A DNA stretch of 64,000 bases from Aphrocallistes beatrix. Lineage: Eukaryota; Porifera; Hexactinellida; Sceptrulophora; Aphrocallistidae. The translations under genes were made by a program, and so were the position numbers. Below, in pieces: positions 1-64,000 of the stretch. The notes under the pieces are model-generated. The model searched no databases. It saw nothing but the letters and a program-made list of their open reading frames with translations, and was not told the origin of the DNA. The stretch spans positions 868,001 to 932,000 of the forward strand of contig OY725498.1 of assembly GCA_963281255.1 (NCBI GenBank). Direction: 5' to 3'. Every line of letters begins with the position of its first letter. Position 1 is the first letter of the stretch.

Positions 1-76
1 AGCATATAAATTACGTATAAAATTTATATTATAACTCTCCCAATGTTTACACAATCGAACATGAGTGAGTCCCTAC

Positions 77-3000
77 CTGTATCTCTCCATCCAACTCCTT
101 GTTGAGCTTCCGAAGGCCTTCATTCCTGTTCTTCTCCTCCATCATGAGGGAGGAGACTTGGTGCAGAGAGGAGGAGAGGCTGCTGGCTTTCTGCTGACAC
201 TCCTGTGCCAGTTTATTCGCGCTGTCTCTCTCCTCCTCCAACTTCCTGAACTTCTCCTGTCCCCCTGCCCCCCCGGCCGTCTGAGCAGCGTCTTTCTGTG
301 TGTTGGCCACGAGAGTGCGGAGAGATTTCACCTAAATCGAGTAATGTTGAATTATACTTCTGTTCATCAGAAGTGGGATAATTAGATGTAACGGTAGACT
401 GAGTTACTTCACAATATTAACGAGTAATTGTTCTAACTTATTGCATTTCTATCATTAACCTCGCAGTACTCTTACAATGGTGGTATGCTACAGTACGAAA
501 TAAGAGCACATTGTTAATCTAAGCATTCCATTCGCACTTAATTTCTCTACGGAGAGAATAGATTTCTATTGGCTATAACTACTCACCTCTTCCAGGATAG
601 AAGTAGTGGCTTTAGAAGCTGTCTTGAAAGGTTGGAGCTGCGTAATGAGGGTGTCATTCTCTGTCTTGTAGAACATGATGGAGTTCTTATAATGCTCCAC
701 TTTCTGCTGCAACTGAGTGCACTGCAGTTGTAGAGCCTTCACTCTCTCCTCAGCTGGAGTTCTGTCCCGAACCACAGCGTCCCACTGCTTAAGGAAATAG
801 TCACTTCCTTTCTGAGCGATCTCCTCGCGAGCTGTGGACACCATCTTGATGCTGGCTCTGAAATCTTCCAACTTCCTGGTCACGTCCTCACTTCGAGCGT
901 TTATGCAGACAACCTGGTTGAGATCAAACATTCATATCGTGGGTATACTTGACAGAACATTCGGAAAATTTTGAGAAAGTTATTTGTTAATAACTAAATT
1001 CTGGCATGTTCTTGCGATTCAAGCAGATTTTTTTTATTTTTTTAAAAAAGTAATTGATGGGGTGTAACATAAATTTACTCAGTAATACAAAAAAAAAAAA
1101 ACAGAAAAGAAGTGAAGTTGCATTAAAGTTGAAGAGGTGAGTTAGTGGAATGTACTAATTTAGTACAAAAGAGTAAGGTTAGGCAATAAGGAAGTGAACA
1201 CATCACATGGCAGTTCATCATGACCCCAATAAAGGAGGAAAGGTAATCATTGATAGCTAATCTAACCTCAACATTAGTAGCCATGCAAGAACATAATTCT
1301 ATACTTTAAAGCTAGCCATGTTGAATAGTGAAAGAGAGCAATGGTTGCCATTACGAAATTACTTCAAAGAATACGGAAATATTGACTTTTTCAAATACTA
1401 GTAACAAATATCGTTTTACAAATGCAATTAATTTGTATGAACTTATTGAATCACCTATTTTGTAAGGAATTTTAAGAAATCTTACATAAATACAGCCACA
1501 ACTCTACCTGTCTTGATAAGGTGTCGAGCATTTTCTGGTGAGCAGAAGCGCCGTGTAGCTCCGTCTTCTTCAGCTCGCTGATACGCTGCAGGAGAACTTT
1601 ACGGAGAGACGGCAAGAAGCCTTTATTATCTGCGGTTCCATCAAGAACATTCGCCAAACCCTAGAGTAAATAAGAGTTGAGGATTATAAGTATCTAGTGC
1701 TAGTTCCCAAATAATAAAATTCTCAAGAACTTGTATATTACGAATTCGAATTTGATCAATCATTTTCTGAAGCACATTTATCAAAATAGAAAAGCTTTGG
1801 CGACTAATCTCCAAAAATTGGCATCAAAACATGTTATAAGTTAATTTATTGACAAATCCGTTATGAACTCTTAAGCAGGGCGGTTGGTAAATATTTTGCA
1901 TTTTCAGCGTTATTGATTCGATTTTTAATATTTTGACTGGGTTCAATTGATTGAGTAATGAACCTATAACTTAGCAAGGAGGGGGTCACTGGGTAACATA
2001 CTAATTTGGCTGAGAATGCAACGTTATTGAATAATCAACCAGGGTGTATCGTACGCATTTGTGTAATTCAATAGGAAAATAACAGTTGTGTTGTATATTC
2101 TAGGAAGAGATATACACAATAGTTCGGTTTAGAGTGATTCCTGAATTTACGAATTCAGTTTCTGAAAGTTGAATTCACATTCGCACATCCTTCAATTGAT
2201 TCCCATTATCCCATACCAAGAAACAGTGAATTCCATCCATTTATATTAAGATTAGGTTAGATGCCATCAAACTCTTTGCTATTAAAAGTAACTCCAAGGA
2301 TATCGATCTACACTGATAGAAATGAAATAACTTTGTACACCGTTATTAAGTTATATGGCACTCCTCAAAAGCTGTATAAAACTTGATTTCCCTCAATATC
2401 TATGCACAATATATGATTAGGAAAATGATCGACACTCCATTGCATCTGTGTATTCCTATGAGTGTAAGTGCCTCATGGAGTATTCGTCTATGAAATAACT
2501 TCCTTTGTAGCTTATAAGACTGCATTAATAGCGTAGCATAATCTAATCAAGATATTAGGAGATAGCCTATCAATCTGCTCCAATTACACAATAGTCGCGT
2601 CAACTTTATCTAATCTCACATTCTGTGCGAGCGATTTGATTCCCACTATTGCATCCAGGCATCGTCATTCGCCCGATGATTCACTCAATGACGGTGAACT
2701 ACTATGACTGATTAACCGTTAATATTGCATTGCACGTGATAAGAAGGATGACACGTAGTTATATGAGGTTTCTAGTTGCAGAGGAATGAGATCAGACAAA
2801 TTACAACTCTAGGTTCAGGTAGTGTCAGCCCCATGGGAGGATTAAAATTAGCATTTGAGTGAAGAAGGGGCGACTGACGATAGAAGGAGGTCCACAGAGT
2901 ACGTGCAGGGGAATTAGCCCATTAAATCTAAAATAATTGAATGAATAATGCTTATAAAATCAATATAAACTATTAGCTGTGCAATAGTCATACGTATTTG

Positions 3001-5366
3001 AAAGTCATGCTGTCTATCGAACGTAGTCAAATGCTTGTTTAACCTAAGTTTTCAAATTCTAAGAAGGTATGACATCCTGATTTAATTAAATTCCAGAGTT
3101 CACAACCAGTAAAGTCAGGGTATTGTTCATTAGCCACAAAATGAAAATGGACTCGCAACAGAAAGCCAGAGAAACGCAAGGAAGTTGAGCATTGATTCAT
3201 GCATATGAATCAAAGGATGACGGAATTCTTTGTGAATGAGGAAAGAATATTCAAACAGATTCGTAATCCTAGCCAGTTTGCCACATAATCAAACAATTCC
3301 GCGTGAAAGAGTGAGGCAGTATTGAAATCTATTGAGACAACATGGAGCATTCAGGTTTGCAGAATATTTAGTTAATCACTCTCAGGCACTACCTTTCTTG
3401 TCTCGAGATGTTATTGGCTAGCCACGAACTAGTCTTGCATACACTGATTAAAATATGCCAGAGATAAGAACTGAGTCTGATTAAGTGATTTAAGAGTCAT
3501 TAGTGTAAATAGCTCGGTATCTAAATTAAATTGTAAGCTAGGGATATTTCATTAAACAGCTGGTGAAAAGATTTAGCGCAGATAACTTCAGATTGTGTGG
3601 ACATAGTTGAAGACTTTCAATAATAATAACAAAACGGTGGAATGTCGCACAATACTGTGAAATATATGTAAAACAGTTTCAGGTGTTAGCGATTAGCTGT
3701 TTATCAGAAATAATTTGTTGACAATGACTTGCATATGCTACTGCTTGATAACATCAAAAAGCATATATTATCACCAAATTACAAATATATTCTAGCACAG
3801 TGAAGACATCATAAAACAGCCAGGAATATTATGTCAAATTTGTAATATGAAACGAGCAATTTGTGATTATAATATGCTAAAGGAAGTATGTGCAAATATT
3901 GTTGAAAGTATGACAATTGCATGAAATTGAGAATAAGTTTATGAACAAAATTTCCACTAAGTTTGTAGTTAGCTCAATTGGAATGAAGTAAACGAATTTA
4001 AAATTGTCGTATTTCTCACAAACAAGAATTCAGTGTGAAATTTTGATTTACTGGACTGAGCTCAATAAGAGTGATAATCAACATCAGTCGACAGAAAACA
4101 AACAATCAAATGAATGAATGTGATGGAAACAAAATAATATCTTCGAAAGGGATTCCAATCCCTAATCTTCGAATAGTAGCCGGGTGGTCCTAAGTGTCTG
4201 ATGAAAACAAAATTACAGATGCATGGGTGGAATTTTCCAATGAATATAACCGCACGAGTGATTGGATACACGGTAGGAGGTAGGGTATTATAAAGCCCTC
4301 CAGAGATACGCTCCTAGTCTCAAATCCCTAAATTTGCATACGCCTAAATCGATAAATAGCATTATAATATAGGGTAAATTTGGTAATATTCTAAATTTCC
4401 ACGCTCCTAAACACTTTCGGGCTTAAAATCATACGCTTAATGTAGCGTCTCGCGCTCCTAGATAATCCATTGGTAGGAGGGATAACTTTATTCTCAGGGG
4501 TATCAAACATTAGTGGTACTCTCTACGGGGGTGATTATTCGAGGATGGGCTACTATTCGAGTAGACGCGGTACTCCCAACTGTAAGAATGACAGAGGACT
4601 TACGGCGCCGTCGCAGTTGAGCATCCTGTAGACCTCCACGAGTAGCATGGCGGGGGAGAGCTCTCCGTCCGACAGCTGAGAAGAACCGAGGTGTGACACG
4701 GGGACAGAGCTGGAGAGAAGGTTGGAGAAATAGTGGCCGGACTCGTCAGGGGAGACGATGCTCTGGAGCCGTATCTCCGTCTCCAGCTGATCCAGCCGCT
4801 TCTTCAGTACTGGGATATGTTTGTTCTCCACTTCCAACTTGATCACCTGCAACAATTCGGTAATACTCGAACACGGATAGCTATGCTCGTATCCAGCTTC
4901 AATACGCATATTATCTCGTATTGCAATTATCTGTATTTTATACTAAACATACCTTTTCGCGGCTTATTTCGAGGTTCCGCTTGACTTCTCTGAGAATCTT
5001 GATCTGGATTGGGTGGAGAGGGGGGAGCCCGCCCAAGGACGGGGGTTTGGTGGAGGTGAGAGAGGAATTGGACTCTGTTCCGTGGGATGAAACGGATCGC
5101 ATTGAAGCGGTTTTCATATCAAGTTTGGGAGTTAGTGTGTAAGTACTCGTTTCTGAAGTGGGAAGGGAAGAGAGATCTTGAAAAGTTTGTTGTTTTTGAA
5201 TTGGTGAAATGTCAGGGTTTTTATTAGTAGAATTCGCGAAAGTGTGAGCAATCTCTGTACTATTTCGAGGTTCCAAAGTTTCAAATTCTGAATTATTTAG
5301 GTGTAGAATAGCCTGTTTTGAAGGATCTGAACTATTTATACTCGATGATGTGTCAGAGTTGGCCAT
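77..5366 (-). CDS. Coiled-coil protein, unrecognised; 5' part of gene, 3' end off the window
   Basis: I do not recognise this gene. Five exons can be read on the minus strand with GT-AG borders: 4953-5366 (start codon at 5366), 4604-4846, 1508-1660, 587-913 and 77-331, after which a donor leads off the left edge. All five exons are multiples of three and all joints are phase 0, giving 464 residues so far. The first exon is Ser/Thr-rich and likely disordered (about residues 1-115), followed by PLHPIQIKILREVKRNLEIS, the start of a charged helical region. Later exons carry heptad-like stretches such as KRLDQLETEIRLQS, VKALQLQCTQLQQKVEHYKN and FRKLEEERDSANKLAQECQ. A cytoskeletal, centrosomal or trafficking scaffold is possible, but nothing specific supports any one of these. 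Confidence is high that the gene is real and low on function. Confidence 0.75.
1661..4603 (-). other. Long intron of the coiled-coil gene
   Basis: This 2.9 kb intron lies between exons 2 and 3 of the preceding gene. It is AT-rich, with scattered stops in all frames. I saw no RNA gene, no clear transposon ends and no coding exon. A 69-codon open frame near 4062-4271 has no supporting splice sites or family resemblance. Confidence 0.6.
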
Positions 5367-6882
5367 GCCTTGACTTTTGTATAATATGTAAGATGTATAT
5401 ATATAGTGTATGAGCTAAAACAATGGAGTGGATCGCAAAGAATGTTTAGAAATATACTTGATAATTCATCAAAAGTAAAAGAATGGAATTCGTGGATTCC
5501 AAAGAATTTAGACTCTATTATTCAGAAAATATGTAGAATTTTGATCAGAAAACCAACGTAGAATTTTGATCAGAAATCCAACGTAGATTTTTGATCAGAA
5601 ATCCAACGTAGATTTTTGATCAGAAATGTGGAATTTCAACACTTAATTAAATATAAATTCCACATTTCTGACCAAAATTCTACAAAAAACAGTATTTTCT
5701 AATCAAAATATAGTCTCAGAATTTATCCAGTTTCAATTACAATAGTTAATTAGTGTAAAATTTGCATTGCTCGATCTTGATAAATTCCATCAGCAAATCA
5801 AAACGTTCATGCGGACATATAATAATTCATTGAATATACTGAACTTGGTCTTCTAACGAACATAATCATTTAGAATGAATGGATGGTAGGGAAGCAAACT
5901 AATAATGAAATCTCTTACTAATTAATATATATAGTATGGTAGGAGGATGCATGACACTTCTAAAGTCTAGACGTTCTAACAGACCGCAATTAACTCCAAA
6001 TCCAATTCAGAAGTCCTGGAGTGATGAACTTGCATGGACAGCATTCTTCAACTAATTAAATGGGGATTAATCACAACTATACACTTGTATGTAACTCCTC
6101 TTATTCCATAGTGTTTCATTGCAGAATTTTATAAGTTAATTAATTAAATATCTCGCACAGTTAACTAGGATCAATTGCTAGCTTTGATGCCGCTAATAAC
6201 TACGTGATTGTAGCTGAAGTATTTAAAAATAAATTAAAAAATGTAAACGAGTTGAATAAAGCATACATCCATGGTGAATAAGATATCATACTTCATAACA
6301 TGGATTGAGAAAATTATATAGACAAGCACACTTGTGCAGCGAGGCTAGCGAACACTTCGTGACAACAGAGTGATAGCTCCATTAAAACACCAACAAGAGG
6401 TGTGAAAATATGTATGTATGAGTAGATATGTTAATAACTCCTTAATTAATGACATTATAACAATTTAACCTGAAAATACGTATTCTATATAGGGAGGTAC
6501 CCTATTAACCGTTGAGATACCATCAAAATACACAGTATGTGGCGAAGGTGTTAAAATATGAATATACAGTTAGTATAAAATGGTATAATTTAGTAAAAAG
6601 GAGAGACAAAATTCTTGTTTTAAATTTTGAAGCTCTGGGATGGTTGCAGGATGCCACGCACCGACATCTGAAAAGAGAGAATTGTAAAAACAACAGTGTT
6701 ATAATATTAATTAGCAGATCAGCAGTAACAAAATAAGAAAGTGAAGAACAACATAAATTCCTTAAAAATACTCTCCTACAACTCAGAGGACACACATTAG
6801 AATAAAAGTTACATCAGTAAAGAGGATTAAATTAATTGAAGTCAGAAACTGTGTCCAACAATATCTACAGCCATTCTGGAAG
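5367..6882. other. Intergenic region between two minus-strand genes
   Basis: This holds the upstream region of the coiled-coil gene and the downstream region of the smoothelin-like gene. Apart from the short tandem repeat at 5533-5683 I see nothing to annotate. A short open frame at 6512-6736 has no family resemblance. Confidence 0.5.
5533..5683. repeat. 25-bp tandem repeat (about four units) with an inverted copy
   Basis: Four units of a 25-bp motif (gtagaattttgatcagaaa then tccaac, with small changes) run from 5533 to about 5631. A single inverted copy follows at 5660-5683, so the transcript of either strand could form a hairpin. The unit contains TGATCA. It is probably a local repeat in the promoter-side flank of the coiled-coil gene. 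Confidence 0.7.
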
Positions 6883-9800
6883 TTACTTCTTTGCTTCTGC
6901 TTGCTTTCGAAGACGTTTTATTCTCCGGATTTGTTTTCTTTGCTCGTAGGTAAGACTCGGATCTCGCTCATCAAGAGTGAGTAGATACTCATCCGTGTCC
7001 TTGAAAGTTTGATCGTTTGACTCCGGAGGCGTGACCGTATCAGTCGTAGAAGAGGTGCTATTCGGGGAAGAAGGAATTTTGAGAGGAATTTCATCTATCG
7101 CGAGCGAAATCTTCAGCTCTTTCTGAGGTTCAGCTTCCGATTTAACTGATTGGGGGGAGGACGTGTCGAGGGATGGAGCTGAATCGAGGAGGAGATCATC
7201 TAACGACTCTGACTTCTTCTTCCTGTAACTACTATCCAGTGAGTATGCGTTATAAGAGGTAGGCTCGAGAGATTTGTAAGAGGTTTTCTTCGGGGAAGTA
7301 TAGGGAGATGAAATCTTTTCGCTACCCAGTTCATTCCGCGTTGTCGTTGGCAGTGACTCAATGGCAGGAGGGGTCCTAGCAACTGGTTTTTCTTTCTCTT
7401 CAACTGGTTCTACATTCTCATTAGAAATAAAGTCGTTAGATTTCGTGAGTGTCGCATTCTTATGAAGCCTGTTGGAGGTGTTAGGTGGCTCTCTCCGAAT
7501 CTCATTCTGTGCTGGGTCGATTCGGAGTTGAGTACCAGTGGTCTTCGGTCCTGTTGTCGGCTGTTTATTCTCGAACGAAGCAGTGAGTCCTTTCACGCCG
7601 GCCTTTGTGAGGAGTTTATTCTCAATTCTTTCTATCACCTCAGGAGGTGCATCGGACCTGACTCTGCGGATTTTGGGTCCAGTTTCTTCTTTTGAAGTTT
7701 TCTTGTAAACTTCCTGAACCGAATGCCTAATTAGAAAATAAAAATTTATAAACAATTATTCCAACTTTACATAGTTGGGGATAAACGAGGATAAATGACT
7801 TACTTTTTAATATTGTTAGTGGTAACGGTTGGAGTTAGTTTCTGATAGGTAGGTGGACTGCTGGCAGGCAACGAAGCAGTTGAACTAGCAGCAGTAGTGG
7901 TAGTGGCAGTGGCAGTGGTGCTAGTAGTACTAGTGGTGGCTGTAGTTTCGTTAGCAGGATCCTCTGGAATCGGGATTTCGAGTTTCTCGAATAGAAACGA
8001 AGGTTCTGTGAAGTACCAAGAAGGCTGTTCATCCATTCCTTCGAAATCAATCACTCTTGCCTGCAAACAAAGATCAAATCAAATCAATCTTAAATGAAAG
8101 GTTTTGTGTGAAGAACATTTACGCACCTGTAATATCTTCAGGAGGACCTTGTGGATGATGTCAGCATCATGGTGTATTATTTTCACGACATCTGCCTCAG
8201 TGATGTGACAGCCAATAGAACGAGCGGACTCGACGGCCAATGTCATGTTCTCCTCAACAGCTGTTTTAATGTCTGCATCAGTCGCATTGTCTGCAAAAGA
8301 TAGCCATGAATTCAGATTTACTCATTATTAACTTTGTACCAGGGATACACAAGAACAGTTCTTTGAAAGAGAATATACATTTAACGGAGTTGCAATTGTC
8401 AGAAGCAGAGAGTTGTCATTAGTCAAAATTTACTCAAATTAGTAGATATCAAGTATTATGTAACTGGAAAATATTTATTTTTATCCATGGTTGAATTGCA
8501 ATTAACTACGCAATCTGATTTTTCACAGACACTATTGAATTCTGAAGTTATTAGTCAGAATTCGTACCTCCAGTTCTGGTCACGTTCTTACTTTGTCCGA
8601 ACTTATTGATTGTTCTTGCCAGTTTTTTTTCTGAAAGTATTATTCGCAGACTCGAGAAACCCGCTCTGACAGAGTTAGAACTCATTAGAAGCGTCCTGAC
8701 TAAGTCAGAAGTTGAGAAACCCATTCAGACAAAATCATTAGTTAAACTCTGACAAATGCAGTCTCATAACAATTTTTTTCTAACTCATGTGTTACAAGGT
8801 ACATCTCCTGATACGTACAAATTCAACCAAAAATTTTAACGTGGAAATTAGACCGAGAGCATATATCCATATTCAATAGTAACACTTTGGCCTCAAACAT
8901 CTTACACACAGAATGGCTACTCAACGACAAATTAACCCATTTCAGATGGTTCTACCAGTATGCCTTGAAGATGGCTGATTACCAAGTAGTGTATTCATGT
9001 AACTCACCGCTGATATCTGTGAGGCAACGCATGTCGACTGTATTCCTCTTTGATACGTTGATGAGCCGGCTGTGAAAGGGAATATTATATATCAATAACA
9101 TGTGTTTGTAAAACGCAACCATTTTACTTTGAACATGCAAAACAGTGTATGACCGTCCAAAGTACAGATTTCCGTACTTACCATAGTATTCTCGGGTCAG
9201 CAGAAACTAGATAGAGACTCTCTCCTGTGGGAATAATCTTCTTGATCGGTTTCAGTTCTCTGTTGATGTACTCTGTCAAGCACTGCTGGATCTGTTGCTT
9301 GGAGAGATGTTGGATTGCTAAATCAGTTCAATACTAAACTATTTGCGGTTCATTTAGCACAATAGGCTATAACAAGTTATTACACATTGTCACATGGTTG
9401 CTGCCTATTTTTAAAAAACACTTTTAATTATTAAAGGAATACCAACACAATCATCAAAAATGCATACGTCCCTTTTATCTCCAATGAAAAACTATCGAAA
9501 ATTAATGTACTATACTGAATAGACATTTATTATATAAATCTATTGAAGAACTTACTGATAGCATCTGGACCAATATCGATAGAATCCAAGGTTTTAGCTC
9601 GTCTCCGTGTCTCACTACATTGAAGTATGATCAGTAAATAACATTGTTCATGACGGGATATTTAGTACAAAATAGAACTGTGCTTACCCTGCATCACTGT
9701 CATTCTTTAACGGCTCCTTTCTAGAAACAGGCGGGGTTCTAGAAGTCAAAGCTTTATCTCCATTGAATCGTATCCTTTTCTTCAGATCCTAAATAACATC

Positions 9801-12624
9801 CATCACACACAAGAATTTATAAATATCAGACATTCCTAAACATACGTTAGAATCTCCATTTAATTTGGTGGAGTTGAGATGGTCTGTGGGAGTAGGGTTA
9901 AGTAGGGAGTTGGAGGTTTTGGAGGTCTTAATGTCTCTCGAGTTAGAAACGGCGGTGTAGGATTTTCGCACTCCGTTCTCTAGCTGAGGCGGTGAGCTGT
10001 TATGACCATTGGCTACGATTGCAGACTTGGGGCGTAGTAACTAAATAAATTGGAATTAATACATTAAATATGCGAAATAAAATAATATTTTAAACAAATA
10101 CTTATATGTTTGTTGGTTGAGGGATTTTGAAACATTTTGCGAAAAGTGTAAAATATAGATTATTTGTTTATTGAATAAATAATATAGCTTACAACGCGAA
10201 TCTGAACACTTCGACTCCTCTTCATTTGATCAGTAAATAATGAATATCAAACCACGTCGTATTTATAATAATCTTAGCAAGGGAATGCATGCAATAGCGA
10301 GACAAAGCGAATATCGTGTTCGTGTTCAAAGTATTCTTGTATCAGAAGGGACTTTGTACAGAATGGAATTTAATTAAGAGTTCAAAGTAACGAAGCCAAT
10401 CAGAGAACAGAGCTGCAATTCGTGCTATTTCGAGTACTGTCATACAGTGCATAGTCAAGGTACATGTCAAGCTGAATGTAACATCGGATGAGGTATTAGA
10501 TGAGGTATTACATGGATAAAGTATTGAAATAGTGATTGTTCATGACAATTGGCACTCAGTTGACTATGACCTATGTATTATGCAAGACGATGAGAAGATC
10601 GATTATACATTCTTAAGCAATGAAACATTTTCTTTCAAAGTAATTACTCCCCAAAAGTAAGCCAGTACCTTGGAAAGTAAGGCTAATGGAAAGAGAGATG
10701 TCCAACTGACGACAAAGATTATTCGTTTCAATAAACGAACGATATGAAACCAATTTAATCCATTATAATTATGCGTAAGCGATATTCACAGTACTAAAAC
10801 CGGAACAATGGAATCGAGCAAGGAAGAAATGACCACAAATTAAGTTAACAGATTCTACGACTACAGTGCGAGTACACTGGTTCTATATCAGGCAGAACTG
10901 AATTTCAATGAGATAATTTGATGAGAAGTGTCCAGGTGTTGCTCTTACCTGTTTTCCACTAGCAACATCTGGTGTACAGGACTACGCTACAGATCAGATT
11001 AGAAGCTGTGGCATCAACGCAAGCTGCAAACTTGGTCAAGTTAATATTGCAACATTTAAACCACTCATCAGAGAAGGAGATAGCAAAACATAGGTAATTT
11101 TTTCACAAATGGTTGAGTTATTAAACTCACAAAGTTTATAAAAAACATTGATAATAACTGATGATCCTTTTATCCGCTATAAAATAAAATTTCAAATAGT
11201 GTTCTCTCAAATGTGGCGCCATTATTCACAACCACTATAAAATAATTGCCAAAACAGAAGCGCTTCAATGCTATCATCACCTTTATAAGTACAAAACAAT
11301 CTCTAAAGATATTTCGCTAGATCATTATTTGATCAGATAAGCGGTAGAAAGATATCTCTATTTCTAGAAAAACAAGTGCACAATTCTGAACTGTGTAGGT
11401 TCAGTTTCGGTTAGAGAGAGACCCACACAGGATGAATCAGTTATTGATAAGTATGGCATCATCCTGCATAGAGTCCGCTTATACGCACATATTTCAAGAA
11501 TTTCGGACAAAACAGAATAATTGAAACCTTATTTTGGAACTTATAAAGAGATGGACAGTTTGCGTAGATGGTTTTAGAATTTTGAAGGGAAAAGATCTAA
11601 GCTAAACTTTCACAGCTTATTCAAATTGCTAGATGGATTCCAAAGGAACATCAGAATATCCTGAAATAGTTTTCGAAAAACTTAGTTTATAAAGTCCAGA
11701 GATTGAGGAAAGTTAGTCGGTGAAACAAACAAGTCACAATCTCGTCTACATTACGTACACAGTATAAACATTTTGATAACAAGTAGTTCATAATTTTTAA
11801 CAAATATCGGAAATCTTTAACTTAAAGTGAGTGTATGGCTCATCTCATTAATGGCTAGTTTTTTTATAATTCAAATAGAATGAGATTCTCTATTAAAGTC
11901 TAAACCGATTTTCTGTATGTCAGCAACATTTTGGTTGTACGAAATTCAATACGAACTTGTACCAATTGCCCTACTAACCATTTTAGCTAGTGTTAACCGA
12001 GTTAATAAAGGCGCATTAATCCTATCGCCTAATCAGCTGATAGTTTCTATGTGTGAGTACTGAGTAGGTGTTCAAACCATTTAATCAATAAGGCCGTAAT
12101 TATAATTAAATCCGTTTGGAGAGCTGTAATAACTCAGTTAATTGCTCGAAGAAACTTTGAGCCACGCAATAGTGAAAGATGAAATTTACTTAAGAGAACA
12201 AATGAAATTCGAATTGTTTTTTAATTAACTAGAAGTCTAAATGGATTGAAGATCTGAACTCACCGAATCAGAATCAGTTTTCTGAATTGCAGTCTCATCA
12301 TTGCCAGCTGCAGGTACGTGTCCAGAGTTAGTCCCCCGTTTCAACTCTCTCATTTTATTACGGATCGCATGTCTGTCTTGATATGACGCAGCCGTCTTTA
12401 GCTAGACAAAGTTCACAATAACCACAGACTCATAAAACAACTCAAATCAATCCTTCAAAATATTCTAAGATAACTCAACTAAGAATAAATTAAACATTAT
12501 TCACGTAGTTGACAGTTCTATTAAATGAGCCTTACAATGGCTTAACTCAACTAATGCTTATCTTTATTAAAAGGTGCTAACTATCAACCTGTTCTTCAAG
12601 CTGCCGGTATTCTTCCGTCTCCAT
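6883..12624 (-). CDS. Smoothelin-motif protein with a fimbrin-like calponin homology domain
   Basis: Ten exons join in frame to a 663-residue protein: 12589-12624, 12264-12401, 9846-10040, 9688-9788, 9556-9614, 9182-9317, 9008-9069, 8127-8290, 7804-8060 and 6883-7726. The N-terminus (residues about 3-34, EEYRQLEEQ then LKTAASYQDRHAIRNKMREL) resembles the smoothelin motif DUF1136. Residues about 178-297 resemble the first calponin homology domain of plastin/fimbrin: ILCRLINVSKRNTVD matches the family's VLCKMINLS..TID region, and LAVESARSIGCHI matches its LALNSA.AIGCHV helix. The rest is Ser/Thr/Pro-rich. The last 25 residues (LTYEQRKQIRRIKRLRKQ) look like a second smoothelin-type motif. A role as an actin-linked cytoskeletal protein is inferred. 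Known smoothelins carry a different, C-terminal type-2 CH domain, so the architecture is unusual. Confidence 0.8.
10041..12263 (-). other. Intron of the smoothelin-like gene
   Basis: This is a 2.2 kb AT-rich intron between the exon ending KTDSDS and the exon beginning LLRPKSAI. I saw no coding frame, RNA gene or transposon terminus in it. Confidence 0.55.
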
Positions 12625-13300
12625 TGGCTATTCAGTAATGAAATAAAAAATAGAAACCTTCAATGGTCGAGTATCAATTGTCAATAAATGAAACACAGAG
12701 CTATTTATACCTCAACGAGTCCAGTGGCTAATAAATCACAGTGAATCCTAGAACACAAGGTAGGAGAGAACTAATGTTACGGCGGTTATGCAATCAAGTA
12801 AATTAATTACTGTTAAAATCGATCATCAGCAGGTAGAATGATTATGTCCTCAGGACGGATGTTAAGATCATTTATTCAACAGTGTGTACCACATCTGTGG
12901 TGAACTGTAGCTCAGCTAATCTTACGAGTCAAATATAATAAAGCTGACTCTGCTGCCCTCGAATATTGGTTTCGATACAAGCCTCAATGCGTATTATATG
13001 AAGCAAATTGTTCCAGTGCATACTGTTCTATCAAAGATGTGTATTGGGAAATCAGAATCTGTCTGATCTGCTAAATGGGAAAGACAGTTCTATGATTCAC
13101 AATGTTAAATCGAATTCTACCCAAAATCAAACAAATGAAAACGCATAACTATTACATGTTGAAACCTGTAAACTAGGAAACGCAAATCAAAGAAACTATT
13201 TGTCTAATTTAATTAATGTTGAACCAAACCAAATTTGCGTAATAATATTCATCAATGAAAATCTACATGCGTGGACCAAATGTGTCATGAATTAATTATA

Positions 13301-13380
13301 ACAAGCGCGCTTCGCTTGCTTGCGCTGCGCGGCTGGCGGACACTTTGTGTCCGCCGGAGGCTCCCTTCGGTCGCCTGGGT
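13301..13380 (+). repeat. Dispersed GC-rich module (about 75 bp), forward copy
   Basis: This GC-rich block stands out from its AT-rich surroundings. It starts acaagcgcgcttcgcttgct, contains nested short inverted repeats around GCGCTGCGCG and GGACACTTTGTGTCC, and ends with a TCGCCTGG-like segment. Related blocks lie at 14000-14085 (diverged), 20513-20574, 36047-36123, 37888-37914 (short), 60526-60600 and 61088-61162. In at least three places it sits at the end of an AT-rich repeat cluster, so it is probably the terminus of a non-autonomous mobile element. Confidence 0.7.
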
Positions 13381-13503
13381 TCACATTGGTTAATTATAAG
13401 GGAAATAACATATCTAAATATGTCCATCTTAGTGTTAATTAAAATCGATTTCACTCGAAAAATCACCAAATTTGTCAATTTTAAATTTTTTGATGCGTAA
13501 TGA

Positions 13504-13690
13504 TGACGTCATAACAAAGTGATGAGTCATCATTTTTTGATGAAAGTCGCATCATATGTGAGGTATGTTAGTATACAGATTCTATTAAAATTTCAGCCTT
13601 CTATCTCCAATAATGGCTGAGTTATGCCCGAATAACTGTGTTGCTTAACTTTTAAAAATGTGACAATGACGTCATAATTCCATGATGAGT
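13504..13690. repeat. Duplicated block carrying TGACGTCA and TGAGTC motifs
   Basis: Two related blocks about 163 bp apart each contain a perfect TGACGTCA palindrome (13504-13511 and 13667-13674) followed about 12 bases later by TGAGTC (13523 and 13685). TGACGTCA is the CREB/ATF consensus and TGAGTCA the AP-1 consensus. Because the flanking text is also shared, duplication of one repeat is the simplest explanation. Regulatory activity is only a possibility; the PCYT2 start is about 2 kb away and on the far side of the gene. Confidence 0.45.
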
Positions 13691-13797
13691 CGACATTTTG
13701 CTATGAACTCAGAACTTACTGGAGCCATAGCCAAAAGACTCCCACATGCCAAAAATCAACCTTCTGCGCCCGGCAGTTTCTTCAATCAATTCGTAAC

Positions 13798-13798
<1 letters not shown>

Positions 13799-13831
<33 letters not shown>
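13799..13831. repeat. (TA)n microsatellite
   Basis: An uninterrupted run of about 16 TA dinucleotides. Confidence 0.9.
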
Positions 13832-13832
<1 letters not shown>

Positions 13833-13999
13833 AATATTAATCGAGTTTTAATAGTAAGGATTATTAAGGAAGAAGAAGCTATTACACGCAAGGAAGGAGC
13901 GCAGACTCCGGATGGGTTGCAGGCTTTGGGCCAAGACTGCGTGGTGGCAAACGTAAGAATTTAAACTAATTATTCAAAGTTCAGGCAAAGTAGGCCATA

Positions 14000-14085
14000 G
14001 AGCGGCCGTAGGACGCCTCGTGTGGACAAGAAGTGCTCGCCAGCCGCGCAGATAAGTGCGGGAAGCGAGTTTGTTGTGAATGAGT
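14000..14085. repeat. Diverged copy of the dispersed GC-rich module
   Basis: The block contains gtgctcgccagccgcgcaga and gtgcgggaagcgagtttgtt, recognisably the same layout as the better copies at 36047 and 20513 but with many substitutions. Confidence 0.4.
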
Positions 14086-14164
14086 ACGAAGCATTATAAT
14101 TATCCTAATTCTATGTCTAATCAGTGGGTTACCACGATAGAGTAAGAGGAGGATTCAATTAGGA

Positions 14165-14292
14165 CAGTGGTTCCCAGAACGTATCAGGGGTCCACACGGT
14201 CTGAAATTTCGTATTAGTGTTAATGGGGGGAGTCCACAGTTGTAGAAAGATTGGTTTAGGGGTACACGGACAAAAAAGGTTGAAAACCGCTG
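14165..14292. mobile_element. Short MITE, CAGTGGTTCCC / AACCGCTG family
   Basis: The element begins CAGTGGTTCCCAGAACG and ends AAAAAGGTTGAAAACCGCTG. It has an internal GGGGTCCAC-type motif and belongs to the same family as 25206-25369. The CAGTGG terminus is typical of hAT-like elements. The flanks (aattagga and gaactagg) are at best a decayed 8-bp duplication, so this is an old copy. It has no coding capacity. Confidence 0.6.
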
Positions 14293-14522
14293 GAACTAGG
14301 GTTCGGCCATGTCCAACAATCAATTTGCACACTGATAGGCATATTAATACAATTTAAACCTCAAAACTTCTAAAATAATAAATCCCACATAATATAAATA
14401 CTAATGTCTACAATATAGCGTAAATCTTGTGAGAAACTAATATTGGTATTCATGAGTGCCTAACAGAAAATGGAGATATATCAAAAAGAGAAATCTGTGA
14501 GTACACCACATAGTGGTTGATC

Positions 14523-15602
14523 CTAGTGAACCTCTGCCGTTATACCTTTCCTCCGGTTTCTCTCGACAAAAGCAACGCGGTTTTCCACGATACGCGTCAT
14601 CAGATTCGTGGAAGAGAGGGTGGATCCGGATGACACTGTCTTGAAGATGCCTCTGTCCATGGCCGCGAGGTAGGCCTCTGGGTCTTGCGGCGATGCTTCA
14701 CCCTGCACCACCAGATCCGGTTTAAAGTGGTCAAGAATCTCTTTGTTTATTTTATACGGGACATATGCTACGACGGCGTTCACGTAGCGGCACGCCACCA
14801 AGCTACGCAGACGGCCCATCATGTCCATGATAGGGTAGCTCCCGCCCTTGTACGAGTTCACAGTGTGGTCATCCAACAGGCCCACGACCATGTAGTCAGC
14901 TAGCCGACTGGCCTCCTTCAAGAACTGGACATGTCCTACGTGGAACAGGTCGAATGCGCCGTATGTGTAGCAGATCTTCTGTCCAGGCTTCGGGCCCACG
15001 CCCTTTATGACGTTCTTAATATTCCCAGAGCGGTAGAGGAACACTTCCACCCACGGGTCCACTGCGTTGCTCGACGTGCAGAGTTCTGGCACCCATTTCC
15101 AACTGCTGATATCGACGTCCTCCCCCTTGGGAGAGGGGAGGTGGTGCTTCTTGGTGGACACGAGCATGCGCTCCACCAGGTCAGTCGTGGAGACCCCCTC
15201 CGTCCGTTCAACTTCTCGGTACCGCTTGGCACTCTTCACAATGGAGTACACGTCATCTCCCCCGGAGAGAGTTGTGATGTCGTTCCCGTGCACGACGAAA
15301 TCGCAGTTGTTCTGGTCCAAGAGCTCAGGTGTGATTTGGTACGGTGCTCTCTCCACCACTTGGTCCACCCAGCGGACAGCTCGCAGCTGTTCAAACCGCT
15401 CTTCCTCTCTGGAGAGAGGAGGGCCTTTGTGGCGGAGGATTTCTTCGTCGGAGTGGGACCCTGTAATCAGGAATGTCCCCAGCTTCTTGGCCTGTCGGAG
15501 GGAGTTGGCGTGTCCATAGTGGACCAGGTCGTAGCACCCGTCTGTGTAGACTCGGATAGGCTCCGAGTCTGCAGCCAAGTGAGGAGATGATCCAGCTGCC
15601 AT
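14523..15602 (-). CDS. PCYT2: Ethanolamine-phosphate cytidylyltransferase
   Basis: This is a single-exon gene of 359 residues. The product makes CDP-ethanolamine from CTP and phosphoethanolamine, the committed step of the Kennedy pathway to phosphatidylethanolamine. Two nucleotidyltransferase folds are visible in tandem, as in all members of the family. The first has DGCYDLVHYGHANSLRQAKK (about residues 21-40) with the catalytic HYGH, then CDFVHGNDITTLSGGDD and TEGVSTTDLVERML. The second has GAFDLFHVGHVQFLKEAS with HVGH, then YPIMDMMGRLRSLVACRYVN and a closing RGIFKTVSSGSTLSSTNLM. The length is close to the usual 370-390. The start at 15602 is the first ATG and directly precedes the conserved region. 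Coding GC is much higher than in the flanks. A 219-codon frame on the opposite strand is a shadow. Confidence 0.97.
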   Translation of the reverse strand: MAAGSSPHLAADSEPIRVYTDGCYDLVHYGHANSLRQAKKLGTFLITGSHSDEEILRHKGPPLSREEERFEQLRAVRWVDQVVERAPYQITPELLDQNNCDFVVHGNDITTLSGGDDVYSIVKSAKRYREVERTEGVSTTDLVERMLVSTKKHHLPSPKGEDVDISSWKWVPELCTSSNAVDPWVEVFLYRSGNIKNVIKGVGPKPGQKICYTYGAFDLFHVGHVQFLKEASRLADYMVVGLLDDHTVNSYKGGSYPIMDMMGRLRSLVACRYVNAVVAYVPYKINKEILDHFKPDLVVQGEASPQDPEAYLAAMDRGIFKTVSSGSTLSSTNLMTRIVENRVAFVERNRRKGITAEVH

Positions 15603-17146
15603 TCTTTCCAGTTATCTAGCTATTAGTAACTTTAATTGAATAGATCGTAATATACGTACGCAATTTGATCAACTTAAAATACAATGTATCCATGATTCAG
15701 AAATGAATTCACTTTATAAAGGTCTGGTAGTTCAATCAGGTGATTGAATGATATCGAGTTATGAGGACGATATATACCACGTGCATGCTATCGTCCTTCA
15801 TTTATGAATAGACAGATATTATACTTTGCTATTGTGTCCAGTCATATGAATGTCCAGCTAATTCTACGTTGCTAGCTATCATCAATAAATCTTTAGTCGA
15901 CATACCAAAAGTGAGTTAATTAAATTCGTTGTTTATAGATGTACACATTCCCCAAATCCATGTTGACATGTTCTCGGCGGGTTTACTTCTACATTTGCTC
16001 ACTCTCTCGTCTATAATTGCATGTACCATACATACTGATAAGACAGGTAGTGAGTTTTTGACGAGCTAAAATAAAATTTTTATAAAAGATGAAAAAATAT
16101 TATATATATACACATGTTCTGCTAATCCTACCTGGAGCAGCTCTAAGTAAGAATCCCTACTTGGCCAGCACTAAGTAGAAATATTCTTCGTTGACTCAGC
16201 GCCAAGTATTTGCGATTCTGCGGGAGTATCAGGGTTACATACTCATACATGCCAACCTGAGCCATGATAAAAGCGGGACGCAGCGTTGAATTTCGCGGGA
16301 CATGGCGGGACGCAATAGAAATGTATTATACATAGAGTCAAAAAAGCGGGATATTATGAAGAAATTTCATGTAAAAGCGGGACACTCGACAAAATTAGCT
16401 TAATAGAAGAGTGAAAAAAGCGGGACGTCCCGCTAAAAACTGAACAGTTGGCAAGTATGCATACTAATACGTGCGTATGCAAGTAATTCTAGTTAGATTC
16501 ATTTTCAATGATTATAATCATCAAGGTATTTGGTACATGGAAAGATGCAAACCATACAATACTTGCTAGAAACTATTCTTTTAAATAGACAAAAAATAAA
16601 CCCTCTTTGAGGGATTAATTAATCGAGGGAGAGGTGATATTGAGTATGGTAGATGTGTTGCCGGTAAACGCGTACACACTGAACGTTTTCACCGATGCAT
16701 TCGCGTATATTATTCCCTATTTCCATTTGTTCAATCACTCGCATGGTTATACTCATATTCATTGGGAAGTTTCTTATCTCTGAAATATTTTACTATCAGG
16801 TGGTAAATGGGCCTACAATTTAATATATTCGCCCCGGCTAAAATTCTAAGGATATACGGAATGCCACAAACATTAATTATAATCGATTCAAATCATCAAT
16901 GCCGTAGCCCATTTCTTGTAATAAATTAATAATTATATTTTACTTTACTCAAATAGTTCTGGAATCCACATTGTAACAAATAATAAATAATAAATGCAAT
17001 ATAAATATATCTGACATCGTATTGAAACATTCTAACTATTAATTAATAACTGCATTCAAAATTATGTAGCGGTGTATTATTGTACTTGAGTGGTAGCGTT
17101 ACAAAACAAAACAACTAAGTGAAGGGGAGATTAAGAGCATGTTTTA
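15603..17146. other. Intergenic region between PCYT2 and the Ig receptor cluster
   Basis: This region holds one MITE (16244-16459) and a possible isolated plus-strand signal-peptide exon (15968-16046, described under findings). Otherwise it is AT-rich with nothing recognisable. Confidence 0.5.
16244..16459. mobile_element. MITE with CATACWTGCCAAC ends and internal AAAGCGGGAC repeats
   Basis: The left end CATACATGCCAAC (16244-16256) and the right end GTTGGCAAGTATG (16447-16459) are inverted repeats matching at 12 of 13 positions. The internal text repeats AAAAGCGGGAC five or so times. The direct repeat catact flanks both sides (16238-16243 and 16460-16465) and may be all or part of the target-site duplication. 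The element is non-coding and about 216 bp long. Confidence 0.65.
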
Positions 17147-17935
17147 CTAGATCTGAGTTTCTTCATGCGGTCCACTTTCAGACACCTGTTGGGATTCTTC
17201 AAGTACAGTGGTCTGTTTAGAGTCTTTAGATGGTGCTGTATCTTGCATACTCGACTGGTCAACATGAAATACTAGTTTCCTCCTTTTCATCCATTTATTC
17301 AATTTCGCCCTTCTTTTATAAATAAACACGGTGAGACAAGGAATCTTACAAATGAAGAATATTACTAGCATAATGGCGATTGTACCAAGTATCTGCTTGT
17401 AAGCTAGTTGAATGTGTGTAGATTGCATAGTAGCATCACCTGTGTCTGTAGTAGACGGAGGAAGGTGTGTGGTCTCTGGGTTAATCGTTGATGTCAGTTC
17501 TGGAGTATTGGAAGATGTTGTAGTGTGAACAAAGGCTCCCAATGTTACTGTGATAGAAACATTTTCACCACTGTTAACCAGAGTTTGAAAGCAAGTAAAA
17601 CGTCGAGAGAGGTCGGATGCGTTGATAGCTTTGATTGAAATAATTCCTTCTAACTCTAAACTCTCAGTATCTGCAATCTCAAATCCATTATAGCGACTAT
17701 CAAATATGTGTTTTCGAATATCGCTGAAGGGAAATTGAGAGTTACTAACACCGTCAATGATCAGGTCAGGTGTTGTTCCATGGAATCTGTCTCCTATAGG
17801 AGCTTTCAGTTTACAAACTAGAAACACATCTTCTCCTAGCTTGGGGTTGGCGGGAAGAGCCTCGAAAGAAGCTTCAGAAGAGCAATAAGTGTGTGGGAGA
17901 AGGAGGAGAGAGAGAAATAGGACTTTGTCCAGCAT
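17147..17935 (-). CDS. Single-Ig-domain type I membrane protein, family member 1
   Basis: This is an intronless gene of 262 residues and the leftmost member of the tandem family. A signal peptide (MLDKVLFLSLLLLPHTYCSS) leads into one Ig-like domain. The B-strand Cys is at about 41 (GEDVFLVCKL) and the F-strand Cys at about 115 (NASDLSRRFTCFQ), 74 residues apart as in V-set domains. The ordinary core Trp after the first Cys is absent. A Ser/Thr/Pro-rich stalk (about 136-178), a membrane segment (about 182-206), a basic stop-transfer patch and a tail of about 50 residues follow. The tail ends EESQQVSESGPHEETQI; its last three residues, TQI, fit a class I PDZ ligand. The family is unknown to me, and a cell-surface recognition role is inferred from architecture only. 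Confidence 0.85.
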   Translation of the reverse strand: MLDKVLFLSLLLLPHTYCSSEASFEALPANPKLGEDVFLVCKLKAPIGDRFHGTTPDLIIDGVSNSQFPFSDIRKHIFDSRYNGFEIADTESLELEGIISIKAINASDLSRRFTCFQTLVNSGENVSITVTLGAFVHTTTSSNTPELTSTINPETTHLPPSTTDTGDATMQSTHIQLAYKQILGTIAIMLVIFFICKIPCLTVFIYKRRAKLNKWMKRRKLVFHVDQSSMQDTAPSKDSKQTTVLEESQQVSESGPHEETQI

Positions 17936-18026
17936 GTAGAAAGTGTACTCTATGATATTGGGATAATTATCTAGCTAGGTCATATTAGTATAGGTCATAG
18001 ATATGAGATATATACAAACAGAATGG

Positions 18027-18379
18027 CCAGTCAACTCGTACTGTATACCAACTCGTCCTAAATGTCAGCTCGCCGAGGTTAACTCGTCCTAAGTGAATTC
18101 GTGTCAGTTTTTAATTCCATTGATGGTTATAACAATCCACTTTTTACAACTGAAACCCCCAAAATAGGAACGAGTTAACCAAAAAAAGAGTGAGATGGGA
18201 ACCAGGCAACTCGTACCAACTACAAACTCGTCCAAAAGCACTAAGTCAACTCGTACCAACTACCAAAATGACCAAAATGATTTTCATAGCATTTTGGATG
18301 AGATATCTGTAAGAACACAGCGAAAAGCAGGATTTTCTGTTGACTTGGTACGAGTTGGTATGTGGTGCGAGTTGACTGG
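18027..18379. mobile_element. MITE with CCAGTCAACTCG ends
   Basis: The left end CCAGTCAACTCGTAC and the right end GTGCGAGTTGACTGG are inverted repeats. A second shared block, ATACCAACTCGT, lies just inside each end. The interior repeats ACTCGTNCCAACTA several times. No clear target-site duplication was seen. Short open frames inside are by-products of the repeats. Confidence 0.65.
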
Positions 18380-18636
18380 TCCCCAATAAGTACTGTGTAC
18401 TCAAAATATGGCAATAAAGAGATACAGCATACGGCAATGGTGATATTACGCATATAATAAGAGTTTGATCTCTATATCAGAAATGCGAGCCTAATCATTA
18501 TATGGCTTAATTAAGCATGGCATTCTAAGGACATTCAAGAAATGGTACACTCTACAATTTTGGACCATGGATGAAATAGTCTAGTTAGGGGATTTCACAG
18601 AAATTGAAACATAAATTGTTCCAAGACACAGACCTG

Positions 18637-18985
18637 TTGCGTGAAATTCTGAGACATCCGCTTAGAAATCTTAGCAAGCTCCGATCTAATATTATGCAAC
18701 TTGTAGTTCCTATTACAGAATGATATTTCACAAAACATGATGATTTTGTTCTATATTGTAGTTACAAGTTATAATGATTCTTGCTTACAGTGGTAATTAA
18801 CACTTTCGAAAACTCAATAATGGATACGGTGATCCTAGAAATAGAATAGGATTTGGTATCAAAATAGAACAAAATCATCATGTTTTGTGAAATATCATTC
18901 TGTAATAGGAACTACAAGTTGCATAATATTAAATCAGAGTTTGCTAAAGCTTGTGAGCGAATGTATCAGAATTTCACGCAAGTTG
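18637..18985. repeat. Long inverted repeat (arms about 120 bp, loop about 106 bp)
   Basis: The left arm, 18637-18755, and right arm, 18862-18985, are reverse complements. They are nearly perfect over the inner 65 bases (attctgtaataggaactaca in the right arm) and more diverged towards the outer ends (gcgtgaaattctga against tcagaatttcacgc). A fold-back transposon is likely. A transcript across it would form a long hairpin. Confidence 0.75.
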
Positions 18986-19322
18986 CACATCCATGGTTCC
19001 TTTTATATAAGTGCCGCCTCAGAGAATATCACGCAACAGACCTTAGAAAATATTACCAAAATTTTACCACCAAACGTATATAAACCACACATCAGGGTGG
19101 GTAATTGAATACGTTGTCAAAATCTGAACTAGTTATTTTTCAAAAGGTGGCTGTGCCCCCCCAGTAATTTTTCCTACGCCCCTGATTCCTAGTAGTATTG
19201 TAAAATTAAAAACTCTCCAAAATTCATCTAAATTTTACAAATAAATAAATCACATGAACATGCAATAGAAAAGTTAAGTGAACTTTTGCATTAAATTAAT
19301 ATGGATACTTTCTGGAATTATT

Positions 19323-20168
19323 TTACTTCTTTTCTGGCTGTGGGGTTTCCAAAACTGCATCTTCTTCCTTAGAAGGACTATTTGATAAAGGTGTCCGCAA
19401 ATCTATTTGGGGCTGAACTTGTTCTGTTTTTGCGATACTACATGGCCATAATATATCTCTAAACGTTTCAGAACAAAATAACATAGCTAGGATTAGAAGC
19501 AAAATACCAATTATAACAAATAGTACGAATATAAAAGCTCCCTCTACTGCCGCGATAACTATGCTAACAACACACGTAGAATCTGAATACTGCCGAGTGG
19601 AATTTGTTGGTTCGGATGTGGTAGGGGTATTGGGTGTAGAATCGATAGGTGATTGAGTATTACTCGGAGTTGCTTCTGGAATGTTTGTGGTAGTTTGATT
19701 TGTAGATGCACATGTAGGAGTAGGTATTGTGATGCTAACATGGTCATTCAATGTTATTGCTACGTTGACCTGTCCATTACTTCCAAATGTTTGAAAGCAA
19801 TAGAAATGACGAGAGAGATCTGAAACGTTGAGATCTTCGATTAAGACTATTCCTTTTAGTTTTAAGGCCGTACTATTTTCCTTTGCATATCCATCGTAGC
19901 GACTGTCAATTATATATTGTCGAATATCAGTGAAGCGAAATTGAAAGGAAACATCGTCAGTTCTTAGGTCGGGTGTTGTCCCATCAAAAATCTCCCCCAT
20001 AGGAGTTTCAAGCTCACAAACAAGGATCACGAGTTCTCCTAACCGAGGTTGTGAGGGTATTGGATAGAATCTGCTCTCACAGCATGTGGTAGGTAGGAAG
20101 AGGTAGAGCGCGAGATAGATCAGTAAGGATTTGTGCAACATCTGATGAGTTGAGTTATTTTTGAACAT
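19323..20168 (-). CDS. Single-Ig-domain type I membrane protein, family member 2
   Basis: This is an intronless gene of 281 residues from the first ATG. The second ATG at 20141 (MLHKSLLIYLALYLFLPTTC) gives a cleaner signal peptide and a 272-residue product, and is probably the true start. The Ig-like domain follows the family pattern: PRLGELVILVCEL, FDGTTPDL, then NVSDLSRHFYCFQ, with the two cysteines 73 residues apart. It is closest to member 1 (shared TTPDL and SDLSR). The stalk is long and Thr/Pro/Ser-rich with NQT and NST glycosylation sites. The membrane segment is unusually long and hydrophobic (VLFVIIGILLLILAMLF). The tail is about 50 residues and ends ETPQPEKK. It has none of the EES/SG tail motif seen in members 1, 3 and 6. 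Confidence 0.84.
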   Translation of the reverse strand: MFKNNSTHQMLHKSLLIYLALYLFLPTTCCESRFYPIPSQPRLGELVILVCELETPMGEIFDGTTPDLRTDDVSFQFRFTDIRQYIIDSRYDGYAKENSTALKLKGIVLIEDLNVSDLSRHFYCFQTFGSNGQVNVAITLNDHVSITIPTPTCASTNQTTTNIPEATPSNTQSPIDSTPNTPTTSEPTNSTRQYSDSTCVVSIVIAAVEGAFIFVLFVIIGILLLILAMLFCSETFRDILWPCSIAKTEQVQPQIDLRTPLSNSPSKEEDAVLETPQPEKK

Positions 20169-20289
20169 TGTAAAAACTACTAGAAGCTAAGTAAAGTGAC
20201 AATCGACATGTCGCGTTTACAAGATGTTGGGATTACGATATGTCGAAAATGCGACATAGTGTAGATTTCGAATAAATATGTTCAAATTT

Positions 20290-20574
20290 TTGTGATGATA
20301 TACATATATAAAGCAAAAAAATGCTAAAAATGAGCTAGAGAATTGCTTTCAATTGTTGACCTGGGTGTAGAATCCATATATCGTATATCGATCTAATGTT
20401 GATAATTTTTGTTTACAATACATTCATAAAGTAAATAAATTTGAAACGGATTAGTGAAAGTATCAATATTTTTAACCTCTAGGGGCTTCTGAATTTGTAT
20501 ACTTTACCAGGAGCCCGTAAGGCGATTCTGCGAACACAAAGTGTTCGCTAGCCGCGCTACGCAAGTGCGCTTGT
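20290..20574 (-). repeat. Diverged AT-rich repeat plus GC-rich module, reverse copy
   Basis: Positions 20320-20450 match, with many changes, the AT-rich repeat seen at 35400-36040 (gagctagagaattgctttca, ttgttgacctggg, ttttgtttacaata). The GC-rich module follows at 20513-20574 (gcgattctgcgaacacaaag ending gcgcttgt). The pairing and order are the same as at 36 kb and, inverted, at 60.5 kb, which supports a single mobile unit. Confidence 0.6.
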
Positions 20575-20710
20575 ACAACTGAATTTCTTGGCAATTGATT
20601 TAGCAATTGACTAGTCGCATATGTATAATAAAATAATTTTCTGACATTCTAAATCTAAACAAGTCTCAACAATAAGCGATATGAAAAGTGAGAGGAGAAG
20701 CATAAAATAT

Positions 20711-21670
20711 CTAAATAGTTTCTTCTGGACCACTCTTCTGAGTTTCTACAGAATTGTATCTTCTAACTGCGTGATGGGATTCCTCACTCGAAGGGTTAGC
20801 CTGTGTTGGAATGGATGAGAAAGATATGAATGATGGATCATCACAAGATTCGTAGCTAGTTGTAGAAACAGAACTTTTTGAACCTGAGGATGTATTCGAG
20901 ATAGGCTGTAGTTGCACAGGATTCTGTTCTGTTGCTATTTCCGAAGATTCACTCTTCTTCTTACAAAAGTAACAGATAAAATAACCAATACAAATACCTA
21001 TACCAAGGAGAAAAATATGACTAAGAAAAACGCTAGCACTAACACCACCCATAACTATCTCAAATTGCGGGATATAAAATCCGTGAACTTGCTTAGTTGT
21101 TGGAGTAGGATTAGCAAGCGTAGACGTAGTTTGTATGGGAGTATCAGAGATTCCAGGAGTAGCTGTAGCTTCAGGGGATTTCCCTACATCTTCACTGGAG
21201 GGATTCAGACTCGTTGTGGATGGCATGATGTGGGATGTCAGTGATTGAGTTGGGTTGATAGAGTTCTGTGGAGTATGAAAGTTATTCAGTATGAGAGAGG
21301 CTGAAATGGCTTTATCATTCTGAAACAGAGTTTGAAGACAAGTGAAGTTGATAGAGAGATCAGATTCGTTAAGAGAGGAAATAAAGATAAATCCTTGCAT
21401 TCGAATGCGATTCAAATCTGGTATTTCATATCCATAGAATAGATCTCCTAGTTCAGATGAGATAGCACTGAAGTGGAACTGATGAGTGCCCACAATGTCA
21501 ACTATAAGGTCAGGTACAATGCTGCTAAATTGAGACTCATCAATTTCCAATTCACAAAACAAGAAAACTTTTTCTCCTAGCCTAGGGCTGACAGGAATGG
21601 GGTAAAAGCTGCTTTTGGAAGCAGCAGAGAGTTGGAAAAAGAATAGCGAGAGTATGATTGAGTAATGCAT
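20711..21670 (-). CDS. Single-Ig-domain type I membrane protein, family member 3
   Basis: This is an intronless gene of 319 residues. The signal peptide is MHYSIILSLFFFQLSAASKS. The Ig-like domain has Cys at about 39 (GEKVFLFCEL) and 111 (NESDLSINFTCLQ), with the NES and NFT sequons shared by most members. The Thr/Ser/Pro stalk is long (about 132-200), followed by a membrane segment (about 210-238) that ends CYFCKKK. The tail, about 80 residues, is Ser-rich and closes with EESHHAVRRYNSVETQKSGPEETI in the last 24 positions, similar to the ends of members 1 and 6. At DNA level its 3' half resembles member 6 and its 5' half does not, which points to exchange between the genes. Confidence 0.85.
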   Translation of the reverse strand: MHYSIILSLFFFQLSAASKSSFYPIPVSPRLGEKVFLFCELEIDESQFSSIVPDLIVDIVGTHQFHFSAISSELGDLFYGYEIPDLNRIRMQGFIFISSLNESDLSINFTCLQTLFQNDKAISASLILNNFHTPQNSINPTQSLTSHIMPSTTSLNPSSEDVGKSPEATATPGISDTPIQTTSTLANPTPTTKQVHGFYIPQFEIVMGGVSASVFLSHIFLLGIGICIGYFICYFCKKKSESSEIATEQNPVQLQPISNTSSGSKSSVSTTSYESCDDPSFISFSSIPTQANPSSEESHHAVRRYNSVETQKSGPEETI

Positions 21671-22291
21671 AAAATCAAATTAACTTCAGAAGTGTAAATT
21701 TTATTCAACCAACAATCTAGTATAGTGAGGCAAAATGAAAATTATATCTTGATAAAATGAAGTAGCATCAAATAATTATAATCCCTCTAACGACAACCAA
21801 TATAAATGGTAAATGCATTCGTTCAGCCGTGAACTACCGCATAAGTAAGAGCTGGATAATGGATTATGGACTAAATAAGTATACGTAAATAAGGATGAAT
21901 AAATGAAAAACTTTGGTGTGTAAGCAATCTAGATATCAAAACATAAGTTTTATTTGTTCGAAATGCATTTAAGCCTAAAAATCTAATTTATTGCTAAACT
22001 ACTACTAACGCTCAATAATAAATGAGGTAAAAGGAACGGAAGTCACCATTTGTTTGAAATATTGCGCACCAATGCTTAAACATTACTTCTCTGCTAATAT
22101 ACTGGTATATATTCTACAAAATAAAAAAACTGATTTGAGATTATGAATTGCATCTGAAATTATAAAATTCATACAAATTCAGCGTACGTATATTTAAGTA
22201 AAAAATAACCTCCATAGTATTAAGAAAGTTCCAACTATAGTTAGAAGTGACGTAAATCATAACTTTTATGACAGGCGTTGATGTGACAGTC
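21671..22291. other. Intergenic spacer between family members 3 and 4
   Basis: AT-rich spacer. I saw no gene, repeat end or RNA feature. Confidence 0.5.
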
Positions 22292-23107
22292 TTATTGGTC
22301 ACTTTCTTGCAATGTCTCTGGAGATGTAGATCCCGAGGAATTGGGATCTATTTCAATAGAACTGTCTTGAGGTCTGTTAACTGATTTGGTTACGCTTTTA
22401 AGTCCAGTTGGTGGTTCAGATGATTTACAAGTAGATATATTCTTTCTAAGGGTCCGATATATCTTCAAAATATTTTTTTTAGTCCGAACTTTAAACAAGT
22501 TTTGACATATCAGCAGTGAAGCAATTGTAACAGAGATTATCAAGGTTGTTTTTTCCCAAATGGAACTCCCCGGACCACATACCGGACAACCAGTTGATGG
22601 TACTATTCCATTTGATTGAGTTGTTTCGGCTGTTTTGATGCTATCAGAGGTAGAATCAATTGAATCGGTAACCACTGCAGGAGGAGGAGTGAATGTGTTC
22701 TGAACGAAGTTAGCCAATATCAGAGAAGCAGAAATTTCTCGAACATTCTCAACATATTGAAAGCAAGTGAAGTTGATAGAGAGATCGGATTCCTGAAGAG
22801 AAGAGATGAAAATAAATCCCTGCAGGTAGGAGCTACTTGAATCACGGATAGTCCATCCATGGTAACGACTGTCTCCTAACTCAGATTGAATCTCATCAAA
22901 GTTAAACTGATGGTCAATATTGCTAGTAGTTAGATCTGGAACTGTACCAGAGAACTGGTATCCATCAGGAGCTGTTAGTGTACAAGCTAAGAGCACATCT
23001 TCTTCCAACTTAGGATGGATGGGTCTGGAAATAAAACTGCTCTCAGAAGAATAAGAAGTGTGAAAGAAGAGAGAAAGAAATATGACATTGAGGATTGAGA
23101 ATCGCAT
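22292..23107 (-). CDS. Single-Ig-domain type I membrane protein, family member 4
   Basis: This is an intronless gene. The open frame extends upstream to a TTG at 23176, but the first ATG that gives a normal signal peptide is at 23107 (MRFSILNVIFLSLFFHTSYS), for 271 residues. The Ig-like domain is nearly the same as in members 5 and 6: EEDVLLACTLTAPDGYQF, SGTVPDLTTSNIDHQF, RYHGW, and QESDLSINFTCFQ, with cysteines at about 42 and 115. The stalk is short and carries a membrane-proximal CPVC motif (STGCPVCGPG) also found, as CPPC, in member 5. The membrane segment is about ISVTIASLLICQNLF. The tail is basic at first and then Ser/Thr-rich, ending SPETLQESDQ. Confidence 0.84.
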   Translation of the reverse strand: MRFSILNVIFLSLFFHTSYSSESSFISRPIHPKLEEDVLLACTLTAPDGYQFSGTVPDLTTSNIDHQFNFDEIQSELGDSRYHGWTIRDSSSSYLQGFIFISSLQESDLSINFTCFQYVENVREISASLILANFVQNTFTPPPAVVTDSIDSTSDSIKTAETTQSNGIVPSTGCPVCGPGSSIWEKTTLIISVTIASLLICQNLFKVRTKKNILKIYRTLRKNISTCKSSEPPTGLKSVTKSVNRPQDSSIEIDPNSSGSTSPETLQESDQ

Positions 23108-23525
23108 TTGAATAGATAATATTATAATAGTAGTTAATGCCACTACAAAAATAATAATGGTAAGGCTATGAGGCAATAATTTAGAATTAAGTTAAAATTA
23201 AAATTAATCTCCGCTTAAGACTTAAGTATATAATTAATTCAAGTTCAGCGCATTTGAATTGACGAGAATATTAAATGTAAACAAGAAATTATAAATTGCT
23301 ATAAATTCAGTATACATCTAAGAATAAAATAATAAAAAAGTATTAATGACAAGGATTCGAATGTTGCTTTCTGAAGGAAGTCGTGTACTGAGGTCAGAGA
23401 GAACAGACACCAGTACCATCAAGATGGAATAAATTCAAAGCTCAAACTATGATTATAAGTGACGTGAATAAGTATAACTGTTATAGGGAACCTTTGGGGG
23501 ATCCCCTGAAACTGAGAGAATCTCA

Positions 23526-24287
23526 TCAATCGTATTGTCTAGAGTTGTAGCGACTGTAATGGCTGTATTGTCTGATGTGGGGTGTGGCAACGTCAGATAC
23601 GGTTGGTGATATATCTACTCTATATTCTTTTTCACAGCAAATTAATTGATACAACTTTGTCTTCGTAATCCAACCTTTGAAAAAGAAACATGCACAAAAA
23701 CATGGCACCGATAATAAAGCAGCTACAATAAAAATGCCTATGGTTGCTATCTCCCAAGTACAATCTATTGGACTACATGGCGGACACCCAGTTGTAGGTA
23801 CTGTGCTATCTGAATAATTTGTTGATGCGGTTTTGACGGAGGAATCAACGGAATCGGTAACCATTGCAGGAGGAGTGGATGTGTTCTGAACGAAGTCAGC
23901 CAATATCAGAGAAGCAGAAATTACTGTATCATTCTCAACATATTGAAAGCAAGTGAAGTTGATAGAGAGATCAGATTCGTTAAGAGAAAAGATGGAAATA
24001 AATCCCTGTAGGTAGGTGCTACTTGAATCACGGATACTCCATCCATGGTAACGATTGTCTCCAAACTTAGATTGAATCTCGTCAAAGTCAAACTGATGGT
24101 CAATATTGCTAGTAGTTAGATCTGGAACTGTACCAGAGAACTGGTATCCATCAGGAGCTGTTAGCTTACAAGCTAAGAGCACATCTTCTCCCAACTTAGG
24201 ATGGATGGGCAGGGACTTAGGAATAAAATTGCACTCAGAAAACCAAGGAGTGTAAAAAACGAGGAAGAAGATTGCTATGTATAGCAT
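23526..24287 (-). CDS. Single-Ig-domain type I membrane protein, family member 5
   Basis: This is an intronless gene of 253 residues. The signal peptide MLYIAIFFLVFYTPWFSEC is shared almost exactly with member 6 and the broken copy 8. The Ig-like domain has Cys at about 40 and 113. The short stalk ends in TTGCPPC next to the membrane segment (about EIATIGIFIVAALLSVPCF, followed by more Cys and Phe). The tail of about 50 residues is Tyr-rich near its end (QYSHYSRYNSRQYD), unlike any other member. None of these tyrosines fits a classical ITIM or ITAM. The ectodomain is near-identical to member 6 while the tail is unrelated. Confidence 0.85.
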   Translation of the reverse strand: MLYIAIFFLVFYTPWFSECNFIPKSLPIHPKLGEDVLLACKLTAPDGYQFSGTVPDLTTSNIDHQFDFDEIQSKFGDNRYHGWSIRDSSSTYLQGFISIFSLNESDLSINFTCFQYVENDTVISASLILADFVQNTSTPPAMVTDSVDSSVKTASTNYSDSTVPTTGCPPCSPIDCTWEIATIGIFIVAALLSVPCFCACFFFKGWITKTKLYQLICCEKEYRVDISPTVSDVATPHIRQYSHYSRYNSRQYD

Positions 24288-24344
24288 TAACTTTCAACTA
24301 TCTAATCTGTTACACTTAAATCAAAACTTGGCAGCAAGATATCA

Positions 24345-24810
24345 CAGAGTTGCACGCGGGCTGCGGGCCGACTTTTCTTATCGGCCCGCGGGCTGTGCGG
24401 AACGAATATAAGTATGCAGGCTCCGCGGGCCGGAAATCTTGGCAGGGCTCCCCGCGATGACAACCGAAACGATGTTTTTAACTGTCGATAGAAGTTGCAG
24501 AAACTATATTGCCGGCACTCGCCGGCAATATAGTTTCTGCTTCACTCGCCGGCAATATAGAGTGATGGCCTGGGACACTTCTGATACTTACGTAAATGGA
24601 ACTTTGTTAGTTTCCACTTATTTGTCTTTGCAGAAACTCACCCCATAAAAGGATTCCCTAAGTGTCTCTCAATAGTTAGTAACTCACAAAGTGGGCCAAA
24701 AATATTTATGCGGGCCGAATAATTTAGTTGCAGGCTTCTTGCGGGCCGCGGGCCGGGTTAACTTAAAATTGCGGGCCGCGGTTACAAATTTCGGCCCGCG
24801 TGCAACTCTG
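24345..24810. mobile_element. hAT-like MITE rich in CGGCCCGCGG motifs, with a near-perfect target-site duplication
   Basis: The ends CAGAGTTGCACGCGGG and CCCGCGTGCAACTCTG are perfect 16-bp inverted repeats. The flanks agatatca (24337-24344) and cgatatca (24811-24818) match at seven of eight positions, an 8-bp target-site duplication typical of hAT elements. The inside carries repeated CGGCCCGCGG motifs and a central fold-back around gccggcaatatagtttctgc (about 24495-24560). It is non-coding. It lies between members 5 and 6 of the Ig cluster. Confidence 0.85.
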
Positions 24811-25205
24811 CGATATCACTACTACCTAACTTGTATGTGTTGCTATGAGGTGTTTACATAGTAATCGCAACATGGCGATTATACAGCGTCGGTCAAATGA
24901 ATTGCTCAAATTATATTTCAATAAAATTTGAGTTCTTCAAGTGATGATTGCCATAATTTAACCAACTCCCTACCCTTGGCTTCCTCTGAACTATCCATGT
25001 GGAAATCTTTATTGAATAATCCGATAATATCTCAACTTTATAACAGTCTGAATCGGGGTTTTTAACAGACTACTAAGGAACTGCCTAAAATCCCGTTTGG
25101 GAGAACAGGGTTCCCTAGAGCCTAGGGGATATGTTCGGGGGTACAAGATTCACTATGACATCGGCACTATGTAATTCAGTCAATGTTATATGAAATGATT
25201 TAATC

Positions 25206-25369
25206 CAGTGGTTCCCAACCTGGGATCCATGGACCCCATAGTGGCCCACAGAAGATATCAGGGGGTCCACAGGATTCGAAATTTTGTATTATGGTTAATA
25301 GGAGGGGTCCACAGAATATAGGAAAATTGCTATAGGGGGTCCACAGTCAGAAAAGGTTGAAAACCGCTG
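25206..25369. mobile_element. hAT-like MITE with a perfect 8-bp target-site duplication
   Basis: The element begins CAGTGGTTCCCAACC and ends GGTTGAAAACCGCTG. Both flanks read atttaatc (25198-25205 and 25370-25377), a perfect 8-bp duplication. The interior repeats GGGGGTCCACAG. It belongs to the same family as 14165-14292 and is the younger copy. Confidence 0.88.
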
Positions 25370-25505
25370 ATTTAATCCATATATTGCATATTATAAACAA
25401 ACTTGAAAGTGATACTTTCTATTAGTATAAACACAACACGGACAAATTACACTGCACACTGATTATAATCAATATTCTAATTGGTTCACTTTAAAAGAGA
25501 AATAT

Positions 25506-26441
25506 TTATAGATTTTCTTCTGAACCACTTTCAGAATTGAGTATTTTCCTTGTGTGGTAGGATTCCTCAGTAGAGCAGTCATTCTGCAGCTTGGGACATT
25601 CTCTGTTGGAAAGTTGGCTCGTGCAGGATTTGAAGGAAGACGAACTAGTGGAACTTTCTGAACTGGGAGCATTATTGGAGAGATGAAGTGGCCGCATAGG
25701 ATCAGTATTAGTGGTCGTTGTTTGATTTGAACATCTATTTTTATCTTGTTTCTTCCAAAAGAAATAAATATATACCCATAAAGTAATACACTGAGTAAAA
25801 ACAAAGACACTACAAATACACAGAACAGCTGATAAGATCCCTATAATAGCTAATAGATAGGAACAGTCGCTAGATTCACTAACTTCCTTCGAAGTTGTCA
25901 CTGTAGGATGAATGGGTGTATTGTATATGCTGCCTGTAGTTCCAATGGATGGCGAATCAGTTATACTAGCATTGCCGTCATTTGTAGATGACACAGTGGT
26001 TGGTTTGGCATGAGTTTGCGTACTAGAAGTTGGCGTATTTTGAATAAAGTTATTCAATATGAGAGAGGCCGAAATGATTCTATCATTCTCAACATATTGA
26101 GAGCAAGTGAAGTTGATAAAGAAATCAGATTCGTTAAGAGAAAAGATGAAAATAAATCCCTGAAGGTAGGTGCTACTTGAATCACGGATACTCCATCCAT
26201 GGTAACGACTGTCTCCAAACTTAGATTGAATCTCATCAAAGTCAAACTGATGGTCAATATTGCTAGTAGTTAGGTCTGGAACTGTACCAGAGAACTGGTA
26301 TCCATCAGGAGCTGTTAGCTTACAAGCTAAGAGCACATCTTCTTCCAACTTAGGATGGATGGGCAGGGATTTAGGAATAAAACTGCACTCAGAAAACCAA
26401 GGAGTGTAAAAAACGAGGAAGAAGATTGCTATGTATAGCAT
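25506..26441 (-). CDS. Single-Ig-domain type I membrane protein, family member 6 (mosaic)
   Basis: This is an intronless gene of 311 residues. The signal peptide and Ig-like domain are almost those of member 5: MLYIAIFFLVFYTPWFSEC, SGTVPDLTTSNIDHQFDFDE, and Cys at about 40 and 113 (FINFTCSQ). From ASLILNNF onwards the sequence switches to resemble member 3, including the stalk start and the tail end EESYHTRKILNSESGSEENL. The stalk is long and Thr/Ser-rich. The membrane segment is about LLAIIGILSAVLCICSVFVF followed by a second hydrophobic stretch before FWKKQDKN. The tail is about 75 residues and has a poly-Ser patch. The gene is open throughout and looks functional. Confidence 0.85.
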   Translation of the reverse strand: MLYIAIFFLVFYTPWFSECSFIPKSLPIHPKLEEDVLLACKLTAPDGYQFSGTVPDLTTSNIDHQFDFDEIQSKFGDSRYHGWSIRDSSSTYLQGFIFIFSLNESDFFINFTCSQYVENDRIISASLILNNFIQNTPTSSTQTHAKPTTVSSTNDGNASITDSPSIGTTGSIYNTPIHPTVTTSKEVSESSDCSYLLAIIGILSAVLCICSVFVFTQCITLWVYIYFFWKKQDKNRCSNQTTTTNTDPMRPLHLSNNAPSSESSTSSSSFKSCTSQLSNRECPKLQNDCSTEESYHTRKILNSESGSEENL

Positions 26442-27425
26442 TCTTTTACAAAATAAAATAGTTGAGAAAATATCTATTCTGTTAAAACAAACACTTAATA
26501 TAAAATTAATTTACACTTGTATAACTAATTGTGGATGAAGCATTGGAGAGCTGAGGGAGTTGTATAGGATTGTATCTGAACCATGAACCAAGTTTCTAAG
26601 CAACACAGTCGACTTGATACTCACTCCAGATAAAGAGTAGTTGCGCAGGAGTTGTGGTGTGCTGGTTATAGTGGCAATGACCGCCACTAGTTATACAGTT
26701 AAGTGCATAAGCTTTTGATGATATTTCAGTTTTATTTGTATGTAAAATTTTTAGTACGTAACACCAAAAGTATTCAACCATTCTGAGATTTCATAGAAAT
26801 AGCATGAAATAGGTCTATTCTTCAAGGACTAGGCATACACTGTGTTTGATTTCAGATTCTTAATATAAACTTTCGAATTATCTATTCTTAAACTTTCAGC
26901 TCGATCATTGTATTCGTCCCGGTTAAAATTTTTCAACCTTTTTTCTCACATTATAATTATTATTTATTATCTATAATTGTGGTAACTCGTTTTTGTTCGC
27001 AAAAAAAAGTTGATGCAATAAACTCATAGTTGAACTCGTTTAAGAATTCATTTCAATTCATTCATTCAGTATTTGAATTTTCAATTCTTCATGACTATGC
27101 AAAATATTAGTACAGAATATTTATAATCGATAATTAAAAACGTACATTTTGATCTAAAATGAATTTCTAGACCAACTCAAAATGAATTTATGCAGTCCTG
27201 ATCACTTAAACAGCAGATTGGCAGGGTCCATATCGATCGCGGTGCATAAATAATAAGTTATGTGTCATACAGTTGTAATGCCAAATATATTATTAGAATA
27301 AACATGAAGTATATCAATCAATTCCGGATAAACAAGTAAATATCATCGATTTCAAATATACGTCTGAATTTCGTAAACAATTTGGATAGTATTTATAGTA
27401 TTTGTAGTGATTAGTATTTATTGAG

Positions 27426-28202
27426 ATGCAATTTTCAATTCTTCCATTTCTCTTTCTCTTCTTTCACACCTCATGGTCTGCTGAAAACAGTTTTATTATC
27501 AAGTCTACTCCCGTCTATCCTAAGTTGGGAGAAGATGTGCTCTTAGCTTGCAAACTAACAGCTCCTGATGGACATAAGTTTCATGGTAAGGTACCAGACC
27601 TAAACACTAGCAATATTGACCATCATTTTAACTTTGATGATATTCATTCCAAGTTCGGAGATCGTTACCATGGATGGACTAGCCGTGATTCAAGTAGCAC
27701 TTACCTACAGGGATTTATTTTCATTTCCTCTCTTCAGGAATCCGATCTCTCTGTCATCTTTAATTGCTTCCAACGTGTTCAGGTGACTGATGAAGAAAAA
27801 TTGTTTTCCCTGATATTGGGTGAGCTCGTCCAGACTACGGACTCTACTCCTGCAATGGTTGCTAACTCTATTGACCCTTCAAACCCTAGTTCTCTTCCTA
27901 CTAATCTGATTACATCAACTGATGACATAACATCCTCAAAAACTCCTGATCTACTTCCAACACCTTCTAATTCAATTAATATGAAAACACAGATAAGCAG
28001 AAACATTCCTCTTGTTCCATCTAGTACTCCCATTTTTTCTGGCACAAACGGCCAAAAATGGGACGATGTTTCGCTAGCTTGGTACCAAGTACCTTTGAAT
28101 TGGTTAATTTCCATTAACTTAGTAATATCAATATTAATATTAATATTGATAGTAATAATATTTATAATATATTTGAAAAAAAGAAGAGAAAAACAGGAAT
28201 GA
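27426..28202 (+). CDS. Single-Ig-domain type I membrane protein, family member 7, opposite strand, almost tailless
   Basis: This is an intronless gene of 258 residues and the only member of the cluster on the plus strand. The signal peptide is MQFSILPFLFLFFHTSWSAE. The Ig-like domain keeps the pattern (GEDVLLACKLTAPDG, FHGKVPDLNTSNIDHHF, RYHGW, QESDLSVIFNCFQ) with Cys at about 42 and 114. The common NFT sequon is replaced by IFNC. The stalk is long and Ser/Thr-rich. The membrane segment is very Ile-rich (LVISILILILIVIIFIIYL) and the protein ends with only about eight cytoplasmic residues, KKRREKQE. It therefore cannot signal through its own tail. A decoy, a ligand, or a partner-dependent receptor are possibilities. 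Confidence 0.84.
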   Translation: MQFSILPFLFLFFHTSWSAENSFIIKSTPVYPKLGEDVLLACKLTAPDGHKFHGKVPDLNTSNIDHHFNFDDIHSKFGDRYHGWTSRDSSSTYLQGFIFISSLQESDLSVIFNCFQRVQVTDEEKLFSLILGELVQTTDSTPAMVANSIDPSNPSSLPTNLITSTDDITSSKTPDLLPTPSNSINMKTQISRNIPLVPSSTPIFSGTNGQKWDDVSLAWYQVPLNWLISINLVISILILILIVIIFIIYLKKRREKQE

Positions 28203-28513
28203 CAAAGGATAAACCCAAGACGAGTTAGGAAGAAATATATACAACAACAAAGAATGCAAACTGAGTAATATTAATCTTCAAACAAATGTTCAAGGCCAAT
28301 TTTCCTAATAATAATGCTCATTGTAATATTTATAATAATTGAACACTAGGTGCATTAGACATTGTATGCTGTCTCTGCTTGTTGCTTATTATTGAGAAAT
28401 CTCAAAGATTCAGATAAATATTTGCTTCATAGAAATAGTAATTAACTTTTGCAATGTTAATTAACAATTAAATGTTTGCTCATTACTTATATGTTGAACA
28501 AATGGATAGTGCC

Positions 28514-28832
28514 TATGTCTAGATGATGGTAAGCTCACCGATTACAGATAGACATACAGATGTAATTAAACAGTGAAATCAGCGCAAAATCAATGGAATT
28601 CCAATGCAATATTTGATGATATTCTTGAAGTTCATGTCGTTGCAGAAATTATTTTTAGTCTGAAAAAAGGTACTTACTTACTGATAGCTTTGTCATCGCT
28701 CATGGCCATATCCTGTATCGATATCAAGAAGTGGAACACTCCCTCTTGCACCACTTCACACCCGAAACTGAGTCCAAGGATAGCCAGGGTCCTGTGAACT
28801 TCCGGGAGGACCAATCTCAGATTCTGAGTGGT
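28514..28832 (-). pseudogene. Duplicated fragment of the EFR3 gene (part of one exon and its intron)
   Basis: This stretch is nearly identical to 36972-37290, which covers the 3' part of EFR3 exon 5 and the adjoining intron. The exon part still reads like EFR3 (SFGCEVVQEGVFHFLISIQD with small changes), but no other EFR3 exon accompanies it. The similarity stops abruptly at about 28832, where Ig-family sequence begins. It is therefore a transposed or recombined fragment rather than a gene. Confidence 0.85.
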
Positions 28833-29066
28833 TCTCCAAACTCAGATTGGATCTCGTCAAAGTTAAACTGATGGTCAATACGTATTGCTAGTAGTTAGAT
28901 CTGGAACTGTACCAGAGAACTGGTATCCATCAGGAGCTGCCAGCTTACAAGCTAAGAGCACATCTTCTCCCAACTTAGGATGGATGGGCAGGGAGTTAGG
29001 AATAAAACTGCACTCAGAAAACCAAGTAGTGTAAAAAACGAGGAAGAAGGTTGCTATGTATAGCAT
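28833..29066 (-). pseudogene. Broken Ig-family copy (member 8), truncated and frameshifted
   Basis: The 5' part of a family member starts at 29066 with a signal peptide like that of members 5 and 6 (MLYIATFFLVFYTTWFSEC) and runs through LACKLAAPDGYQF and SGTVPDLTTSN. A 4-bp insertion near 28880 shifts the frame compared with the intact copies and leads to a stop at 28875. The remaining Ig text continues in another frame to about 28833 and is then replaced by the EFR3 fragment. The second cysteine, stalk, membrane segment and tail are missing. The copy cannot make a receptor. Confidence 0.85.
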
Positions 29067-29530
29067 TCTTTTACAAAATAAGATAGTTGAGAAAATATCT
29101 AATCTGTTAAAACAAAAAATTAATTAATTTGTATAACTAATCAAATAAAATAACCTTAATTTCACCATCATAAAGTACGACCTGATTTTATGTGCTAAGA
29201 TGCCACTAACGAACTAATATGATTATTTAAGTCAATAGTTTTATAAGAGATTTACGGGAGTGTAGAGTAGAAAAGAAACGATTCAATAATCATAATAATG
29301 CTGCATCTAAATTTAGATACGGGAAAGAGACTTGAACCAAGTTTCTAAGCAACAGTCGATACTCACTCTGGAGTCTAGATAAAGACTAATTGCTCAGGAG
29401 TTGTGGTGTGCTGGCTATAGCGACAAATACTGCCACACGAGTTATACAGTTAAGCGCATAGCCATTTGAAGATATATCAACTTTATTTGTAAATTTGTAG
29501 TAGCACCAAAAGTATTCAACCACTAAGAAA
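29067..29530. repeat. Segmental duplicate of the region upstream of family member 6
   Basis: Text such as caagtttctaagcaacacag, ggagttgtggtgtgctggyt and agtattcaaccaytmwgaga recurs in the same order at 26442-26790, upstream of member 6. The duplication that produced the broken copy therefore carried its upstream flank with it. Confidence 0.75.
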
Positions 29531-29544
29531 TCTTTTCATATCGT

Positions 29545-29959
29545 ATCAATCAGAAAATATAATATCCGAATTCTACACCCATAAAAAGCATATGTTAACA
29601 GTTGGAAGCTAATCTCTAGCATATTTGTGTTATTTGTTTACTTTATGTACCCATTGTAAACAAAAGTAAACAAAAGATTTATCATATAGAACTGAAAATA
29701 TGATATTCGAAATCTACACCCCTGAAAACAGAATGTCAACCGCTGAAAGCAAGTTTCTAGCATATTTGTGTAATTTGTTTACTTTATGTACCCATTGTAA
29801 ACAAAAGATTTATCATATAGAACTGAAAATATGATATTCGAAATCTCACCCCTGAAAACCCCAGGTCAATCGTTTAAAGCAAGTTTCTAGCATATGTTTG
29901 AGATTTGTTTACTTTATGTACCTATTGTAAACAAAAGTAAACAAACAATTTTGATTTTG
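29545..29959 (+). repeat. AT-rich dispersed repeat, three tandem copies, forward
   Basis: Three copies of a unit of about 125-150 bp start near 29570, 29708 and 29838. Each includes gaaagcaagtttctagcata and gtttactttatgtacc, followed by ttgtaaacaaaagtaaac. The same unit lies in the reverse direction on the other side of the satellite (35400-36040), and elsewhere at 37620-37880 and 60650-60895. Confidence 0.8.
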
Positions 29960-32900
29960 CAGCATGCTGCGATTTAATTCTCAGCATGCTGGGATTTAAT
30001 TCTCAGCATGCTGCGATTTAATTCTCAGCATGCTGAGATTTAATTCTCAGCATGCTGAGATTTAATTCTCAGCATGCTGGGATTTAATTCTCAGCATGCT
30101 GGGATTTAATTCTCAGCATGCTACGATTTAATTCTCAGCATGCTGCGACTTAATTCTCAGCATGCTGGGATTTAATTCTCAGCATGCTGCGATTTAATTC
30201 TCAGCATGCTGGGATTTAATTCTCAGGATGCTGCGATTTAATTCTCAGCATGCTGGGATTTAATTCTCAGCATGCTGCGATTTAATTCTCAGCATGCTGA
30301 GATTTAATTCTCAGCATGCTGGGATTTAATTCTCAGCATGCTGCGATTTAATTCTCAGCATGCTGCGATTTAATTCTCAGCATGCTGAGATTTAATTCTC
30401 AGCATGCTGCGATTTAATTCTCAGCATGCTGAGATTTAATTCTCAGCATGCTGGGATTTAATTCTCAGCATGCTGCGATTTAATTCTCAGCATGCTGGGA
30501 TTTAATTCTCAGCATGCTGCGATTTAATTCTCAGCATGCTGGGATTTAATTCTCAGCATGCTGCGATTTAATTCTCAGCATGCTGAGATTTAATTCTCAG
30601 CATGCTGGGATTTAATTCTCAGCATGCTGGGATTTAATTCTCAGCATGCTGCGATTTAATTCTCAGCATGCTGGGATTTAATTCTCAGCATGCTGAGAAT
30701 TAAATCCCAGCATGCTGGGATTTAATTCTCAGCATGCTGGGATTTAATTCTCAGCATGCTGAGATTTAATTCTCAGCATGCTGGGATTTAATTCTCAGCA
30801 TGCTGAGATTTAATTCTCAGCATGCTGCGATTTAATTCTCAGCATGCTGGGATTTAATTCTCAGCATGCTGAGATTTAATTCTCAGCATGCTGCGATTTA
30901 ATTCTCAGCATGCTGGGAGATTTAATTCTCAGCATGCTGAGATTTAATTCTCAGCATGCTGAGATTTAATTCTCAGCATGCTGCGATTTAATTCTCAGCA
31001 TGCTGGGAGATTTAATTCTCAGCATGCTGAGATTTAATTCTCAGCATGCTGGGATTTAATTCTCAGCATGCTGAGATTTAATTCTCAGCATGCTGCGATT
31101 TAATTCTCAGCATGCTGAGATTTAATTCTCAGCATGCTGGGATTTAATTCTCAGCATGCTGGGATTTAATTCTCAGCATGCTGAGATTTAATTCTCAGCA
31201 TGCTGAGATTTAATTCTCAGCATGCTGGGATTTAATTCTCAGCATGCTGGGATTTAATTCTCAGCATGCTGAGATTTAATTCTCAGCATGCTGCGATTTA
31301 ATTCTCAGCATACTGAGATTTAATTCTCAGCATGCTGGGATTTAATTCTCAGCATGCTGCGATTTAATTCTCAGCATGCTGCGATTTAATTCTCAGCATG
31401 CTGAGATTTAATTCTCAGCATGCTGCGATTTAATTCTCAGCATGCTGAGATTTAATTCTCAGCATGCTGGGATTTAATTCTCAGCATGCTGCGATTTAAT
31501 TCTCAGCATGCTGGGATTTAATTCTCAGCATGCTGCGATTTAATTCTCAGCATGCTGGGATTTAATTCTCAGCATGCTGCGATTTAATTCTCAGCATGCT
31601 GAGATTTAATTCTCAGCATGCTGGGATTTAATTCTCAGCATGCTGGGATTTAATTCTCAGCATGCTGCGATTTAATTCTCAGCATGCTGGGATTTAATTC
31701 TCAGCATGCTGAGATTTAATTCTCAGCATGCTGCGATTTAATTCTCAGCATGCTGGGATATAATTCTCAGCATGCTGCGATTTAATTCTTAGCATGCTGC
31801 GATTTAATTCTCAGCATGCTGGGATTTAATTCTCAGCATGCTGCGATTTAATTCTCAGCATGCTGGGATTTAATTCTCAGCATGCTGCGATTTAATTCTC
31901 AGCATGCTGAGATTTAATTCTCAGCATGCTGGGATTTAATTCTCAGCATGCTGGGATTTAATTCTCAGCATGCTGCGATTTAATTCTCAGCATGCTGGGA
32001 TTTAATTCTCAGCATGCTGAGAATTAAATCCCAGCATGCTGGGATTTAATTCTCAGCATGCTGGGATTTAATTCTCAGCATGCTGAGATTTAATTCTCAG
32101 CATGCTGGGATTTAATTCTCAGCATGCTGAGATTTAATTCTCAGCATGCTGCGATTTAATTCTCAGCATGCTGGGATTTAATTCTCAGCATGCTGAGATT
32201 TAATTCTCAGCATGCTGCGATTTAATTCTCAGCATGCTGGGAGATTTAATTCTCAGCATGCTGAGATTTAATTCTCAGCATGCTGAGATTTAATTCTCAG
32301 CATGCTGCGATTTAATTCTCAGCATGCTGGGAGATTTAATTCTCAGCATGCTGAGATTTAATTCTCAGCATGCTGGGATTTAATTCTCAGCATGCTGAGA
32401 TTTAATTCTCAGCATGCTGCGATTTAATTCTCAGCATGCTGAGATTTAATTCTCAGCATGCTGGGATTTAATTCTCAGCATGCTGGGATTTAATTCTCAG
32501 CATGCTGAGATTTAATTCTCAGCATGCTGAGATTTAATTCTCAGCATGCTGGGATTTAATTCTCAGCATGCTGGGATTTAATTCTCAGCATGCTGAGATT
32601 TAATTCTCAGCATGCTGCGATTTAATTCTCAGCATACTGAGATTTAATTCTCAGCATGCTGGGATTTAATTCTCAGCATGCTGCGATTTAATTCTCAGCA
32701 TGCTGGGAGATTTAATTCTCAGCATGCTGAGATTTAATTCTCAGCATGCTGAGATTTAATTCTCAGCATGCTGGGATTTAATTCTCAGCATGCTGGGATT
32801 TAATTCTCAGCATGCTGAGATTTAATTCTCAGCATGCTGGGATTTAATTCTCAGCATGCTGAGATTTAATTCTCAGCATGCTGCGATTTAATTCTCAGCA

Positions 32901-35350
32901 TGCTGGGATTTAATTCTCAGCATGCTGCGATTTAATTCTCAGGATGCTGAGATTTAATTCTCAGCATGCTGGGATTTAATTCTCAGCATGCTGGGATTTA
33001 ATTCTCAGCATGCTGAGATTTAATTCTCAGCATGCTGGGATTTAATTCTCAGCATGCTGGGATTTAATTCTCAGCATGCTGCGATTTAATTCTCAGCATG
33101 CTGGGATTTAATTCTCAGCATGCTGCGATTTAATTCTCAGCATGCTGAGATTTAATTCTCAGCATGCTGGGATTTAATTCTCAGCATGCTGGGATTTAAT
33201 TCTCAGCATGCTGCGATTTAATTCTCAGCATGCTGGGATTTAATTCTCAGCATGCTGAGATTTTATTCTCAGCATGCTGCGATTTAATTCTCAGCATGCT
33301 GGGATTTAATTCTCAGCATGCTGCGATTTAATTCTTAGCATGCTGGGATTTAATTCTCAGCATGCTGCGATTTAATTCTCAGCATGCTGGGATTTAATTC
33401 TCAGCATGCTGAGATTTAATTCTCAGCATGCTGCGATATAATTCTCAGCATGCTGAGATTTAATTCTCAGCATGCTGAGATTTAATTCTCAGCATGCTGG
33501 GATTTAATTCTCAGCATGCTGAGATTTAATTCTCAGCATGCTGCGATATAATTCTCAGCATGCTGAGATTTAATTCTCAGCATGCTGGGATTTAATTCTC
33601 AGCATGCTGGGATTTAATTCTTAGCATGCTGGGATTTAATTCTCAGCATGCTGAGATTTAATTCTCAGCATGCTGGGATTTAATTCTCAGCATGCTGGGA
33701 TTTAATTCTCAGCATGCTGGGATTTAATTCTCAGCATGCTGAGATTTAACTCTCAGCATGCTGAGATTTAATTCTCAGCATGCTGGGATTTAATTCTCAG
33801 CATGCTGGGATTTAATTCTCAGCATGCTGAGATTTAATTCTCCGCATGCTGCGATTTAATTCTCAGCATGCTGGGATTTAATTCTCAGCATGCTGAGATT
33901 TAATTCTCAGCATGCTGCGATTTAATTCTCAGCATGCTGAGATTTAATTCTCAGCATGCTGGGATTTAATTCTCAGCATGCTGCGATTTAATTCTCAGCA
34001 TGCTGAGATTTAATTCTCAGCATGCTGGGATTTAATTCTCAGCATGCTGGGATTTAATTCTCAGCATGCTGAGATTTAATTCTCAGCATGCTGGGATTTA
34101 ATTCTCAGCATGCTGGGATTTAATTCTCAGCATGCTGAGATTTAATTCTCAGCATGCTGGGATTTAATTCTCAGCATGCTGAGATTTAATTCTCAGCATG
34201 CTGCGATTTAATTCTCAGCATGCTGGGATTTAATTCTCAGCATGCTGAGATTTAATTCTCAGCATGCTGGGATTTAATTCTCAGCATGCTGCGATTTAAT
34301 TCTCAGCATGCTGAGATTTAATTCTCAGCATGCTGGGATTTAATTCTCAGCATGCTGAGATTTAATTCTCAGCATGCTGCGATATAATTCTCAGCATGCT
34401 GAGATTTAATTCTCAGCATGCTGGGATTTAATTCTCAGCATGCTGGGATTTAATTCTTAGCATGCTGGGATTTAATTCTCAGCATGCTGAGATTTAATTC
34501 TCAGCATGCTGGGATTTAATTCTCAGCATGCTGGGATTTAATTCTCAGCATGCTGGGATTTAATTCTCAGCATGCTGAGATTTAACTCTCAGCATGCTGA
34601 GATTTAATTCTCAGCATGCTGGGATTTAATTCTCAGCATGCTGGGATTTAATTCTCAGCATGCTGAGATTTAATTCTCCGCATGCTGCGATTTAATTCTC
34701 AGCATGCTGGGATTTAATTCTCAGCATGCTGAGATTTAATTCTCAGCATGCTGCGATTTAATTCTCAGCATGCTGAGATTTAATTCTCAGCATGCTGGGA
34801 TTTAATTCTCAGCATGCTGCGATTTAATTCTCAGCATGCTGAGATTTAATTCTCAGCATGCTGGGATTTAATTCTCAGCATGCTGGGATTTAATTCTCAG
34901 CATGCTGAGATTTAATTCTCAGCATGCTGGGATTTAATTCTCAGCATGCTGGGATTTAATTCTCAGCATGCTGAGATTTAATTCTCAGCATGCTGAGATT
35001 TAATTCTCAGCATGCTGCGATTTAATTCTCAGCATGCTGGGATTTAATTCTCAGCATGCTGGGATTTAATTCTCAGCATGCTGGGATTTAATTCTCAGCA
35101 TGCTGAGATTTAATTCTCAGCATGCTGAGATTTAATTCTCAGCATGCTGGGATTTAATTCTCAGCATGCTGCGATTTAATTCTCAGCATGCTGCGATTTA
35201 ATTCTCAGCATGCTGCGATTTAATTCTCAGCATGCTGGGATTTAATTCTCAGCATGCTGGGATTTAATTCTCAGCATGCTGGGATTTAATTCTCAGCATG
35301 CTGGGATTCAATTCTCAGCATGCTGCGTTTTAATTCTCAGCATGCTGCGT
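29960..35350. repeat. Large 22-bp minisatellite with palindromic core, about 245 units
   Basis: The consensus unit is ctcagcatgctg, then one variable base, then gatttaatt: 22 bp in all. The core CAGCATGCTG is a perfect 10-bp palindrome and contains a GCATGC site. The variable base is G, A or C; I saw no T. When it is A the palindrome extends to 16 bp. A few units have two extra bases (ctgggagattt). Two sites, about 30695 and 32019, contain a unit in inverted orientation and so form a 54-bp perfect palindrome. Larger blocks are repeated: a 1324-bp period (60 units plus four bases) links 30.6-31.3 kb to 31.9-32.6 kb, and an 836-bp period (38 units) links about 33.4-33.9 kb to 34.3-34.7 kb. It encodes no protein. 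Confidence 0.97.
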
Positions 35351-36123
35351 TTCTTAAATGTATTATAGTGTATGGCAATAAAAAAGATTATGTGGATATT
35401 TTCACACCTTTATATACATATTTTCACACCATTTGATGAATTTTGAAAATAATGCTAGAGACTAGCTTCCAACGGGTGACTTGGGGTTTCCAGGGGTGTA
35501 GATTTCGAATATCATATTTTCAGATGTACGTATATGATAAATTATTTGTTTACTTTTGTTTACATTGTATACATGAACTAAACAAATCTCAAAAATATGC
35601 CAGAAACTTGTTTTAAACGGTTGACATGGAGTTTTCAGGTGTGTAGATTTCGAATATCATATTTTCGAGTAAATTTGATGATCAATTTTTTTACTTTTGT
35701 TTGCAATAGATACATAAAGTAAACAAATCTCAAAAATATGCTAGAAACTTGCTTTAAACGATTGACATGGGGTTTTCAGGGGTGTAGATTTCGAATATCA
35801 TATTTTCGAGTAAATTTGATGATCAATTTTTTTACTTTTGTTTGCAATAGATACATGAAGTAAACAAATCTCAAAAATATGCTAGAAACTTGCTTTAAAC
35901 GGTTGACATGGGATTTTTAGTGCTATATATTTTGAATATAATTGAATATTATATTTTCGGATCCATATAAGAAATTATTCGTCGACTTTTGTTTACAATA
36001 TTTATTTAAAGGAAAAAAAATCCAAAATATGTTTGATTGAGTGAATCCAGGCGCCCGCAGGGCGACTCTGCGGACACGCAGTGTCCGCAAGCCGCGCAGC
36101 GCAAGTAAGCGTAGCGTGCTTGT
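35351..36123 (-). repeat. AT-rich dispersed repeat, reverse copies, ending in the GC-rich module
   Basis: Four or so copies of the same unit as at 29545-29959, now inverted (for example ctcaaaaatatgctagaaac followed by ttgacatggggttttcaggg), run to about 36040. The GC-rich module closes the block at 36047-36123 (gcgcccgcagggcgactctg to gcgtagcgtgcttgt). Read in reverse complement, this module-plus-repeat order matches 60526-60895 closely. Confidence 0.8.
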
Positions 36124-36427
36124 TGTGAAACATATCAGTAACTCGATGTTTAATTTTCACAATATTGTGGTATTTCAATTTGACCTCGGGTGTATAACAT
36201 TAACTTCACAAATCAATTAGTAACTGAAAATTTCCAATCTGTGAAAACAATACAGTTCAAATGAGTACAATGTTTGCTCTACTACTGCTATCTAACTAGT
36301 GTATGGTAATCACGAGTATGTAGTAATTGCAAAATGGTGATTGTATAATTCAGTAATTGCTAGATGGAATACTTACATCATGCCTTGTATTATATAGAAC
36401 AAACCTGAAATCAATACAACTCTCCTA

Positions 36428-39400
36428 TTAGGTCAATTTGACCACGTCATTCACAAAAGCTCCCAAGTCTGACTTATCGACAGAATCACTCCGCTGTAAC
36501 AGCTCCTCATAAGTGGAAGTTTTGAGATAGTAATTGTGTCGAGAGCCAGAGCTCTCTGCTGAATACTCGCTCTGGTGCAAGGAGGGATCTAGAGCCTCTC
36601 TAATATCTGTGAAGTTGAGAGAATCTCCTTCAGCTGTTTCCACATGTGCTGGGTAAGCATGAGGGGTTATATCCGCACTCTCTACTCGAGTCACATTCCT
36701 TTGAAGCTTCTTCGGTCTCAGCACGTTATCTGCACTGATGCCTATCTTAACCTGGTCGAGAATCAGGTCCTGTGCCAGCGGCTCAGGTAGAGGTGACGGG
36801 TCATTTGGGGAGGCAGAAGAAAAGATCTTCTCTGGCAGCATGCAGGGTGCATCTCTCCATCTACACGATATGATGGTCTTAGCCTGCGCCATGAAGTCAG
36901 GGTGTGCAGAGAGACGGGAGAAGAAGTGGAAAGTCAGAATAACCAAACTGTGAAGGCAGGTCTTGCTGATCGTGTCTACATGATGGTATAACTCAGATTA
37001 CGGATAGACATACAGATGTAATTAAACAGTGAAATCAGCAGCAAAATCAATGGAATTCCAATGCATTATTTGATGATATTCTTGAAGTTCATGCCGTTGC
37101 AGAAATTATTTTTAGTCTGAAAAAAGGTACTATACTTACTGATAGCTTTGTCATCGCCCATGGCCATGTCCTGTATCGATATCAAGAAGTGGAACACTCC
37201 CTCTTGCACCACTTCACACCCGAAACTGAGTCCAAGGATAGCCAGGGTCCTGTGAACTTCCGGGAGGACCAATCTCGGATTCTGAGTGGTCCGACAGAGC
37301 TCGTACAGATTCCAGTAGAACGCCTCCTTGAGACGTTTGTAGGTCTGCAGCTCTTGCTTGGACGCCTTGCTCGCCTTCAGACCGAGCTCAGTGAGAGTGT
37401 TCCAGTTCGTGTCTGTTCTCACGTCAGTCGCATTCTGACTGGAGTCTAGGAATGTCTGGAACACCTGTTGAATTCCAGATTGAATCTGAGCGGGAGGGAA
37501 GGAGAACTGATTGATAAGAGTTTCAAGGAGGTTGCTAGATGTGCTGTTAGCTCTAGAGAATTCGTAAGAATCAGAATAATTAAACAATAATAATTATACA
37601 ATAATTATATACAATAATTACATTAGGTACATAAAGTAAACAAATCTCAAAAATATGCTAGAGAATAGCTTCCAACGGTTGACATGGGGTTTTTAGGGGT
37701 GTAGATTTCGAATATCATATTTTCGAGTAAATTTGATGATCAATTTGTTTACTTTTGATTACAATAGATACATAAAGTAAACAAATTACAAAAATAAGCT
37801 AGAGAATAGCTTCCAACGGTTGACATGGGGTTTTTAGGGGTGTAGATTTCGAATATCATATTTTCAGATCGATATGATGAATTATTACAAGCAAGCGAAG
37901 CGTGCTTGTAATAATTATACACAATAATTATATAAATATAATTATTCCAACTCAACCTAAGTTACAAAAAATTTTCAAACCTTCCAATTTTCCTGCACAC
38001 CTCACTCATCCTAAGAAGCGAGCTCATGAGTGCGAGCTGAAACTCCTCATTAGCGGAGTTCTCAGGTAGTTTCTGCACAATATACACGACCGTCTCTTTC
38101 TTCTGATACTCCGCAACAGCAGCACATAACCGCTCTAACACAGTCATCACCATCTCCTGTAGGAGCAGCTCCTTATCCTCCTCGCCAGATGAAGTTCTCT
38201 TCTGTTTCAGCACGTGCACGCGAGACACGGAGTGCTTCAATAGAGACACAACTGAATCCTGAACCTCCCAGATACAGCCAACCAGCGACGCGGAATCTGT
38301 CACTTTAAGAGCTGTGTGTAGGAGTCTGATCTAAAAATATAAATATCACCTGACTTGTCAACAAACAAATAAACGAAAAGAATCACACTTATTTTGCATA
38401 AAAATTCGATAAATAAATAGAAGTGAAAATGTATGTACAAAATACTAAAATAAATAAATTCTTAGAAACGCATATGGTTAATTGGAATTTAAGTGAATGC
38501 GGGCTAGGTTAGCAACCGAACCAACTCTAGCAATGTGATATCCAGATCTGCTACCACGTATTCAATAGTCTCTCCGAACTTATTGCGAAGCTCCTGCACC
38601 ACGGATTTGCTGATCCGAGCGGGATTGAACCTGAATCCCCCGCAGAGCTCCCTCTCATTCGGACCCTCCCACACGACCATCTCCAACCCGCACCCCTCCT
38701 CCCCCTTACTGCTGAGAGGCGACAGATAGCAGTTGGGACCGAGCTTAGCTGTCCCGTGTTCCTGGAAGTGTGCGTCTGTAGAAGAGACGTGTCTCATCTC
38801 GGACTGATGCAGGAATGAGAACCGGAGCTCCGGCTGCTTCAAGTCAAGAGATTCCTTGACACGCGTGAGTGGTACGTGGGAGTAGGTGAGGGAGAATGCG
38901 AGAGATTTCGCGACTGAGAGAGTAAAGTCAGAGAAGGTGTGACACTCGTATAGATCCACTCTGAAGTAGGATAGGTAGGTCAGGGGGGCGAGAAGGGAAC
39001 AGAGAGAAGGTGACAAGTGTCGGTAGGAGTTCGACACTCCGATTGTAAAGATACAGGTCTCCGAACGCGCACGTGACTCGCGCTTTTTAGCAGATTTCAG
39101 TTGCATTTTTTCGTGATTGAAAAGCAACGAACTCTGCTGCAAACTCTTCGGATACTTCCTAGAGACAGAACTCGACTCTCTCATCACGACGCCAGCTGTG
39201 AGTGTGTGTTCACTCAGTCCGCGGAAGTAGACAGCCAGAAGGAGGGAGTAGGCCGTGAGGGAGAGGACGCAGAGTCGGTCCCTCTCAGGGATCCCGTCGC
39301 CCTCTCGCAGGAGCATCAGCTCAAGGAACGATGACGTCATCTCACGATCGATGCTGAAAGCTAGGAAGTCAGAGGATCTGTGTGCGCTGGCACTTTTCTG

Positions 39401-42400
39401 CAGGGCACTGCGGAGTCTGGGTTTGGTTAGGGCGCTCTTCCCTTCCTTAGAGAAGGAGTGCGGGATCCTGGCTTGAGGCACCAAGCGGTCTGAGGAGGGG
39501 AACATGAGTAGGTGTCGATACCAGGCGTGGACTGAGTCAGGGAGGGGCGTGAATCGGAGTAGAGTTGACTCTCTGTGCGCTACCTGTGTGAAACTGGGTG
39601 CATCCATGGTTCGCTTAGTCTCCATTTCTCTCTGAGTTGACTTAGCGGATTTGGTGTTAGGTGGTTTAGTGGGGACGAGCTTGGCGGAGGATTTGCTCTC
39701 TCTGATGAGCTGAGAGTAGCGAGAGCAGAGTTGAGAGGTGAATAAGGTTGCGGAGTAGAAATCGCAGACAACCGCGGGAAATGAGAGGATGAGCACATGC
39801 TCGTGAGCTCCGAACGAGTAGACCCACGCCTTCACGAGGGGGGGCACAGATGTGTCCAGCTGTGACATGAGGAAAGGAGAGAAGTTGGTGGAGAGGCCTA
39901 TCTCCACCAATTCGTCCGGTTTCCGCGCACTAATACTCTTCTGCTCCACTCTGAGCTTAGCTCTGAGGCTGTGCCTACTGATTCTGAAGGTAGGAGCATC
40001 TCCCAGTGAGAACGAGGAGTATAAAAGGGGGTGAGTGCAAGCAGTGGCGTCCAGAGCTTGCTCTAGGAGAGGAAGTGTGACAGGACCGTTTAGGAGGTAC
40101 CCTCGTACCGTGTTGGTGTTAGAAGCGAGGAGAGAGATCTGGTGTAGCGTACAGGGGTGCGATGTGGCTGGGGTGTTAGGGGGTAAGGGGAAGGAGATGG
40201 CATCGAGCTGTGGATGCTTATCTTTGTCAAACACGTCTTCAAATCGAGCGAACTGAGGAGTGTGTGAGTGCGTAGAGACAGGAGGCGGTCTGAATGCGTG
40301 AAGTGTTTGCAGCTTTATGTCCCTCTCCAAACGGTTGGGAGAGGAGTGGCTCTTGAGGGAGAAGGCTGGCACGCAGCACACTTTGATTCTCTGTGGAATG
40401 TCCCTTTCCAGAGCAGCCGATTCGGCACTGGTGAAAGCAAGCGGTTTGAAGACATTGGTTGTGTCGTGAAGTGGTTGTAGGTGTCGGTGTGTCTCCTGGG
40501 GGGAAGAGGGACGCGGGATGGAGTCGCCAGGGAGGAGAGTAGGGGACGTGATGCTCGGACGCATGGGTCCCGGGAGGGAGGGGAAGTTGGTGTGAGGAGG
40601 CAAGCGTTTGAGTTTAGGTCTCTTCATCTCTGACGGGAGGAAAGACAGGAATTCATGGGGCTTAGACCTGTAGTGGTGTGGAGTGAGAGTGGTGTGTGTC
40701 ATTCCTACGCTACTCGTGTCACAGATAGAATTATAAAACGGGTGGAGTACTGTACAGTTAATTAATTATTGAATGTAAATATACATCATACATGTAGGTA
40801 GTGCTAGCTGCTCGAGTATATCAGTCATGCACGAGCTAGGAGTTGGAACAATTGTTAAAAGGAAACGACACAGATTCTTGTCACATTAGAGAGTGGAACA
40901 GAGTTTCACTTGGATAGAAGAGAGCGAAAAACTGATGCATTTTATTAGATCAAGCGGCATTTTGTAACGCAAAAATAACGCTTAGAATCGTTGAGTTGTT
41001 TATCAAACCAATGAAGTAGTGAGATATTTGAATAATCAGCTCGATTTGGAAAATGGAGAAAGAAGGAGAAAGGGAATTTAATGATTTAGGTTTGCAGGCT
41101 TGGGAGCAATGCTAATAGTTTTTAAACATGTTTGCGTTTGAACTTTTTGAATTGAAATAATCAATACAGCACTACCAATGACGGAATATGTAAATACTGA
41201 GAAATAGCACAAGATTACCTGCAGCAGTTGCACAGAGACGGATTTGGCTGGAGTGAGAGAAAGGATGAAGGTCTTCAGCACGAGATAGCGGTGAGTGTCC
41301 CGCACAGAAGAGACAAAGAAAGAGAAGATTGGTTCTAGGTCAGCTGCCACTGTCTCTACATCCGTCTCAGAGCTAGGGACGCAGCCCTCCAAATATTCAG
41401 TGAAACACTCCGTGCAGAGTTCGAGAGAAGTCGGTTGGGAGGAGTCTAGCAACTCCTGCAGGCCTGTCTGGGCGAGAGAGAGGGAGAGAGTGGAGGATCC
41501 GGACTCTGTAAGCTCTGTAAGTAGCAAACTCAGGTTCAGAGACGGCCTAGGAGAGGAGAGAACCGCACTAAATCTCAATGAACTAGAATTTCATTTCAAA
41601 TATCTTATATCAGTTCTATGTTGTTTTCGTGGTGTAGTGGTTATCACGTGAGTCTAACACACTCAAGGTCCCCGGTTCGAGCCCGGGCGGAAACACTTCT
41701 TTTTGTCCAATAAAGTTTGTTATGTATTAGACGCTAAAACAAATTGTCGAGTCCGCTGCTAGAACGAAAAATGTAAGCCTGTTGTAAACTAGAATAACAC
41801 ACACCATGGATGATAATGATCTTTGTAGTTTGACTCGCTTAATTAATTAAGAATGGCACACTATTTATATAAGTATAAATTGGTTTAATAGTCTCGTATT
41901 TGAACTAGAAACAACTCACTCGAATTATATTTCCATCATTACAGTACCCTGCATCAGCACTATATACAAAGTCAAGTCAAGTCAACAGTATTCATTTAGT
42001 TATTTACACTTTCGTATACAGAAATCATTCCATCAGTTTATATGTTAGTGTGTCATTCCAGTAATTTATAAGTGAGTCAAAGCTAGCCTTGTAGATCATG
42101 ATAATCCATGGTGTGTGTCATTCTAGCATAGAACAGACATAAAGAAGGGCTGATGTGACTGGAGCGGAGACCATCGGGAGGGATTAGGAGGGATTTTTTT
42201 AATTTGTTTACTTACTTTATGAAATAATTGTAAACAAAAATAAGTGGCATGCAAACTCTTAGTACTTCCAAGAATTTTGCTTGGTTCTCAAGAGTTATGG
42301 ATTATATCATAAATCAGTTAGCTCACCCTCTTAGACTCGGTCTCTTTTCTTTCTTGTCTCCACCCGTCACTCTGTTTGCGTGCGAATGAGACAGGTTGAG

Positions 42401-43196
42401 GAGGAAGGCGTTCAAGAGGTGAGAAATGAACAGTTTCTGCCACAAGACAAGTTGCAATTCCCTCTGAGAAGTCTTCCTGATTATCCCCCTCAGTGCTTGC
42501 AGGCCGGCCACCACCCTCTGCTCCTCTCCACTCACGGCCATCCCCCCGAACCTCTCCACCAGGAACTGGTAGGTCCGGTGGGAGGAGGGGGCGGGCTCTT
42601 CTCTCACCGCGTAATGCAGGAACAGCTGACTAGCGTCGAGTTGGTGTCTGACTTCGTTCGATTCAAGAAGTACCTGCGAATATAATCAAGACACTAAATC
42701 CTCCCTAATCCCAAACTTCATTCTTAGAATCTGAACAGCGAAAATATGCGTAATCATATTCGTGCTCTACGTCTCGATCGTTGGGCAGAACTGTTCGGAT
42801 TAGCAAGGAACTGTCAAACAATACAAACGCCATTCCTCAAAACCCCCTTCTGATCTCTATTTATTTCCCATACGTACGTATCTTGTATCAACAGACCAAT
42901 AGCATCTGCATCAGGGAGTCCAGGAGAGATCCCAGTTGCGCCGGATCCACTCTATCCACGAGACTGGTGGAGACACTCAGAGTCAATAACACTTTCCGCT
43001 CTCGCCCCTTCTGCATCTTGCGCCTCAGTCTGAGTGCGAGGTACTCGGACGAGTCCTCTAGGTGTGCTTGGTTCGTGGTGGCGTAGAAGAGGAACTGCTC
43101 GAGACTGTTCGGGTGGATGTCTGTTTGTGGGTCTTGCGGGTAGAGGGCACGGATCAGCTGGATGTGTCTGGGGGTCCTGTTGAAACAGAAAGCCAT
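36428..43196 (-). CDS. EFR3: EFR3 homologue, plasma-membrane anchor of the PI4KA complex
   Basis: Six exons join in frame to 761 residues: 42897-43196, 42327-42673, 41219-41546, 37981-38330, 37140-37552 and 36428-36975. EFR3 recruits PI4-kinase III alpha with TTC7 to the plasma membrane to make PI4P. The opening (HIQLIRALYPQDP, then LEQFLFYATTN) matches the family N-terminus. VLLESNEVRHQLDASQLF and TYQFLVERFGGMAV followed by ALRGIIRKT match the next helices. FHFLISIQDMAM and DAPCMLPEKIF match the C-terminal half. The protein is somewhat shorter than vertebrate EFR3, with a reduced C-terminal tail. The usual N-terminal Cys cluster for palmitoylation is missing; a splice-acceptor-like tract just before GACCCCCAGACAC (43184) suggests an unseen first exon. 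Introns hold another gene (38504-40702), a tRNA gene and a repeat cluster. Confidence 0.9.
37620..37914 (-). repeat. AT-rich dispersed repeat (two copies) with a minimal GC-rich end, inside an EFR3 intron
   Basis: Two reverse copies of the unit lie at about 37625-37745 and 37755-37880 (tagcttccaacggttgacat and ggtgtagatttcgaatatca in each). The block ends with the palindromic stub acaagcaagcgaagcgtgct followed by tgt, the outermost part of the GC-rich module. It lies in the intron 37553-37980. Confidence 0.75.
38504..40702 (-). CDS. Intronless condensation-domain-like protein nested in an EFR3 intron
   Basis: This is a single open frame of 732 residues within the EFR3 intron 38331-41218, on the same strand. 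The first 170 or so residues are Pro/Ser/Thr-rich. From about residue 180 the pattern resembles the condensation/acyltransferase superfamily of NRPS C domains: LLEQALDATACTHPLLYSSF matches the 'L..AL..L..RHP.LR..F' helix, and PPLVKAWVY is followed by HEHVLILSFPAVVCDFYS where the catalytic HHxxxDG would lie. Both histidines are absent (PA in place of HH) while the Asp is kept, so catalysis by the usual route is unlikely. A second lobe is suggested by FSIDREMTSSFLELML and LSYFRVDLYECHTFSDF. Coding GC and length argue for a real gene. The fold assignment is tentative and the function unknown. Confidence 0.65.
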   Translation of the reverse strand: MTHTTLTPHHYRSKPHEFLSFLPSEMKRPKLKRLPPHTNFPSLPGPMRPSITSPTLLPGDSIPRPSSPQETHRHLQPLHDTTNVFKPLAFTSAESAALERDIPQRIKVCCVPAFSLKSHSSPNRLERDIKLQTLHAFRPPPVSTHSHTPQFARFEDVFDKDKHPQLDAISFPLPPNTPATSHPCTLHQISLLASNTNTVRGYLLNGPVTLPLLEQALDATACTHPLLYSSFSLGDAPTFRISRHSLRAKLRVEQKSISARKPDELVEIGLSTNFSPFLMSQLDTSVPPLVKAWVYSFGAHEHVLILSFPAVVCDFYSATLFTSQLCSRYSQLIRESKSSAKLVPTKPPNTKSAKSTQREMETKRTMDAPSFTQVAHRESTLLRFTPLPDSVHAWYRHLLMFPSSDRLVPQARIPHSFSKEGKSALTKPRLRSALQKSASAHRSSDFLAFSIDREMTSSFLELMLLREGDGIPERDRLCVLSLTAYSLLLAVYFRGLSEHTLTAGVVMRESSSVSRKYPKSLQQSSLLFNHEKMQLKSAKKRESRARSETCIFTIGVSNSYRHLSPSLCSLLAPLTYLSYFRVDLYECHTFSDFTLSVAKSLAFSLTYSHVPLTRVKESLDLKQPELRFSFLHQSEMRHVSSTDAHFQEHGTAKLGPNCYLSPLSSKGEEGCGLEMVVWEGPNERELCGGFRFNPARISKSVVQELRNKFGETIEYVVADLDITLLELVRLLT
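41623..41695 (+). tRNA. trnV-AAC: tRNA-Val (anticodon AAC)
   Basis: A complete 73-nt cloverleaf with no intron. The acceptor stem GTTTTCG pairs with CGGAAAC (one T-G pair), with discriminator A. The A box is TGGTGTAGTGG and the B box GGTTCGAGCCC. The anticodon stem TGAGT/ACTCA encloses the loop CTAACAC, giving anticodon AAC. A run of five T follows at about 41701 as a Pol III terminator. The gene lies within an EFR3 intron, antisense to EFR3. Confidence 0.97.
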
Positions 43197-43811
43197 GCCA
43201 CCTAATCTAACCAGCTTCTAAGGGCAGCAGACGACAGTAAATGGGACCAAACACTGAAATAATTATAATACACAACAGCGCGTGATCATTCTGGTTCGGA
43301 TTGAGGATTTACTCAGAACGAGAAGAGTTCGTGATATTGCATTGTAATACGTATTAGATCGCTCATTACTGCTGAATAGATACAATGTTTCTAAATTTCT
43401 ACATTTCAAAATGATATGAACTCTTTCTTTTAGATTCGAACTCGAATATTCAACAAAAGTATAAACATTGCTCATTTCCTATAAACCGGGAATATTTCTA
43501 GCATCAAAGTTTCATATGCTGATGTGTCAAAATATAAAATAAGGTTGAATTATTCTCTATAATATACGAAATAATCATACACTATAAACCTCATTTACTT
43601 AGCTACCGAATACGAAATGCAATTTACTTGTATATAAACTGCATATTCTGTTTTAAATTAACATAAATTAAATAGTTTAGACAATTTAGTCGTAGATTGT
43701 TAATATAACTTCCTAACCTTCAGCATCTATTTAGGTTAATTATAATGTCCACGTATTGGTAGCATAATTTAATTCGCATTTCATTATATATCGTATAACA
43801 TCAGCATACAG
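43197..43811. other. Intergenic region between EFR3 and NDUFA8
   Basis: AT-rich region. It should hold the EFR3 promoter and perhaps a short first exon, but I could not identify that exon with confidence. Confidence 0.45.
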
Positions 43812-44183
43812 CTAAGGCAGTGACTTGTAATCATAGTCTATTCTGACAACATCCTCCATGCATTTGGAGAAAACGATCCTCTGCCTTTTGCAGTAGGTAT
43901 ACTCCATGTTGTTGTTGTCCAGGCATTCGAAAAACTTGACAAAACTTTCATCGCAGTTCTCTTTGACCTGTTTGAAGAACCGGCTGCCGCAGTCCGTGAG
44001 CTCCTTACCCTCATCGAGACACTTCCTGGGGTCTTTCTTCCAGTAGCGACAGTTGATGAACTTTTCAGTCAGCTGTTTGCAGTATATCTGGTAGTGAAAG
44101 GCCCCGGCTTGCAGAGGAGCCACGGATACATTAACTTCGTCTGTCTCCAAATCCTCCTTCTTTAGATGGCGAACTGAAGACAT
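43812..44183 (-). CDS. NDUFA8: NADH dehydrogenase alpha subcomplex subunit 8 (twin CX9C protein)
   Basis: This is an intronless gene of 123 residues. It encodes the intermembrane-space accessory subunit of complex I, imported and oxidised by the Mia40 pathway. The N-terminus DEVNVSVAPLQAGAFHYQIY corresponds to the family opening. The cysteine layout is that of NDUFA8: CKQLTEKFINC (CX9C) running into CRYWKKDPRKC (CX9C), then CGSRFFKQVKENC (CX11C), FFECLDN, and a final CKRQRIVFSKC (CX9C). Vertebrate proteins have about 172 residues; the C-terminal extension after the last CX9C is largely missing here. The start at 44183 is the only ATG ahead of the conserved part. Confidence 0.93.
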   Translation of the reverse strand: MSSVRHLKKEDLETDEVNVSVAPLQAGAFHYQIYCKQLTEKFINCRYWKKDPRKCLDEGKELTDCGSRFFKQVKENCDESFVKFFECLDNNNMEYTYCKRQRIVFSKCMEDVVRIDYDYKSLP

Positions 44184-44522
44184 CGTAACTAACTAGACAC
44201 AGTTCATAATGAAATTGTCGCTTTAGCTTTTGGGAGAGTCTGAATAGGATCCTAGTTTGGGATCTAGAAAAAGCCCATTCCAAACAATACACAAATACTT
44301 AGTATTGTTTTGATACGAATTTCGCTATTCGGGCAACGATACTATCTACAAAGTTACACAAACTAAGGTACCCACTATATATACGGACCATTTATACAAT
44401 GAAACAATATACACACGAATGAATAATAGAAAATATAAATCTACTCAGCTTGTGGGTACAAAAGTATGTGTTCAGAAACGACTCAGGTCCGCGTGCTCAC
44501 CATTGTCGGGGAGATCAGGTGT

Positions 44523-47423
44523 CTAGACATAGATGTCAGCGCTTACACTCTTCTGCATTCGAGGCGCGCTCCTTCTCTCCGTATGCATTAAAATGTTCGA
44601 CTTCTGCATCTGTGGGAATATCTTTATGATGCCAGCAGGCGCTCGCCATGGTTCTCCGTCCACTTGCACGGGAAACGCCGCCTTGGTGCTAATCCTGATG
44701 TCTCCCCCCTGCGCCAGTCTGATCCCATTACCCAACCCCTTCTGTATCTGGACCATGTGAAATGATCCGGTCAGACCGGCTACCTCCAATTTACCATCGT
44801 TCATTTCCTGAGGTTGAAAGCGGACATCTGGGTGTGCCCCCCGGATATCCGTGTGTGCCCCCCACCCATCCCCCCCGGCGCCCCAGCTATTGATATTGAG
44901 TACAATCAGCCCCACTATGTTCACTGGAATATCCACCACTTCGTCGTCTACGCGCAGTTCCAAGTCTCGTGTCAGGTTGTACGTCTGTCCGTCTATCAGC
45001 AGCTCAGCTCCCAGTTTGGCGTACTGGAATTTGTTATAAATGCGACTGCTGAACCTCTCCGGATGTCGCTCTCTCGCCTCGTGGAAAGCCAAGGACACTT
45101 CTGCGTCACAGCCTATCCCGAAGTAGTTGTTCATTACGATCAGCTTGTTGTTCTCCATCAAGGGGAAGTCCACGGTTTCAATGGGAGAGTGCGGATTGCG
45201 TCGGCAGTCGAACACCATGGTCCACCTGTCGAATTCGATCGGGTAGGAGGAGTCTATCTTGGTTAGGAACTCCATGGCCTTCTCTCCGCTGTATCCGCCG
45301 CCCCAGTTGAAGGCCCGGGCCAGGTCGTTTCCGGTTCCGAGGGGTATGAGGGCACAGCACGGCTTCGCACACTTTCTCCACGGCTGAGTCTCGTCCAGTG
45401 CCTGCAGCACCCAGCCGTACGTCCCGTCACCCCCGCAGATGAGAATGCGGAAGTTCTCGAAATCCTTAAAGGTGTACAGGCCTGGATACGGTCCCCCGTG
45501 ACTCAGGTCGAATATCTGATGTGGGTTCAGGTGTCTCCTCAAACTGGAAATAAGCTCCTTGCCTTGGCCACCCCCGCTCCGACTGTTCACGAACACGAGG
45601 AGAGGATGGATGCTGGTGTCCAGGTATTCCGAGTGAATGGTCGGAAGGACGAGTGTTGGAGATCTTTCCACTGACATATTAATCAGACCGCAGATATCAT
45701 CCACAGCCTTGTCCCCCATACATTTAAGCACGACGAAACCATGGATGTCCAATAGCTTCGCAATGCAGACTTTCTCTCTCATCTCTTCAGGAATCAACAT
45801 GTCCCTGTACTCCTCCTCTGTCTTCCCGGGGGGAAGCTTCGTCACTGCCACACAGAATTCCTCTATCAGCTGTTTCTTCAGGAAGTAGCGCGTGAACCGA
45901 GAGCGAGAGAAAATGTGCTTCCTATCCTCAGTGATGACATTCCAGATTTCCTCGCCCGGGTCTAGTCGCTCCAGATGGAACAGTGAGCCCTGGCACAGGT
46001 ACTTATGAATGTAACACTCGCCGAGGGAGAGCGTCCCCGTCAACACGTGGAATCCCTTCACGGCTTCTTTAATGACGCTCACCACTGTCATGCTTGGCTT
46101 CACATCGATCACGACGGTCTCTGCATCTGCGAGTTTGATGTTCGTGTGTATCCTCAACGCGTACGTGTCCCCCTCATCCTTGCGGAACTTTAGGTGCAAG
46201 CAGAGTTGCTCTTTGCGCGATTGGAGTTGGTAGAGGTGCACCTCAGGAGAGAGAACGTCGTCCTCCGGCACCTGATCCTCTGGACAGGCCGGGATGATGA
46301 GGTAGTAGTTGGACGGGTAGCCGAATAGTCGGAACTTCTTCAGAATCATGACCAGCACTTCCCCTGCCGTCTGGTTCTCGAAGACTTTGATGGTCTTGGT
46401 TTGGCGCCCGTTCACAGCTGGTTCGTTGTCATGTGAGAAGTCCCACACCTTGATCAACCTGTCCGGTACATTCATTTCGTCTAATTTGAGGGACATCTCG
46501 AATATGTCTGTCTCTTCGGACAAAGGGGTGCCTTGAACCCCTTCAGCCACCAGTAAAGGAGGCTGATCCATCCCCGGGACGAATCTCAGCTCCGTTTTAG
46601 TCCCCTGAATAGGCGTGACAGAATCGTCGCCCCTGCGCATCACTGTCACAACGGTGGAGGAGAGGAACATCCTGCTCAGCAGGCCTAGCGCACAGATGTG
46701 TTCCACCTTCGGCAAGCAGTAGGCATGTGCTAGAAAGCCACAGCGTACGCACCGCACGTCCATGAGACAGTCCTGGTGACCGCAGTTCTTATGGCAGATG
46801 ACACACTTGGCAGTGGAGGGAAGGTTACCTTCCACCCAATGGTGCGGGTTCATGCTGCTGTTGAGCATGGAGCCGTAGTACTCGTTGTACGTTGACGAGT
46901 CCAGGCAGTCCGGCACGGAGTAGAGTGTGCACTCGTTGTGTGTGTAGTACTTGCACAGTTCACACCTCAGACCCTGCCCGACGATCTTGTGTCGGCACAC
47001 GTTGCAGTAGACGCGCTTGTTGAGGTTGATCTTCTTGAACCAGTGACTGTTCGGCTTGCGTAGAGCCGACAGTTTCATTATGAGACAAGGCACGACCACT
47101 GAATCCATGCAGCGTTCGTGACAACGGAAAGAGCACTCAATGCAGTTGAAGCCCTGCTTGTGGAGTCCCCAGATGATGTCTCCGCAGTGCTGGCAGTGAG
47201 TGGGCTTGTAGAATGAGGTCCTGATGAACTGATGCTGTCTGTGTGCATCTACTTGATAATGCAGTTTGTAGTTGGAGGCCTTTCTCAAGAGATCGCCGAT
47301 TATGCTCGTGCCAGAAAGGGAAACTGAAGCCGACCGAGTGGCCTGTTTTTTTCCAGAAAAATCCAAAAATGGTACTTCGTCCTCATCGATAACAATTGGA
47401 GGTGTATCTAGCGATTCTGCCAT
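44523..47423 (-). CDS. DGKQ: Diacylglycerol kinase theta (type V)
   Basis: This is an intronless gene of 966 residues that phosphorylates diacylglycerol to phosphatidic acid. Three C1 zinc-binding domains lie near the N-terminus (about 64-113, 127-175 and 194-245), each with the H/C pattern, as in HCQHCGDIIWGLHKQGFNC, YCNVCRHKIVGQGLRCELC and KCVICHKNCGHQDC. Two Ras-association-like stretches follow (about 325-400 with TIKVFENQTAGEVLVMILKK, and about 425-480). The catalytic domain begins at about 608 with LLVFVNSRSGGGQGKEL. The ATP-binding GGDGTYGWVLQALDE is at about 661, PLGTGNDLARAFNWGGGY follows, and the accessory domain has NNYFGIGCDAEVSLAFHEAR. Three C1 domains plus RA define the theta class. 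The absence of introns in a gene this long is notable. The protein may shuttle between cytosol, plasma membrane and nucleus, as known for the family. Confidence 0.96.
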   Translation of the reverse strand: MAESLDTPPIVIDEDEVPFLDFSGKKQATRSASVSLSGTSIIGDLLRKASNYKLHYQVDAHRQHQFIRTSFYKPTHCQHCGDIIWGLHKQGFNCIECSFRCHERCMDSVVVPCLIMKLSALRKPNSHWFKKINLNKRVYCNVCRHKIVGQGLRCELCKYYTHNECTLYSVPDCLDSSTYNEYYGSMLNSSMNPHHWVEGNLPSTAKCVICHKNCGHQDCLMDVRCVRCGFLAHAYCLPKVEHICALGLLSRMFLSSTVVTVMRRGDDSVTPIQGTKTELRFVPGMDQPPLLVAEGVQGTPLSEETDIFEMSLKLDEMNVPDRLIKVWDFSHDNEPAVNGRQTKTIKVFENQTAGEVLVMILKKFRLFGYPSNYYLIIPACPEDQVPEDDVLSPEVHLYQLQSRKEQLCLHLKFRKDEGDTYALRIHTNIKLADAETVVIDVKPSMTVVSVIKEAVKGFHVLTGTLSLGECYIHKYLCQGSLFHLERLDPGEEIWNVITEDRKHIFSRSRFTRYFLKKQLIEEFCVAVTKLPPGKTEEEYRDMLIPEEMREKVCIAKLLDIHGFVVLKCMGDKAVDDICGLINMSVERSPTLVLPTIHSEYLDTSIHPLLVFVNSRSGGGQGKELISSLRRHLNPHQIFDLSHGGPYPGLYTFKDFENFRILICGGDGTYGWVLQALDETQPWRKCAKPCCALIPLGTGNDLARAFNWGGGYSGEKAMEFLTKIDSSYPIEFDRWTMVFDCRRNPHSPIETVDFPLMENNKLIVMNNYFGIGCDAEVSLAFHEARERHPERFSSRIYNKFQYAKLGAELLIDGQTYNLTRDLELRVDDEVVDIPVNIVGLIVLNINSWGAGGDGWGAHTDIRGAHPDVRFQPQEMNDGKLEVAGLTGSFHMVQIQKGLGNGIRLAQGGDIRISTKAAFPVQVDGEPWRAPAGIIKIFPQMQKSNILMHTERRSAPRMQKSVSADIYV

Positions 47424-48204
47424 ATTAAACTCTATACGTATTCATAAAGCAGTATTGTTTCAATTTATAGTCTTGTGATGGACACTCTATACGACTGTTT
47501 CATTCATGATACGAGTTCAGGCTTTGATTGAAATGCAATTCAGGACTAAATATTTAATTACTTATCACTTAAAAGTCATCTCGCTAATATAATCAAAATC
47601 CTTATTGACTCAAACGAGAGCATTACGAGCTGGAGATTGAACATGTTGAGATTTGGATGCTTAAGATGGATACGTAATTGAGGTATTCAAGTAGAATGTT
47701 AGACTCCTTAAGTCACAATTTATAAGCATGGCCATCCAAGGAAAAATTTGCTTGATGTACATTATAACTTAGCAGGATACGATCAATGTCAGTCAAGTGC
47801 ATAGTTAGTTATCATTTGGTTGTAAAATACAATTGATTCTTAAATATTTCTCTCTTCCCATATGAAGGTTGAAAATTCAATATTAATAATTAACGAAGAT
47901 TGTCTGGTATTTTAAGACAAATATTTTATTAAGACTTTAGGAGTAAATTAAAAAGCGTTTTTGACAGAATTTCTCCATATTTTTGTCTAAAAAAGTGGTC
48001 AATGGTGATTTGTACGATTACTAGACTCCGGCATTCTCTGATGTTATTGAAGAATCAGTGTGTAACGGATAGAAATTGTTTTAATTATAAACTAAATAGT
48101 ATTTGAATCAAAAGTGGAATAGAGTTACTACAATTTAACTAAAACTTGAACTTGAAATGCATTTCGAATCATTCGCGAATATTTATCTCTTCGAAGTGAT
48201 CGGC
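47424..48204. other. Intergenic region upstream of DGKQ
   Basis: AT-rich region with no gene, RNA or repeat that I can support. Confidence 0.5.
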
Positions 48205-48922
48205 TTAACTAGCTGTGTTCTGAGAGGAAGCTAAGCAATTGAAATACTCTTTGTAAAGTTCCCTGTTACTGGGAGGATTAGCTTTCTCGTTCTGCGCCAT
48301 TTTCGCTTGATAGAAGCTAGTCACCGAGTTCATGCAGTTCGGAATAACAGCTTGAGCGAATTTAACGTTACACATGGCTAGTTCTTTCCCAGCATCGATG
48401 CAATCGTGGACATTGTCGCTGCTCTTTCTACATTTCTGATAGCTCTTCGATGCGTTGGAGCAGGCTCGCCTTGAGAATATCACTCCGAGGATGGGCAAGG
48501 AAGCTTCCAAGTTCACATCATTGTCGGCATTCGGTAGCGGCATTAGAGTAGAGCTTGAGGAAATATCTAGATGGTGGAATAACATGCATGTTCTAACTCT
48601 GAAAATTCACAATTAATTTAACTAGAATACCTTCTCGAGGAATATTTTTGAGACAGTTGTCAAATTTTTCCACAAAGTCTCGCTTGAAATGCCCTGACTC
48701 ATCCACAGATTCCTTCCCGATCAGAGGTCGACATTCCATGTTTAGAGAACTCCAAAAACCCGAGACACACGTCCCACACTTCCTATTTTCTTCCTCGCAC
48801 TTTTCTGGGTTTCCATGCTTCAGAATGCATTTATCGTATTTGTCAAAGGATTTGCGGCAAGTCAATTCTTGGTAATAGTCGAACAACCACACGTGACTCT
48901 TACCGATTGTAACTGGATCCAT
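48205..48922 (-). CDS. Double CX9C protein, tandem NDUFA8-like halves
   Basis: Two exons, 48631-48922 and 48205-48566, joined over a 64-bp GT-AG intron give 217 residues in frame. Each half copies the NDUFA8 N-terminal pattern. The first has CRKSFDKYDKC then CILKHGNPEKC (CX9C twice), CVSGFWSSLNMEC (CX11C) and FVEKFDNCL. The second has CSNASKSYQKC then CRKSSDNVHDC, CNVKFAQAVIPNC (CX11C) and YKEYFNCL. Both halves lack the last CX9C pair of NDUFA8. An intermembrane-space protein folded by Mia40 is likely; the exact role is unknown. Alternatively these are two separate genes: the second frame has its own ATG at 48585, only eight bases after the stop of the first. I favour fusion because the splice sites restore the frame exactly. 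Confidence 0.75.
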
Positions 48923-49360
48923 TGCAGCTAATGTAACTTAGACAGAATCAGATGATGGAGATTCCAAGGAATAAGTATGTTCATAATTAACCTAATTCTT
49001 AGAATGCAATTGAGTTAGATTGAGCTAGCTATTATCATAGGCGTAGGCTCCAGTAGGGTTGGTAGGGCCTTGGCCTTACCATTAATACTATTATTAGCCA
49101 TAAAACGATTTGTCCAAAATTACCCTACCAATCATGAGTCCTAGCCTAAAGGTCCCACTGATCCTCATTTCGAGTCTACGCCACTGGTTATTATATGCTA
49201 ATAGTAATAGGAAATGGAATAGCAAGAAAAATGTTTGTGGGTGTAGTGAAATTATAACTCAGTTTAATATTTAGTATTTTCTTAATTAATGGTGAAAATA
49301 ACACATTTTATTAATTACTCTTATCACACTGAAAGAGTCACTTAGTGATTGGGTCTCCTA
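48923..49360. other. Intergenic region with a possible old MITE
   Basis: Between 49037 and 49187 the text begins ataggcgtaggctccag and ends cgagtctacgccactgg, a short imperfect inverted repeat around a region with GTAGGG and CCCTAC motifs. It may be a decayed DNA element. Nothing else was seen. Confidence 0.35.
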
Positions 49361-49657
49361 CTAATATCTACTCTGTGAAAGTACTTCAATCTTCATTTCA
49401 GTATCAGTTGGGGGGTAAACTGAGACAAATCTCCACCGGAAGCTATTCATTTTCAATAGGACGGACTTAATGTACTTGATATAAATAGAATTGGCATCAT
49501 ACAATGTGGTCCAGATCCTAACATTACCGTCATTCACACTATCTGGCCGGATGTCTGATAATGTAATAGCAAATGCTATCCTATTATTTGCATGTGCTTT
49601 TTTCGCGGTTCGACGATCGTATAGAATGTGTATGTTGGAAAGAAAGGCGCAAAGCAT
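49361..49657 (-). CDS. Small open frame of uncertain status
   Basis: This open frame of 98 codons starts with ATG and does not overlap another gene. Its composition is not obviously repetitive (it includes NNRIAFAITLSDIRPDSVND and RIWTTLYDANSIYIKY). I recognise no family, no signal peptide beyond a weakly hydrophobic start, and no splice partners. It could be an exon of an unrecognised gene, a relic, or chance. Confidence 0.25.
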   Translation of the reverse strand: MLCAFLSNIHILYDRRTAKKAHANNRIAFAITLSDIRPDSVNDGNVRIWTTLYDANSIYIKYIKSVLLKMNSFRWRFVSVYPPTDTEMKIEVLSQSRY

Positions 49658-49937
49658 GCATATTAATACAATATAATTAATAACAATACAATTATAAAGG
49701 TGTAAAATAATCTCGGAGTAGATAGGTGTATATACAGTCGATTTAGTTTTAACAGTAAGCAGGTGTTACAATCATCGTGTTAGCAGAAAATATATATGTT
49801 TCCTACATAATACGTACTTAAATACAATTTTAAATCTAAACCAGAGTTAGCCACTGTAGTATTTACATTACGGAGTTATTCTAACTGTATTGGAATAAAT
49901 ATTGCGCTATTATAGTCTGTAGATTACTAAAACGAAC

Positions 49938-52900
49938 TCATAATTGTGTGAATTTGTTTCCTGGAGTTTGGGGTAACACGGATTCAATCTCTTTATTGGG
50001 GTCAGGTAAATCGTCTCGCTGAGTCACATAGTTCAATAATTTCTTGTGGAGATGCTGATTCTTCCGTTTGGCCTTCTCATAGGCCGAAACCAGTGCAACG
50101 TTGGCTTTTTTCAGATCTCTCACAAAGGAGAGTAGCTGTTCATTCCTGTCCTGCGTCCGCCTGATGTAAGAATCAAACGTGTTAGTCAGTTCATAGTAAT
50201 TTTCTCGTATCCATCTCTCTCGATCAACAGCTTCTTTCAGCTCTATCTTCTGGTGCATAGTGTGGTCCGGAATGAGGGAAAGCCCGAGGGAGAGATCCGA
50301 CTTCTGCTCTTTAAGAGTTTTAAAGTCTTTCTGCGCTTTCTTCTTCTTCCTGGCTTGTTCGAACACTTCGTGTTTAAGGATCTCAATGTGCTGTTTCGAG
50401 GCCGACTCCTGATCTTTAGCAGCACACAGCTTATGCTCGATGATACGCATTTCTTGCTCGAGCAGGTAGGCTTGAGACTGCAGCTTCGCTTTCTCCTCCT
50501 TCACAGCTGATATCTCCTGCATGTGAATGGCTGTCTCCAAGTCGATCCACTGCTCACTCGAGCTGATGTCTTTCCGTACTTCTGGAGACTTTACCTTCAA
50601 TTCAAACTTGTTTCTCTGATCGAACAAAGCGCCGGCGACCGGCACCATCTGGTTACAGACCTTCTTCTTCAGGCGGTGGAACACTTCGATGTACTGCCGC
50701 AATCGCTTGATGTCATCGGGGGAGAGTTCGTTGTCGGTACTCTCGTTATGGCTGCTGAGGGACAGCATGGATCCGTGTCCAGAAGTGGACTCCCGGCTGA
50801 CCTGTTCATTCCTGCTCGAGTTCCCCGGGCTGGAAGAGCCCAGAGACCTGCGTTTAGACCTGTACCCGGGTCTGTTGTGAGAGGAGCTGTGAGAAAGTGG
50901 GACGGGCAGGTACCTCTGGATATCCGGGAGGTTGTCGTAATTCCCGATCACACTCCGAATGTTCTGCTCTATCTTCTGCCTGGTGTCGTAGAGTCGCTTC
51001 ATGGCCAGGTCCAGACTCTGCTCTGACCCCACCAGCAGGTCGGCTATAGCCTGCGAGGAGATGAAGAGTCCATAGTCCAGCGGCTCGTGTCCGGCCAGCC
51101 GCTGGTTGATGGAGATGATCGAGTGCTCGTTGTCATAGAGACAGAGGAGAGCGCAGTACACTTGCAATCCCTGGTCCGCGTAACGCACCGCTTTAGTAAG
51201 CAGCTCGTTGTTACACTCGTACTGCTTAGCGGTGATGTAGAGCTCATCTGCCAGGTCTTTACTCTCCTTGTGCGAGCGAGAAATGTACTGATTCTCCGCC
51301 TTGAGGCGCTCCACTTGTGTGGTGAGATACTGGTTGTCTCCTTTCAGTATGTCCTGCGACTCAGTCGTGGGGGTGCACCCGAAGGTGAAGATGGTCTGGA
51401 TGAGGTCTTGAACGGACACGCACTGATTCAGGGCTAAGATCATCTGTTTCTTGAGGTCAGGTGGCATCGAGAGGGGGAAGATAGAGGGGTCAATTTCGCA
51501 CCCTAGTACCATGTGGCTTGATCCACCCCGACTCTCGTACTTGTACATCCCCGGGAGTGAGACTAGATTCCCCTCTGAGCTCTCTGATTTATAGTTGTCC
51601 GACCGCTGAGAGCGGCACTTCTCTTCCAGAGGTTCGTCTCTCTGATTGCGCGGCTGTTCCTTCTTCTGCTGCTGCAAGTTCTGCACATACTCCAGCACAC
51701 GGTCGCTACTGCTGCGCTCGTTCAGGTTATTCACAGCTGACTTGGATTGGGAGCCAGGTGCGGCCAGCTTGTGCAGACTCTGGTTGCTGCCCTTCTTATT
51801 CGCTACCTCCTGCGTGATGACGTCATCTTGCTTCCTCTGTGCGGGGGTGGTGTTGAACCGCTGGCTGGCACTCCCCCCTTGAGAGTGGTGCGTGTGAGGG
51901 GACCTGTCAGAGAGGTGGAGGGTGGAGGAGGCTAGGTTTGCAAGGGAGCTGCTCTTCGCTATCTGAACTGACATGTCGTGGTTAGCGTTCAGGGCGTTAG
52001 TGAGCTGCATCTGATAGCCGCCTAGCCGCACACTCAGCTCGTCGTACTTGGATTCCAGATGCGAAGTGTACGCTTCTGCGTTGAGCAGGCTGCGCTGTAG
52101 TCCGTCGTTCTCCTGACGTAGACGAAAAATCTCAGCGTTTAGGAACTCTTTCTCCTGCGCACTTCTGTAGGAGAGGTTGGTGGCTTCAGCTTGAGAGGGC
52201 TGAGAGTCTTTCAGATCGACGAGGGAGCACCTGTAGAGAGGAGGAGGTAACCCGTAAACGAACGAGTTTGTATCCTGCATTGATTAAGATCTGAGTGTAA
52301 TTTTATACTCTTGACATAATATAAGCGTTCTATTACAACCACAGACATAGGTAATACATATACTAAATTAATTTATGTGTTAAACCGAATAGGTTTAATT
52401 AGTGAAGAGAGTAATCGAAATTCAAAGGCTTGTATTGCCTCGCCACTGTTAATTTCTTATAAATAATGGATTTTTGAGAAATTAGAAATGGTATAAACCT
52501 ACTGTTAAATAGTAGGAATAATAGGACTGATATTAAACGCATCTTAACACATAATTAAATGACTCACATTTGTCTATAATAACATTCTTTTCACTGAACT
52601 TGGGTCAATATTAGAAGTTATATTCAAATATATGGTAGGATGGGAGTAACATAGTATTGCCAACTTACCTGTCCCTTGTCTCAATGTATCGATACTCCAT
52701 ATCGTCTCTGTTGCGTTTAACTTCTCCCAGCTCTCTCCTCAGCTGCTCCGCCTCCACAGAGATACTGTCCCCCCGCTCTCTCTCCCTCTCCGACTCCCTC
52801 TCAGTCCAGGCCAGCTCGGACTGTGTGTGCGCTAGCTTCTTCTTCCCCTCCTCCAACTCTTCCAAGAGAGAAAAACTAGGAGTGGGGAGCTGGGGGGAGA

Positions 52901-53539
52901 GGGGGGTGTGCGGAGAGGTCTGATGGGTCGCTTCTAAGGAGAGGAGTAGGAGACAGGAGTGGAGTAATTGAGTTATGAGAAACTCAGCACTGTCAAGGCT
53001 GTCACTGATCTAAGAGAGAATCATCGGAACTAAAGAACAGCTGGGAATTCTTTCACTTCTTAGCTGAATCTCACGTATATATATATACGTAGACATCAGA
53101 GGTGAATTTCATATTTGATATTGTCATGATTCTGACTAGATTGATGAGACCAAAAATTCGTCAACAAACTATGATTCGACAATGTTACCTTGTCCCCTTT
53201 TGATCTGAATATTTTGGGTTTGTGGACTTTTCTCAGCGAGGCGAATCTCTTCTTATTCTTCCTCTCAAGGGTGTTGGAGGGAGTGTCCAGGATAGGCGTG
53301 CACTGGTCCAGGGAGGCAATCCCTAATCTCTGCAACAGCTGCTCAGGAGTCGGACAGTCTTGAGCGGGGACTCCAATCATTAGTAGACAGCGCTGCAGGT
53401 CTAACCCACTCAGTCTCCCTTCCAGCAGAATGCCCTCCTTCAGACGCTTCAAGGACTCTTTGTAATTCTGACCCCCAGAGTCAGGACGAGATTGAGGGAC
53501 GGGTGAATAGTTGTTGTTACTGAGGTTACTGGATGTCAT
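49938..53539 (-). CDS. MCC: MCC homologue (colorectal mutant cancer protein family), coiled-coil with PDZ ligand
   Basis: Three exons join in frame to 994 residues: 53189-53539, 52669-53009 and 49938-52230. The first exon has an EF-hand-like helix pair (EGRLSGLDLQRCLLMIGVP, then PTPEQLLQRLGI). Exon 2 and the start of exon 3 form coiled coils. The region YITAKQYECNNELLTKAVRY followed by ADQGLQVYCALLCLYDNEHS matches the MCC block around KYESNATALRLALQYSEQC. The C-terminal third has LETAIHMQEISAVKEEKAKL and later SFVRDLKKANVALVSAYEKA, close to MCC's VNDLKRANSNLVAAYEKA. The last four residues, FTQL, form a class I PDZ ligand, as the C-terminus of MCC does. The family works in cell polarity, Wnt and NF-kappaB signalling and vesicle traffic. 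The start at 53539 is the first ATG of the exon. Confidence 0.9.
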
Positions 53540-54071
53540 AGCATGCTATCTTACACTGTGATATATGAAATCAATAATTTTACTCAAACACCAGCAGAAC
53601 ACCATGCACCTGTTCAAATGATGGTTTTTAGCTTATTATCCCGGTTTTAATAATACATTTGACATGAGTATGATTTACGGTCAATTACATCTCCATATGT
53701 CCAGAATTCCCCTCGGAACTCACAACTCTGATGTGAATAATTCCTAATATACGCGTGACAGTTCGGAAAATAATACAAAACCTGATTTCGGAATGATTCC
53801 CAGACTCCCAGAATCCTAAACCTGGCGGATATGGTACCTAGGGACTAGGGTGACCGCATTGGAACACTACGTGTCTACACAGGCGCGAGATAATTATAAC
53901 ATAGTCTCTACTCCTACTACTCTATTAATACTACTTACATTCCCCAAACTGTTAAGATAAATACAAAGTGTATACGTATATATTATGATTGCATATTTAC
54001 ACAATTAAAATGATGCAAAAGTTAAGAAATGTTTGTTAAAAATTCTATATATATTATCCGTTTTCGTAACT
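53540..54071. other. Intergenic region between MCC and APMAP
   Basis: AT-rich promoter-side flank of MCC. I saw no gene or repeat. Confidence 0.5.
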
Positions 54072-56054
54072 CTAAAGAGAAATCTTCAGCAAGTATGGAT
54101 ATCTGAACGTTCCTACATAAATGGAACCTTGATACTCTTCTGCATGCGAAATATGCAATGCGTGTTCCCCTCTCTCATCATAGTACATTTCTAACAACTC
54201 CCCTTCTTCTCCAATCCTGATGAATAAACTCTCCTGAGGAGATACTGTGGAGAGGATGAACTCTGCGCTCAAGAGCTTGAATATCTATAAAATAAAGAGA
54301 GAATTACATCTTCGTAACACAGTTCGGTCCCCACCGACTTTCCCTTTATCATTAACATTCATACATAGTCACCTGCTCCAATCATGTGTGGCCAATCAAT
54401 TAGGTAGCAGGAATAGATGAAGTTCTGCATTGTACTTTCGTTTCAATAAATACATATTAGAAATTAAGAATAATTGATGAGTGGATACATTATGGGACCA
54501 TTCATAACTTCTACAACCATGGAGGATATGTATAACTAAAGCTGAATGAGAGATCGGGAGTAGAGTTATTCAAGGGAATTGAAAACGTTTGAATCTTCCA
54601 ATGAGTCAATTGTAGGTTCATTGATCACTTACATGCCTCTCAACTCTCACGATTTTCGTTTTATTATAAAACCATTACTCATGATTATGCCACGATCTAG
54701 AGCACTGATCCTAATACAATTTGCCAATCTCACGAGTTGCCAAATGCCATCACACGATTTAGTTAGATTACATGTTGAGAGGCCTGCACGTACTGTACGC
54801 TCAATTACATCACCATACTAAATCTAACTTTACCAGGGTACTGATGATGGGGTATGCAGCAACGATGTCGATCATGAAGGGCCACTTCCTCATGGAAGGG
54901 AGGCCAACCCAGTATCCGCCCCGAGGACTCCGCCTGATATTATCCGGCATGCCAATCAGATTATCTGAGAAGATCTGAACACTCCCATCTTCAATCCCGA
55001 TCCTGAGGATGCGCGCTCTGGCCGCCTCGGCTACGAGCAGGGATTTCCCATCTCTGTGCAGCTCCACTCCGTTACTGAAATATAGACCCTCCACCACCAG
55101 ACTCAGTTCCTGCCTGTCTATAACGTATCTGAAGAGTCTCCCTCTCGGACTCAACTCTGCCGCTGCGTACACGAACTCAACCAATCCGTGCTGGTCGGAC
55201 GTGTCTGTGAAGTAAATCGTGTTGTTGTCCGGCATTAGCACCAGGTCGTTGGCGAACTTTATTTCTTTGCCAACTTTAACCCGCTTGAAGTCGAGTATCA
55301 GTTCTTTAGTTAAATCCACGATGTTAATCTTGAAAATGCCATAGAACGGATCTATTACGATTAAGTTTTGGTTATCGAGTAGCCTCATTCCGAGAGGGCG
55401 ACCGCACTTAGGGTCAGGCTTTGAAGTTATGTGTTTGCAGTATTTATCATCGAATGAAGCAGTGCCTAGCAATTAAAAAAGAATAATTAGTCGATGTGGG
55501 TCAGTAGATTGGGGAGTGATTCTACTAAGCTTTTAATACGGAAAACATAGGAATCCTATTGAGAACCGAAATTTATGCAATTAAAAATAGTTCATAAAAG
55601 TTAAACTGGGTCAGTAATTTTAATGACTGATTGATGAGTAAAAATTTTTCACATATGTACCTGTTCTCAATAACCATTCCGGGTTGGAGAGATCCAAATC
55701 AAACTTTGCTATCACCCCATTGCCGAGTCCGGTGTAGATCTGACCAGAGGGTTCATGCACTACAAAGCATTCGGCACCGATCATGCGAAGACGCTCCGGG
55801 GACTGGATTCGTTTTATTTTCTCCTGGGGAGGCATTTCAGGATAATTCTCAGATATCACTGTTGCTATGGGATTTATGGGACAAGGTGTGACGTAGAAGT
55901 ACAGAGCTAGGAGGGTGCAGGGTACCAGAAATAGAATGCAACACCAAGTGCGTAGAAGCTTCCCATAGTTCATATTCGGCACTGCCACCACAGGATCTGG
56001 ATCCCCCATCTTTGTACTCTCTTTCTTCCTCTTTCTTAATTCTTCTGTTTCCAT
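54072..56054 (-). CDS. APMAP: Adipocyte plasma membrane-associated protein / strictosidine synthase-like
   Basis: Three exons, 55661-56054, 54834-55465 and 54072-54284, join in frame to 412 residues, about the length of vertebrate APMAP. It is a type II membrane protein with a six-bladed beta-propeller facing outward. A membrane anchor (TWCCILFLVPCTLLALYFYV, about residues 36-55) follows a short basic cytosolic end. Propeller motifs include IYTGLGNGVIAKFDL, CGRPLGMRLLDNQNLIVIDP, KFANDLVLMPDNNTIYFTDT, FSNGVELHRDGKSLLVAE and GMPDNIRRSPRGGYWVGLPS, which follow the arylesterase/SMP-30-like pattern. The last exon has YQGSIYVGTFRYPYLLKI, the closing blade. Weak arylesterase activity and membrane signalling roles are known for the family. 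Confidence 0.95.
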
Positions 56055-56116
56055 AATTTCAAGTTAGCCTACTATGAATTAATCAATAAATATCTTTGAG
56101 ATGTAACTCTCAACAA

Positions 56117-56490
56117 GGGCGTAGGGAGGGAGCTGCAACCCCCTGGCTGGATAAAGTCTATTATCCAGCCAGGAATATTTATTTAGTAAATTATTAAAAA
56201 TAATTGGTGAGAGGGGAGTGTTATCGGAGGTAATTTGTATGGGCATGCCTAATTTCCGGGACGGGACGGGTTAAGATGCCTAATTTCCGGGACGGGACGG
56301 GTTAAGATACCTAATCCCCGGGACGGGATCCCGTCCCGTCCCGGAAATTAGGCATGCCCAATTTGTATTTCTAGAACTTCAAAATTAGATGAATCTGTCC
56401 AAATTGTGGGACAAATTGTTGTTAGCTTCCAAGGGCTTTGCTCCTGGACCCCACTGGGGCGCCCCCCAGCTGGTTAATACGCCCATGACT
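56117..56490. mobile_element. Possible GGGCGTA-ended element interrupted by a MITE
   Basis: GGGCGTAGGGAGG near 56117 and taatacgccc near 56477-56487 form a short inverted repeat, and both ends carry CCAGC/GCTGG motifs just inside. The 119-bp MITE at 56241-56359 sits within it. The weak ends make this tentative. Confidence 0.35.
56241..56359. mobile_element. 119-bp MITE with GGGCATGCC ends and a perfect 9-bp direct repeat
   Basis: The left end GGGCATGCCTAATTTCCGGG and the right end CCCGGAAATTAGGCATGCCC (with the CCGTC run before it) are inverted repeats. The left arm contains CTAATTTCCGGGACGGGACG in two tandem copies. The flanks are identical: aatttgtat at 56232-56240 and 56360-56368. The perfect duplication and arms point to recent insertion. 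Confidence 0.85.
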
Positions 56491-57040
56491 CTCAACTTTT
56501 TTAGTTCGCCAACTTTGCATAGTGGCCTACTTCTAAAATATCGGCTCCCGGAAATTTGGAAAAAACAGTGTGAGATGAGTGAAATTTAGACAAGGTGGTG
56601 TGATATATTTATGGCCAGACCAAGTTTCAATATTATTTTCGATCCGACACATCGCAATTATACCACTTTGTCTCTGTTATAATTCGAAAAATATTCAACT
56701 AATTATTTCAAACCCGAAACCATTTGGTAGAGAAAATAATTATGAACAAAGTTAAAAGAAGTTCTTTTCGATCATCTCCAGATTTTTCACAATTACTTAC
56801 TTACTAGTACAACTAGAAATTGTTCCGAACTTTATCTTCTTGACCTAATCGTTCCTCAATTACTCCGTCCTAAAAAATTTTAGCATAATAAAAAGTGCTC
56901 CTTAGGTCGAGAGAGCATGTTCCATAGGTCGAAATAGGATTTTCTACAAATTCATCAAATTTATTCAATTCCTTATGCTATTACCGTTACCAGGGCGGTA
57001 GATATGTCTATAATATATGCATTCTATTGTGGTAGGACTG

Positions 57041-57484
57041 CAGGGTTGGGTTTTGTCCGTCCAAAACAGGTTTTGGACAGGGCAGTGGACAAAACCTGGT
57101 TTTAACCGGTTAAAACCGGACAAAACTGGACAAAACCTAATAGAAACTGTAAATAATTGCAGTGGGTACGAAACAGTTTAGGATGGAAAGAGAGCGAGGA
57201 CAATGAATGAATTTTTTTGCTAACGCCTGTTTATTACCATAACTATATTTTGTATTCGATTTATCATGGAGGACACGAACAACACTTGGACAAAACCTGG
57301 ACAAAACTTGGATATAACTTGGACAAAAACTGGACAAAACTTGGACAAAACCGTTAATGAGGAATATGAATTAAATTTTGAGGTTTTGTCCAGTTTTGTC
57401 CACCCAAGAGGTTTTGGACAGGACGGTTTTAACCTGGTTAAAACCACTAGGTTTTGTCCAAGTGGACAAAACCTGCCAACCCTG
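57041..57484. mobile_element. hAT-like MITE made of GGTTTTGTCC motifs
   Basis: The ends CAGGGTTGG and CCAACCCTG are inverted repeats and fit hAT termini. The sequence ggtagga occurs on both sides (57031-57037 and 57485-57491), though the left copy is three bases away from the end. The interior is a web of direct and inverted copies of TTTTGTCCA/TGGACAAAA. Apparent open frames at 57137-57508 are products of this repetition. Confidence 0.7.
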
Positions 57485-57545
57485 GGTAGGAGACATCCAT
57501 TTTCATAAAAAATTTTAGCATACTGTTAAGTTCCCGTCATAAAAA

Positions 57546-57618
57546 ATTTGATCATAATGTTAATTTCCCGTCATAAAAATGACGAGAAATTAACATTATG
57601 ATCAAATTTTGAGGATTT
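57546..57618. repeat. Short perfect inverted repeat
   Basis: Arms of about 30 bases (aaatttgatcataatgttaa, then tttcccgtcat, and its reverse complement) are separated by only four bases. A related piece, atgacgggaaattaacatta, recurs at 61775-61794. Probably the remnant of a fold-back element. Confidence 0.75.
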
Positions 57619-58448
57619 TTGACAAGTCTGCGATGCGCAGTGAACAGTGCAGACCTCTCAACTTCACACGATTTTCGCTATTACATGAGACCATTACTCA
57701 CTATTATCTCACGACTTAGAACATCGGTGGGCAACCCGCGAGACTAAATTTAATGGCTCGCGACTCTTTTCAAACACTATATTACGGGGCCCGAGTGTTA
57801 GTGATTGTAATACAAAATTGGCCCGCCTAATTTTGGTGTGAAATTGGTGCTGAATATCAATTTATCTTCTATAATTATTATATAATGATTCAATTTATTT
57901 ACTTAGTTATTTTTGCTTTTATAAGTATAATTTTAGTTATTACATTGCTTCCATATAGGTTTCTAATGTCAGTTCTTGCTACGGCCATAGTGATGCGACT
58001 GTAACAAGAATTGACAGGTTTGGGGCCCACTTAAGGATTAAGGTTGCCCGCCACTGACTTAGAACCATGGTTCGTAATACTATTTTACCATATCTCACTC
58101 ACGATTTGCACCATACCATCTCACGAATTAGTAGATTAAAGGTTGAGAGGCCTATGTACATTTTATCGAGGGATTAAGTCGAGAGTGCAATTACTTTCTA
58201 ATTGTATTGGTCCTCCTTCACTGGTTTCAGCTTACCTGGTACCAGCACCGCTCTAAACGACCAATTAGAAACTGCCACTCAAGCAATTATCCTGGTTACT
58301 TCATTGCAACATAGGTAGTGCATTCTAGAAACAAACGTAATACACTGTTTGCAGAAATATGGAATGATTGCATGCAATTCTTCGCCACAGATGTATAAAT
58401 AGATGGATTTGTTAGACATTTATCCATACTTCCAATAGAGCTTTGAAA

Positions 58449-59651
58449 ATGACATCAAGGAAAGGAGATGGGATACACGACACAAAACCTGAGTGCGAAT
58501 CAGGCATGGATTATTTGGCAGATAAGAGTAAGATCGAGGAACCATTCAGTCACGCGATCTCCCTTATATGGGCAGTCATCCTCGTGACCTGTTTCTTCTA
58601 CATCTTGAATCTCTACTTTAACCGGAAGCGGAAGAGCCTTGGCCTAACCGGAACGGCTTTTTTCTCCAAGAAAACTGTTGAAGCTGTCGAGTTCTCTGAG
58701 AATGAAGTGAAGAGGAGGTTATTCTTGGTTGGGTTGGAACACGATTCTCAATGGTGCAATGATTGCCTATCGGCGATTATTGACAAGATAAAAGAGGAAA
58801 ATTTGAAGTATGAACTACACGTAGTAGGCCGCAGCATTCCGATGCCTCGTGAGTACAAACACGGTGTCTCATGCTACTACTCAGCTGATCTAAGTGAGAG
58901 CTCACAGCTTGAAAGTCTCTTTCCAGATGGAGAGGTTGAGTCTGAAGACACACTGGTCTACTTCGCTCCCACACACCTGGAGTATGGGATCAGCCGCGAT
59001 GTGGAGAAGCGGGCAGCTTGGGACGCGCCTATAAATACCATAACGCGCGCGTTACAAGAAGATACGTCATTCAGAAAGATTGTATTCGTGAGCAGTGCCT
59101 ACGTACTCTGCGAAAATAACACTGATAAAAAGCGCGAGAGAGTAAAAAACAATTCCAAAAGTCCATACCCCCAGTCGAGCGTCAACTCCTATTTTTCACA
59201 CCTCAGAACGGTAGAGGATCTCGTGCAGAAGAAATCAGGTCCAAAAGTGGACGCATACGTGCTTCGAACGTACGAAACACACGACCTTGTCTCGGACTCT
59301 CCGTACGGTTACTTCCTGCGCAAGTTCTGCTATTTGAGGGGACAGCGAACATTCGTGACCACTCCCGACCTCCTTGCGGGACGCCTCGCACAGCTCCTAG
59401 CGGGTACGCACACCCCAGAGAGGAGAGTACTTAATGCGGGAGAGGAGATGGATGCTAATGACTTCCTGGCCCATTGTACGCCGTATCGTCCTGCTCACAT
59501 CATCTACTTCCTGCACAGGTCTCTGCACAAGCCGCTAATCCACCTCAACCACTTCTTCCACCATTACATGGGATGGACTCCTTTCGGAGTGCATTTCAAC
59601 TACTCCACTTGGGCTCTCTACAGATATTACATCCCATTCCCTGCTATGTAA
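58449..59651 (+). CDS. 3-beta-HSD-like extended SDR protein with degenerate active site
   Basis: This is an intronless gene of 400 residues. The frame is open two codons earlier (TTG), but the first ATG is at 58449. A membrane segment (AISLIWAVILVTCFFYILNL, about residues 37-56) is followed by an SDR-like domain. RRLFLVGLEHDSQW stands where the Rossmann GxxGxxG loop is expected, and no such glycine pattern remains. DAPINTITRALQED, then FRKIVFVSSAYVL, match the 'N...L.aa....v..fVyTSS' core of 3-beta-hydroxysteroid dehydrogenases. The catalytic YxxxK is not intact: NSYFSHLRTVEDLV has Tyr but Leu in place of Lys. AYVLRTYETHD corresponds to the family's R.xxxyG region. It is probably an ER-membrane protein that no longer catalyses redox chemistry. 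The family call is moderately secure. Confidence 0.75.
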   Translation: MTSRKGDGIHDTKPECESGMDYLADKSKIEEPFSHAISLIWAVILVTCFFYILNLYFNRKRKSLGLTGTAFFSKKTVEAVEFSENEVKRRLFLVGLEHDSQWCNDCLSAIIDKIKEENLKYELHVVGRSIPMPREYKHGVSCYYSADLSESSQLESLFPDGEVESEDTLVYFAPTHLEYGISRDVEKRAAWDAPINTITRALQEDTSFRKIVFVSSAYVLCENNTDKKRERVKNNSKSPYPQSSVNSYFSHLRTVEDLVQKKSGPKVDAYVLRTYETHDLVSDSPYGYFLRKFCYLRGQRTFVTTPDLLAGRLAQLLAGTHTPERRVLNAGEEMDANDFLAHCTPYRPAHIIYFLHRSLHKPLIHLNHFFHHYMGWTPFGVHFNYSTWALYRYYIPFPAM

Positions 59652-60113
59652 GTCTAGTCCGCTTATGGTCGGTGTGAAATTCGTAGACATTAGTTTTGAG
59701 ATTATTGTTATATGCTTTGCTTTGTTCTTTGCTTCTATATTTTACGTTTGATATTGAGTGATCTTCTAGTTTTACAAAATTTACGTATAATACCTGCTTG
59801 TCTGTTCTGATTCGATAATTTTTACTAAATACTTACAAGTACAGTATACATGACACTCTCTGTAAATATTGTGACGACACCACTCAATAATATCGAAAGG
59901 TATATTGCAAGCACTGACACCTTCGAATGAACAAATCCTGGAATTCCATGATTATGTTGTTGGTTATATCTCCATGATCGTATCCACTTCACATCATATT
60001 GTTCATTATAAGAAAGTAGTACAGTGTAGGAGTAAAGATTCGAGCAAGATTCGACATCCTAAGGCTGTAGCTTGCAACCCTTTAAAATTATTCTAAATAT
60101 AGTCTAGCATTGT
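59652..60113. other. Intergenic region between the SDR-like gene and NUDT9
   Basis: AT-rich region. A 63-codon open frame at 59905-60096 has no supporting features. Confidence 0.5.
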
Positions 60114-63100
60114 ATGTTCATTTGCTTTCGGGCCTTCCCATATCTGTACGCGATCATTCCACCCCTCCTCTGTACAATCCCGCCTAACCACACCACTTCA
60201 CACCTCACTCTCTCCTCCTACCTGTCTCAGATGGCACAAGCCCCTCCCCTCCCCTCCTCCGCACCCCCCAACACCCACTCCAAAGCCAGAGCCCCCGCCT
60301 ACCCGGGGACAGCTGCCGGGGAGCCGGGGAGGTTTCCTGTCCCGGATGACAAGCTGAGCTGGAAGACGGACTGGCCGGAGTACAAGCCTGTGCTCTACAC
60401 GGCCCCTTCCGTCCTGAAGGGACCTGTCTGGGCCGATCCCGACCTCCTGTCTCCAGACAACACTTCCAAGATTGACTCTTTCAATAAGATAGATGGGAAG
60501 GTAAGATTTAATGAATTAATACATTACAAGCGCGCTTCGCTTGCTTGCGCTGCGCGGCTTTCGGACAGTAAGTGTCCGCAGAGTCGCCCTGCGTGCGCCT
60601 GGAGTTACTCAATATAAACTATTTTGGGATTTGTTTTTCTTTATATAAATATTGCAAACAAGCGAATAATTTCTCACATTTGATCTGAAAATATAATATT
60701 CAAAATTTACAGCATTAAAAACCCCATGTCAACCGTTGAAAGCAAGTTTCTAGCATATTTTTGAGATTTGTTTACTTTATGTATCTATTGTAAACAAAAG
60801 TAAACAAATTGATCGTCAAATTTACTCAAAAATATGATATTCGAAATCTTCACCTCTTAAAACCCCATGTCAACCGTTAAAAGTCTAGACTTTAAACACG
60901 TTTATGCTTAAACATGTTTAAACACGTATGGTCGACCGACATTTTTATGATAAATTCTCTTGTAAAACTAGATCTCACTCAAATTTTTCTTCGATCCAAC
61001 CCCAAAGGACAAAATGCGACATCTTTGAAGGTCAGACAGGGTGTGAACTCAGAATCAATGAATGCAACCTTATAATTTTATAAATTGACAAGCGCGCTTC
61101 GCTTGCTTGCGCTGCGCAGCTTGCAGACACTGCGTGTCCGCAGATTTACCCAGTGGGCGCTTGGGGATATTAGAGAAACAATACGTCGCTTTCTTACTAA
61201 GTACGCTGGATTGTCATTTGTCTACGGTTACATTTATGAAATCAGAACTGTAACATAAATTTTACTTTGTATTAAGTCAACTAATCCTGAATGTAAGCTC
61301 AATTTGAATAGACACGAAGTTCACATTGCTACAGATGATTATACTTAAATAATCAATTCCAGTCCATGTCGTTAAAAGTTATTTTATGATCGAATTGATT
61401 GATCGTAGCATATAACACACTTTAATTGTTGTTAATAATCAAATTATAGACTCAAAATGGCAGTATTCAATCATTTATATGAAATAGAATCGTGTGAATG
61501 GCATTATAAAAGGCTGATAATTGATTGGTTCTCACATAAACCAATGAATTTCAATCACAAATAGTTCTTTTGGTTGTATGCATGAGTCACCACTATTTTA
61601 TTCCAATGTATTTGCATTATAAAATAATCGAATTTGATTGGTCAGCACATTTTGTCACCTATCTCGGCGAGGTGTGAACATTTCGCTTAGATTTTCGAAC
61701 TTAATCCTAGATTCATCATTTGACACCTACGTGCCAATTTACGAGGGAAATGACAATTAGGGTAAAATTTTTTTATGACGGGAAATTAACATTAGGCATA
61801 GCATTCTATATACTAAGGCAATGGCACTCACCAAAAAATTAGTACCATGGATTGGTTAAATACTTCAAAACCAATAATTTTGATATTGTAGATATTTCAA
61901 TTTTCCATCAATTTAGGCATTCACCCCCCTGACAAACTAACTATTATTTCAGAACAATTGAAATGAGATATATTATTTGGTTTTTAATGCACATAGTCGA
62001 ATTATTTAATACTTAATACATACAAAATATCAAAAGAATAGTTAAGCACAATATTGAGACTTGAGGGACAGACTTGACTTAGCTTGAGAGACAGACTTGA
62101 CTTAGCTTGAGGGACAGACTTTACTTGACTTGACTTGACATGACATGACATGACATGACATGACATGACATGACATGACATGACATGACTTGACTTGACT
62201 TGACTTGACTTGACTTGACTTGACTTGACTTGACTTGACTTGACTTGACTTGACTTGACTTCAAGTCAAGTGAAGTTGATTTCTACAGTCTGTGAAGTTG
62301 ACTAAATAAACAAAGAATATATTATACGTAAATACAGTATATAAATCAAAAGTACATATAAGTTAACTTGCTCTGACTTCAATTCTATTGAAGGTCACAT
62401 ATTCTGATAGCTTCCCTTCCCAAAATGAGCTAACCGGAATGAGTTAGCAAAATCCATAGTCCATCGTTAGCTAATAATATAATAATATCACTTGAATGAT
62501 GCTCAAAATATGCTCAAAATATGCTCAAATTATGCTCAAATTATGCCCAAATTTCCTGATAAAGATTGGGTTCATTGCAGCTAATCAATTATTTAACTTT
62601 TCTGTCATTGATATTTTTTATGTTTTATCTTTTTTTAGGTTTCTTCTTGTTTTTTCAATCAAAACCCGTTTAAACGTGTTCAAACGCGGCATTGTGTCCT
62701 TGTTTAGCTGAAATAGGCTGCTATTATTATTATTATTGCATTAGCATAAGCGCCCGACGGGGCGCATGGATTTGTTCGAACTTTGAAGTTGCCAATTGTT
62801 CGAATTTCCGATGTTGTCAGTTGTTCGACTCAGTTTTAGACATGCTAGTGTAGAATGTAGAATGTAATAGTGTAGAATGTACGCTACTAAAATGAGTGTT
62901 GGTAACCGACAGGACAGCCCATAATATCCATAAATAACGATTCCTTGTACGATGGCATTATTTGAAGGATATTATTGCAACATATTTCAACTGTGATACA
63001 ATGACTTCTGTCTTAGATAGATCGACACAGTCACAACGGTCCTTATGAGGTATCAGGCGGGGTTCCACGCAACCCAGTGGGCCGTACGGGGATGACAGGG

Positions 63101-63715
63101 CGAGGACTCCTGGGGAGATGGGGGCCAAACCACGCAGCTGATCCGATTGTGACCAGGTGGAAGCGATCTCCTACGGGCGAGAAGATGGTGCGAGAGGAGA
63201 AGGGGGTTTTGGAGTTCGTGGGAATCAAGAGGAAGGACAGCGGTGAGTGGGCCATTCCTGGCGGCATGGTAGAGGCAGGCGACACTGTGTCTGCCACTCT
63301 TAAGAAAGAGTTCGGAGAGGAAGCCATGAACTCTCTCGAAGCTTCTGAGGAAGAGAAGAAGAAGATAGAACAGCAAATAAGTGAGTTAGAATAGTTCGAT
63401 TATAAATAAAAACGTTTTAATGTATTCTTGTCTACTTTGTTCACATTTCTTATAGACACTCTCTTCAAGGATAAAGGTGAGCACATCTACGCTGGGTACG
63501 TGGACGATCCTAGGAACACAGACAACGCGTGGATGGAGACAGTAGCGGTGAACTTCCATGATGATACCGGTGACGCGTTCAGCCGTGTTAAGTTGCAAGC
63601 TGGTGACGACGCAGGTGCGGTCACCTGGATAGAGATTAACCAGCAGATGCAGCTGTATGCTAGCCACGCCGAGTTCATACGGACAGTGGCAGGGAAGAGG
63701 GGCGCATCCTTCTAA
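60114..63715 (+). CDS. NUDT9: ADP-ribose pyrophosphatase NUDT9
   Basis: Three exons, 60114-60500, 63017-63380 and 63456-63715, join in frame to 336 residues. NUDT9 hydrolyses ADP-ribose to AMP and ribose 5-phosphate and is usually mitochondrial. [60 protein letters not shown] and [15 protein letters not shown] are hallmark blocks of NUDT9 and the TRPM2 NUDT9-H domain. The Nudix box reads [20 protein letters not shown] followed by EAM. Compared with the canonical Gx5Ex7REUxEE it has Asp for the first Glu and Lys for Arg; the metal-binding EFGEE is kept. The first ATG ([15 protein letters not shown]) gives a hydrophobic, lightly basic leader that could be an organelle-targeting signal; a second ATG ([10 protein letters not shown], 60231) would give a cytosolic form. 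Confidence 0.93.
60526..60895 (+). repeat. GC-rich module followed by AT-rich dispersed repeat, in NUDT9 intron 1
   Basis: The GC-rich module (acaagcgcgcttcgcttgct to gcgtgcgcctgg, 60526-60602) begins only 25 bases after the NUDT9 donor site. It is followed by two copies of the AT-rich unit (ccatgtcaaccgttgaaagc and gtttactttatgtatc). The whole arrangement is the reverse complement of 35700-36123, so the two copies are the clearest evidence for one compound mobile unit. Confidence 0.8.
61088..61162 (+). repeat. GC-rich module, solitary copy
   Basis: The sequence acaagcgcgcttcgcttgct followed by gcgctgcgcagcttgcagac and cactgcgtgtccgcag is the same module. No AT-rich unit follows it here. It lies in NUDT9 intron 1. 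Confidence 0.75.
62085..62270. repeat. Pentanucleotide microsatellite TGACT/TGACA
   Basis: A 5-bp satellite. It starts with longer units (gagggacagacttgacttag), passes through about ten TGACA units and continues with about twenty TGACT units, ending at an inverted point (gacttcaagtcaag). It lies in NUDT9 intron 1. Confidence 0.9.
62271..63016 (+). other. Remainder of NUDT9 intron 1
   Basis: AT-rich sequence with a few tandem atgctcaaaat copies near 62499-62545. No gene was seen. Confidence 0.5.
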
Positions 63716-63936
63716 CCAGTTCTCCTTCATTGGTGTGAGAATTTGTGCGATTAGGATTTGACTTAGTTTAGTTATTAAATGTAGTGCAATTATGTGTACA
63801 CTTTAGTTCGAATGTTTAGTCAAATTTATTGATTTATTTTCAATTTATTATATTCTTGAGTTGCAATCGAATCCATGGTTCAACTGTTCAGTGCATTGCA
63901 TTGAGTATATACTCTTGATTGGAATTAGAATCAGCT

Positions 63937-64000
63937 ATGAACACTCAGACGTACGCGATGGAGCTAGGTGTCGAGACGGGGGAAGTGGAGGACGTGTGCC
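63937..64000 (+). CDS. Start of a possible further gene, cut by the window edge
   Basis: An ATG at 63937 opens a frame reading MNTQTYAMELGVETGEVEDV to the edge. The sharp rise in GC at this point resembles the coding exons nearby. Too short to identify; it lies 220 bp downstream of the NUDT9 stop on the same strand. Confidence 0.45.
   Translation, partial: MNTQTYAMELGVETGEVEDVC

Follow-up and report, generated by a model that had tools for sequence, protein, structure and literature searches.

To our knowledge, the molecules by which sponges distinguish self from non-self are poorly known. For glass sponges, none was found in the literature searched; word searches found neither 'immune' nor 'allorecognition' in the Oopsacas minuta genome paper, and no occurrence of 'immunoglobulin' in that of Aphrocallistes vastus. 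The sponge Ig receptors already in print, namely the Geodia receptor tyrosine kinase and the Ig-TIR receptors, are likewise cell-surface molecules with Ig domains (PMC12018476, PMC8242945), but they carry kinase or TIR domains, neither of which Pfam lists in the proteins described here. In Hydractinia, 40 Alr and Alr-like genes, perhaps including some pseudogenes, are distributed across chromosome 3 (PMC11876637). Like the genes of the sponge locus, they are clustered and code for single-pass Ig-superfamily membrane proteins of low overall identity (PMC11067881, PMC11876637); polymorphic ectodomains are reported for Alr1 and Alr2, whereas the sponge cluster is known from one assembly and is compared by description. 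A further parallel is offered by vertebrate paired receptors such as Siglec-11/-16, CD300A/C and CEACAM1/3, in which near-alike ectodomains are joined to unlike tails (PMC5701461, PMC12447643, PMC5112662), those of Siglec-11/-16 being held alike through gene conversion (PMC5701461). Three genes of the sponge cluster (g22, g23 and g25) likewise combine similar ectodomains with different tails; the cluster differs from the vertebrate receptors in having no ITIM or ITAM tails, and the relationship traced goes no further than the fold.

Layout of the cluster and its proteins

The window, by which we mean the whole 64,000-nucleotide stretch of Aphrocallistes beatrix DNA that was analysed, contains, within positions 17147-29066, seven intact genes of a single ORF each together with a truncated copy, as a first-pass annotation of tandem one-Ig-domain genes, seven intact and one broken within 12 kb, had stated. 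By its mitochondrial code, the genome is that of a glass sponge. The intact ORFs run from ATG to stop and encode 253-319 aa. Six are on the minus strand: g17 (17147..17935, 262 aa), g19 (19323..20168, 281 aa), g20 (20711..21670, 319 aa), g22 (22292..23107, 271 aa), g23 (23526..24287, 253 aa) and g25 (25506..26441, 311 aa); the sole plus-strand copy is g27 (27426..28202, 258 aa), which has a tail of 8 aa. Chance ORFs were rejected as their source, given that seven ORFs of at least 250 aa occur in the real sequence and none in 200 dinucleotide shuffles of positions 16000-30000 (longest 175). Their description as genes 'in one exon' also holds, in the sense that all seven are one uninterrupted ORF, untranslated exons being outside this meaning. 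Intronless genes are nothing unusual in glass sponges: for Aphrocallistes vastus, 19,578 genes are listed, and 12,409 transcripts that have a single exon (PMC10282587).

The truncated copy (28833..29066, minus strand) encodes the leader and the initial part of the Ig domain and is then cut. It is 93.5% identical to g25 over 292 bases, 57 of them upstream of the ATG, and breaks off at 28832/28833, exactly where an adjoining copy of a fragment from a neighbouring gene region begins (28516..28832, 95.9% to 36973-37290). Protein searches of the genome located the close family at this cluster alone, with wider Ig-FN3 relatives elsewhere. Three extra matches to the RYHGW DNA pattern, two on contig C1 and one elsewhere on the cluster's contig (C12), were taken as chance because none came up in these protein searches.

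All seven proteins have a hydrophobic leader, one Ig domain with a cysteine spacing of 72-74 (74, 73, 72, 73, 73, 73 and 72), a stalk with 40-52% Ser/Thr/Pro, a single membrane span and a tail that varies, and they would be single-pass cell-surface proteins, probably glycoproteins. The leaders were assigned by eye; not one of them was picked up by the 19-residue hydropathy window. Two overlapping windows exceeded the threshold in both g22 and g23 and were counted as one span. Measured from the end of the best such window, the tails are 8-97 aa long. A basic residue (Lys) lies well within the span in g17 alone, whose tail terminates in ETQI.

A predicted Ig fold and its kin in the same genome

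AlphaFold models of the g22 and g17 ectodomains (pLDDT 92.8 and 93.9) predict an Ig fold, with the cysteine pair placed in strands B and F, and the listed structural matches of both are Ig-type chains, as read from their titles. The Ig-like fold that the first-pass annotation had put forward for checking by structure prediction and search is thus upheld by two confident models, by which the ectodomain would form the two-sheet β-sandwich of the Ig superfamily. A canonical V-set domain has a tryptophan in strand C, followed by strands C' and C''. Both models place a helix at the expected site of C' and C'', and all seven genes have the leucine of the PDL motif at the position equated with the strand-C core tryptophan; neither these features nor the Pfam cut-off identify the domain as a canonical V-set (PF07686). 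Of the proposed series of signal peptide, V-like Ig, stalk, span and tail, the layout stands and 'V-like' is only partly right. A related gene on C8 reaches E 0.0038 against the Pfam V-set (17.8 bits, below the cut-off of 26).

Sequence searches name no family for these proteins, as had been claimed. Pfam gave no match above any family cut-off for the seven proteins and listed neither Ig families nor fn3 for any of them up to E 5, and the PDB sequence search returned nothing up to E 10. Sub-cut-off Pfam matches (IIGP, EVI2A, Tf2-1_C, FAM163, Comm, TMEM154 and others) and an NCBIfam match to one of the seven (E 0.0034) were set aside, as they look like composition or membrane-span matches. In the literature searched, this family was not found in print.

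In structure, the proteins come nearest to IL-18-binding protein: the poxvirus form is the top match in the PDB structure search, and for the g17 model human IL-18BP is close behind it. From this match starts a reading of the proteins as innate receptors for soluble ligands or microbes, perhaps cytokine receptors or decoys; but antibody, NCAM and nectin-type domains follow only about 1 to 2 Z units lower, so that the match has little functional weight, and we consider this reading improbable. The viral structure library gave 842 matches up to E 10, three of them at E <= 1e-3, and the three best were a poxvirus IL-1-beta inhibitor, an unnamed protein and an uncharacterised swinepox protein. Despite such matches a viral origin of the intronless Ig cluster is not favoured, because the cluster is surrounded by host-like genes and related genes occur on more than one host contig, several in all.

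The earlier view of a family standing alone had to be given up. A large Ig-FN3 receptor superfamily has an Ig exon that is homologous to the Ig domain of the window genes (hhalign E 4.9e-7), and profile scores and a tree likewise place the cluster among its members. This superfamily has 92 matches at E <= 1e-3, of which 82 fall within 1.3 Mb of contig C3 as an array spanning 0.52-1.83 Mb, further members being scattered. With filters off, the C3 profile scores all seven window genes (E 2.6e-7 to 0.0058, g19 and g20 weakly), and with default filters four of seven; reversed controls gave E 5.4 or more. In the tree, which took in 25 chosen relatives, a multi-exon gene at a distance of 88 kb comes out closest (UFBoot 94); within the cluster g19 groups with g17 at a UFBoot of only 64. 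An aspartate seven residues ahead of the F-strand cysteine is found in 7/7 window genes and 21/25 relatives; in the remaining relatives the distance is six residues in one and the script chose another cysteine in three. Against PDB, the C3 profile matched 53 sequences (best E 0.04), chiefly antibody and T-cell-receptor V domains, a result that is no more than suggestive. The C3 gene examined is multi-exon, with FN3-like exons behind the Ig exon and Tyr-motif tails, whereas the window genes are single-ORF, lack FN3 and the Tyr-motif tail, and have the stalk directly behind the Ig domain. On sequence comparison, the cluster is a single-ORF, FN3-less, divergent branch of this superfamily of the same genome.

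Similar ectodomains and dissimilar tails

The ectodomains of g22, g23 and g25 are 85-90% identical (100/118, 101/118 and 108/120 residues) and are also alike at silent sites, while their stalks and tails differ; g17, g19 and g20 differ in the Ig domain as well (g17/g19, 57/118 identical). At the DNA level, g22 and g23 show 85.6% identity from nt 37 to nt 536, and g23 and g25 94.1% from the ATG to nt 407 with no gene-to-gene blastn match beyond, placing the homology edge of this trio close to the Ig/stalk border. A short tract around Ig strands E-F is common to g20 and g23. Run-length permutation over the whole alignment gave 0/2000 for g22/g23, g23/g25 and g20/g23, a result that would also be expected from a slow-evolving Ig domain beside fast tails; confined to the Ig region, the test gave values below 0.01 for just two pairs, g20/g22 (0.0065) and g20/g23 (0/2000), with g22/g23 and g23/g25 standing at 0.061 and 0.14. 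The fourfold contrast was non-significant in three of the seven chosen pairs (g22/g27, p 0.11; g17/g19, p 0.27; g20/g25, p 0.17; uncorrected over the seven). For g22/g23 dN/dS in the Ig domain is 1.02, dS exceeds 1 in many pairs, and tail counts are noisy because the tails align poorly. Unequal exchange fusing one ectodomain to various tails would give the same picture as gene conversion.

Several features could be taken to indicate allorecognition receptors, which would bind homophilically between touching tissues, tell self from non-self and vary between individuals, as do Hydractinia Alr1/Alr2: the single-pass proteins are encoded in a cluster, their Ig domains are unusual and are followed by stalk and tail, one copy is truncated, several genes have blocks in common, and the related C3 array is as large as a recognition complex. 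In the close trio, however, the ectodomain is the common part, and loop variation (BC identical, FG variable at 2/4 positions, EF at 4/10) marks no clear binding face over so few sites. When g27 is included, the differences spread over the predicted strands (FG 4/4, G 4/7, F 4/8, BC 4/12), and on these few sites a variable binding face is not favoured. The trio pattern appears to fit paired receptors with a common ligand better than Alr-like variable ectodomains, and allorecognition is a possible but rather unlikely function.

An ITIM needs a defined residue at -2 from the tyrosine. On reading, none of the seven tails contains an ITIM or ITAM; the Tyr motifs present, YRTL in g22, YQLI with others in g23 and YNSV in g20, all lack the ITIM -2 residue. 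The C3 tails examined carry YEYIDI, DYVPM and YANL, whereas a Tyr-motif tail of this kind (YEYI, DYVPM, YANL) is found in none of the seven window tails, and a tail search of the genome recovered 30 tail-like exons, 28 on C3 and none in the window. This contrast raises the alternative that the window proteins do not signal themselves but serve in adhesion or as ligands, each with its Ig domain carried by a mucin-like stalk and read by the Tyr-motif receptors of C3. Many Ig-superfamily receptor/ligand pairs have homologous Ig domains, and those of the window and C3 groups are homologous too. However, some intracellular role is suggested by the length of the tails, which reaches 97 aa, and by a C-terminal stretch that g17, g20 and g25 have in similar form, and we regard this alternative as unlikely.

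A candidate recognition system in a glass sponge

We propose that the cluster is a paired-receptor-like tandem family in which a common-ligand Ig domain, subject to gene conversion, is joined to unlike tails, and give this reading a probability of about 0.45. It builds on what is established, namely the architecture, the predicted Ig fold, the kinship and the common leader-Ig block with unlike stalks and tails. Each protein would display one divergent Ig domain on its Ser/Thr/Pro-rich stalk; g22, g23 and g25, and in part g27 and g20, may share a ligand, or have ligands that overlap, on adjacent cells or on microbes, with gene conversion holding their Ig domains alike. The unlike tails (8 to 97 aa) could then turn one kind of contact into different responses inside the cell, much as in paired receptors, while g17 and g19, diverged in the Ig domain, probably bind something else.

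Glass sponges have largely syncytial tissue, in which fusion must be controlled. The cluster is a candidate recognition system of an early-branching animal, and, being compact, with seven genes of one ORF each and an ectodomain of ~120 residues that is well predicted, it could be easily expressed and tested; the 1.3-Mb Ig-FN3 array on C3 is the larger target. Gene conversion limited to the ectodomain, if it does occur in a sponge, would be a sign that paired-receptor evolution is not vertebrate-only. A broader and doubtful extension is that the C12 cluster and the C3 array together form a glass-sponge recognition complex, in which Tyr-motif receptors have gene-converted single-Ig partners; such a complex, if real, would be a case of paired-receptor evolution in a syncytial sponge, with conversion keeping one ectodomain uniform across many tails.

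The single-Ig-domain genes and their surroundings

The stretch 17147-28202 contains seven ORFs of 253-319 aa (g17, g19, g20, g22, g23, g25 and g27), all on the minus strand except g27, which is on the plus strand; 200 shuffles of the 14-kb cluster stretch yielded no ORF of 250 aa. Examination of the seven proteins reveals in each a hydrophobic N-terminus (judged by eye), a cysteine pair spaced 72-74 residues apart, a stalk with 40-52% Ser/Thr/Pro, and a single span followed by a tail whose length varies from 8 to 97 aa. A truncated Ig copy (28833-29066), 93.5% identical to the start of g25, is broken off at 28832/28833, where it adjoins a duplicated piece of the neighbouring gene region (28516-28832 and 36973-37290, 95.9% identity). 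Both the gene count of the first-pass annotation, seven plus a broken copy, and its account of cysteine spacing, stalk, span and variable tail are borne out. The tails offer limited help in a functional reading: none of the seven contains an ITIM or ITAM, a lysine lies within the span in g17 only, and g17, g20 and g25 have a similar C-terminal stretch.

Beside the cluster, a long satellite array with units of ~20 bases on CAGCATGCTG and ATTTAATTCT runs from 29950 past 31500, with AT skew suggesting a far end at about 36000. Between g23 and g25, 24290-25500 carries 'cggcccgc'-type repeats and an imperfect palindrome of 44 bases (24497-24540), and 130 bases at 25240-25369 are 78% identical to 14166-14292.

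Sharing of the ectodomain and its possible function

The Ig domain of the window genes looks constrained at the sequence level, with dN/dS of 0.12-0.68 in 20 of 21 pairs; g22/g23 gives 1.02 from few changes, and dS exceeds 1 in many pairs. Within the close trio (g22, g23, g25), g23 and g25 are 94.1% identical from the ATG to nt 407, and their 600-base flanks contain no further match except one to the next gene. The similarity of g22 and g23 starts at nt 37 and ends at nt 536 inside the stalk, and that of g22 and g25 ends near nt 410. A fourfold-site contrast is seen in four of seven tested pairs (nominal p 4e-5, 1e-4, 0.009 and 0.013) and absent in three (0.11, 0.17 and 0.27). Run-length permutation of the whole alignment favours exchange, with 0/2000 for each of g22/g23, g23/g25 and g20/g23, a result that unequal rates could mimic; with the Ig part alone, values below 0.01 were obtained only for g20/g22 (0.0065) and g20/g23 (0/2000). 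Together these observations suggest that an ectodomain block was moved or homogenised among genes with unlike tails, either by conversion or by fusion through unequal exchange, which would leave indistinguishable traces.

We propose that the window proteins are candidate surface receptors or counter-receptors, whose homogenised Ig domain could bind a common ligand and whose unlike tails might act differently inside the cell. By analogy, we favour such a paired-receptor-like arrangement; conversion of the ligand-binding exon is documented for the paired receptors SIGLEC11/SIGLEC16 (PMC5701461). Allorecognition, the reading of the first-pass annotation, may hold, its positive support being confined to the architecture, and the pattern in the close trio is contrary to a variable ectodomain.

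Relatives in the genome and the host sponge

The genome searched comprises 100.5 Mb in 28 contigs, of which C28 (17,996 bases) is mitochondrial. With COX1 codons scored by alignment to one mammalian chain, TGA stands opposite Trp in 12 of 14 cases, AGA (n=16) opposite Ser 6, Ala 4, Gly 3, Asn 2, Lys 1 and Arg 0 times, and ATA (n=42) opposite Ile 18 times and Met twice. PMC2267718 reports AGR as Ser in glass sponges and some bilaterians, not in demosponges or other lower animals, and a preference of glass sponges for ATA as Ile. Given this reported code, we conclude from the codon meanings that the host belongs to Hexactinellida. The putative cox3 (L034, 8806-9590), named like the other C28 genes besides COX1 by our own reading, lies in two overlapping frames, a layout also reported for Aphrocallistes cox3 (PMC2267718).

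The genome-wide copy count suggested earlier, made with g22 and g17 as queries, places the close family at the window cluster only, with at least seven genes plus the truncated copy; matches of lower significance (E 0.007 to 0.42) lie on C3, C20 and a C12 place 88 kb off. An Ig exon from C3 gave 106 genome matches up to E 1 and 92 at E <= 1e-3, counted as rows, so that exons giving two rows make the exon number lower. Eighty-two of the 92 fall on C3 at 0.52-1.83 Mb, marking a large 1.3-Mb array (518308-1833854, among loci L017-L067) in which Ig-FN3 receptor genes carry tails with Tyr motifs. In the one such gene that was read, the Ig exon is followed by FN3-like exons, then by a stalk exon and finally by an exon for span and tail, which carries the motifs YEYIDI, DYVPM and YANL. 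At E <= 0.01 the genome has 30 tail-like exons, and 28 of these are on C3. Contigs C3 and C4 share, in inverted order, three Ig-exon-containing segments of 2.9-3.4 kb at 99.86-100% identity (locus pairs L060/L061, L048/L049 and L057/L058; C3:1686732-1695306, C4:2024449-2033023), which may reflect either segmental duplication in the very recent past or duplication within the assembly.

The C3 exon query extends to two of the window genes (E 0.037 and 0.19). With filters off, a profile built from it scores every one of the seven window proteins, at E 2.6e-7 to 0.0058, and with default filters it lists four; reversed window proteins score E 5.4 or worse. Profile-profile comparison of 21 C3-type exons with the seven genes gave E 4.9e-7 (probability 92.5). 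In a tree with 25 selected relatives, where branches are long, the window genes cluster together (UFBoot 99); C12_797 joins them at 94, slightly below the usual threshold of 95, and C8_3141 at 91. C12_797, the nearest relative in this tree (L068, 4095-7672, ~88 kb left of the cluster on C12), is multi-exon, with an Ig exon, an exon we read as FN3-like for which Pfam lists no fn3, and a stalk-span-tail exon; fn3 matches in C11 and C8 proteins are below the Pfam cut-off. In each of the two C11 relatives a single ORF encodes the leader, the Ig domain, an FN3-like part, the stalk, the span and the tail; hence, intron-free coding is not peculiar to the window genes. The figures given for Aphrocallistes vastus are 12,409 single-exon transcripts and 19,578 genes (PMC10282587, Table 1).

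Clustered Ig receptors are an already known kind. In the literature searched, as far as its text was available, we found no report of the window family, its glass-sponge setting or its link to the 1.3-Mb array; this absence is relative to the literature rather than to eukaryotic protein databases, and orthologues may exist in other sponges. The C3 array possibly outweighs the window cluster in importance.
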